DNA of 41,917 nucleotides, taken from assembly GCA_913061475.1 (NCBI GenBank), contig CAJXUN010000040.1:1-41917 (forward strand), given 5' to 3'. Under the pieces are notes generated by a model. That model made no database searches, was not told where the DNA came from, and saw only the letters and a program-made list of their open reading frames with translations. This DNA is from an uncultured Colwellia sp. GTDB taxonomy: Bacteria > Pseudomonadota > Gammaproteobacteria > Enterobacterales > Alteromonadaceae. Position numbers and translations under genes: made by a program. How positions within the stretch are numbered: the first letter of the stretch is position 1; each line of letters begins with the position of its first letter. Positions 1-41,917 of this stretch are shown here, in pieces.

Positions 1-677
1 TCAACATCTTCTTGATCAACATAAGGAGGATTTGTCACTATTAAATCATAGCTTTGTCCTGCAACCCCAGAAAAAACGTCAGATTGAATTGGAATAACTT
101 GTGCCGATAAATCATGGCCTTCGATATTTATTTGCGCGACATTGAGGGCATCGATAGAAAGATCCAGCGCGTCAACTTCCGCTTCAGGAAACGCAACCGC
201 ACAGGCAATTGCGATGCAACCGCTGCCCGTACACAAATCTAAAATTCGCTTAGGAGAAACATCAATAAGACCTGCGAACTCATTTCCGATTAACTCACCG
301 ATAGGCGAACGAGGCACAAGTACACGTTCATCAACATAAAAGGGTAAACCACAAAACATCGCTTGATTGGTTAGGTAAGCCGAAGGTATGCCTTCAACAA
401 TGCGTCGTTCAAATAATTGCAAAATAGCTAAGCGTTCTTGTGATATTAAACAGCATTGCATTAACTCAGTCGACATTTCTTGCGGCAAAGCAAGTTGATG
501 CATAACTAAAGTAAGTGACTCATCCCAAGCATTGCTGATGCCATGGCCAAAGTACAGTTCCGCTTGATTGAACTGACTAGCACCAAAGCGCACATAATCA
601 TTGACGGTATGCAACTGTTCGCTTATCTCTGCAAAATTTATTATTTCCACACTTTCCTCTGGCTTAAATTCGGTCAT
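1..677 (-). CDS. prmB: PrmB, ribosomal protein L3 glutamine N5-methyltransferase (C-terminus outside window)
   Basis: SAM-dependent methyltransferase of the HemK/PrmB family, which methylates a glutamine of ribosomal protein L3 during 50S assembly. The minus-strand translation contains the PrmB stretch YVDERVLVPRSPIGELI, the SAM-binding loop DLCTGSGCIAIA and the catalytic NPPY motif (TNPPYVDQEDV), where the window ends. About 225 of the roughly 310 usual residues are present, so only the C-terminal part is missing. I chose ATG at 677 (MTEFKPEESVEI...), which gives an N-terminus of normal length. The gene is divergent from smrB with only about 60 bp between them, the same arrangement as in E. 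coli. The residues seen are intact and nothing suggests a pseudogene. Confidence 0.95.
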   Translation of the reverse strand, partial: MTEFKPEESVEIINFAEISEQLHTVNDYVRFGASQFNQAELYFGHGISNAWDESLTLVMHQLALPQEMSTELMQCCLISQERLAILQLFERRIVEGIPSAYLTNQAMFCGLPFYVDERVLVPRSPIGELIGNEFAGLIDVSPKRILDLCTGSGCIAIACAVAFPEAEVDALDLSIDALNVAQINIEGHDLSAQVIPIQSDVFSGVAGQSYDLIVTNPPYVDQEDV

Positions 678-739
678 ATAGCTTGTTTTTTATTATACTT
701 TCACTTGTTATTGTTCGTCGATGTTTTTAGACTTCGCAA

Positions 740-1282
740 ATGAAATTTAAAGACGCATTAAATGCGGAAGAAAAAAAGTTATTTAAAGACGCCATAGGTA
801 AGGTAAAACCTATGGTGCAGGACAGAGTACACCCCGAAAAAAGAACCATCAAGCAGAAAACCACATTCATAGGGCAAAAAGATAAAAAAGCCCTTGCCGA
901 GTTTCACTTCTCTGACGAATTTGAACCTAATTTGAATAATCAGGGGCCGGTAAAATATGTCCGTGAAGGGGTCGATAGCTTTGAAGCTAAAAATTTACGA
1001 CGTGGACAATACTCACCTGACTTAATTTTAGACCTACACGGTTTAGATCAACAACAATCAAAACGAGAGATAGCAGCCCTATTGGCTGCTTGCGAAAAAG
1101 AGCATGCTCAATGTGTTTGTATTGTTCATGGTTTAGGTGGACGAATATTAAAAAATAAAGTACCGCACTGGTTAGTGCAGCACCCTGATGTGATGGCATT
1201 TCATCAAGCACCGTTAGAATGGGGCGGTAATGGCGCATTACTGGTTTTAGTGGAATTAAAAGACAAATTTGTTCGCGATTAA
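740..1282 (+). CDS. smrB: SmrB, Smr-domain endonuclease acting on collided ribosomes
   Basis: Small MutS-related (Smr) domain protein. SmrB homologues are known to bind collided ribosomes and cleave the mRNA between them, feeding ribosome rescue. The 180-residue protein matches E. coli SmrB (about 183 aa) over its whole length. It has the conserved segment FSDEFEPNLNNQGPVKYVR (about 57-75), the Smr motif DLHGL (98-102), the HGLGG loop (130-134) and the AFHQAP element (153-158). The N-terminal charged extension is the part that contacts the ribosome in the family. The gene is divergent from prmB. Start ATG 740 gives the usual N-terminus (MKFKDALNAEEKKLF). Confidence 0.94.
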   Translation: MKFKDALNAEEKKLFKDAIGKVKPMVQDRVHPEKRTIKQKTTFIGQKDKKALAEFHFSDEFEPNLNNQGPVKYVREGVDSFEAKNLRRGQYSPDLILDLHGLDQQQSKREIAALLAACEKEHAQCVCIVHGLGGRILKNKVPHWLVQHPDVMAFHQAPLEWGGNGALLVLVELKDKFVRD

Positions 1283-1311
1283 AATCCAATGCACAATCAA
1301 AATTACCGTTA

Positions 1312-1788
1312 CTATTTTATGTCACTAGGTGAAATCAAGGCCAGCAATTCGCCCTTCATCTGCTCCGTATCATAGTCAATTTGTGCGACAGATGCGGTTT
1401 GAAATATTGGCATCGCGTTATCGCTAGTTAACTCGGCAATTAAATAACTCACTAAAGGCATATGTGAAACCAATAAAATATGCTGATATTGTTCAATACT
1501 ACAAATAGCATCGAGGTAATCATGTACTGCTTTCGGATTATCTTCTGGTGTAATAATACTTAAGGTTTCTTTTTTGCCAACATTCACTAGTTTACTCAGC
1601 ACTGCCTCAGCCGTTTGTTGCGCTCGCAGGTATGGACTAACCAGAACACAATCAAAACAAGGTGCCTGTTTAGACAGCCAATGTCCCATCTCTTGCGCTT
1701 CTTTAATGCCTTTATCCGTCAGTGGTCTTAACGCATCCGAAGCGGCAACCATCCCAGCTTGTCCATGACGCATAACAAATATTTGCAT
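1312..1788 (-). CDS. sixA: SixA, phosphohistidine phosphatase
   Basis: Histidine phosphatase of the SixA branch. SixA removes phosphate from histidine phosphotransfer proteins (ArcB HPt and nitrogen-PTS NPr in E. coli). The protein starts MQIFVMRHGQAG with the catalytic RHG motif at residues 7-9, and the second histidine lies in the LVSHMPLV segment (about 109). The open frame extends 13 codons upstream of 1788, but I start at the internal ATG. It sits about 7 nt behind an AAGG ribosome binding site and gives 158 aa, the usual SixA length, with the phosphatase strand at the N-terminus. The gene is convergent with smrB, the two stops being about 30 bp apart. Confidence 0.92.
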   Translation of the reverse strand: MQIFVMRHGQAGMVAASDALRPLTDKGIKEAQEMGHWLSKQAPCFDCVLVSPYLRAQQTAEAVLSKLVNVGKKETLSIITPEDNPKAVHDYLDAICSIEQYQHILLVSHMPLVSYLIAELTSDNAMPIFQTASVAQIDYDTEQMKGELLALISPSDIK

Positions 1789-2043
1789 AAATACCTTAAT
1801 TTCAAAGCGGTTTGATGACATCCCCAACGAATATCAGCATGCATTTTTAACTATTTTGACTATAAATTTAATCAATTACCGCTATAGTAAAGGAATTATT
1901 TATCTTTTTATAACATCGGTTAAGAATAAAATGGACTCACCTTATTCCTTAAGGTAATTTAGAACGATAATAAAAATAACATTCAAGCCAGAACATGCTG
2001 CATTGTCAAAGCCTGTTATTGGCTAAATTGTCTGGGAGCAACA

Positions 2044-4833
2044 GTGAAAAAAAGCCCAAATGACACTAAGCAATATAAAACAATTACTCTAGCCAACGGC
2101 TTGAGAATATTATTGGTGCATAATGCTGAGTCAAATAAGTCGGCCGCGGCGCTGGCCGTCAATGTTGGACACTTTGATGATCCTAATCACCGACAAGGCC
2201 TTGCACATTTTTTAGAACACATGCTATTTCTTGGCACTGAAAACTTTCCTGACGGCAGCGAATATCAGAAATTCATTAGTGAGCATGGTGGCAGTAATAA
2301 TGCTTGGACGGCAACCGAGCATACCTGCTTTTTCTTTGATATTGGTCATCAACACTTTGACACCGCGATAGAGCGCTTTGGTGAGTTTTTCACCGCCCCT
2401 TTATTATCTGAAGAGTTTGTCAACAAAGAACGTAAAAACATTGACGCTGAATTCAAACTTAAGCTTAAAGATGATATTCGACGCCTTTATGATGTGCATA
2501 AAGAGACCATCAATCAAGCGCACCCATTTGCCAAGTTTTCAGTCGGTAGCAGTGAAACACTTGCCGATAAAGCCGGTTACAATTTACGTGATGAAGTCTG
2601 TAGTTTTTTTCAAGAAAACTATCAAGCGCATTTTATGACCTTAGTGCTAGAAGGCCCACAATCAATCGCTGAGCTGGAAAGTTTAGCCAACAGTCATTTT
2701 TCAAAAATCAAATCTAACGGCATTAGTAAAGCTGAAATTAGCCAACCACTTTATCATCCACAGCACCAACAAAAGTGGATATCGGTACAGCCGGTAAAAA
2801 ACGATCAACAACTGATCATTAGTTTCGCCATGCCGAGTATCGACAAGTTATACCGTCAAAAACCTGAATCAATTCTTGCCTATTTAATCGGCCATGAAGG
2901 CCCTGGTAGTATATTATCGTTATTAAAAAGTAAACAGTGGGCGTTGGCCTTAACCGCGGGGTCAGGAATAAACGGCTCTAACTTTAAAGATTTTAATATT
3001 AGTATTTCACTATCTGAGCTCGGCGAGAAAAATATAAACGCCATTATCAGCATAGTGTTTTCATATCTAAATTTACTCAAAAAAGCACCGCTTAATGAAC
3101 AATATTACCGAGAAAAAAAAGCCTTAGCTGAATTGTCATTTGCTTACCAAGAGAAACTCTCACCACTAGATTCTGTCAGCCAACTCGTCGTCAATATGCA
3201 GCATTATCCTGAGCAAGACTACATTTTCGGCGATTATGTTATGCAAGGATTAGACGAGTCTGCGTTTAAAACTTTATTGGGTTATATGGTCGCGACAAAT
3301 GTACGCATCATCGCGATTGGCAAACATGAACAAGAGCATACGTGTGTCAGTAAATGGTACCGAGTTCCTTACTCCGTCACGGATATAGCACAAGCAGAAA
3401 TTGAACAGTGGCAACACGCCGACACACTAGCTGAGTTATCTTTACCCAATAAAAACCCTTACATCGTGTCTCGACCTGAATTAATTCTTGATGATTCAAG
3501 CGACAATACTCCGCTAACACCACCAAAGAGTATTTGTCAAAAAAATGGCCTAAATGTTTGGTTTAAACACGATACTAGCTTTAAAACCCCAAAAGGATAC
3601 ATCTACTTATCAATAGACTCGCCGGCAGTAATAGAAAGCGCTAGCACGATAGCCATGACACGTTTATTTATCGACTTGTATAGTGATGCCGTTATCGAAG
3701 AGCATTACGATGCCGAACTAGCAGGCATTCACTATCATTTGTATTCTCATCAAAGTGGCTTAACGCTGCAATTATCGGGTATCAGTACCAAGCAAGAACA
3801 GCTATTACCTTTGCTATTGGCGAGCTTAATGCAATGTAACTTTTGTAAGCAGACCTTTGAATTGTTTAAACAACAATTACTTAGCCACTGGAAGAATGCA
3901 GGAAACAGTAAATCAATTTCTCAATTATTTGCCACGCTTAGCGCGACTATGCAACCCAAAAGTCCAAGCAGCCAAACCTTAATTGAAGCACTTGAAAAGA
4001 TAGAATTTAGCCAGTTTAAAAGTTTTGTTCCTCGTATTTTTGAAAACACTGCGGTCGATGCGCTTATACATGGTAATTGGTCAAGGCAATCAGCTGACAA
4101 AATTATTGCTGATATTAAACAAGAATTTTCAGGTAAACTCTCACAAGCAAACCAAGTAAAAATACCTTGTATTGATATTCAAGGCCAAGGAACGTTAACG
4201 ATTCCTATGGAATTACCAGAGCACGATCATGCCGCGGTGCTCTATTACCCAATGCCGAAAAAAGATCTACGAACCGTCGCATTAACCATGTTAACTAACC
4301 AGTTGCTATCACCTACATTCTTTCAAGAAATGCGGACAGAAAAACAATATGGCTATTTAGTGGGTGTCGGTTTTATCCCTATTAATCGCTATCCCGGCAT
4401 AGCCTTCTATATTCAATCACCTCATACCGACGCCATCACATTAACTAAAGCTATGGATGACTTTATAACAAGAACAAGAGATTATATTGCTCACTTGCCC
4501 AATGAACATTGGCAACACTTACAATTTGGCTTGGCAAGTCAGCTGCAAGAAAAAGATACTAACCTGAGAATAAAAAGTCAGCGCTACTGGGCGGCTATTT
4601 GTAATAAAGAAGCTTCGTTCACTCAAAAGCAAAAACTAATTACAGTCATTGAAAATTTATCAATACCAGACGTTGCTGAGTTTCTCCAACAACATTTTCA
4701 TGGTTCTATGACGAAAGATCGCTTGTCTTTACTAAGTTACGAAAACAAAAATCAATTATCAGCCATGAACAAAGATCTGACAATTAATAAGGATCTGAAA
4801 ACTTTATTAAAAAAATGTCAAAGAAAATATTAA
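2044..4833 (+). CDS. M16 family zinc metalloprotease (pitrilysin/insulysin type)
   Basis: Large peptidase M16A homologue of 929 residues, the length typical of pitrilysin and insulin-degrading enzyme (two homologous halves forming a closed chamber that degrades peptides). The inverted zinc motif HFLEH is at 55-59, and the third ligand is E136 in ERKNIDAEF. Its distance from the second histidine (77 residues) equals that in pitrilysin. The C-terminal half has the family motif RTEKQYGYLVGVGF. There is no N-terminal signal peptide (MKKSPNDTKQYKTITLANGLR), so unlike E. coli pitrilysin it is probably cytoplasmic. The start codon is GTG at 2044 behind GGGAG. The upstream 215 bp are non-coding and AT-rich with no signal I trust. 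The natural substrate cannot be read from the sequence. Confidence 0.93.
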   Translation: MKKSPNDTKQYKTITLANGLRILLVHNAESNKSAAALAVNVGHFDDPNHRQGLAHFLEHMLFLGTENFPDGSEYQKFISEHGGSNNAWTATEHTCFFFDIGHQHFDTAIERFGEFFTAPLLSEEFVNKERKNIDAEFKLKLKDDIRRLYDVHKETINQAHPFAKFSVGSSETLADKAGYNLRDEVCSFFQENYQAHFMTLVLEGPQSIAELESLANSHFSKIKSNGISKAEISQPLYHPQHQQKWISVQPVKNDQQLIISFAMPSIDKLYRQKPESILAYLIGHEGPGSILSLLKSKQWALALTAGSGINGSNFKDFNISISLSELGEKNINAIISIVFSYLNLLKKAPLNEQYYREKKALAELSFAYQEKLSPLDSVSQLVVNMQHYPEQDYIFGDYVMQGLDESAFKTLLGYMVATNVRIIAIGKHEQEHTCVSKWYRVPYSVTDIAQAEIEQWQHADTLAELSLPNKNPYIVSRPELILDDSSDNTPLTPPKSICQKNGLNVWFKHDTSFKTPKGYIYLSIDSPAVIESASTIAMTRLFIDLYSDAVIEEHYDAELAGIHYHLYSHQSGLTLQLSGISTKQEQLLPLLLASLMQCNFCKQTFELFKQQLLSHWKNAGNSKSISQLFATLSATMQPKSPSSQTLIEALEKIEFSQFKSFVPRIFENTAVDALIHGNWSRQSADKIIADIKQEFSGKLSQANQVKIPCIDIQGQGTLTIPMELPEHDHAAVLYYPMPKKDLRTVALTMLTNQLLSPTFFQEMRTEKQYGYLVGVGFIPINRYPGIAFYIQSPHTDAITLTKAMDDFITRTRDYIAHLPNEHWQHLQFGLASQLQEKDTNLRIKSQRYWAAICNKEASFTQKQKLITVIENLSIPDVAEFLQQHFHGSMTKDRLSLLSYENKNQLSAMNKDLTINKDLKTLLKKCQRKY

Positions 4834-4981
4834 TTTAGCCGATACATATTGATGCATGGGTAAGTGTGTTAGTGGGAGGAAGGCCATCAGACTATCGCAG
4901 CGCAGTAATAGCAAAGATTGACTTAGCTCCTTACATCATTTGTAATGAGTCATTGCACCCAATAACAATAATAATATATGG

Positions 4982-5013
4982 CATACCTAAGTTAAAAGTA
5001 CATTATAGGTATG
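4982..5013. repeat. short inverted repeat upstream of the GGDEF/EAL gene
   Basis: CATACCTA (4982-4989) and TAGGTATG (5006-5013) are perfect 8-bp arms around a 16-bp spacer, 27 bp before the chosen GTG start of the next gene. It could be an operator or a 5'-UTR hairpin. The role is unknown, and an arm of this length could arise by chance in AT-rich DNA. Confidence 0.3.
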
Positions 5014-5039
5014 AGTTTCACTTTCAAAAGGTTGAGTTA

Positions 5040-8000
5040 GTGCTTTTGTTTTTTTATCAAAATAAATTAAATTCTAAATTTTCTCCGATTTTTGCCATCT
5101 TGGCTATATTGCTTCTGCTATTCCCCAATGGCAAAACCTTAGCCCTAGCAAATAACATCAATAAAACCTCATTAAAGTTTGAGCGCATATCAATCGCCGA
5201 AGGTTTATCGCAAAGCTACGTTTACGATATTATACAAGATAAAAATGGCTTTATATGGATTGCCACACAAGACGGTTTAAATCGTTATGACGGTAAAAAT
5301 TTCGTCTATTATCGTCACAATAGTTCCAACAAAGATTCTATTGCCGACAACTTTATTCGTAAATTGTTTATTGATAATCGAGGTGTGCTGTGGATTGGCA
5401 CAAATAAAGGTTTAAGTACCTATAATGAGGAATTCAATAATTTTGATAACTTTTTCCATCAAAGTAACGATAGCAATTCATTAAAAGACAATGAAATTTG
5501 GGATATTTATCAAGATCCGCAAAATGATATTTGGATTTCCACCAAAGAAGGCTTACATAAGTTTGATCAAGAAAATAAAAATTTTTCGCGGATAAGAATT
5601 CGCGGCTTTGATACCGCCTTAAAGGAAATTAAAACCATATTTCAAGATAATAACGGCAACTATTGGTTAGGAACCTATGACAAAGGTATCTTTTTAACCA
5701 ACAGTACATTGTCTTCGGCGGTTTCTTTAAGCGATCAGAACAAGTGGAATTTAAAACTTAACGCGAACGCGCTTTATGACTTAAAGCTTATCGACAATCA
5801 ATATTGGCTAGGCACAGATAATGGCCTCTACATTGTCTCAGAAGATTATAAGATAGTTAAACACTATACAGAAAATAGTGCTGATGTTAGCTTAAATATC
5901 TTGTCTGATAAAGTGAGAACTATTGAAAAACTTAACGATTCCGCAATTTGGTTAGGCACATTAAATGGTCTAAATAGCATTAATACGCTAACCGGTGAAG
6001 TAGAATCATATCAAAGTGTCCAACATAAAAATGCACTATCTTTTGACCTTATATTAAAAATTTATCGAGATAATGCCGGCAAGTTATGGCTAGGTACGAA
6101 TGGAGGAGGAATAAATACCTTCAGCCCTATTCAATTAAAGATAAATCATGGCCTATTCAATTATGCAGATTCCGAACAAGCAGTGTATGCACTTGCTGAA
6201 ACATCTGATGGCACAACCTGGTTTACTACTGATAATGGCCAGCTGAATAAAATAAACCCTAATGGCGAAATTGAGAGTTTTCCCACACCAAACAAAAGAC
6301 CATTTAGCCACCTTATCGCTGATGATAAAAATAACCTTTGGTTAAAAAAAGAACCTGTAACTCAATCTACCCCCGGTGACTTATATTACTTTGAAACTAG
6401 CACTGGCGAATTAATTGAACACCCAGAGTGGGCAAAAAAATCACGGCATAGAGACACCAGTAAACTATTACTCTTAAACGATCATTTGTGGTTTATTGAT
6501 CAACAAGGTCAACTATCAAATTATAATATTGAAACGAGGACATTTTTTACCTTTAAAAATGAAGCTTCACTCTATTTTACAGCTTTGACCAGTGATGATG
6601 GTGGTATCTGGCTTGCCAGTGAAAATAATAAAATTGTAAAATTTGACATTAACGATGAAGCATATATAACAATTACTGCTTTAAAGTCAGAAGAAGATAA
6701 CTTCAAATACATTAAAAACATTTCTATATCAAAAAATTGGATTTGGCTTGGCTCTAGAGGACAAGGCATAACCTTGCTGAATCGGTTCGATTTAACAGAA
6801 TTTAATATCAGCGAGACAACCGGCTTATCAAATAATTTTATTGCGGCCATAAAATTAGACAACTCAGAGAATGCTTGGATATCAACTAACAAGGGTATTA
6901 ACACAATAAATCCCACTTCAAAAGTAGTGCGTACATTTAATAAAACGTTAAAGCTCTATGATAATGAATTTATTAGTGACAGTGCATTGATTACCAAAGA
7001 ACAACTAGTCTATTTCGGCGGTTTGAATGGCTACCATGCTTTTTCACCACAGGATATTTTGCAACTTTCACAAAACTTACCCACTCCGTATATATCGAAT
7101 ATTTTAGTGGCAAATAAAGAAGTCCCTGTCTTCAAAAATGGCACGAATTCTTTTCACTTAAAACGAATACCTAACTTACTAAACACCTTAATTTTAGCTC
7201 ATGAACAATCCCAATTTAGTATTGAGTTTATTTCTCCAAACATCAAAATGCCAAGCTACTTAAAATATCGCTATCGTCTATTAGGTTGGGAAGATAAATG
7301 GATTGATGCCGGTAAAAACAACCTACGAGCTACCTACACTAATTTAAGCCCCGGTGATTATGCTTTTGAAGTACAAGCTTATGATTTACAGAATAATCAA
7401 GAAAGTGCAATAAAAACGCTTAACCTGACAATAATGCCGCCTTGGTGGTTATCTCGCAGCGCAATATTGGTTTACAGTCTAATAACGCTATTAATTATTG
7501 CTTATATTCTTCAACAGATGCGCCACAAACGCCTCTATCATTTACAAATAAAATTAAGTGAAGAGCGCCTTAAACTGTCACTTTGGGGGAGCGGCGATGA
7601 GATGTGGGATTGGAATATCAAAAAAGGCAAAATATATCGTTCGAACATTTGGGGCATTTTAGAATTCCCACAAGACGGTAAACGTAACGTTGGCGCCGAT
7701 CAAACCAATATTCACCAGCAAGATATTCCGCGAGTACGTGAAGCATTAAATCAGCATTTTGAAGATAGCAGCCAGCATTTCGAGGCGACCTATCGGGTAA
7801 AAGACAAAGACGACAAGTGGATCTGGGTACTCGATCGCGGAAAAATTGTCGAACGCGATGAAAAAGATAAACCTAGTCGAATGACAGGGACCCTAAAAGA
7901 TATTAGTCAAATAAAGCGTGCCGATGAACGCTTAAAGCTCTTTGCTAAGTGTATCGAGAATATTTCTGATGCTATCGTTATTTACGATCGCCAATTCACC

Positions 8001-9611
8001 GTTGTTGATGTCAATAAAGCTTTTCAGCGTATTACCGGGAAAACTAAGCTACAAATGCGTGGCACCTTACTTAAATTTGAGCAATACCCTGAGAGTTTTA
8101 ATCAAAATGTTAAGAAACACTTAATCACCAAAGGCAATTGGCATGGTGAAATAGAAAGTTTACGTGATAACGGCGCACTCTACTTAACCGATCTCAATAT
8201 TGATATTATTAAAGACGAAAATGGCAATATCTCACATTTTGTTGGTGTTTTTTCTGATATCACCAAACGTAAGCAAACAGAAGCTGAATTAAGAAAACTT
8301 GCCAATACCGATACCTTAACGGGATTGCCAAACCGATCTTATTTTCAGGCAAACCAACAACGCTTAGTGAAAAATAAAATTCATCATGCTTTGTTAGTGT
8401 TTGACTTAGATAACTTTAAAAAAGTGAATGACTCACTGGGTCACGAAGTCGGCGATGTATTACTATGTAAAGTTGCCGAACGCATAAGAACGCTTGGGCG
8501 TAATCAAGACACTGTTTATCGTTTAGGTGGTGATGAATTTAGTTTAGTTGTTGAGAATACAAATGACATACATACCATCACTAGCATCGCTAAAGAAGTA
8601 TTAGAGTCAATTGCACTGCCACTGAGATTAAAAAGCCAAGAAATTGTACTTTATAGCAGTATAGGTATCGTACTTTATCCCGAAGATGGCGCAAGTCCCC
8701 AAGAATTACTTAGAAATGCCGATACCGCCATGTATCACGCGAAGAATTCTGGCGGCAATAAGTATCAGTTTTTCAGTGACTCAATGAATAAAACAGCGGT
8801 TAAGCGCTTACAAATAGAAAATTTAATTAGGCACGGTTTAAAAGAAGACTTCTTTTCAGTTTTTTATCAACCTAAGATTGAAATTGCTACAGGTAAAATA
8901 GCTGGTATGGAAGCACTGGTACGCTTTGAAACACCCAGTAAAGGTATTATAAGCCCGGTAGTTTTCATCCCAGTATCAGAAGAAACAGGGCAAATAATCG
9001 ACATCGGTGAAGTGGTATTACGCAAGGCTTGCTTTGCCACCAAAAAATGGGTTGACGCAGGGCTTTTTGAAGGTCGCATCGCGGTAAATTTATCAGCCGT
9101 ACAGTTTACCCAACCCAATTTAGTCGCCATGATAGCGAGCATTTTAAAAGAAAGTAAATTAGCGGCGAAATACCTCGAGTTAGAAATAACTGAAGGTACG
9201 GTAATGGACTCCCCACAAAAAGCGATTGATACCATGTTGCAAATTCGCGCTATGGGCATTCATTTATCGTTAGATGACTTTGGTACCGGCTATTCATCGT
9301 TAGCTTATTTGAAAAAGTTCCCTCTCAATACCTTGAAAATTGACAAGGCTTTCGTTGATGATATTGAAACCTCTGAACAAGGGCGAAATATGGTCGCCAC
9401 CATAGTTACCATTGCGCATAATCTAGGTATGCAAGTTGTCGCTGAGGGTGTTGAAACCAATCAACAATTAAGCTTTCTTTCTGGTTTACGCTGCGAACAA
9501 TTACAAGGTTACCTGTATAGTAAACCGTTACCTGAAAATGATTTCCAAAAATATTTACTTTCATTTCAAATCACTAATAAATCAACATCTTTTGGTAGAA
9601 CTGCCATTTAA
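5040..9611 (+). CDS. Periplasmic beta-propeller sensor with PAS, GGDEF and EAL domains (c-di-GMP cyclase/phosphodiesterase)
   Basis: Membrane signalling protein of 1523 aa. In order: a signal-peptide-like hydrophobic N-terminus (about 10-40); many Reg_prop repeats (two-component regulator propeller, recurring WIGT/WLGT and GLNRYDG-type blades, about 45-700); a Y_Y_Y-type beta-sandwich; a transmembrane helix (about 803-828); two PAS/PAC modules (about 840-1085); a GGDEF domain with intact GGDEF (1163-1167) and an inhibitory I-site RNQD (1154-1157); and an EAL domain with EAL (1291-1293), ELEITEG, DDFGTGYSS (1412-1420) and AEGVET. Both catalytic sites look complete, so it may make and break c-di-GMP. 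The frame is open from 4866, but the upstream residues look like translated non-coding DNA. GTG 5040 follows AAAGG by 8 nt and places the signal peptide at the terminus. The exact start is uncertain and the ligand is unknown. Confidence 0.9.
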   Translation: MLLFFYQNKLNSKFSPIFAILAILLLLFPNGKTLALANNINKTSLKFERISIAEGLSQSYVYDIIQDKNGFIWIATQDGLNRYDGKNFVYYRHNSSNKDSIADNFIRKLFIDNRGVLWIGTNKGLSTYNEEFNNFDNFFHQSNDSNSLKDNEIWDIYQDPQNDIWISTKEGLHKFDQENKNFSRIRIRGFDTALKEIKTIFQDNNGNYWLGTYDKGIFLTNSTLSSAVSLSDQNKWNLKLNANALYDLKLIDNQYWLGTDNGLYIVSEDYKIVKHYTENSADVSLNILSDKVRTIEKLNDSAIWLGTLNGLNSINTLTGEVESYQSVQHKNALSFDLILKIYRDNAGKLWLGTNGGGINTFSPIQLKINHGLFNYADSEQAVYALAETSDGTTWFTTDNGQLNKINPNGEIESFPTPNKRPFSHLIADDKNNLWLKKEPVTQSTPGDLYYFETSTGELIEHPEWAKKSRHRDTSKLLLLNDHLWFIDQQGQLSNYNIETRTFFTFKNEASLYFTALTSDDGGIWLASENNKIVKFDINDEAYITITALKSEEDNFKYIKNISISKNWIWLGSRGQGITLLNRFDLTEFNISETTGLSNNFIAAIKLDNSENAWISTNKGINTINPTSKVVRTFNKTLKLYDNEFISDSALITKEQLVYFGGLNGYHAFSPQDILQLSQNLPTPYISNILVANKEVPVFKNGTNSFHLKRIPNLLNTLILAHEQSQFSIEFISPNIKMPSYLKYRYRLLGWEDKWIDAGKNNLRATYTNLSPGDYAFEVQAYDLQNNQESAIKTLNLTIMPPWWLSRSAILVYSLITLLIIAYILQQMRHKRLYHLQIKLSEERLKLSLWGSGDEMWDWNIKKGKIYRSNIWGILEFPQDGKRNVGADQTNIHQQDIPRVREALNQHFEDSSQHFEATYRVKDKDDKWIWVLDRGKIVERDEKDKPSRMTGTLKDISQIKRADERLKLFAKCIENISDAIVIYDRQFTVVDVNKAFQRITGKTKLQMRGTLLKFEQYPESFNQNVKKHLITKGNWHGEIESLRDNGALYLTDLNIDIIKDENGNISHFVGVFSDITKRKQTEAELRKLANTDTLTGLPNRSYFQANQQRLVKNKIHHALLVFDLDNFKKVNDSLGHEVGDVLLCKVAERIRTLGRNQDTVYRLGGDEFSLVVENTNDIHTITSIAKEVLESIALPLRLKSQEIVLYSSIGIVLYPEDGASPQELLRNADTAMYHAKNSGGNKYQFFSDSMNKTAVKRLQIENLIRHGLKEDFFSVFYQPKIEIATGKIAGMEALVRFETPSKGIISPVVFIPVSEETGQIIDIGEVVLRKACFATKKWVDAGLFEGRIAVNLSAVQFTQPNLVAMIASILKESKLAAKYLELEITEGTVMDSPQKAIDTMLQIRAMGIHLSLDDFGTGYSSLAYLKKFPLNTLKIDKAFVDDIETSEQGRNMVATIVTIAHNLGMQVVAEGVETNQQLSFLSGLRCEQLQGYLYSKPLPENDFQKYLLSFQITNKSTSFGRTAI

Positions 9612-9652
9612 TCAGTGTCGATTTTCTGGCACTTCCCTCGCCTTATAAACGC

Positions 9653-9689
9653 TAAGTGCTAAGCCTTATAAACAAAGGCTTAGCACTTA
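9653..9689. repeat. perfect 15-bp inverted repeat abutting the sigma-54 promoter
   Basis: TAAGTGCTAAGCCTT (9653-9667) and AAGGCTTAGCACTTA (9675-9689) are perfect complements around a 7-base loop. The right arm ends one base before the -24 element of the promoter that follows. GCCTTATAAAC also occurs as a direct repeat at 9640-9650 and 9663-9673. No U-tract follows, so this is either a non-canonical terminator of the GGDEF/EAL gene or a binding site for a regulator of the downstream locus. Confidence 0.75.
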
Positions 9690-9705
9690 TGGCACGCTTT
9701 TAGCT
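9690..9705 (+). promoter_or_regulatory. putative sigma-54 (RpoN) promoter
   Basis: TGGCACG-CTTT-TAGCT matches the -24/-12 consensus TGGCACG-N4-TTGCW at every position except one (A for T in the -12 box), with exact GG-to-GC spacing. Transcription would begin near 9715, about 34 nt before the ATG of the repeat-peptide gene. A sigma-54 promoter needs an activating AAA+ enhancer-binding protein, and none is encoded in this window. Confidence 0.7.
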
Positions 9706-9748
9706 TATATCTTATTGAATTTCAAAATAATCTTAATAAGGAAATAGC

Positions 9749-10060
9749 ATGCTTAGTTCACTCATTCTTTCTTTGGCAATGTCAGCAGCACCTGTAGAAG
9801 CAAACATAACTGAATACAACGTTGAAGAAGCCGGCACTCGTCGTAACCAAGTTCGTATTGGCACTCGACGTAACCAAGTTCGTATTGACCTAGAAAAGCT
9901 AGATATCAATGCAACTGGCACTCGTCGCAATCAAGTTCGCATTGACCTAGATAATCTGGATGTCACTGTAACTGGAACGCGCCGTAATCAAGTTCGTATT
10001 GACTTAGAGAAGCTGGATGTCACTGTAACTGGAACGCGCCGTAATCAAGTTCGTATCTAG
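9749..10060 (+). CDS. small exported repeat protein with five GTRRNQVRI motifs, family not recognised
   Basis: A protein of 103 aa. Residues 1-18 (MLSSLILSLAMSAAPVEA) look like a signal peptide with an AxA-like cleavage site, although the n-region has no lysine or arginine. A short linker (NITEYNVEEA) follows, then GTRRNQVRI at 29-37, 38-46, 57-65, 76-84 and 95-103. The last four copies are spaced exactly 19 residues apart by linkers such as DLEKLDVTVT, and the protein ends on the motif. AAGGAAA precedes the ATG at good spacing, and a near-consensus sigma-54 promoter lies just upstream. The coding frame is supported because synonymous codons vary between copies (cgt/cga/cgc for R) while the peptide is invariant. 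Possible roles are a repeat-peptide precursor, a small beta-rich structural or adhesive protein, or a TonB-interacting peptide (VTVTGTRR resembles a TonB-box region). I do not recognise a family. Confidence 0.8.
   Translation: MLSSLILSLAMSAAPVEANITEYNVEEAGTRRNQVRIGTRRNQVRIDLEKLDINATGTRRNQVRIDLDNLDVTVTGTRRNQVRIDLEKLDVTVTGTRRNQVRI
9833..10057 (+). repeat. in-frame 57-bp (19-codon) tandem repeats
   Basis: Five copies of the 27-bp GTRRNQVRI coding unit. Copies 2-5 recur with a 57-bp period, while copies 1 and 2 are directly adjacent. The last two periods share an identical 44-bp block (9956-9999 and 10013-10056), so that duplication is recent. Older copies differ mainly at third codon positions. 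Confidence 0.9.
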
Positions 10061-10068
10061 GAGGCGTT

Positions 10069-10173
10069 ATGATTAACTTAATTAAATCACTATTTATTAC
10101 AGAACAAATGGAAAATACCATAGCTGCCAGTATTGAAATTAAAGAAATGCCAGCAAGCACTTGGTGGAATTAA
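10069..10173 (+). CDS. 34-residue peptide downstream of the repeat protein, not recognised
   Basis: ATG at 10069 lies 5 nt after a strong Shine-Dalgarno sequence (AGGAGG, which overlaps the stop of the repeat gene) and encodes 34 codons ending TAA at 10171. The peptide begins MINLIKSLFITEQMENTIA and ends EMPASTWWN. It has a short amphipathic or hydrophobic start, an acidic middle and an unusual Trp-Trp-Asn C-terminus. There are no cysteines and no classical signal peptide. The 8-bp gap to the repeat gene and the strong ribosome binding site indicate co-transcription from the same sigma-54 promoter. The function is unknown. It could be a partner, chaperone or signal peptide for the repeat protein. 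Confidence 0.6.
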   Translation: MINLIKSLFITEQMENTIAASIEIKEMPASTWWN

Positions 10174-10198
10174 GCTCTTACAACAATTTAAGAGCTTA
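10171..10198 (+). terminator. hairpin at the end of the repeat-peptide locus
   Basis: TAAGCTCTT (10171-10179) and AAGAGCTTA (10190-10198) form a perfect 9-bp stem with a 10-base loop. The stop codon of the 34-codon gene is inside the left arm. It is followed by A residues rather than T, so it is not a textbook intrinsic terminator. It may stabilise or end the transcript. Confidence 0.4.
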
Positions 10199-10283
10199 AA
10201 AAGAGAAATGGACACTTCGCTACAAGGAAGTTAGCGTCTTTATCTCAGAGGCTATATCAAAGTAACAGGGACGAATTATATTA

Positions 10284-10487
10284 TTATGCTGAGAATAACA
10301 AGCAATCAAAACCAAAACGTTGATAAACCTTTACGCGTTTCTTCATACAAAACATTGGCCAGATCAATGGGCCGAACATTAAACCTGCCGTTGCCCAACG
10401 CTTAGCGCCGAGTCCGCTACTAATCGCCTGACAATAAAAAAATAAAGAAAAAACAACACATAATATTGCGATAAGTAATACAATCAC
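10284..10487 (-). CDS. small membrane protein of unknown function
   Basis: A 67-residue protein starting with a strong transmembrane helix (MIVLLIAILCVVFSLFFYCQAI, residues 1-22). A second hydrophobic segment contains the motif AKRWATAGLMFGPLIWPMF, and a basic tail follows. The pattern of a small inner-membrane protein with an 'A..GL.FGP' second helix is common among uncharacterised proteins of Alteromonadales. The start is GTG 10487, six bases after AGG. It runs opposite to the repeat-peptide locus and away from fadI. I infer that it is real from the membrane pattern and the ribosome binding site. No function can be given. Confidence 0.55.
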   Translation of the reverse strand: MIVLLIAILCVVFSLFFYCQAISSGLGAKRWATAGLMFGPLIWPMFCMKKRVKVYQRFGFDCLLFSA

Positions 10488-10592
10488 ACGTTACCTACTT
10501 GTAAATCAACATTAAAAAATATAAAAATAACCAGATGTGCGCATGTTAACAAGTTTAGAGTATTTGTTCAAAAAGTATATTTTAAAAGTATA

Positions 10593-10618
10593 AAAAAGAG
10601 GCAATAAATTGCCCCTTT
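10593..10618 (-). terminator. intrinsic terminator of fadIJ
   Basis: On the minus strand AAAGGGGCAAT and ATTGCCTCTTT pair (one mismatch, 2-base loop) and run directly into a T-tract (TTTTTT). It lies about 75 bp after the fadJ stop codon. A second small GC hairpin (TTGCCG/CGGCAA, 10632-10649) lies between them. Confidence 0.75.
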
Positions 10619-10691
10619 GATTTACTAATTTTTGCCGTAGCACCGGCAATAAATTACCAAAAATTTCTCTGCACTACTATCCGTTTCTATA

Positions 10692-12845
10692 TTATGAGTA
10701 AAAGCTCTCACCTTGCTCTGCCATTTTCACTAAAGCATCACACGGAGCAAATCGCTCGCCAAACTCTGCTTGCCACTGTGTTAATTTACTGACCAGTGTT
10801 GCTGCTCCCACTTTATCCATATATTGAAATGGTCCACCAAGGAATGGCGGAAAGCCGATACCGAAAATTGCGCCAATATCACCATCTCGAGCATTACGAA
10901 TAATTTCTTCGTCCAGACAACGAGCAGCTTCATTTAACATCATATAAACGCAACGTTCAGCCTGTTCGTCAGTAACCGCTTTATTACTTACTTGCAGTCC
11001 TAACAAGCTATAAACACTTTCATCGACTAATTTTTTCTTGCTCTTGGTATTATATTGATAGAAACCTTTTTTAGCTTTCTTACCTAAACGACCATCATCA
11101 ATAAGTTTTGAAAATGCCGCTGGTGGCGCAAATCGTTCACCTAATTCTGCTTGTAAGATAGGGCCTATTTTAGAGCCAATATCAATTCCCACTTCATCTA
11201 GCAACTGCATAGGACCCACTGGAAAACCAAATTTCACCATGGCTTTATCAAGTGCTTCAATAGAACAACCTTCGAGTAGTAATATCGCAGCTTCATTCAT
11301 GTAAGGCGCTAAAATACGGTTAACATAAAAGCCCGCTTTATCTTTAACCACAATGGGCGTTTTACCTTGCTTCTTAGCAAACGCCACTGTCGTTGAAATG
11401 GTTTGATCCGATGTTTTATCGTGAGCAATAATTTCAGCTAACGGCATTTTATCGACTGGAGAAAAGTAGTGTAGACCGATCACATTTTCAGGACGTTGTG
11501 CTTTTTCTGCAATTTGACCAATAGGCAAGCTAGAGGTGTTACTGGCAAAAATTGTACTTTCCTGACAATGGCTTTCAATGTCTGCCACCATATTTTGCTT
11601 TAAGGTTAAGTCTTCAAATACCGCTTCAACAACGATATCAACATTGTTGAAACCACTATATTGAGTTGTACCCGTTATCAAGGCTAATTGACTCTGCATC
11701 TCACTATGACGCATAAAACGTCGCTTAACTTTTTTGTTTAATAAGTCATAGCCATATTTCAGAGCGTAACTAATACCTTGATGTGAGATATCTTTTATTC
11801 TCACAGGCAACTTAGCTTTAGTCGCGGTAACAAAAGCAATACCGCCGCCCATTAAACCACCACCAAGAACAGCTGCATGACTAATTTTATCAGGTTCAAC
11901 ACCCTCTACGCCCTGCTCTTTTTTCATATCAGTTGTAGCAAAAAACAACTGTCGAAGCTGAGCCGACACATCTGACATCACTAACTGCCCAAAATGCTCT
12001 GCTTCTACTTGGTAACCTTTCGAAGGTGCTTGCTCTACCCCCGTACGAATGCAGTCAATAATTTTTAACGGTGCAGGATAATTGCCTTTAGTTTTACCTA
12101 ATACCGTTTTTGTTGCTTGATTAAATAAAATGCTACGACCTAAGCCATTGCCTTCAAGCAGTTTATCCATAAACGATAACTGACGGGCTTTAGGCTTTAC
12201 CTTACCAGAAAGCGCTAACTGCTCAGCCGTCGCCAGTAAGACACTGTTAGGTACCACATCACTGACTAAACCAGCTTTTAATGCTTGCTTCGCGCGCAGT
12301 TGCTTACCCGTTAGCATCATATCTAATGATTTTTGAATACCGACACGCTTTGGTAAGCGTTGGGTACCACCACCGCCTGGCAGCAAACCTAATTGCACCT
12401 CAGGTAAACCCAAGGCTGTTTTAGGGCTATCGCTACAAACAATGGCATGACACGCCATAGCCAGCTCTAATCCGCCACCTAAACAAGCACCATGAACAGC
12501 AGCTACCACCGGAATTGATAGGTTCTCTAGCTGATCAAAAATCATTTGTCCTTGGCGCGACAATGCCGTTGCTTCGGCAGCAGAAGTACAGCCTGCTAAC
12601 ATGTGTACATCAGCACCAGCGACAAAAGAGTCCGCTTTGCCACTTGCTAGCACTAAACCAACAATGGCTTTATCTTCACGTATTTCTTTTAATATCTCAG
12701 CAATTTCATCGGAGAATTCAGCCTTTAGGGTATTCATGGAATCACCTTTTACATCCATGATCAAATGGGCAATGCCATTTTCTTGACGCACCAAACTAAA
12801 GGTATTATTTTGTTCTTGTTGTGTTATTTCAGTTACATCAGTCAT
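10692..12845 (-). CDS. fadJ: FadJ, multifunctional fatty-acid oxidation alpha subunit
   Basis: Enoyl-CoA hydratase/3-hydroxyacyl-CoA dehydrogenase subunit of the FadIJ beta-oxidation complex (cytoplasmic). In order: an N-terminal crotonase domain with the oxyanion and catalytic region [12 protein letters not shown] (E127) and [22 protein letters not shown] (E149); the NAD-binding motif [14 protein letters not shown] (about residue 330); and the C-terminal dehydrogenase helical domains, including [18 protein letters not shown]. The length (717 aa) is normal for FadJ. The fadI stop and fadJ start share one base (TAATG), which indicates translational coupling. Sequence and partner place it with FadJ/FadI rather than FadB/FadA. 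Confidence 0.95.
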
Positions 12846-14164
12846 TAATCTGTCTCCACAATCATAGCAGCACCTAAACCACCTGCTGCACAGGCAGTAG
12901 TCAAACCAACACCACCACCTCGACGATTTAATTCATTTAGTGTTTGTACAATCAAGCGCGTGCCGGTTGCAGCAAAAGGATGGCCATAAGCTAGTGAACC
13001 ACCCATGACATTAAACTTGTCCATATCAATTTCACCAATCGCTTTATCTCGGCCAAGATGCGTGCGAGCAAACTTGTTACTGCCAAACATTTTAACATTG
13101 GCAAGTGCTTGTGCAGCAAAAGCCTCATGCATTTCAATTAAGTCTAAATCCGCTAAGTTCATTCCGGCACGTTGTAAGGCGATTGGCGAGGCAAAACTAG
13201 GTCCCATCAACATATCTTCCCAAACATCAATAGCAGCAAAGCCATAACTACGAATGTAGCCTAATGGCTTATAACCTAATTCTTTTGCTCGACCTTCACG
13301 CATCATTAAAATAGCAGAAGCACCATCAGTTAAGGGCGTACTTGTTGCGGCAGTTACCGTGCCGTGTTTACGATCAAAAACTGGCCGTAGTTTTGCGTAA
13401 CTAGCAAGTTCTGAGTTTTCACGAATACAGTTATCTTTTGATATAAATGTTTTATAAGGTTCGCTATGAGCAGTCATTACCTCACCGTCAAGCTTGCCTT
13501 CCTGCCAACTTTTTGTCGCTAAGGTATGTGAGCGATGCGCGAGTGCGTCTTGTTCTTCGCGAGTGATACCATGGGTTTTTGCCATTTGCTCAGCCGTTTG
13601 CCCCATTGACAAGCCAGTAGAGTATTCTGCAACCGCCGGAGGAACCGGTAATATATCTTTAAATTTAAGTTGACGAATCAACGCCATTTTAGCGCCAAAT
13701 GAACGGGCTTTACTTAAATCAAGCAAAGTGCGGGCGAATTTCTTTGACACGCCAACAGGAGCAACTGATGTTGAATCCGCGCCGCCAGCAACACCTACGT
13801 CAACAAAGCCAGCCATGATAGATTCAGCAATATTAACCGTTGATTGGAAACTCGTCGCACATGCTCTAGATACACTATAAGCATCAGTATGAATGTTCAT
13901 ACCCGTGCCTAAAACAATTTCACGAGCAATGTTTGGTGCTTCCGGCATTTGCACAACTTGGCCAAAAACAAGTTGGTCAATAATTTTAGGATCAACATCA
14001 TGCTTTTTTAGTAATTCGTTGACGACTATTTTTCCTAAATCGACCGCAGGTACACCATGAAAAGCCGTTGCTTGCTTAGCAAAAGGTGTACGTAATCCAG
14101 CAACAACTGCAATACGCTCCCCACTGCCGGTAATTAGTTTTGATTTTGTCATTTTTGTTTCCAT
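12845..14164 (-). CDS. fadI: FadI, 3-ketoacyl-CoA thiolase beta subunit
   Basis: Thiolase that carries out the last step of the beta-oxidation cycle, releasing acetyl-CoA from 3-ketoacyl-CoA, in complex with FadJ. The 439 residues align end to end with E. coli FadI (for example [42 protein letters not shown]). The acyl-accepting cysteine is C102 in [10 protein letters not shown]. The histidine motif is MHEAFAAQ, and the second cysteine is in [13 protein letters not shown] near the end. The initiator could be ATG 14164 or the in-frame ATG four codons later. It is first in a two-gene operon with fadJ, behind a FadR-like operator. Confidence 0.95.
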
Positions 14165-14179
14165 ATTGTGGCAATACTC

Positions 14180-14196
14180 AAGAGGTCTGACCTCTT
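14180..14196. promoter_or_regulatory. FadR-like operator upstream of fadIJ
   Basis: AAGAGGTCTGACCTCTT is a perfect 17-bp palindrome (8-bp arms around one base), centred 24 bp upstream of the fadI start. Its core GGTCnGACC is the core of the E. coli FadR operator (TGGTCnGACCA). FadR is known to repress fad genes until acyl-CoA releases it. Site and gene context agree, but the outer bases differ from the E. coli consensus. Confidence 0.7.
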
Positions 14197-14403
14197 AGGG
14201 TTTAAGATAATTCTAACGATAAATAGAAATAATTCAATGTTTAGCTGACAAAAATTAAGCAAATACATGCCAAGGCATTAAAAAGCTAAAGAAAAGCGCG
14301 ACAATTTTGTCATTATGGTTGTTTTTTTTAAAGCTGAACCTTATATCAATTTATGGGTCAGACATGCTGACTTAAATTTCACAATCAATAAGAACGATAA
14401 ACT

Positions 14404-15360
14404 ATGGCTATTGAACATTTTTCCTCATTAAAAGAACATTTATCTTCACAAATTATTGGACAGCATGCGCTGGTCGAAAATTTACTCATTGCGCTTTTAG
14501 CAAATGGTCATCTTATTGTAGAAGGTCCTCCGGGTTTAGCAAAAACGCGAGCGGTCAACGCCTTAGCACAAGGATTAGAGGCTGACTTTCATCGCGTGCA
14601 ATTCACCCCTGACTTATTGCCAGCAGATTTAACCGGTACCGATATTTATCGACCTGAAGATGGCACCTTTGTTTTTCAACCAGGTCCACTATTTCGTAAT
14701 TTAGTACTCGCTGATGAAATCAACCGTGCGCCAGCTAAAGTGCAATCGGCATTACTAGAAGCCATGGCAGAAGGCCAAATTACTGTTGGCAGAAATACCT
14801 ATCCATTGCCTGAACTATTTTTGGTTATGGCGACACAAAACCCCATAGAGCAAGAAGGTACTTATCCGCTACCTGAAGCTCAACTCGATCGCTTTCTAAT
14901 GCATGTTGAAATTGATTACCCTGATGCCGCCAGCGAATTAGAAATTTTAAAACTTAATCGTGGTGAAGCGCTAAAAGTAGCAAAGAAAACCGTTAAAGAA
15001 ATCACCCAAGATGATATTTTCGCAGCTCGCGAGCAAGTAATGAAAATTCACATGGCACCAGCAGTAGAAAATTATATCGTTGACTTGATCATGGCAACAC
15101 GTAATCCCGAAAAATACGATGATAAGTTAAAGCAATGGCTTGCTTATGGCGCAAGTCCGCGTGCCACAATCGCACTAGATCGCTGTGCACGTGCGAGAGC
15201 TTGGCTAAATAATCGCGAATTTGTTAGCCCAGAAGACGTACAAGCGGTTTTTCATAACGTATTGCGCCATCGCGTCTTAATGACTTATCAAGCAGAGGCT
15301 GAAGGTATCAGTAGTAATCAACTACTTGATCATATACTCAGTTTAGTGGCTGTTGCCTAA
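14404..15360 (+). CDS. moxR: MoxR-family AAA+ ATPase
   Basis: AAA+ ATPase of the MoxR family, thought to act as a chaperone that remodels or activates partner VWA-domain proteins. Walker A is GPPGLAKT (41-48), Walker B is LVLADEINRAP (D104/E105), and sensor 1 is MATQNP. The C-terminal lid domain has SPRATIALDRCARARA. The length of 318 aa is typical. It is the first gene of the six-gene Bat operon, all on the plus strand and closely spaced. A small inverted repeat, GTCAG-ACATG-CTGAC, lies at 14357-14371, 32 bp before the start. Its role is unknown. Confidence 0.93.
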   Translation: MAIEHFSSLKEHLSSQIIGQHALVENLLIALLANGHLIVEGPPGLAKTRAVNALAQGLEADFHRVQFTPDLLPADLTGTDIYRPEDGTFVFQPGPLFRNLVLADEINRAPAKVQSALLEAMAEGQITVGRNTYPLPELFLVMATQNPIEQEGTYPLPEAQLDRFLMHVEIDYPDAASELEILKLNRGEALKVAKKTVKEITQDDIFAAREQVMKIHMAPAVENYIVDLIMATRNPEKYDDKLKQWLAYGASPRATIALDRCARARAWLNNREFVSPEDVQAVFHNVLRHRVLMTYQAEAEGISSNQLLDHILSLVAVA

Positions 15361-15375
15361 GCGCCAGATACCGTT

Positions 15376-16395
15376 ATGTGGTTTAATCAAAAAAAATCAA
15401 CCGAGCAAAATAATCCGCAAGTTTTACTTGATGAACTAGTTAGCAATGGGGTCGACTTATCCATTGAAGAGCTGATTCGCTATCAAACAAAAAGCTCGCT
15501 CATTAATTTAGCCGCGTCGAAAAGCTTACATGGAAAAATGTCAGGCAATTACCTCGCCCGAAGTAAAGGCCGAGGTATGGAGTTTGATGAAGTTCGCCAT
15601 TATCAAAATGGTGATGATATTAGAGCGATTGATTGGCGGGTAACGGCCAGAACCGGCAAAACTCACACCAAGCTATTTCGTGAAGAAGTTGAACGCCCAG
15701 TGCTTATTGTTACCGATTTAAGTGCTAGCCTATTTTTTGGCAGCCGCTTACTTTTTAAATCAGTACAAGCAGCTCATGTTGCTGCGCTAGTCGCTTGGCA
15801 TGCAAAATCACGTGGCGATCGCATCGGTGGTGTGGTTTTTAATCAACATGCACATACTGAGTTAAAGCCGCGCAGCAGACAGCAAGGTGTATTACATTAC
15901 TTGCATGCGCTGGTGAAAAGCCATGCTACTTCGGCAATTGCATCAAGCGAACCATTAGATCATCAACAAGCCAAACTAGCGTTCGAGCAAAATTGTGCCC
16001 GTTTACGCCAACTCGCTAAACCCGGTAGCTTAGTGTATTTGATCACCGATGCCTTTAACCTCACCGACGATGCAGTGCGCCATTTAGCCAATGTCAGTCA
16101 ACATTGTGAGTTAGTGGTGTGTTTAATTAGTGATCCTTTAGAGCAGCAATTACCCGATAGCGCAGTAAAAATAAGCGTAACGATTACCAGTGGTGAAAAT
16201 GGTGATAACAAAGAACGTCAACAGCTGGTATTGGGCGATAAAGCATTGGCTGAAAAATATCACCAACAGGCGATAAACTTGAGTAACACCATGGAACAAA
16301 AATTAACTAAAGCAGGCGCTCGCCTACTGCATTTTTGTGCCAGCGAAGCACTGGAAACTCAATTACATCGAGGAGTAGCCTCATGGATCCGCTAG
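15376..16395 (+). CDS. DUF58 domain protein of the Bat operon
   Basis: A 339-residue protein with the DUF58 signature at about 62-108 (ARSKGRGMEFDEVRHYQNGDD then DIRAIDWRVTARTGKTHTKLF), followed by a VWA-like fold beginning VLIVTDLSASLFF. DUF58 proteins are consistently found between MoxR ATPases and VWA proteins and are presumed partners in the same membrane-associated complex. The biochemical role is not established. The gene starts 15 bp after the moxR stop and overlaps the next gene by 13 bp. No transmembrane segment is evident, so it is probably cytoplasmic. Confidence 0.9.
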   Translation: MWFNQKKSTEQNNPQVLLDELVSNGVDLSIEELIRYQTKSSLINLAASKSLHGKMSGNYLARSKGRGMEFDEVRHYQNGDDIRAIDWRVTARTGKTHTKLFREEVERPVLIVTDLSASLFFGSRLLFKSVQAAHVAALVAWHAKSRGDRIGGVVFNQHAHTELKPRSRQQGVLHYLHALVKSHATSAIASSEPLDHQQAKLAFEQNCARLRQLAKPGSLVYLITDAFNLTDDAVRHLANVSQHCELVVCLISDPLEQQLPDSAVKISVTITSGENGDNKERQQLVLGDKALAEKYHQQAINLSNTMEQKLTKAGARLLHFCASEALETQLHRGVASWIR

Positions 16396-16949
16396 CGCAA
16401 TTAAAAGATATTCATTTACCTGCCGAGATAAATAATTACCCTGTCGCGCCAGGTTGGTGGCTGTTAGCTGTTATCTTGCTCGCCTTAGTTATTTATGGCT
16501 TAGTAAAGTGCCGACAATACCTTGTTAAGCGTAAGCATAAGAAAGCAGCGCTAACACAGCTATCACCCAAGGCAGAAATTGGCACTATTGTAGCGTTATT
16601 AAAATGGGCTGCCTTACAGTATTTTCCGCGTCAAGCAGTGGCAAATTTAACTGGGCATGAATTTAAAAACTTTTTAGTTGCAAGCTTGCCCGTTAAGCAT
16701 CAAGAGACCTTTACTAAGCTCAGTGGCCAATACTTTATCTCGGCTTACGAAGAACAGACAACAAGTCAATCATCAACAGAATTCCATCAAGCGGCAAAGT
16801 TATGGTTAACTCATGCCTTACCGCCACAGCAAAACTTAACAACCGAGCCTGTTTCATCGGCTATTGCTGCCGAGACTTCAGAGCACAGCGAGCAAGCTAA
16901 AGTTACTGTAGACAATCGGGTTGATGACAATGACGGAGTGAAATCATGA
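16383..16949 (+). CDS. DUF4381 small membrane protein of the Bat operon
   Basis: A 188-residue protein with one transmembrane helix near the N-terminus (WWLLAVILLALVIYGLVK, about 22-40) after the conserved start MDPLAQLKDIHLPAEI. A cytoplasmic basic and helical part follows, with the 'FLVASLPVKHQETFTKLSGQYF' region. The size and the 'L.dIHlP....WPpApGWW'-like opening fit DUF4381, which occurs only in this kind of operon. The frame extends 16 codons upstream, but ATG 16383 follows GAGGAG and gives the conserved N-terminus. It overlaps the DUF58 gene by 13 bp, and its stop overlaps the next start (ATGA). Confidence 0.85.
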   Translation: MDPLAQLKDIHLPAEINNYPVAPGWWLLAVILLALVIYGLVKCRQYLVKRKHKKAALTQLSPKAEIGTIVALLKWAALQYFPRQAVANLTGHEFKNFLVASLPVKHQETFTKLSGQYFISAYEEQTTSQSSTEFHQAAKLWLTHALPPQQNLTTEPVSSAIAAETSEHSEQAKVTVDNRVDDNDGVKS

Positions 16950-17965
16950 TTCATTTTGATTTTATTTGGGCGCTAATCGCCCTGCCTCTACCTTTACTTA
17001 TTTATTGGTTACCCGCTAAAAAACAAGTGCAAGCAGCACCGCTGAGAATGCCGACGATAATTAAAGGCGTACAAAGCGAAGATTTTGCCCCAGAAAAGAA
17101 AAAAAGCTCATTATTAGTGTTAAGCCTTATTTGGTTGTTAGTGGTGCTGGCCAGCACACAACCGCAATGGCTCGGTGAAGCGGTAAATGTGCCGACTGAG
17201 GGCCGCGAAATGATGATTGCGGTTGACTTATCAGGCAGTATGCAAGTAGAAGATATGGCCCTCAACGGCCGCAGTGTCAACCGTCTTGATATGTTAAAAG
17301 TGTTACTAGGTGAATTTATTGAACGACGCAATGGCGATAGATTGGGCTTGATCCTCTTTGGTGATGACGCCTACATGCAAACGCCGATGACTTTTGATCG
17401 TAAAACGGTGCAACAAATGCTCGATGAAACCGTATTAGGTTTAGTCGGTAAGCAAACGGCTATCGGTGATGCTATCGCACTTGCGGTTAAACGCTTTGAC
17501 GAAAAGAAAGAGTCAAACAGGGTCTTATTATTACTGACTGATGGCCAAAATACCGCGGGAAAAATCACTCCTGATCAAGCGCTGGAATTGGCGGTAGCAA
17601 AGAATATCACCATCTATTCAATTGGTATCGGTGCTGATGTGATGGTGCAAAATTCATTATTTGGCGCGCGACGCGTAAACCCTTCAAGTGAGCTTGATGA
17701 AGAATCTTTACAGCGACTTGCCGATGAAACCGGTGGTTATTATTTCCGTGCCCGAGCCAGTGAGGACATGAGCAAAATTTACCAATTATTAGATGAACTT
17801 GAACCGGTAGAACAAGAGCAGCAACAAATGCGACCATTAACCGCACTATATTACTGGCCTCTCGGTCTAGCACTATTGATCAGTTTAATGACCTTGCTAA
17901 GCAAAACAATTTTCAGTGGCAGTTTTCTCGCAACAAGCAATAACACAGCTGGAGTGAAACATTAA
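16946..17965 (+). CDS. batA: BatA-like VWA-domain membrane protein
   Basis: A 339-residue membrane protein with N-terminal hydrophobic helices (about 5-22 and 55-72), a von Willebrand A domain with the MIDAS motif DLSGSM (94-99) and LTDGQNTAG, and a C-terminal helix (about 305-325, YYWPLGLALLISLMTLL). Bat (Bacteroides aerotolerance) proteins are linked to stress tolerance and envelope integrity, but the molecular role is unsettled. It starts in an ATGA overlap with the DUF4381 gene, and the next VWA gene follows after one base. The intact MIDAS suggests metal-dependent protein binding in the periplasm. Confidence 0.9.
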   Translation: MIHFDFIWALIALPLPLLIYWLPAKKQVQAAPLRMPTIIKGVQSEDFAPEKKKSSLLVLSLIWLLVVLASTQPQWLGEAVNVPTEGREMMIAVDLSGSMQVEDMALNGRSVNRLDMLKVLLGEFIERRNGDRLGLILFGDDAYMQTPMTFDRKTVQQMLDETVLGLVGKQTAIGDAIALAVKRFDEKKESNRVLLLLTDGQNTAGKITPDQALELAVAKNITIYSIGIGADVMVQNSLFGARRVNPSSELDEESLQRLADETGGYYFRARASEDMSKIYQLLDELEPVEQEQQQMRPLTALYYWPLGLALLISLMTLLSKTIFSGSFLATSNNTAGVKH

Positions 17966-17966
17966 T

Positions 17967-19838
17967 ATGGCTGACTTTCACTTTATTCGCCCACTATGGC
18001 TAATCGCTATTATTATTTTAGTGTTAATGCTTTGGCTGCTAAAAAAATTACGTGTTAAGCAATCTGGTTGGCAACAGCTTTTACCACCACACTTAGCCAA
18101 AGTGTTAGTGCAAGGTAATACTAAGGCTAAGTCGACATCGTTAGCACTGCCGTTTTTAATTGGTTTACTGGCAATTTTAGCGATGGCCGGACCCAGTTGG
18201 CAAAAACTGCCACAGCCAGTATATCAAGTAGCGCAGGGCTCTGTGTTAATCATGGATATGTCGTACTCAATGTATGCCACCGACGTAGCGCCCAATCGTT
18301 TGACGCGTGCCCGCTATAAAGCAATAGATTTACTCGACAGCATTAAAGATGGAGAGGTAGGTTTAATTGCTTATGCCGGCGATGCATTTAGCATCAGTCC
18401 GTTAACCGACGATAGTAATAATATAAAACTATTATTACCGTCTCTAAGCCCAGAATTGATGCCGGCACTTGGTAGTAACCCTTTGGCAGCATTGGCGCTA
18501 GCAGATGAAATGTTAGTTAATGCTGGCCATAACACCGGCGATATTTATTGGTTTACTGACGGTATCGATACTATCGATATTCAAGACATAAACCAGTGGT
18601 CACGTGAGCACCCTTACCGACTTAATATTCTGGGTGTGGGTACAAAAACAGGCGCGCCTATTAAACTCAGTAACGGCGAATTAATGAAAGATGACAATGG
18701 TGCGATTATTGTCCCTAAGTTAACTGAGCAATATTTAAAAGGGCTTGCTAAACGTGGCAACGGAAACTACACCACGTTAACCCATAATAATAAGGATATT
18801 GAACGACTAACATCCCAACCACTGGTTACCGATACAGAAAAAACTAGAGAAAGTGACAATACCGGTGATCAATGGCAAGAGTTTGGCCCTTACCTATTGT
18901 TACTGGTTCTACCTATGCTATTAGTTTACTTTAGGCGCGGTGCGCTGATGGTGACTTTGCCATTCGCCTTAATGCTTATCCCGCAAAACAAAGCCCAAGC
19001 GAATGTATGGCAAGATTTATGGAAAACTAAAGACCAACAAGGCCAAGCCCATTTTAACAAAGAACAATACCAACAAGCGGCTGAACAATTTAACGACCCA
19101 CTTTGGCAAGGCAGCGCACTTTATAAGGCCGGTGAATTCGAACAAGCCTTAACTGCTTTTCAAAAAGAGAGTACGGCTGATGCGCTATTTAACCAAGGTA
19201 ACGCCCTGGCTAAATTACAACGAATTGATGAAGCCATAGAGGCCTATAGTCAAGCATTGCAGCGCGATCCAAACTTAGTTGATGCCCAAGAGAATAAAGC
19301 GATTCTTGAACAGTTGAAGCAGCAACAAGAAAACCAAGAGCAACAATCTGGTGACGATCAGCAACAACAAGAGCAGCAAAACGAAAATCAAGAACAATCA
19401 GGTGAAAACCAAGAAAGCCAAAGCCAAGATCAGCAAGGTCAAAACGGCGAAAACAAGAATAGTGAGCAACAGCAAGATCAACAAAACCCAGAACAACAAG
19501 ACCCATCACAGCAAGGTGATTCATCTCAAGAAGATAGCGATCAGCAGCAAGAGCAAAACGAGCAACAGCAAGCTGAAAGTGATAAGCAAGACGAAACAGA
19601 ACAGCAGCAAGCCAAAGATGCTCAACAAGCAGAAAATGCTGAAGAGTCAACTGATGAGCAAAGCGCGCAAGCACAAGCATTAGCAGAACAATTAGCCAAA
19701 GAAACTGAACAGAAACATCAACAGCTACTCAATAAAGTCACTGATGACCCTTATATGTTATTAAGAAATAAAATGCAGTTAGAGTATCAAAAACGTCGTC
19801 AAGACCGTCGAAATGTAGGAGTTAAGAAAAAGTGGTAA
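17967..19838 (+). CDS. batB: BatB/BatC-like VWA and TPR membrane protein with Gln/Glu-rich tail
   Basis: A 623-residue protein. It has transmembrane helices at about 10-26 and 58-75, a VWA domain with MIDAS DMSYS (97-101), further helices at about 307-338, TPR repeats (about 355-450, with ADALFNQGNALAKL and DEAIEAYSQALQRDP), and a long low-complexity tail (about 450-600) of Gln, Glu, Asn, Ser and Asp. It corresponds to a fusion of BatB (VWA) and BatC (TPR). The tail is encoded by imperfect CAA/CAG/GAA/GAT-rich repeats at about 19310-19690, which open long spurious frames on both strands. It begins one base after batA and overlaps batD by 7 bp. The TPR and acidic tail probably face the cytoplasm or periplasm as a protein-binding arm; the topology is uncertain. 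Confidence 0.9.
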   Translation: MADFHFIRPLWLIAIIILVLMLWLLKKLRVKQSGWQQLLPPHLAKVLVQGNTKAKSTSLALPFLIGLLAILAMAGPSWQKLPQPVYQVAQGSVLIMDMSYSMYATDVAPNRLTRARYKAIDLLDSIKDGEVGLIAYAGDAFSISPLTDDSNNIKLLLPSLSPELMPALGSNPLAALALADEMLVNAGHNTGDIYWFTDGIDTIDIQDINQWSREHPYRLNILGVGTKTGAPIKLSNGELMKDDNGAIIVPKLTEQYLKGLAKRGNGNYTTLTHNNKDIERLTSQPLVTDTEKTRESDNTGDQWQEFGPYLLLLVLPMLLVYFRRGALMVTLPFALMLIPQNKAQANVWQDLWKTKDQQGQAHFNKEQYQQAAEQFNDPLWQGSALYKAGEFEQALTAFQKESTADALFNQGNALAKLQRIDEAIEAYSQALQRDPNLVDAQENKAILEQLKQQQENQEQQSGDDQQQQEQQNENQEQSGENQESQSQDQQGQNGENKNSEQQQDQQNPEQQDPSQQGDSSQEDSDQQQEQNEQQQAESDKQDETEQQQAKDAQQAENAEESTDEQSAQAQALAEQLAKETEQKHQQLLNKVTDDPYMLLRNKMQLEYQKRRQDRRNVGVKKKW

Positions 19839-21514
19839 GAGTAATAATTTCTTTGTTAGCTATTTTATTCTCACTTAATAGTTACGCATTAACCAAGGTC
19901 AACGCAACGGTTGATAAAAACCCTGTTGTGGTTAACGAGTCATTAATATTGACCGTTGTCGCTGATGACGATGTCGATAGTAACGCCTTAAACACCTCGG
20001 CACTATTGAGTGACTTTATTGTCGGCCGTACCTCGGTTAGCTCACAAACCAGTATGGTGAATTTTAACACCACACGAACAACAACCTGGACTACGGTTTT
20101 AATACCACGAAAATCAGGCGAGCTGCTCATTCCTGCCTTTGATATTAGCGGCGTAAAAACCCAAGCTATCGCAATTAAAGCACTGGAAGCAGACACCTCA
20201 TCGGCTGCCAGTCAGCAAGATTTATTTATCACAACCCAAGTGTCTGCAACAGACATCTACGTTCAGCAGCAAATTACCTTGAAAGTTAAATTGCATTTTG
20301 CCGCGGAATTAAAGCGAGGTAGTTTGACCGAGCCAACATTAACTGGTGCTAATATCCTTCAGATAGGTAAAGATAAAGAGTCAGATAGCATTATCAAAGG
20401 TAAGCGGTATCGTGTTATTGAGCGCGTCTATGCCATTAGTCCGCAGCAAAGTGGTGAGGTGATATTAAAATCACCGATTTTTTCTGGTGAGATCATCATG
20501 CCTTCATCAAGACGGTCTAATTTTTTAAGTTTTGCCGATACTAAGCCAGTGAGTGTTATCGGTGATGACATCCCATTAACGATCAAAGCGATACCCACAA
20601 AAATTAATGGCGCATGGTTACCGAGTGAGCTATTAGCTTTACATCAAGAATGGCAACCAGATCCAAAACAATTTAAAGTCGGCGAGCCTATTACGCGTAC
20701 CATTACGCTAACTGCAGCGGGTCTGTCAGAAGAGCAATTACCCGAAATTAACTTAACCGTGCCTCAAGGACTCAAAGTTTATCCTGATCAAGCTGAACTG
20801 CATACAGGTTTAAACAATGAGCGTCTAGTCAGTCAAAAAGTGGTCAATTTTGCTATCGTCGCCAGCCAAGCGGGTGAATATCAGTTGCCTGAAATTACGA
20901 TAAATTGGTGGAATACCGTCACTAATAAAGCAGAAATAGCTAAAATCCCGGGTCAGAACATTACCATACTAGCCAACCCCGACTTAGCACCAGTAACACC
21001 AATAACACCGCTAAAATCATCAACGGCTAACACTGAGCAATCGACACCAGCAGCTAAAGTCGAAACCGTGATAATTCAACAAAACACGGTTTGGCAATGG
21101 CTGTTTTTAGCCTTGTGGTTATTAACATTACTTGCTTGGTATCTATCAGCTAAGCGCCCGTTTAAGTCAAAGTCTTTATCGAGTATGCGTAACGCTAAAG
21201 TCAACAACTCACACCTTGAGTTATTGGCTGCATGTAAACAAAATGATGGCGAGTCGGCATTGTCGTGCATACTACCGTGGGCGCAATCGCAAGTATTAGG
21301 TACTAAACAAAGTGATTCACCAACAACGCTAGACGCAATACATGGTTACTTTAACGACCAAGCATTGTCTGACGCTATTATTGAATTACAACAAAGTTAT
21401 TATGGCAAAAACCCTAACCAATGGTCAGGCAACAATTTACTTCAGGCCATACAAGCCTTAGATAAAAAAAATAGTCGTCAATCACAATCACCTGCTATTG
21501 GCTTAAATCCCTAA
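19832..21514 (+). CDS. batD: BatD-like oxygen tolerance protein
   Basis: A 560-residue BatD-family protein. It has a signal peptide (MVRVIISLLAILFSLNSYA), a large periplasmic region of beta-sandwich type beginning TKVNATVDKNPVVVNESLILTV, one transmembrane helix (about 413-435, WLFLALWLLTLLAWYLSA) and a basic cytoplasmic C-terminal domain. It is the last gene of the MoxR/Bat operon. The start is GTG 19832, inside the end of batB. The function is presumed structural or regulatory within the Bat membrane complex. It is followed by a strong hairpin. Confidence 0.88.
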   Translation: MVRVIISLLAILFSLNSYALTKVNATVDKNPVVVNESLILTVVADDDVDSNALNTSALLSDFIVGRTSVSSQTSMVNFNTTRTTTWTTVLIPRKSGELLIPAFDISGVKTQAIAIKALEADTSSAASQQDLFITTQVSATDIYVQQQITLKVKLHFAAELKRGSLTEPTLTGANILQIGKDKESDSIIKGKRYRVIERVYAISPQQSGEVILKSPIFSGEIIMPSSRRSNFLSFADTKPVSVIGDDIPLTIKAIPTKINGAWLPSELLALHQEWQPDPKQFKVGEPITRTITLTAAGLSEEQLPEINLTVPQGLKVYPDQAELHTGLNNERLVSQKVVNFAIVASQAGEYQLPEITINWWNTVTNKAEIAKIPGQNITILANPDLAPVTPITPLKSSTANTEQSTPAAKVETVIIQQNTVWQWLFLALWLLTLLAWYLSAKRPFKSKSLSSMRNAKVNNSHLELLAACKQNDGESALSCILPWAQSQVLGTKQSDSPTTLDAIHGYFNDQALSDAIIELQQSYYGKNPNQWSGNNLLQAIQALDKKNSRQSQSPAIGLNP

Positions 21515-21542
21515 CGCTTATATAAGAGCACACAGGGCTATG

Positions 21543-21577
21543 ACAAACTATGCCAAGTAAAACTAGGCATAGTTTGT
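21543..21577 (+). terminator. hairpin after the Bat operon
   Basis: ACAAACTATGCC (21543-21554) and GGCATAGTTTGT (21566-21577) form a perfect 12-bp stem with an 11-base loop, 29 bp after the batD stop. A T-run appears only about 12 bases later, so it is a probable but imperfect terminator. Confidence 0.55.
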
Positions 21578-21688
21578 ATCACAATACCTTTTTACAAAAA
21601 CGATTAAAGCTTCATTACCACCAACCAACGTCAGAGCACCTTCAAGGCTGAATATAATTTCTGTTAACTATCAAGCAGCCATTCACGC

Positions 21689-21694
21689 TATAAT
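21689..21694 (+). promoter_or_regulatory. candidate -10 box for the sigma factor gene
   Basis: A perfect TATAAT lies 64 bp before the chosen start, with TTAACT at 21664-21669 as a weak -35 (19-bp spacer). Another TATAAT lies at 21653-21658. Base composition makes chance matches likely. Confidence 0.3.
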
Positions 21695-21757
21695 TTATTT
21701 ATCTAAATATTTGCCTTAGTGCGAAATAATATCACAAAGCCTCAGGTCTCTTACAAC

Positions 21758-22273
21758 ATGGCAACAAAACAAGTTAGATACGAAGCACTCGTTAAAGCAT
21801 TACATGCTGATTTATATCGGTATGGCTATTGGCTATGTCACGATAAACATATTGCTGAAGACTTAGTGCAAGAAACATTTCTCCGCGCATGGCGTGCACT
21901 TGATTCATTGAAAGATGAAAAGGCCGCTAAGTCATGGTTAATTACCATTCTTCGCCGAGAAAATGCTCGTCGCTTTGAGCGTAAGCGTTTTGACATGAGC
22001 GAATACGAAGAAGCGACAATTACCGATGTTAAAGCAACCAGTAATGAACAGGAAATTGAAAACTATTGGTTACGAGAAAAAATAGCGCAAATGCCTGAAG
22101 AGTATCGAGAGCCGCTAGTGCTACAAGTCATTGGTGGTTTCAGCGGTGAAGAAATTGCTAGCATGTTGTCATTAAATAAAAATACCGTGATGACACGATT
22201 ATTTCGTGCTCGCAATCAGTTGAAAGAGGCCGTAGACAACGAGCCAACATTAAGAGGTCTACACAATGGATGA
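21758..22273 (+). CDS. ECF-type sigma-70 family RNA polymerase sigma factor
   Basis: A 171-residue sigma factor with region 2 (about 10-75, LYRYGYWLCHDKHIAEDLVQ, then ETFLRAW) and region 4 (about 115-160, MPEEYREPLVLQVIGGFSGEEIA, with NTVMTRLFRARNQL). There is no region 1 or 3, so it is ECF-like. The open frame extends to GTG 21719, but I prefer ATG 21758 because MATKQVRYEALV is the usual N-terminus of this group. The stop overlaps the start of the DUF3379 gene by 8 bp, indicating coupling and suggesting that the DUF3379 protein is its anti-sigma factor. The target promoters are unknown. Confidence 0.9.
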   Translation: MATKQVRYEALVKALHADLYRYGYWLCHDKHIAEDLVQETFLRAWRALDSLKDEKAAKSWLITILRRENARRFERKRFDMSEYEEATITDVKATSNEQEIENYWLREKIAQMPEEYREPLVLQVIGGFSGEEIASMLSLNKNTVMTRLFRARNQLKEAVDNEPTLRGLHNG

Positions 22274-22979
22274 TTTGCAAGTAAGACGTAGCATATTATC
22301 AGATCCAAAAGGTCGTGATGATGCATTAAATGAAGCCATCAAAAATGACATTGCAAAACAAAAATTCGTACAAGAAATTGATGCATTAGATGATAAAATT
22401 GCGCAAGCAATGAATATTCCTGTACCTGATGGTTTATATGACAAGCTAATCCTACGCCAAACATTAGCTAGCCATCAGCAACAAAAAAGTAAAACACGTG
22501 TTCGCTTAGCGATGGCGGCTTCTGTCGCATTTGTGATGGGGTTAACCGTTAACTTTATGATGTTTTCGAGCACCTATAAAAATTTAGGTGACTATGCCAT
22601 TGCCCATGTTAATCATGAGGCATCCCACTTTTCGAATAATGGCCAACCAACGGTAACATTGGCATCATTAAACGATAAAATGGCAGCATTTAAAGGCAGT
22701 TTCAATAGTACCTTTGGTACGCTAATGTTCGCTGATTATTGTCATTTTGACGGCAGTAAAAGCTTGCATTTAGTGTTTCAAGGTCAATCAAGTCCGGTGA
22801 ATGTTTTTATTTTACCTGATGATAAAGATATTGAATTTGTTGCTAACTTTGCCAACGATAAACTACAAGGTCGTTCGTTAAATTTTAATCACTCCAATAT
22901 CATTGTTGTCGGTGATAAAAAAGAGCCAATACAGCAATGGCAAGATCGGGTTAAGAAAAGTATTACTTGGTCAATTTAG
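22266..22979 (+). CDS. DUF3379 membrane protein, probable anti-sigma factor
   Basis: A 237-residue protein with a soluble N-terminal part (1-78), one transmembrane helix (about 81-100, LAMAASVAFVMGLTVNFMMF) and a C-terminal domain outside the membrane. This matches the DUF3379 family, found next to ECF sigma factors in Alteromonadales. The single-helix layout and the 8-bp overlap with the sigma gene are typical of anti-sigma factors. The assignment as an anti-sigma factor rests on context and topology. I do not see a clear zinc-binding HxxxCxxC motif in the N-terminal part. Confidence 0.85.
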   Translation: MDDLQVRRSILSDPKGRDDALNEAIKNDIAKQKFVQEIDALDDKIAQAMNIPVPDGLYDKLILRQTLASHQQQKSKTRVRLAMAASVAFVMGLTVNFMMFSSTYKNLGDYAIAHVNHEASHFSNNGQPTVTLASLNDKMAAFKGSFNSTFGTLMFADYCHFDGSKSLHLVFQGQSSPVNVFILPDDKDIEFVANFANDKLQGRSLNFNHSNIIVVGDKKEPIQQWQDRVKKSITWSI

Positions 22980-23111
22980 TTATGAATAAAACAAATTAGT
23001 GTAGCCTATACAAGCTTATATTCGTCGACATTAAAGCATAGCTTAACGCTATGGTTTTAGATGTAAGAACAATAAGACCTCGCAAACTATCATTTATATT
23101 TTGAGCATAAA

Positions 23112-23144
23112 AAAGTCGTTAATGATTCATTAACGACTTTTTTT
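23112..23144. terminator. bidirectional intrinsic terminator
   Basis: AAAGTCGTTAATGA (23112-23125) and TCATTAACGACTTT (23127-23140) are perfect arms flanked by A- and T-runs. It can end transcription from the DUF3379 operon (plus) and from putP (minus). A smaller hairpin CATAGC/GCTATG lies upstream around 23036-23053. Confidence 0.88.
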
Positions 23145-23225
23145 GTATCACAAATAAAACTTTTTACACTTTGCTTTTGAGCCATTTTTGAATCAAAGCT
23201 TGGTAGCGTTTACATTGTTTTATAA

Positions 23226-24710
23226 TTAGTGCTTAGCTGCAACCTGATCAAATAATGCCTCTAATTCCGGCTGCTCTTTTGCAGTTAATCGACTCACTAA
23301 AATAATCGCAATACTTGCCATAATAAAGCCCGGTACTATTTCATACATTACGGAACTTAACGATTCACCATCAATGGTAATTGGGGCGTATATCCAAACT
23401 AAAACGGTAATCGCTCCAGTTAACATACCGGCTAACGCGCCATGACGGTTCATCTTCTTCCAATAAAGGCTCATGATAACCAAAGGTCCAAATGCAGCGC
23501 CGAAACCAGCCCAAGCATTACTAACTAAGGTTAAAATTGAACTCTCTCTATCATAGGCAAGAAAAACAGCAACCATAGCTACTAGTGCTACCGACAAACG
23601 CCCAACAAAAACTAATTGCTGATCTGTGGCGTTTTTATTAAGAAACGCTTGATAGAAATCGCCAGTTAATGAACTCGATGTTACCAATAATTGTGAAGAT
23701 ATCGTACTCATAATCGCAGCAAGTATCGCCGCTAATAAAAAGCCGGCAATTAATGGATGAAACAGCAATTGTGATAGCACAATAAATATAGTTTCGGCAT
23801 CACCAAGTACTAGGCCTGTATTTGCAACATAAGCCGCGCCAGCAAAACCTGTTGCCATAGCACCGACCAGCGCTACTATCATCCAGCTCATACCAATTCT
23901 TCGTGCTTTTGGTAAATCTTCTACCGAACGAATAGCCATGAACCGAACAATAATATGTGGTTGACCAAAATAACCTAAACCCCATGCCATCGCAGAAATT
24001 ATCGCGAGGATACCGACATTATTAAATACGTTCAGCATATCAGGGTTGAGTTGTTCAATACTGGTAAACATCGCATCAGTACCACCAATTTCATTGATAG
24101 CCACGATCGGAACTAAAACTAAGGCGATAAACATAATACAGCCTTGAACAAAATCGGTAAGACTGACCGCTAAGAAGCCACCAAATAAGGTATATAACAC
24201 GACAACGCCAGCTGTAATATATAAACCCGATTCATAACTGAGGCCAAACGAACTTTCAAACAACTTACCGCCAGCAACAATGCCAGATGAAGTATATAAG
24301 GTGAAAAATAAGATAATAACAATAGAGGAAGCGATGCGAAGTTTGCGGGTATGATCTGCAAACCGGTTTTCAAAAAAGTCAGGTAAGGTAATCGAATCAT
24401 TGGCAACTTCGGTATAGGTTCTTAACCTCGGCGCTACAATGATGTAATTCAAATACGCACCGAATGCTAACCCTAAAGAAATCCAAACACTACTGAGACC
24501 CGTTGTATACATCAGACCAGGAACCCCCATCAGCATCCAACCACTCATATCTGAAGCCCCAGCAGAAAGTGCTGTTACCCCAGGGCCCAAACTGCGCCCG
24601 CCAAGCATAAAACCGGAAACATCACTGGTTGACTTTCTATAGGCATAGATACCTATTCCCAACATAACTACAAAATATAGCGCTAATGAAATCATTGTTC
24701 CAACAGCCAT
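23226..24710 (-). CDS. putP: PutP-like sodium/proline symporter (SSS family)
   Basis: Sodium:solute symporter of 494 aa, close to E. coli PutP (502 aa), with about 13 transmembrane helices. The N-terminus MAVGTMISLALYFVVMLGIGIYAYRK and the segment SDVSGFMLGGRSLGPGVTAL (then SAGASDMSGWMLMG) are characteristic of PutP, including the Na+-binding helix residues. It would import proline with Na+, fitting a marine bacterium. Start ATG 24710 follows a strong GGAGG. No putA is adjacent. The 280 bp up to the divergent EAL-HDOD gene hold AT-rich sequence without a motif I can defend. Confidence 0.9.
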   Translation of the reverse strand: MAVGTMISLALYFVVMLGIGIYAYRKSTSDVSGFMLGGRSLGPGVTALSAGASDMSGWMLMGVPGLMYTTGLSSVWISLGLAFGAYLNYIIVAPRLRTYTEVANDSITLPDFFENRFADHTRKLRIASSIVIILFFTLYTSSGIVAGGKLFESSFGLSYESGLYITAGVVVLYTLFGGFLAVSLTDFVQGCIMFIALVLVPIVAINEIGGTDAMFTSIEQLNPDMLNVFNNVGILAIISAMAWGLGYFGQPHIIVRFMAIRSVEDLPKARRIGMSWMIVALVGAMATGFAGAAYVANTGLVLGDAETIFIVLSQLLFHPLIAGFLLAAILAAIMSTISSQLLVTSSSLTGDFYQAFLNKNATDQQLVFVGRLSVALVAMVAVFLAYDRESSILTLVSNAWAGFGAAFGPLVIMSLYWKKMNRHGALAGMLTGAITVLVWIYAPITIDGESLSSVMYEIVPGFIMASIAIILVSRLTAKEQPELEALFDQVAAKH

Positions 24711-24989
24711 TTAACCTCCAAAAAAACGATTATACCAAGCAAACAAATTTAACATGAATAGTTCGCTCGGTGTGCAAACTGTTCAAATAAATTTCCTTAT
24801 CGACATTAATTGAACTTGAAGTGGAATAATATGCAGAGTTAATAGCGCTTTCCATGTTTTTTCGCGAGTAATAATATTTATTTGTGTTATAAATAAGAAG
24901 GCTAATGTTAAAATTAACCTTACCGTAAAGTATTGCCAGTAATAATAATAAAAATATCTGTTATAAAATCGGATTAATCGGGAATTTGT

Positions 24990-26213
24990 ATGCACTTTTA
25001 TGCGGCTAGGCAGCCAATTTTAGATAAAGAAAAAAAACTATTTGCCTATGAACTATTGTTTCGAGATAGCATCATCAATGTCTTTCCAGACATTGATGCT
25101 GACGAAGCAACAACTAAAATGATAGAAGCGAGTAATTTTAACCTTGGCATTAGTGAGTTTACCGGTAACAAACCAGCTTTCATTAATTTCACCTTAGAAA
25201 CGCTCATCCAAGGGTACCCAGAAACCTTAACGACCGAAGAAGTTGTTGTCGAAATTTTAGAAACCGTAAAGCCCGGTAAAAAATTATTATCAATATGCAA
25301 AGATTTAAATGAAAAAGGTTATACCATCGCCTTAGATGATTATATTCATCAATCGGTTTGGCAGCACTTTTACCCTTTTATTCATATTATTAAAATCGAC
25401 TGGCAAGACACCTCGCTAGAGACCATAAAAGCGGTAAAAGTAGCCATTAAAGACTTTCCTCATATAAAATTACTGGCGGAAAAAGTCGAAACCTATGAAG
25501 AATATAACCAAGCACTAGAATTAGATTTTGAACTATTTCAAGGCTTTTTTTTCGCCAAACCGGAAATGGTAAAAACTAAAAGTCTCTCGCCGTCACAAAT
25601 GGCAATGGCAGAGTTACTTTATGAAACTTCAAAAAAAGATTTAGATTTGGCGAGCATCACCTCAGTATTTGAACGTGATATAACGTTGTCATATAAACTG
25701 CTACGTTACGCAAACTCGCCAATTTTCAAACGAAGAAATGAAATATCCACGATTAAGCAAGCGCTTGTTACCCTTGGATCAGGAGAGTTAAAACGTTTTC
25801 TGGGTTTAATGTTTGCGTCAAATATTAACCCTGAAAAACCGTCAGAATTGATTAATGCAGCCATGGCACGAGCAAAATTTGCTGAATTAATGGCAAGTGA
25901 AGTTAAGCCTCCTTTAGATAATTCAATTGCCTTTTTAACCGGCTTGTTATCGTTAATTGACGCTATTGTTGATGAAGACTTGGCTAGTATTCTCGCTAAA
26001 CTGCCCTTGGCTCAAGAAATTAAAGACACCCTATTAACTCGTAAAGGCGTTATGGCAGCGCTTATTCAACTGCTAGAATTTATCGAGCGAGCAGAATGGC
26101 CAAAAACCACGGTTCTAATTGAGAAGCTTGGCTTAGAAAAAGATCATGTGGTCAAAAACTATAATGAAGCAATTGCGTGGGCTGATGAGCAATCAGATGC
26201 TAACAACTATTAG
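24990..26213 (+). CDS. EAL-HDOD regulatory protein (YuxH-like), EAL site degenerate
   Basis: A 407-residue protein joining an N-terminal EAL-like domain (about 1-195) to a C-terminal HDOD domain (about 200-390). It begins YAARQPILDKEKKLFAYELLFRD, as in the YuxH/CdgJ group. The EAL motif is changed to ELL (21-23), and the DDFGTG loop is LDDYIHQ (about 115-120). It retains KVET and QGFFFAKP, so it probably binds c-di-GMP or partners rather than hydrolysing the nucleotide efficiently. Homologues affect motility and biofilm. It is a single-gene unit ending in a strong terminator. Confidence 0.88.
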   Translation: MHFYAARQPILDKEKKLFAYELLFRDSIINVFPDIDADEATTKMIEASNFNLGISEFTGNKPAFINFTLETLIQGYPETLTTEEVVVEILETVKPGKKLLSICKDLNEKGYTIALDDYIHQSVWQHFYPFIHIIKIDWQDTSLETIKAVKVAIKDFPHIKLLAEKVETYEEYNQALELDFELFQGFFFAKPEMVKTKSLSPSQMAMAELLYETSKKDLDLASITSVFERDITLSYKLLRYANSPIFKRRNEISTIKQALVTLGSGELKRFLGLMFASNINPEKPSELINAAMARAKFAELMASEVKPPLDNSIAFLTGLLSLIDAIVDEDLASILAKLPLAQEIKDTLLTRKGVMAALIQLLEFIERAEWPKTTVLIEKLGLEKDHVVKNYNEAIAWADEQSDANNY

Positions 26214-26280
26214 CCATAACTCACATGATAGTAGGGAACAACAGTTGACCTTATTCTGCGGGTTAACATAAATCGATAAC

Positions 26281-26310
26281 AAAAAGCCTGACATTATGTC
26301 AGGCTTTTTT
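26281..26310. terminator. bidirectional intrinsic terminator between the EAL-HDOD gene and galE
   Basis: AAAAAGCCTGACA (26281-26293), a TTA loop, then TGTCAGGCTTTTT (26297-26309) form a perfect 13-bp stem with a T-tract. It is placed between convergent genes and can serve both. Confidence 0.9.
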
Positions 26311-26359
26311 ATTTAAACTTTCCTAAGTATTCATCATGACATACGAATAAGGGTATTAT

Positions 26360-27370
26360 CTATTCAAAACCATTCGGGTTTTGCGACTGCCAACGCCATG
26401 TATCGGCTATCATCGTTGCTAAATCACGCTCTGCATGCCAATTTAATAAATTATTGGCCACACTCGCATCAGCGTATACCGTAGCAATATCTCCGGCACG
26501 TCGTGGCGCAATGTGATACGGAATATCTTGTCCAGAAATGTCCTTAAACGTATTCACGATTTCGAGTACCGAGGTGCCATTACCCGTGCCTAAGTTAATC
26601 GGTACACAACCGCTAATATCCTTAAGTTTTTCTAAGGCTTTTACGTGGCCTTGAGCTAAGTCGACGACATGAATATAGTCTCGCACACCGGTACCATCAG
26701 GTGTTGGGTAATCATCACCAAAAACTTGCAGTTGTGCTAAACGTCCAACCGCAACTTGTGACACATAAGGCAATAAGTTATTAGGAATGCCATTAGGGTT
26801 TTCACCAATTAAGCCTGACTCGTGCGCACCAATCGGATTAAAGTAACGTAAGCAAGCAATTGACCATTGCTCATCACTTTTAGCCAAATCAAATAATATA
26901 TTTTCTATCATTAATTTGGTTTGCCCATACGGATTAGTCGCCGATGTTGGCATAGTTTCATCAAGTGGTGAGGGATTATTTTCCCCATAAACGGTTGCAG
27001 ATGAGCTAAATACCAAGTTTTTAACCCCATGTTCGGCCATCACTTGTAGCAAGGTAATCGAACCGGCAACATTATTATGGTAGTAACTCAACGGCATAGT
27101 ACTCGACTCGCCTACCGCTTTTAAACCCGCAAAATGGACTACAGCGTCAATATCGTGCGTTAAAAACACTTGTTGCATTGCTTGTCGGTCACAAATATCG
27201 GCTTCAATAAATGTCACTGTCTTACCGGTAATTTGCTTAATACGGTCAAGCACCAGCGTCGAAGAGTTAGCAAGATTATCAACAATAACAATATCTTTAT
27301 CTAACGCTAATAGCTCGACAACCGTGTGGCTACCAATAAAACCGGTACCGCCGGTGATCAATAAACTCAT
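26360..27370 (-). CDS. galE: GalE, UDP-glucose 4-epimerase
   Basis: Extended short-chain dehydrogenase (SDR) that interconverts UDP-glucose and UDP-galactose. The 336 residues have the NAD motif TGGTGFIGSH (6-15), the SSSATVYG segment (122-129) and the catalytic Y148-xxx-K152 (YGQTK). The length matches E. coli GalE (338). It is the last gene on the minus strand of the sugar-nucleotide/sulfate region, 61 bp after the DHH gene. It could supply galactose for surface polysaccharide, as no gal catabolic genes are nearby. Confidence 0.93.
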   Translation of the reverse strand: MSLLITGGTGFIGSHTVVELLALDKDIVIVDNLANSSTLVLDRIKQITGKTVTFIEADICDRQAMQQVFLTHDIDAVVHFAGLKAVGESSTMPLSYYHNNVAGSITLLQVMAEHGVKNLVFSSSATVYGENNPSPLDETMPTSATNPYGQTKLMIENILFDLAKSDEQWSIACLRYFNPIGAHESGLIGENPNGIPNNLLPYVSQVAVGRLAQLQVFGDDYPTPDGTGVRDYIHVVDLAQGHVKALEKLKDISGCVPINLGTGNGTSVLEIVNTFKDISGQDIPYHIAPRRAGDIATVYADASVANNLLNWHAERDLATMIADTWRWQSQNPNGFE

Positions 27371-27431
27371 TTAAAAAGTCCTTATAAAATGTCCAAATAC
27401 GCAATACTAAATAGTCATAATAAAAATTTAG

Positions 27432-28391
27432 CTAATCTTGATAATATTTTGACACTAACGCGATGAACTTACCAAGTTTTTCTTTCGGCAGATTGTTTAT
27501 ACCTGCCGCCGCTGCTCTGCCGCCACCGGTTTCAAATTGCACACACAGTTCGCCGGCCCCTTGTTTATTTTCTAGCGGTGCTCGCAAGCTTACTAAATAA
27601 CTATCATCGGCATTTAACGTCAATACCGCATGGGCTTTATGAGGGGATTGATTTGCTAACGCGTTGCCAAAAACGCCACTCACACGTCTCGACCAAGGTG
27701 CATTTTCAAGCTCGATGACCTGCAATACCTCGTTTTCATCTAACACTTTAGCGTTTTTAGCTTGTGCCATATCTGTGTTATAGGCTTGCTCAAGCACAGT
27801 GAAAATTGAATTCGGTTCAGCGATTAAAGAAAACGGACTGGCATATCCTAGCAGTTTTTTAAATAGCTCATCAGGTGCAATATGTAAATCATCAACGCTT
27901 CGGCCGTAGCCATTATAATTAATATAAGTACCCAAAGCTTTTAGCTTTGCTTGCTCGCTCTCAGTTAGTCCTTGTTGTATCGACAATTGCTGTGCTGCCG
28001 ATGTCATATTGTCACCAAATGCCGCAACAATGGCCCATAACACGTATTTCCCAGCTAAATAGTGATTAACCAATAAGCTGGTACAAGTATTAGGATCCGT
28101 ATCAATAATGGCAGTTAAACGCTCAGAGCTAGGTATTGCGCCAGAGCGATGATGATCAATATAAAGCACGTCAATATCGTTAGCGAGCAACTCATCGAGC
28201 GCAGTAATATTTTTTTCTAGCGAAATATCCAGCACGGTAACCGACGTCGCCTTCAAGGCAGGTACTTGCTGCAATAATTGAATATCTCGTTTAACGCCAG
28301 TAATTAAGCTCGAGATTTTTGGCTCAGCAAGGCGCAATTGCAGCAATGCAATAATGCCATCAGCATCGCCATTAAAAACATCATAATGCAT
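27432..28391 (-). CDS. DHH-family phosphoesterase
   Basis: A 319-residue DHH/DHHA1-type phosphoesterase. Motif I is FNGDADGI (6-13, metal-binding aspartates), D55 lies in VLDIS, the signature is DHH (79-81), and the C-terminal substrate motif GGGRAAAAG (289-297) has Arg where many members have His. Members hydrolyse pAp, short oligonucleotides or cyclic dinucleotides. The substrate here is not determined. It lies between galE and cysC on the same strand, which makes pAp (3'-phosphoadenosine 5'-phosphate), the by-product of PAPS use, an attractive candidate by context only. Confidence 0.8.
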   Translation of the reverse strand: MHYDVFNGDADGIIALLQLRLAEPKISSLITGVKRDIQLLQQVPALKATSVTVLDISLEKNITALDELLANDIDVLYIDHHRSGAIPSSERLTAIIDTDPNTCTSLLVNHYLAGKYVLWAIVAAFGDNMTSAAQQLSIQQGLTESEQAKLKALGTYINYNGYGRSVDDLHIAPDELFKKLLGYASPFSLIAEPNSIFTVLEQAYNTDMAQAKNAKVLDENEVLQVIELENAPWSRRVSGVFGNALANQSPHKAHAVLTLNADDSYLVSLRAPLENKQGAGELCVQFETGGGRAAAAGINNLPKEKLGKFIALVSKYYQD

Positions 28392-28516
28392 AGAAAACTT
28401 CCTTTAACACACTCAAAATAAGCTTTTCATTTATAGCGATTTCCAATTATCCATGAACTACTATCAATGTCCTATTATCAATATTCTATCAAGATGATTG
28501 ATAACCGAGAAAATCA

Positions 28517-29116
28517 CTACACGATAAAACCATGCTCAATTAAATGGTCAATGATTTGCTGAGCACACTGTTCAATACTTTTGTCAGCCGTACGCACGTG
28601 AATAATAGGATTTTCTGGGGCTTCATAAGCAGAATCAATACCGGTAAAATCTTTAATCTCACCTGCTCTGGCCTTTTTATACAAACCTTTAGGGTCGCGT
28701 TGTTCACAAATTTCTATTGGGGTATCGATAAATACTTCAATAAACTCGCCCGACGCTAATTTACTGGCAGCAAGCGCTCTGTCAGCACGAAATGGTGATA
28801 TAAACGCCGTAGAAACAATCAAACCGGCATCAACAAATAACTGAGCAACTTCACTAATACGGCGAATATTTTCCACACGGTCACTATCACTAAAGCCTAA
28901 GTCACCATTAAGGCCGTGCCGAACATTATCACCGTCAAGCAAGTAACTATGACATTGACGTGCAAAAAGCATAGCATCAACAGCGTTAGCAATGGTTGAC
29001 TTACCTGAACCACTCAGCCCGGTATACCAAAGTAAACAGGCAGTTTGCTGTTTTATTTCAGCTCTTTGGCTTTTACTGACTTGCTGGCTATGCCAAACGG
29101 TATTTTCAGTTTTCAT
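28517..29116 (-). CDS. cysC: CysC, adenylylsulfate kinase
   Basis: Phosphorylates APS (adenosine 5'-phosphosulfate) to PAPS, the sulfate donor for sulfotransferases and for assimilatory reduction. The 199 residues have the P-loop GLSGSGKST (33-41), the DGDNVRHGLN segment, RRISEVAQL, and the conserved SPFRADRALA and FIDTPIEICEQRDPKGLYKKAR blocks. The length is normal. It is downstream of the SLC13 transporter, cysN and cysD on the same strand (gap 105 bp), forming a sulfate-activation set. Confidence 0.95.
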   Translation of the reverse strand: MKTENTVWHSQQVSKSQRAEIKQQTACLLWYTGLSGSGKSTIANAVDAMLFARQCHSYLLDGDNVRHGLNGDLGFSDSDRVENIRRISEVAQLFVDAGLIVSTAFISPFRADRALAASKLASGEFIEVFIDTPIEICEQRDPKGLYKKARAGEIKDFTGIDSAYEAPENPIIHVRTADKSIEQCAQQIIDHLIEHGFIV

Positions 29117-29221
29117 ATTGTTCCAATTAATGATGGCGTCGAATTGTTACTGACGGCATTTTTACAATGATTATCTAAACGTAGTTGATGTCACGGTCTT
29201 ACAACATTAACTTCACACTCG

Positions 29222-30952
29222 CTAAAATGGAAATATCTGCGGTAGTAACATCAGTACCACCAAACTATAGGTCAGTGTTATCGGCCAACCAAATTTAATA
29301 AAGTCAGCAAGTTTATAATTTCCGGCATTAAATACCATAATGTTAGTTTGATAACCGTAGGGGCTAATAAAACTGCCGCTAGCACCGAACGCTACCGCCA
29401 TCACCAAAGGCAGCGGATTAACCCCCAAACCAATGGCAATATTATAAGCAACCGGGAATACCAAGGCCGCAGCTGCACTGTTAGTGATAACTTCGGTTAG
29501 AATTAAGGTAATAAAAAATATCACTATCAAAGCAATTAGTGCACTTTGCCCGGCCAATAAACTTTCTATTTCACTGGCAAAAATGGCCGCGACACCACTG
29601 TGCTCAAACGCTTGCGCTAAGGTCAATGCGCCAAGCACAATCAACCAAATTTCAATTGGGAACCGGCGTTTAATTTCATTAACCGTCAAGCAACCAGTAA
29701 AAATCAATAGCGCTAAGTAAAACATCAAACTCGACAGCAAACTTATATCCGTAACCATGGTTAGTGCAATAGCGATAATAAAACCGAAAACCGCTAAAGA
29801 GCCTCGCCAACCTGAAAGCATGTTGTCAGGTTTATGGCCTGAAAGAATAAAAAAGTTTTTGGTTAAATTCGTTCTGGCGGTAAAGTCAGAGCCAACCGCT
29901 AGTACTAAGAAATCACCCGCTTGAATAGTGATATCCCCGAGCTTACCTGAAAGTGAAGCGCCCTCACGGCGAACGGCAACAACAGCGGCATCGAATCTGG
30001 CGCGAAACCCCGCTGTTTTCAGTGTTTCTCCGACAATCGCAGAATCAGGCTTAATTAATACTTCGGTTAAATTTTCACGTAATAAACCATCTTGCTCAGC
30101 AAATAACGACAAACCATCAAATTGTTGTAACACCAAGACCTTACTGATATCACCACTAAAAATGAGTCGATCATGGCTTTGTATGATTTCATCTGGCGTA
30201 ACCGGCGAAATAAGCCGACCATCACGCACTAACTCAACAAGAAATAACGCATCCAAGTTTCTTAAGCCATTGTCTTCGATACTTTTACCGATCAATTTGG
30301 ATTGTGGCTTTACTTGTGCTTCAACAAGATACTCTTTGACTTCTAAGTATTCATTTCTCATATCAGCTAGGGTGTGTTGTCGTAGCAAAATAACCAATAA
30401 ACAAGCAACAAGTGCGCTACCACCAACAATTGTAAAATCAAAAAAACCTAAGCTAGCGCGACCTTGCTCAAGCCATAATGAGTTGACAATTAAGTTAGTT
30501 GACGTGCCGATCAAGGTTAACGTGCCGCCAAGAATAGCAGCAAATGATAGTGGCAATAGTAGTTTACCGGGGTTAATCACGGTATTTTTTTTCACCGTAG
30601 AAATTAAGGTAGCAACCACGGCAGTATTGCTAACAAGCCCGGAACTCAGGGCTGTAAAAATGAGTGTGCGTAAACTTGCTGTCGACCCTTTACCAGTTAG
30701 CATTAATGCCGACACTCGTCTTAATATACTGGTACGTTCATAGGCAAATGAACAGAGCACTAAGAGCAGCAGTGTTACTAAGCCAGGGTTAACCGCATTA
30801 GCAAGAATATTCTCACTGGTAACAAATGATGCTGCTAGACATAGCAGCGTGGCACTGCCAAAAACACGTTCGGGTTTGTTTGGAAAACAAACAAGCCCGA
30901 TCAGTGTTAATAAGAATATTGCCACAAGTAGCCACTGAGACCAAAGCATCAC
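29222..30952 (-). CDS. SLC13-family permease with two RCK_C domains, probable sulfate transporter
   Basis: A 576-residue inner-membrane transporter. It has an N-terminal bundle of helices (about 1-195), two TrkA-C/RCK_C domains in the middle (about 205-370, with KLIGKSIEDNGLRNLDALFLVELVRDG... and SAIVGETLKTAGFRARFDAAVVAVRR), and a second helix bundle (about 385-576) containing VITNSAAAALVFPVA. This SLC13/DASS architecture with internal RCK_C domains is common in bacterial sulfate and dicarboxylate carriers. Its position 43 bp after cysN and before cysC argues for sulfate uptake. Confidence 0.87.
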   Translation of the reverse strand: MMLWSQWLLVAIFLLTLIGLVCFPNKPERVFGSATLLCLAASFVTSENILANAVNPGLVTLLLLVLCSFAYERTSILRRVSALMLTGKGSTASLRTLIFTALSSGLVSNTAVVATLISTVKKNTVINPGKLLLPLSFAAILGGTLTLIGTSTNLIVNSLWLEQGRASLGFFDFTIVGGSALVACLLVILLRQHTLADMRNEYLEVKEYLVEAQVKPQSKLIGKSIEDNGLRNLDALFLVELVRDGRLISPVTPDEIIQSHDRLIFSGDISKVLVLQQFDGLSLFAEQDGLLRENLTEVLIKPDSAIVGETLKTAGFRARFDAAVVAVRREGASLSGKLGDITIQAGDFLVLAVGSDFTARTNLTKNFFILSGHKPDNMLSGWRGSLAVFGFIIAIALTMVTDISLLSSLMFYLALLIFTGCLTVNEIKRRFPIEIWLIVLGALTLAQAFEHSGVAAIFASEIESLLAGQSALIALIVIFFITLILTEVITNSAAAALVFPVAYNIAIGLGVNPLPLVMAVAFGASGSFISPYGYQTNIMVFNAGNYKLADFIKFGWPITLTYSLVVLMLLPQIFPF

Positions 30953-30995
30953 GGTAACCTAGTAAGTCGATATTGCAGAAATAAAGTTGGCACTA

Positions 30996-32423
30996 TTATT
31001 TCTTTAACAAATCACGAGCACCCCAATGCGGAAAGTGTTTACGCACAAGGCTATTCAATTCTTTTTCAAAATCAGAGTATTGATGAGCCTGTTGTGATTC
31101 AAGTGCGCCATTAATCATGCCAGCGCCGACCGTAATATTGCTTAATCGATCAATAATAATGAATGCACCTGTGGCTTTGTTATCATCGTAAGCATCAAAA
31201 TGTAATGCTTCATCAACTTCAAAGTTCACCACACCGATCTCATTCAAGGCTAATTGATCAGCATTAGACTTTTCTAAGGTATTAACATCAATACGATGAT
31301 CAATACTGAGTGCATGCCCTGTGGTGAGTTTACTGCCATGCTTAATGTAGTACTCTCGCCCCGGTTCAAGTTCATCTTCGTGCATCCAAACAACAGTAGC
31401 ACTGAGCTCTTTAGTCGAGAGCGGTGAATGCCCTTTTTTAACAATCATTTCACCGCGACTAATATCTATTTCATCTTCTAAGGTCAAGGTAATTGCCATG
31501 CCTTGATCGGCACGATCAATATTACCTTCAAAGGTTACTATCGACTTAACAATACTTTCTTTACCTGAGGGTAAAGCAACAATTTCATCACCGACACGAA
31601 TATGACCAGAGCCAACTGTACCAGCAAAGCCTCTAAAATCGAGATTCGGACGATTGACATATTGCACTTGTAAACGAAACTGCGTGAAGCCCTTTTGATC
31701 ATCTACCTTAATAGTATTTAATAGCTTCATCATGGTTGCGCCAGGATACCAAGACATATTGGCACTTTCTTCAACAACATTGTCACCTTTCAATGCTGAA
31801 ATAGGCACAAAACGCACATCATCAAACGCTAAGTCATCAGCAAATTTTCGGTATTCTTTCTTAATCTCTTGGTAACGCTCTTGGCTATAATCAACCAAAT
31901 CCATTTTATTTACTGCGACTAAGACATGCTTAATACCTAATAGCGAACAAATAAAAGAATGACGACGCGTTTGAACTTGCACGCCGTGACGCGCATCAAT
32001 CAGAATAATCGCTAAATCACAATTTGACGCGCCTGTCGCCATATTACGGGTGTACTGCTCATGACCAGGGGTATCGGCAATAATAAACTTACGTTTATCA
32101 GTAGCGAAGTAACGATAAGCAACATCAATGGTAATGCCTTGTTCGCGCTCTGATTGCAAACCATCAACTAATAACGCTAGATCAATTGCTTCACCAGTAG
32201 TACCTGACTTTTTACTGTCGTTTTCAATCGCCGCTAATTGATCTTCAAAGATCATTTTAGAATCATGTAATAAACGGCCAATTAAGGTACTTTTACCATC
32301 ATCAACACTGCCACAGGTAAAAAAGCGTACCATTTCCTTGTTTTCATGTTGCTTCAAGTAAGATTCAATATCGGTTTCAAGCAAATCGCTATCAAGCATT
32401 TCTTTCGCGGGTGAATCAATCAT
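30996..32423 (-). CDS. cysN: CysN, sulfate adenylyltransferase GTPase subunit
   Basis: GTPase subunit that drives APS synthesis by CysD from ATP and sulfate. The 475 residues include the P-loop GSVDDGKST (38-46), G3 DTPGHEQY, G4 NKMDL and EF-Tu-like beta-barrel domains. The length matches E. coli CysN (475), with no CysC fusion. The start ATG 32423 keeps its own ribosome binding site (AGGAATAAAG). This matters because an inserted element of about 0.8 kb now separates it from cysD, the gene normally immediately upstream. Confidence 0.95.
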
Positions 32424-32477
32424 CTTTATTCCTAATAAAAATAGCTGTAAGTTGGAAGTTCAAAGCAGTCAGAAAGA

Positions 32478-32579
32478 CAAAGCTGTAAGCTGTCAGTTCT
32501 AAGCTTTCAGTTAAAAGACAAACCATCAGTGTGGCACTTGTTTTTACTGATAGCTGACAGCTTAAAACTTATCGCTTTG
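32478..32579. repeat. fold-back (imperfect inverted) repeat block at the cysN side
   Basis: The segment near 32478-32510 contains AGCTGTAAGCTGTCAG and related words. The segment 32541-32579 contains their reverse complement (CTGATAGCTGACAGCTT...). The two halves would fold into a long imperfect hairpin around roughly 40 bases. The words are the same as in the 46-bp tandem repeats on the other side of the gene. Confidence 0.65.
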
Positions 32580-32602
32580 TTTTTTACTTACCGCTTCTCT
32601 TC

Positions 32603-32938
32603 TTAAATCGTGTTTCTCAACCCTGTCAACATGGCTGATAACTCTTCTGTTTCTTTAATCCAGTTTTGGCTTTTATCTTTGGGTAAATAGCCAATCTCGA
32701 TTCCAATATAAATTTGTGTTCTCAGCTCAGCTAATGATGAACGCGAGATGGTAATAAAATGTCGTTTATCCTTCGGAGTCTCTCGAGTCATGCCTTCAGC
32801 AATGTTACTCGGTACAGAAAGCCCAGAACGTGTAATTTGATCTCTAAAACCAAAATCACGTAAAGACGCCGTTTGCTTATAAATTTCCGCCGACAACCGC
32901 GCAGCTCTTTTCCATACCTCTAACTTCTCAAAGTTCAT
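32603..32938 (-). CDS. four-helix-bundle protein (23S rRNA intervening-sequence / Avd-like family)
   Basis: A 111-residue helical protein of the 'four helix bundle protein' family (S23/IVS, TIGR02436-type). The signature FEKLEVWKRAARLSAEIYK is at 3-21, followed by FRDQITRSGLSVPSNIAEG and SRSSLAELRTQI. Relatives are encoded within 23S rRNA intervening sequences of several bacteria. The fold is shared with Avd, the accessory protein that binds reverse transcriptase in diversity-generating retroelements. Stand-alone copies have no settled function. It has a good ribosome binding site (AAGGA, 7 nt before ATG 32938). It is surrounded by repeats and interrupts the cysD-cysN pair, so it is probably the only gene of an inserted element. 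No reverse transcriptase is nearby. Confidence 0.88.
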   Translation of the reverse strand: MNFEKLEVWKRAARLSAEIYKQTASLRDFGFRDQITRSGLSVPSNIAEGMTRETPKDKRHFITISRSSLAELRTQIYIGIEIGYLPKDKSQNWIKETEELSAMLTGLRNTI

Positions 32939-32976
32939 AACAAATCCTTGTTAAGACAAAGCTAACAGCCTAAAAA

Positions 32977-33190
32977 ATAGCTGTAAGCTGTTAGTTTTAA
33001 GCTTTCAGTAAAACCGAAAGCAATAGCTTTAAGCTGTCAGTTTTAAGCTTTCAGTAAAACCGAAAAACATAGCTGTAAGCTGTCAGTTTTAAGCTTTCAG
33101 TAAAACCGAAAAACATAGCTGTAAGCTTTTAGTTTAAAGCTTTCAGTAGAACCGAAAAACATAGCTGCAAGCTGTTAGTTTTAAGCTTTC
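32977..33190. repeat. 46-bp tandem repeat array (4.65 copies)
   Basis: Units start at 32977, 33023, 33069, 33115 and 33161, exactly 46 bp apart. Each begins ATAGCTGTAAGCTG-like, continues TTTTAAGCTTTCAGTA and ends in an AACCGAAA-type segment. The fifth copy stops after 30 bp. Units differ by only a few substitutions. An inverted fragment (TTTTACTGAAAGCTGATAGC, near 33200-33219) follows. The array lies upstream of the four-helix-bundle gene in that gene's direction. Confidence 0.92.
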
Positions 33191-33255
33191 TTTTCTTTGT
33201 TTTTACTGAAAGCTGATAGCTTTCTTTTAACTTATAGCTTTTTTAAAACGCAGTT

Positions 33256-34155
33256 TTAAAAATAACCTTCCATTTTCTTTTTCTCCATCGAGCCAGCAGA
33301 ATCGTGATCAATCACGCGTCCTTGTCGTTCAGAGGTTTTTGTTAATAGCATTTCTTGTATTATTTCAGGTAATGTTGTCGCTGTAGACTCAACAGCCCCC
33401 GTTAACGGATAACAGCCTAGTGTTCTAAAGCGCACGCTTTTCATTTGCACTTCTTCATCATCGCCAATAGGCATGCGCTCATCATCAACCATGATCAAGG
33501 TGCCATCGCGTTCAACTACCGGACGCTTTTCAGCTAAATAAAGCGGCACAATTGGGATACTTTCTAGGTAGATATATTGCCAAATATCTAACTCGGTCCA
33601 GTTTGACAAAGGGAACACGCGAATACTTTCACCTTTATTCACTTTACCGTTGTATACATTCCAAAGCTCAGGGCGTTGGCTTTTTGGATCCCAACGATGA
33701 TTTTTATCACGGAATGAATAAACCCGTTCTTTGGCGCGAGATTTTTCTTCATCACGACGTGCGCCGCCAAATGCTGCGTCAAAGCCATATTTATCAAGCG
33801 CTTGCTTTAGCGCTTGAGTTTTCATGATATCGGTATGCTTAGCACTGCCATGCTCAAAAGGACCAATATTCATCGCCATGCCTTCAGGATTTTTATGCAC
33901 CAATAACTCAAAGCCATGGTCTATTGCCATTTGATCGCGAAAAGCAATCATCTCTTTGAATTTCCAGTTGGTGTCAACATGAAGTAGCGGAAAAGGTATT
34001 TTTCCAGGCGCAAAAGCTTTGCGTGCTAAATGCAATAATACCGCGGAGTCTTTACCTACAGAGTAAAGCATCACAGGGTTATCAAATTCTGCAGCAACTT
34101 CGCGCATGATATGGATAGATTCGGCTTCTAGCTTTTGTAAATGTGTTAATGGCAT
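33256..34155 (-). CDS. cysD: CysD, sulfate adenylyltransferase catalytic subunit
   Basis: N-type ATP sulfurylase subunit that forms APS. The 299 residues have the PP-loop SVGKDS (32-37) within [19 protein letters not shown], the [15 protein letters not shown] segment, and [15 protein letters not shown]. The length is close to E. coli CysD (302). It should pair with cysN, which now lies 830 bp downstream beyond the repeat element. Any promoter would be in the 129 bp upstream, where I see only AT-rich sequence. Confidence 0.95.
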
Positions 34156-34284
34156 CGCTGTTCACTAAAGGTGGTGACATATATTGAGTAATATCATGCC
34201 ACAGCAATCAAGCATTATCCATATAAGTAAAAGCTTGTTTATACTAAAAAGATATAAAAAAATAATTAAATAGTGATTAAATCT

Positions 34285-35937
34285 CTAACTTGGCGAATGC
34301 TCAAGATTATTTTTGTAACGTCGGATTAACGCTAGCGAAGAAGATGAAAGTGTTTCACTGTCAATCTCGTCCATAGACTTGCTCATAACATTGAGCACTT
34401 CTTTGCCTAATTGCTTACCTAGCTCTACGCCCCATTGATCATAAGAGTTTACTTGCCATATAACACCTTGAACAAATATTTTATGTTCATAAAGCGCTAA
34501 TAAAGCCCCTAACGATTGAGGATCCAACTGCGGCATTAACAAGGTATTACTCGGCGTATTACCTTTCATGGTTTTGTGACTCGCAAGCCTTTTGACTTCA
34601 GCTTCATTAGCGCCCAATAAGCGTAGTTCTGCTTCAGCTTGTGCCAGCGTTTTACCTTGCATTAATGCTTCACTTTGCGCAAAACAATTCGCCACTAAAG
34701 TATCATGATTCGCTAAATGCTCACTGGTTGGCGCAAGTGAAAGGATAAAATCTGTTGGAATAATATCGGCACTTTGATGCATCAATTGCATAAAGGCATG
34801 TTGACCATTAGTACCTTCTTGGCCAAAAACTACTGGCGCGGTTAAATACTTAAGCGTGTTACCGGCATTATCAACAGACTTACCATTACTTTCCATATCG
34901 GTTTGCTGCAAGTACCCAGGTAACGCTCTAAGCGCATGATTGTAAGGCAATATAGCTAAACTTGGATAACCTAAACCATTACGATTCCAAATACCTAGCA
35001 AGGCCATAATCACCGGCATATTTTCTGCAAATGGCGCTTGTTTAAAATGCTGATCCATTGCAAATGCCCCCGCTTTGAGGGCATTAAAATGTTTATTACC
35101 AATAATTAATGCTAACGGCAAACCAACCGCCGACCATAACGAAAATCGGCCGCCAACCCAATCCCACATCGGGAGAATATTTTCTTGTTTAATACCAAAA
35201 CCTGTCGCAGCAGCAATATTAGTACTAACCGCATACCAATGCTGAGCCATAACGTCAGTAGCTGAGTTGTTTTTATCAACTAAAGCGTCAAGCATCCAGG
35301 CTTTGACAATCGTGGCATTAAGCAGGGTTTCTTGGGTAGAGAAGGTTTTAGAAATCACCACAACGAGCGTTGTAGCAGCATCAAGCTTAGCAAACTTTTC
35401 TTGCGCTGCATCACCATCAACATTGGCCAACACATGCGCTTTTAAACCAGGCTGATGATATGGCACCAGCGCCGATAACGCGACCTTCACACCGTAATAC
35501 GAACCACCAATGCCAATCGCTAAAATATCAGTAAACGTTTCACCGGTAACTGAACGAACATTACCTTGCTGCACGTCATCAACAATTTTGGCCATTTTAG
35601 CTTCGGTATCGATCACTTCTTGTGCTTGTGCACCGAGCAGGCCAATTTTTATAGCTGTAGGTGCGCGTAATACCGTATGTAAAACCGCACGTTGCTCAGT
35701 GTTATTTAATAGCTCGCCATCAAATTGCGCCGCTATTTTATCGCTAAGGTTACTGCGTTCTGCCAGCGAAAATAAACTTTCAAGTTCATTATCAACAATA
35801 TTTTGCTTGGCATAATCGAGAAATAAGCCCGCCGCTGAGACGGAATATTTTTTACTACGATCGCTATCTGAAAATAGCGAAAAAATATTTCTCGTTAAAG
35901 CCGAGTCAGTAAATTGTGATAAATTAGTTACGTCCAT
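34285..35937 (-). CDS. pgi: Pgi, glucose-6-phosphate isomerase
   Basis: Interconverts glucose 6-phosphate and fructose 6-phosphate, linking glycolysis to both the UDP-glucose and GDP-mannose branches present here. It has the sugar-phosphate loop GIGGSYYG, the VISKTFSTQET motif, the GGRFSLWSAVGLPLAL segment and QGVIWQVNSYDQWGVELGK near the end. The open frame starts five codons earlier (TTG 35952). I choose ATG 35937 (MDVTNLSQFTDS), giving 550 aa, the standard length. It is 45 bp downstream of galU on the same strand and probably co-transcribed. Confidence 0.95.
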   Translation of the reverse strand: MDVTNLSQFTDSALTRNIFSLFSDSDRSKKYSVSAAGLFLDYAKQNIVDNELESLFSLAERSNLSDKIAAQFDGELLNNTEQRAVLHTVLRAPTAIKIGLLGAQAQEVIDTEAKMAKIVDDVQQGNVRSVTGETFTDILAIGIGGSYYGVKVALSALVPYHQPGLKAHVLANVDGDAAQEKFAKLDAATTLVVVISKTFSTQETLLNATIVKAWMLDALVDKNNSATDVMAQHWYAVSTNIAAATGFGIKQENILPMWDWVGGRFSLWSAVGLPLALIIGNKHFNALKAGAFAMDQHFKQAPFAENMPVIMALLGIWNRNGLGYPSLAILPYNHALRALPGYLQQTDMESNGKSVDNAGNTLKYLTAPVVFGQEGTNGQHAFMQLMHQSADIIPTDFILSLAPTSEHLANHDTLVANCFAQSEALMQGKTLAQAEAELRLLGANEAEVKRLASHKTMKGNTPSNTLLMPQLDPQSLGALLALYEHKIFVQGVIWQVNSYDQWGVELGKQLGKEVLNVMSKSMDEIDSETLSSSSLALIRRYKNNLEHSPS

Positions 35938-35997
35938 ATACCTACACTTCAAAGTTTATTATTCAAACAAAAATTTATTATTTAAACCTAGCGTAAA

Positions 35998-36900
35998 TTA
36001 AGCTTTTAAAAGCTCGGTTAAATAGCTTTTAAATTCGTCAGCTAATTCTGGATGACGTAAGCCATATTCAACATTGGCTTTCATGTAACCTAACTTAGAG
36101 CCACAATCATGTGATTTACCTGACATATGGAATGCTTCAACGGTTTCTCTTTCCATCAGCATGGCAATAGCATCGGTTAATTGAATTTCATCGCCTGCGC
36201 CCGGAGGAGTAATTTTCAACAGATCCCAAATTTTTTCTGACAACACATAACGACCAACAACAGCTAAATTAGATGGCGCTTCTTCAACCGGTGGTTTTTC
36301 AACAATAGCGGTCATAGTTTTTGACTCACCAGGTGAAAGCTCAACACCGCCACAATCAACAACACCGTAGCTACTCACTTGCTCTAACGGCACCGGCTCA
36401 ACCATAATTTGGCTATAACCACCTACTTCATTGTAGCGAGTTAACATTGCCGCTAAATTTTCAGTTTTTAAATCCGCTGTTGCGTCATCTAAAATAACAT
36501 CAGGCAATACCACAACAAAGGGTTCATTACCGATAATGGGGCGAGCTTTTAATACCGCATGGCCTAAACCTTTTGCTTCACCTTGGCGAACATGCAAAAT
36601 AGTAACGTCTTTCGGGCAAATCGCTTGTATCTCATCAAGTAACTGGCGTTTTACACGTTTTTCAAGCGTAGTTTCCAGCTCAAATGATTTGTCAAAATGG
36701 TTTTCAATTGCGTTTTTAGAAGAGTGCGTAACGAGCACTATCTCTTTGATACCGGCAGCAATACATTCATTAACTATGTATTGAATCAGCGGTTTATCAA
36801 CAATCGGTAACATCTCTTTTGGAATGGCTTTAGTTGCAGGCAACATCCGGGTACCTAATCCTGCGACAGGTATTACCGCTTTTTTAATTCTATTTGGCAT
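35998..36900 (-). CDS. galU: GalU, UTP-glucose-1-phosphate uridylyltransferase
   Basis: Makes UDP-glucose from glucose 1-phosphate and UTP. The 300 residues start [20 protein letters not shown], then [17 protein letters not shown], the nucleotidyltransferase G-loop and substrate region. Further family blocks are [11 protein letters not shown] and [15 protein letters not shown]-glucose is the substrate of both galE and ugd in this window. A terminator lies just upstream, so galU probably has its own promoter within 36901-36985, leading galU-pgi. Confidence 0.95.
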
Positions 36901-36987
36901 TTTTATCCTTAATTTTTTGCAGATAAGTCACTTTAAAGCGAGTTATCGTCGTTGTCACGATGAAATAATAGTTTTTCGGTAAATAAT

Positions 36988-37015
36988 AAAAATGATACCA
37001 AAAGGTATCATTTTT
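36988..37015 (-). terminator. intrinsic terminator downstream of the UDP-GlcA epimerase gene
   Basis: AAAAATGATACC (36988-36999), a 4-base loop and GGTATCATTTTT (37004-37015) form a perfect 12-bp stem. On the minus strand it is followed by TTATTATTT, about 40 bp after the epimerase stop. It could also work on the plus strand. Confidence 0.82.
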
Positions 37016-37055
37016 TAGCTATGCTCTTTGGTAGCTAGTTTGTAAAATTTAACCG

Positions 37056-38090
37056 CTACTTGTTATAAAATTCTTTATACCAAGTTACAAATTCAGCAAC
37101 CCCTTGCTCAACACTAACTTCCGACTTATAGCCGGTGGCATCGAATAAGTCATTAACTTCAGCAAAGGTTTGGTAAACATCACCCGGTTGCATTGCGCGA
37201 AAGTTTTTCGCGGCTTCAATACCTAGTTCATCTTCAATGGCTTTAACAAAGCCCATCAAATTAATGGGCGAGCCATGGCCGATATTGTATATGGCATAGG
37301 GTGCTGAACTAGACGCTGGAGAGCCGCTTTCAACTTTCCATTCTGTGTCTCGTGCAGGGATAACATTAGCAATACGTACAACACCTTCAACAATATCGTC
37401 TACATGGGTAAAATCACGCCACATGTCACCATTGTTGTTAATATCAATAGTCTCACCATCTAAAATCTTTTTAGTGAATATGTAAGGCGCCATATCAGGT
37501 CGGCCCCATGAACCATAAACGGTAAAAAAGCGTAAACCTGTTGTTGGAATATCATAAAGATGAGAATAGCTATGCGCCATCAACTCATTAGATTTTTTCG
37601 TCGCAGCATACAATGAAACAGGATGATCAACAGAATCACTGGTGGAAAAAGGTGTTTTATTATTTAAGCCATAGACCGAACTTGAAGACGCATAAATTAA
37701 ATGTTCAACATTGTTATTTCGACAGCCTTCAAGAATAGTTAAATGGCCAATTAAATTTGAATCCGCATAGGCCATAGGATTATCAATGGAATATCTAACC
37801 CCGGCTTGAGCAGCAAGGTGAATAACGCGATCAAATTTTTCAGCACTGAAGAGTGCCGCTATGCCATCACGATTGGTCAGATCTAGCTTGATAAACCGAA
37901 AGAGCCCTTGCTTGTTCGCAACGTCACTAACGGTAAACTTATCTAGCTCAGCCAAACGCGCCAGTTTAAGGTTAACATCATAGTAATCATTAAGATTATC
38001 AATACCTACAACATCATGGCCTTGTGCACATAATTTTTGAGTTACATGAAAACCAATAAATCCAGCCGCGCCGGTCACTAAATACTTCAT
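37056..38090 (-). CDS. NAD-dependent epimerase, probably UDP-glucuronate 4-epimerase
   Basis: Extended SDR enzyme of 344 aa with the NAD motif GAAGFIGFH (7-15) and catalytic Y161-xxx-K165 (YAATK). The signatures IDNLNDYYDVNLKLARL and HLAAQAGVRYSIDNPMAY are those of bacterial UDP-glucuronate 4-epimerases (CapI/LpsL type), which give UDP-galacturonate. Its immediate neighbour is ugd, which makes UDP-glucuronate, and this supports the assignment. A related specificity, such as UDP-GlcNAc(A) epimerase, cannot be excluded from sequence alone. Confidence 0.87.
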   Translation of the reverse strand: MKYLVTGAAGFIGFHVTQKLCAQGHDVVGIDNLNDYYDVNLKLARLAELDKFTVSDVANKQGLFRFIKLDLTNRDGIAALFSAEKFDRVIHLAAQAGVRYSIDNPMAYADSNLIGHLTILEGCRNNNVEHLIYASSSSVYGLNNKTPFSTSDSVDHPVSLYAATKKSNELMAHSYSHLYDIPTTGLRFFTVYGSWGRPDMAPYIFTKKILDGETIDINNNGDMWRDFTHVDDIVEGVVRIANVIPARDTEWKVESGSPASSSAPYAIYNIGHGSPINLMGFVKAIEDELGIEAAKNFRAMQPGDVYQTFAEVNDLFDATGYKSEVSVEQGVAEFVTWYKEFYNK

Positions 38091-38177
38091 TTAAAATCCA
38101 TACAATTATTTAAATTGACTTGTTAACCTTATATTAATGAAAGTTTAACACTTCACAAATAGCAATTAACATAAAAA

Positions 38178-39344
38178 TTAATCACTACCAAATAAATCAC
38201 GGGTGTAAACTTTATCTTTTACATCGGTCAATTCTGCATCCATGCGATTTGAAACAATGACATCAGAGATTTTCTTAAAGGCATCAAGGTCACTATAAAC
38301 CGCAGAGTTAAAAAACTCTTTTTCTTCTAACACCGGTTCATAAATAACAACTTCAATACCTTTAGCTTTAATGCGTTTCATAATACCTTGAATGGAAGAA
38401 GCTCTAAAATTGTCCGAGCCTGTTTTCATAATCAAGCGATATACCCCAACAACTTTAGGCTTTCTGCTGATAATAGAGTCGGCAATAAAATCTTTACGTG
38501 TGGTATTTGCATCAACAATAGCGCGGATAATATTATTCGGCACGTTATTATAGTTAGCTAATAATTGCTTGGTATCTTTAGGTAAACAATAACCACCATA
38601 ACCAAATGAAGGGTTATTGTAATGATTACCAATACGCGGGTCTAAGCCGACCCCTTCAATAATATGCTTGGCATCTAAACCATGCGCTTCCGCATAACTA
38701 TCTAGCTCATTAAAATAAGCAACGCGCATTGCTAAGTAAGTATTTGAGAATAACTTAACCGCTTCTGCCTCTGTTGAGTCGGTAAACAAGATATCGATAT
38801 TTTCTTTTATTGCCCCTTGAGCCAGCAAGTCAGCAAATACTTTGGCTCGCTCGCTTTGCTCACCAACAATAATACGCGACGGATAAAGGTTGTCATGCAA
38901 GGCCTTACCTTCACGCAAAAACTCAGGTGAAAACATGATATTTGCACAGTTAAGTTCTTGTTTAATATTTTCTGTGTAACCAACCGGCACCGTCGACTTA
39001 ATGATCATCACCGCATTAGGGTTAACCGCCAAGACATCTTTAATTACCGCTTCAACAGAAGAGGTATTAAAGTAATTGGTTTCAACATCATAATCCGTAG
39101 GTGTAGCTATTATGACAAAGTCAGCATCTGAATAAGCCGACACTTTATCAAGCGTCGCTTTAAAGTTAATGGCTTTATTTGCTAAAAAATCTTCAATTTC
39201 AACATCTACAATCGGAGATTTTTTTTGATTTAGCAAATCAACTTTTTCTTTAACTATATCAACAGCGATCACTTCATTGTGTTGCGCTAACAACATTGCA
39301 TTTGATAAACCTACGTAACCAGTTCCAGCTATTGCTATTTTCAT
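38178..39344 (-). CDS. ugd: Ugd, UDP-glucose 6-dehydrogenase
   Basis: Oxidises UDP-glucose to UDP-glucuronate with NAD+. I start at ATG 39344 ([18 protein letters not shown]), three codons inside the open frame, giving 388 aa as in E. coli Ugd. It has the Rossmann motif GTGYVGLS, the STVPVGYT segment, and the active cysteine C253 in [15 protein letters not shown]. It forms a short-chain-length (E. coli K-5 type) Ugd. The product feeds the next gene, the UDP-GlcA epimerase, 87 bp downstream. Confidence 0.94.
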
Positions 39345-39406
39345 TAATTTCAATATCCTTGTTCGATAGTCTAAATTATATTTTTAATATAAAACATTCA
39401 TATGAG

Positions 39407-40789
39407 CTATGCTCTCAAAATATCCAAAATATCCTGGGCTTTTAAATTCATTAAACCAACATTTCCTTTTGATTCAACATTTAAGCGAACAACAGGTTCG
39501 GTGTTCGAACTACGCAAATTAAAACGCCACTGGCCATTTTCATCATCGAATTCAAGACTAATACCGTCTGTTTGGTCAAAAACAACGGCGTCATGCTTAT
39601 ACATAGCTAGCACTCGTTCAATTGCAGCTTTAGGCTCAGCCAACTTTGAGTTAATCTCTCCAGAAGAAGGGTAAGCAGCAATGCGTTCAGATACTGTTTC
39701 GGAGAGTTTCATATTTTTCACACACAATAACTCTGCAACTAATAGCCATGGAATCATACCTGAATCACAGTAAGCAAAATCACGAAAATAATGATGGGCA
39801 CTCATTTCGCCACCGTATACAGCATCTTCCTTACGCATTCGCTCTTTTATAAATGCATGTCCAGTTTTGCATAACACGGGCACGCCACCTGCAGCTTCAA
39901 CTACATCAATGGTATTCCAAGTTAAACGTGGATCATGAATAATTTTCGCACCGGCATTTTTTTGTAAAAACGCCTCAGCTAATAAGCCAACAATGTAATA
40001 GCCTTCAATGAATTGTCCCTTTTCATCAAATAAAAAACAACGGTCAAAATCACCATCCCATGCAATACCCATGTCAGCATTATGCGCTAACACGGCATCG
40101 ATAGTGTCTTGACGGTTTTCTGGTAGTAGTGGATTAGGGATGCCATTAGGAAAATTACCATCAGGCTGATGGTGTACTTTAATGAACTCAATCGGCACAT
40201 TCAGTTCTTTAAATTGTGCTTCAATAGCGTCAATTACGTGGCCAGACGCACCATTTCCAGAATTAACAACTAACTTCATTGGTTTTATATTGCTTGGATT
40301 GATGTACTCGAATAAGTGTTCTACGTATGCCTCTAAAGTAGATGACTTTGTTAAAGTGCCACGAACTTCTGCTTTATCCGCAAAATTTTCACTTTCAGCC
40401 AACGCTTTTATATCAAATAATCCAGTATCGCCACTGATAGGCTTTGAGTCGGCTTTAACGAGTTTCAAGCCGTTATAGTCCATAGGGTTATGACTGGCCG
40501 TTACTTCAACACCACCATCAATCTTAAGGTGAGATGTCGCGAAGTATATTTCTTCAGTTCCTGTCATACCAAGGTCGATAACATTAACACCTGAATCTAG
40601 CAGGCCATCTGCAAGTGCTAGCTTTAATTCTTCTGAAGTTAAACGCACATCACCACCAACAACAATAGTTTTTGCTGGTAATATTTCGCCCATTGCTCGC
40701 CCTATTCTATAGGCGATACCTACATTAAGTTCTTCTCCTAATTTTCCGCGAATATCATAGGCCTTAAAACAAGTTAACTTTTCAGTCAT
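39407..40789 (-). CDS. manB: phosphomannomutase / phosphoglucomutase (ManB/CpsG type)
   Basis: Alpha-D-phosphohexomutase that converts mannose 6-phosphate to mannose 1-phosphate for GDP-mannose synthesis, possibly also acting on glucose phosphates. The 460 residues have the phosphoserine loop [13 protein letters not shown] (97-109, catalytic S99), the metal loop DGDFDRCF (about 245), the sugar-binding [10 protein letters not shown] and the C-terminal phosphate-binding RSSNTEP. It lies directly downstream of manC, from which it is separated by a terminator, so coupling may be partial. Confidence 0.92.
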
Positions 40790-40820
40790 TACTATCTCTT
40801 TAGTTAAATCTAATTATAAA

Positions 40821-40848
40821 AAAGGTAATTTGAAATCAAATTACCTTT
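40821..40848 (-). terminator. intrinsic terminator between manC and manB
   Basis: AAAGGTAATTTGA (40821-40833) and TCAAATTACCTTT (40836-40848) are perfect 13-bp arms with a 2-base spacer. On the minus strand they run into TTTATAATT. It lies 33 bp after the manC stop. Confidence 0.82.
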
Positions 40849-40881
40849 GAATATGTTTATTTATTAATATACGGCCTTAAA

Positions 40882-41917
40882 TTAAACGCGACCATATTTA
40901 TCTTCAAAACGTACAATATCATCTTCACCTAAATATGAACCTGATTGTACTTCAATCAACTCCAGAGGTACTTTACCTGGATTTTCTAATGCGTGAATAA
41001 CACCAACAGGAATATACGTTGATTGGTTTTCAGTTAATAAAATATCTTTATCACCGTTTGTTACTTTCGCTGTGCCTGATACTACAATCCAATGTTCAGC
41101 TCGGTGGTGATGCATTTGTACAGATAATTTAGCACCTGGCTTAACCGTAATGCGTTTTACTTGAAAACGCTCGCCCGTATCAATCGAGTCATAGGCCCCC
41201 CACGGACGATATACTTCTCGATGATGCTTAAATTCAGAACGCTCTTCGGCTTTTAGGTGCTCTACAATTTGCTTAACTTTTTGCACTTCTGAAAGCTTAG
41301 ATACCAAAATAGCGTCTTTGGTTTCCACAATGGCTATATCTTCAAGGCCTACAGTCGCTACTAATTTTTCTTGTGCATGTACTAACGTATTTTTAGTATC
41401 AACCGCAATAACATCACCTATTAAAGCATTGCCTTTAGCGTCTTTGTCACTCACTTCCCATAAAGCAGACCAACTACCTACATCACTCCAGCCGCAATCC
41501 ATTGGTACAACTACCGCATCAGCAGTTTTTTCCATCACAGCATAATCAACCGAATCATCAGGACATGACTCAAAAGCATTTCTATCAACACGAATAAAGT
41601 CTAAATCATTTTGGGTTTCAGTCATGGCTTTTTCGCATGCAGCTAAAATATCAGGGCGATGGGCTTTTAGCTCATCCAAATAACGACTAGCTTTGAACAA
41701 AAACATGCCGCTATTCCAATAATAATCACCTGTAGATAAATAAGACTCGGCAGTAGCCTGATTTGGCTTTTCAACAAACTCAGCCACACTATACCCGGCA
41801 TTTAAAAGTTCTTCACCACGTTTGATGTAACCATAGCCAACTTCAGGAGCGGTAGGCACTATACCAAAAGTTACTAACTTCCCAGCTTCAGCATGTACTT
41901 TAGCCTGCTCGACTGAC
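40882..41917 (-). CDS. manC: ManC, mannose-1-phosphate guanylyltransferase / mannose-6-phosphate isomerase (N-terminus outside window)
   Basis: Bifunctional type II enzyme producing GDP-mannose. The visible part covers about 345 residues; roughly the first 125-135, with the nucleotide-binding loop, lie beyond the window end. The frame is open to the last base ([25 protein letters not shown]). The pyrophosphorylase part has [11 protein letters not shown] and [13 protein letters not shown]. The C-terminal cupin isomerase domain has [34 protein letters not shown] and [14 protein letters not shown] with the metal-binding histidines. It is adjacent to manB on the same strand. Confidence 0.95.

What the first reader, a model, noticed from the sequence alone, without database searches (positions are those of the whole stretch)
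9653..10198. Sigma-54-promoted repeat-peptide locus of unknown family
A compact unit: a perfect 15-bp inverted repeat, a near-consensus -24/-12 promoter, a 103-codon exported protein built from five identical GTRRNQVRI motifs, a 34-codon gene behind AGGAGG, and a closing hairpin. The peptide motif is invariant while its codons vary, which indicates selection on the protein. Such a precursor-like repeat protein under sigma-54 control could be a secreted signal, a fibre subunit (weak resemblance to 19-23-residue amyloid repeats) or a processed peptide source. I know of no described system of this form.
Basis: partly seen in the sequence, partly recalled or inferred. Interest (0 to 1): 0.85.

Follow-up and report, generated by a model that had tools for sequence, protein, structure and literature searches.

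The report
Species-specific repeat peptide with linked sensor
Marine bacteria related to Colwellia carry a gene for a small, probably exported protein built of identical copies of a short peptide whose sequence differs between most species; the membrane sensor encoded beside it may be its receptor, which would be an undescribed kind of peptide signalling in Gram-negative bacteria.

Summary
In detail: five identical GTRRNQVRI copies, a 34-codon gene behind AGGAGG, a -24/-12 promoter, two hairpins. Relatives carry it widely: an HMM of the 34-aa protein hits 86 of 395 family genomes (at least two hits spurious). The precursor beside it has a conserved hydrophobic leader and basic motifs that are identical within a genome but differ between most species. 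Between copies, minimum codon changes are 117 synonymous to 1 nonsynonymous in motifs and 24:32 in spacers. Upstream lies a sensor with a BT4663-like double-propeller ectodomain plus GGDEF and EAL. A precursor-like ORF follows it in 57 of 57 loci chosen by the 34-aa gene, 20 of 20 without a detected one, and 9 of 12 further loci. In the window's genus ectodomains were exchanged between species, and peptide position 6 switched with them (4 changes on the species tree, 1 on the ectodomain tree; 4 of 4 contrasts; trait chosen post hoc). A second genus did not replicate this. Best reading: an exported, species-specific peptide signal read by the sensor into c-di-GMP. Export, processing, binding and output are inferred. 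An M16 peptidase gene upstream is a candidate processing or clearing enzyme.

The parts
2044..4833 (+). M16 family peptidase (pitrilysin/PqqF-like, HFLEH motif); candidate processing or clearing enzyme, membership in the system uncertain
   Evidence: Pfam; homologue beside the sensor in 54 of 62 stretches searched; moves with the sensor in G322 and G332, absent near the sensor in G073, G630, G463, G480 and G028
4866..9611 (+). Sensor: Reg_prop propellers + Y_Y_Y (periplasmic), TM, PAS domains, GGDEF, EAL; candidate receptor. The GTG start at 4866 is uncertain.
   Evidence: Pfam; model resembles BT4663 ectodomain; GGDEF and EAL signature motifs present
5829..7208 (+). Second propeller, hypervariable between species; candidate specificity region
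   Evidence: mean distance in the genus 0.468 (frame residues 330-690) vs 0.191 for the first propeller; exchanged between species
9615..9632 (+). Dyad GTGTC-N8-GRCAC, possible enhancer-binding-protein site
   Evidence: 69-75 nt upstream of the -24 element in 18 of 29 loci examined, i.e. all 17 of the genus and G040; only exact hit in own genome
9653..9689 (+). 15-bp perfect inverted repeat, possibly a hairpin that ends or insulates the sensor transcript
   Evidence: arms differ in relatives, several still complementary (by eye)
9690..9705 (+). Sigma-54 type -24/-12 promoter
   Evidence: TGG-N-GC at 52-74 nt from the start codon in 57 of 57 related loci
9749..10060 (+). Repeat-peptide precursor, 103 aa
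   Evidence: homologues
9833..9859 (+). motif copy 1 GTRRNQVRI
9860..9886 (+). motif copy 2
9917..9943 (+). motif copy 3
9974..10000 (+). motif copy 4
10031..10057 (+). motif copy 5, ends at the stop codon
10069..10173 (+). Conserved 34-aa protein (amphipathic-looking N-terminus, IEIKEMPASTWW); role unknown, perhaps an accessory of export or processing
   Evidence: all 17 genomes of the genus; HMM hits in 86 of 395 family genomes
10170..10199 (+). Closing hairpin

Best explanation
The locus makes an exported, species-specific peptide signal. A sigma-54 promoter drives a precursor with an N-terminal export leader and one to many copies of a short basic peptide, typically nine residues ending in -R/K-[I/L/V/M]. 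After export the precursor is cut into identical mature peptides; the last copy ends at the stop codon and needs no cut there. The peptide binds the periplasmic double-propeller ectodomain of the sensor encoded just upstream and changes its diguanylate cyclase / phosphodiesterase activity, hence c-di-GMP. The M16 peptidase encoded before the sensor may process or clear the peptide. Shown: conserved locus, selection on the motif, sensor linkage, and in one genus ectodomain exchange tracked by the peptide. Inferred: export, cleavage, binding, c-di-GMP output, and signalling between cells rather than within one cell.
For: Copies within a genome: 117 synonymous to 1 nonsynonymous minimum changes in motifs (18 genomes with at least two copies) vs 24:32 in equal-length spacers (12 genomes), Fisher p 1.3e-18; pairwise in the same 12 precursors 578:6 vs 37:55. 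Between 19 genomes 489 synonymous and 520 nonsynonymous codon differences, first unit of each. The C-terminal 5-mer or longer recurs upstream in 44 of 57 precursors; in those 44 the last residue is I/L/V/M and the one before R/K. Of 20 loci without a detected 34-aa gene 11 end in -R-[I/L/F] (by eye). Sensor and precursor-like ORF adjacent in 57 of 57 loci selected by the 34-aa gene, 20 of 20 without a detected 34-aa gene, 9 of 12 further loci of the order search; two of these (G073, G630) lie in stretches without fadJ and have canonical-looking signal peptides. Ectodomain model resembles BT4663, a periplasmic ligand sensor, and varies more than the cytoplasmic part (0.358 vs 0.080, 16 genomes). 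Ectodomain exchange: G012/G011 92-98% DNA identity in cytoplasmic windows and mostly above 90% beyond, but 52-67% in propeller-2 windows; G012/G005 92-98% in the propellers but 79-88% in the cytoplasmic windows. Ectodomain class A as one clade is rejected on species markers (p 2.7e-12); position 6 Q/not-Q needs 4 changes on the species tree, 1 on the ectodomain tree (none of 2000 shuffles as low); 4 of 4 independent contrasts agree.
Against: No expression, peptide or binding data. Position 6 was picked after the clusters were seen; 4 contrasts give only p 0.125; positions 3-4 show no association. A second genus (12 sensors, g38) showed no association beyond the species tree, though there the two trees largely coincide. 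Adjacency inside the family could be plain synteny: fadJ and the M16 gene are conserved there too. In G322 and G332 sensor and M16 gene sit elsewhere than the precursor. Three of the 12 order-search loci (G018, G463, G480) have the sensor and no precursor seen within 1.3 kb. G630 has no sigma-54 site seen and repeats that vary. Of the 20 loci, 9 do not end in -R-[I/L/F]: 4 end glycine-rich and 3 show no recognisable motif. Over 31 loci the cytoplasmic part also correlated with the peptide. The leader lacks a basic n-region.
Confidence: 0.66

Rival explanations
1. Cell-autonomous periplasmic ligand: the precursor or its fragments stay in the producing cell's periplasm and report export, proteolysis or envelope state to the sensor, with no signalling between cells.
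For: Same sensor linkage and covariation; a peptidase gene precedes the sensor and no outer-membrane exporter was recognised among the genes scanned around it.
Against: A purely internal ligand has no obvious reason to diverge so strongly between related species while copies stay identical.
Confidence: 0.16
2. Structural or matrix protein: identical basic repeats bind exopolysaccharide, DNA or each other as a fibre; the sensor merely regulates biofilm nearby.
For: Repeats, sigma-54 type promoter, neighbouring GGDEF-EAL protein.
Against: One copy suffices in several genomes (G028, G147; G012 with one copy plus a degenerate one; 18 of 20 loci show no tandem copies by eye); no curlin or fibre model in the Pfam scan; motif switches with the ectodomain in one genus.
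Confidence: 0.07
3. Antimicrobial peptide or bacteriocin precursor; the sensor reads the producer's own peptide as a density or danger cue.
For: Short basic motifs: net charge of the last nine residues +2 to +4 in 42 of 44 precursors; fast divergence.
Against: No immunity gene that varies with the motif was seen: the 34-aa neighbour is far more constant (76-91% identity to the window copy among the 12 other genus sequences given).
Confidence: 0.06
4. The sensor reads another ligand (for example a glycan) and the peptide association in one genus is coincidence or hitch-hiking during recombination.
For: BT4663, the nearest structure, is titled a heparin and heparan sulphate sensor; no replication in g38; conserved synteny of the whole neighbourhood.
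Against: In G012 the roughly 2.1 kb between ectodomain and precursor follows the species, so transfer of one block does not explain the match; in G073 and G630 sensor and a small exported-looking ORF stay together in other surroundings.
Confidence: 0.05

Closest known systems
Gram-positive RRNPP-type signals (Phr, PapR, SHP) - recalled
   Same: Small exported precursor, short mature peptide at the C-terminus, variation between strains or species
   Different: Gram-negative, often many tandem copies, sigma-54 type promoter, candidate receptor is a periplasmic propeller-GGDEF-EAL protein rather than a cytoplasmic regulator
Fungal alpha-factor precursors - recalled
   Same: Leader followed by several copies of a species-specific peptide
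   Different: Bacterial; other motif, export and receptor; no homology claimed or tested
agr / ComQXPA / ComCD pherotypes - recalled
   Same: Receptor sensing domain and peptide diverge and switch together
   Different: No histidine kinase; output would be c-di-GMP; linear, often multi-copy peptide
Bacteroides hybrid two-component sensors BT4663 / BT3049
   Same: Periplasmic domain fold (TMq 0.79 for 4a2l and 0.74 for 3v9f)
   Different: BT4663 is titled a heparin/heparan sulphate sensor and belongs to a hybrid two-component system; here PAS-GGDEF-EAL and a linked peptide gene

Membership tests
Multi-copy peptide pheromone precursor (works like) | Identical peptide copies within a genome under selection, divergent between species | tested here: met
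   some related species share a motif (G003/G010, G205/G223, G322/G332)
Multi-copy peptide pheromone precursor (works like) | Mature peptide released and active on other cells | not testable with these tools
   needs peptidomics and bioassay
RRNPP peptide system | Cytoplasmic TPR regulator encoded next to the precursor | tested here: not met
   window neighbours from 740 to 16392 scanned: Smr, histidine phosphatase, M16 peptidase, sensor, 67-aa ORF, FadJ-like, thiolase, MoxR-like, DUF58; other genomes not annotated
Reg_prop / Y_Y_Y periplasmic sensors | Reg_prop and Y_Y_Y domains, BT4663-like fold | tested here: met
RiPP | Modifying enzyme beside the precursor | tested here: inconclusive
   no modifying enzyme among the scanned window neighbours, but an M16 peptidase with a PqqF-like lobe lies upstream; enzymes elsewhere not tested
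Curli-type amyloid | Curlin repeat model | tested here: not met
   no curlin hit for the window precursor; best hit CsrA, E 0.0013, below its cut-off
Sigma-54 dependent promoter | GG-N10-GC element conserved in relatives | tested here: met
   57 of 57; 20 of 20 loci-98 nt before the leader ATG by eye; dependence on RpoN itself not testable
FleQ/FlrA-controlled promoter | GTCAAT-N2-ATTGAC box upstream | tested here: inconclusive
   best-match mean 8.39 of 12 vs 7.31 in shuffles over 57 loci; the window's own dyad scores 8, reached by 20% of shuffles; no excess in genus g82; consensus from passages of PMC10723142

The most novel reading that the evidence does not exclude
A new class of Gram-negative quorum or kin-recognition system: tandem, species-specific linear peptides act as pheromones on BT4663-like double-propeller receptors that write c-di-GMP directly, an M16 peptidase matures or clears them, and a c-di-GMP-responsive sigma-54 activator feeds back on the precursor promoter. 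Receptor ectodomain and peptide form pherotypes that spread by recombination.
Probability: 0.35. Interest if true: 0.95.

Novelty: categorically new. Interest (0 to 1): 0.88.

Why it matters
Peptide pheromones are best known from Gram-positive bacteria and fungi (recalled). A widespread, fast-diverging peptide-receptor pair in marine Gram-negative bacteria, wired to c-di-GMP, would make species-specific control of biofilm and motility testable, give a natural pherotype series for receptor specificity, and offer a ligand for a sensor type whose ligands are mostly unknown (recalled).

Tried and rejected
Fibre/amyloid, antimicrobial and RiPP readings: see rivals and membership tests. CsrA resemblance of the window precursor (E 0.0013, below the Pfam cut-off) and DUF6470 (E 0.083) taken as chance; one relative precursor (G181) reached DUF6470's cut-off (30.2 vs 28.9 bits, E 4.1e-7, 47 of 178 profile positions) and a sub-cut-off NCBIfam T6SS model (E 0.0007); I take these as matches to the repeat pattern, untested. 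FleQ/FlrA box: suggestive only. Genome scan for the dyad: 14 hits with up to 3 mismatches against 21 for the reversed control; of the 13 others one had a TGG-N-GC within 300 nt, so no regulon found. Mantel tests in the genus: peptide vs periplasmic r 0.25 p 0.008, cytoplasmic r 0.04 ns, FadJ ns; over 31 loci the cytoplasmic part also correlates (r 0.35, p 0.003), so that set is not specific. By region in the genus: N-terminus ns, propeller 1 ns, propeller 2 r 0.26 p 0.006, Y_Y_Y r 0.28 p 0.010, PAS, GGDEF and EAL ns; positions 5-6 vs propeller 2 r 0.44 p 0.0002, positions 3-4 ns. On the propeller-1 tree the Q6 class takes 2 changes (p 0.0035). Replication in g38 failed or lacked power. Whether the G012 precursor came from a G005-like donor or changed in place could not be decided.

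Papers: ten searches, seen as listings with abstract beginnings, plus passages of PMC10723142. None of the listed papers appeared to describe this system; the library holds open-licence PMC papers only.

Rows dropped before counts: L087 and L091 (same genomes as L163 and L160); L092, L096, L172, L174 (no sensor in the stretch); G007 lacks fadJ/fadI and is left out; 26 of the 30 34-aa sequences went into A1 (duplicates and near-duplicates left out); the stretches L224-L229 gave nothing readable, L222 and L223 had a sensor without a precursor, L230 had one.

Full report
Observation. All the described elements are present at the stated places. The five GTRRNQVRI copies have five different DNA sequences. 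The promoter match is weak evidence alone but the element recurs in relatives.

Family. With the 103-aa protein as query 22 of 98 genomes matched at E <= 0.001, with the 34-aa protein 30 of 98 at E <= 0.1; both sets include all 17 genomes of the genus, the window's own among them. An HMM of 26 34-aa sequences (A1) matched 86 of 395 family genomes; at least two (G185, G285) look spurious. A precursor ORF was seen upstream of the 34-aa gene in 29 of 30 loci (the exception L051 is at a contig end) and 36 of 40 further stretches (not in L123, L141, and the two spurious L142, L143). Each has a leader of the type ML(S/T)S(L/I)ILS or close to it and its own motif: GTRPGTVRI, GTKRGVVRI, GRKASTIRI, ATRRGMIRI, GKSKAEVRI, SQKRRGSRI, SAKRGSRRL, GSTRIRIQP and others. 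Some related species share a motif, for instance G003 and G010.

Selection. Pairwise codon differences between copies in one genome are 650 synonymous and 6 nonsynonymous, all six in G049. As minimum events the motifs of 18 genomes show 117:1 and the equal-length spacers of 12 genomes 24:32; in those 12 alone, pairwise, 578:6 and 37:55. Gene conversion alone would homogenise synonymous sites too, so selection holds the copies identical. Between 19 genomes about half of the changed motif codons are nonsynonymous (489 and 520). The motif is the unit of function; the spacers are loosely constrained.

Anatomy. In 44 of 57 precursors the C-terminal 5-mer or longer recurs upstream; in these the last residue is I (38), L (3), V (2) or M (1) and the one before R (40) or K (4). 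The other 13 are single-copy, carry a short tail, or end in a degenerate copy. This fits a peptide whose C-terminus is the end of the motif.

Sensor. The gene ending at 9611 has Reg_prop, Y_Y_Y, PAS, GGDEF and EAL domains with GGDEF and EAL signature motifs. The ectodomain model (pLDDT 81.9, 14 sequences) matches BT4663 (4a2l, TMq 0.79) best, then BT3049 (3v9f, 0.74). A homologue of the ectodomain was found in 122 of 395 family genomes at E <= 1e-60, in 23 of 394 order genomes at 1e-50, and in 7 of 40 and 1 of 9 genomes of two other families at 1e-45.

Linkage. A leader-bearing ORF follows the sensor in 57 of 57 distinct loci that were chosen because they hold the 34-aa gene. In 20 sensor-bearing genomes of the family without a detected 34-aa gene (one, G209, has a look-alike), 20 of 20 have a TGG-N-GC element and a leader-bearing small ORF behind the sensor; 11 of them end in -R-[I/L/F], such as WKPGSVRI or AIRVGSVRF, 4 end glycine-rich, such as GNGYGVGL, 3 have no recognisable motif (by eye). 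Of the 12 order-search loci not seen before (5 in the family, 7 outside) 9 have one; three of another family have tandem motifs plus a 37-40-aa protein ending in RWWG or RWWA. Within the main family fadJ is also conserved, so synteny could explain adjacency; but in G073 and G630 no fadJ was found in the stretch and the sensor is followed by a repeat ORF with a canonical-looking signal peptide. Conversely, in G322 and G332 the precursor stays beside fadJ while the sensor sits elsewhere.

Neighbouring peptidase. The gene before the sensor (2044-4833) is an M16 peptidase with an HFLEH motif. A homologue was found in 54 of 62 stretches, and beside the relocated sensors of G322 and G332, but not upstream of the sensor in G073, G630, G463, G480 or G028, while G018, which has no precursor seen, has it. 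It is a candidate for processing or clearing the peptide; conserved synteny is an equally good explanation.

Covariation. In 16 genomes of the genus the periplasmic part differs by 0.358 on average, the cytoplasmic part by 0.080, FadJ by 0.114. The ectodomain tree conflicts with the species markers: G005+G012, G009+G014, G003+G010 and G011+(G002,G004) are ectodomain sisters but not species sisters (17 genomes). These groups share peptide positions: ND/NE, GTVRI, identical GTRKDQVRI, T/S-Q. Position 6 Q/not-Q takes 4 changes on the species tree and 1 on the ectodomain tree (none of 2000 shuffles as low); positions 5-6 take 12 and 9 (p 0.002 on the ectodomain tree); positions 3-4 show nothing. 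Four of four independent contrasts agree, which cannot by itself reach significance (p 0.125). In G012 the DNA between ectodomain and precursor follows the species, so ectodomain and motif changed together across about 2.1 kb of resident sequence. In genus g38 (12 sensors) the two trees largely agree and no trait fits the ectodomain tree significantly: no replication.

Regulation. TGG-N-GC at 52-74 nt from the start in 57 of 57 loci. A dyad GTGTC-N8-GRCAC 69-75 nt upstream of it is found in 18 of 29 loci examined and looks like the FleQ box GTCAAT-N2-ATTGAC (passages of PMC10723142), but the general test is weak.

Conclusion. The evidence supports a peptide-receptor pair; a diffusible species-specific signal acting on c-di-GMP is the most economical reading. 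No paper on such a system appeared in ten searches of an open-licence library (listings). Neither small protein of the window reached the cut-off of a Pfam or NCBIfam family.

Noticed in passing
window 32972-33190: Tandem array of a 46-bp unit, 4.8 copies, 90% matches, not connected with this locus.
   Followed up: no
window 10284-10487 (-): Conserved 67-aa small protein between the peptide locus and fadJ; hits in 23 of 32 distant stretches searched; no Pfam or NCBIfam hit.
   Followed up: partly
L131-L136, L138-L140 (genus g82): Two tandem genes of the 34-aa family behind the precursor.
   Followed up: no
L222, L223, L172, L174, L246, L247: In G322 and G332 the sensor and its M16 neighbour have moved away while the precursor stays beside fadJ.
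   Followed up: partly
L208 (G630): Sensor followed by a signal-peptide protein with many RGTKVDPQSRLA-type repeats that vary slightly, in a neighbourhood that looks like kbl/tdh by eye.
   Followed up: partly
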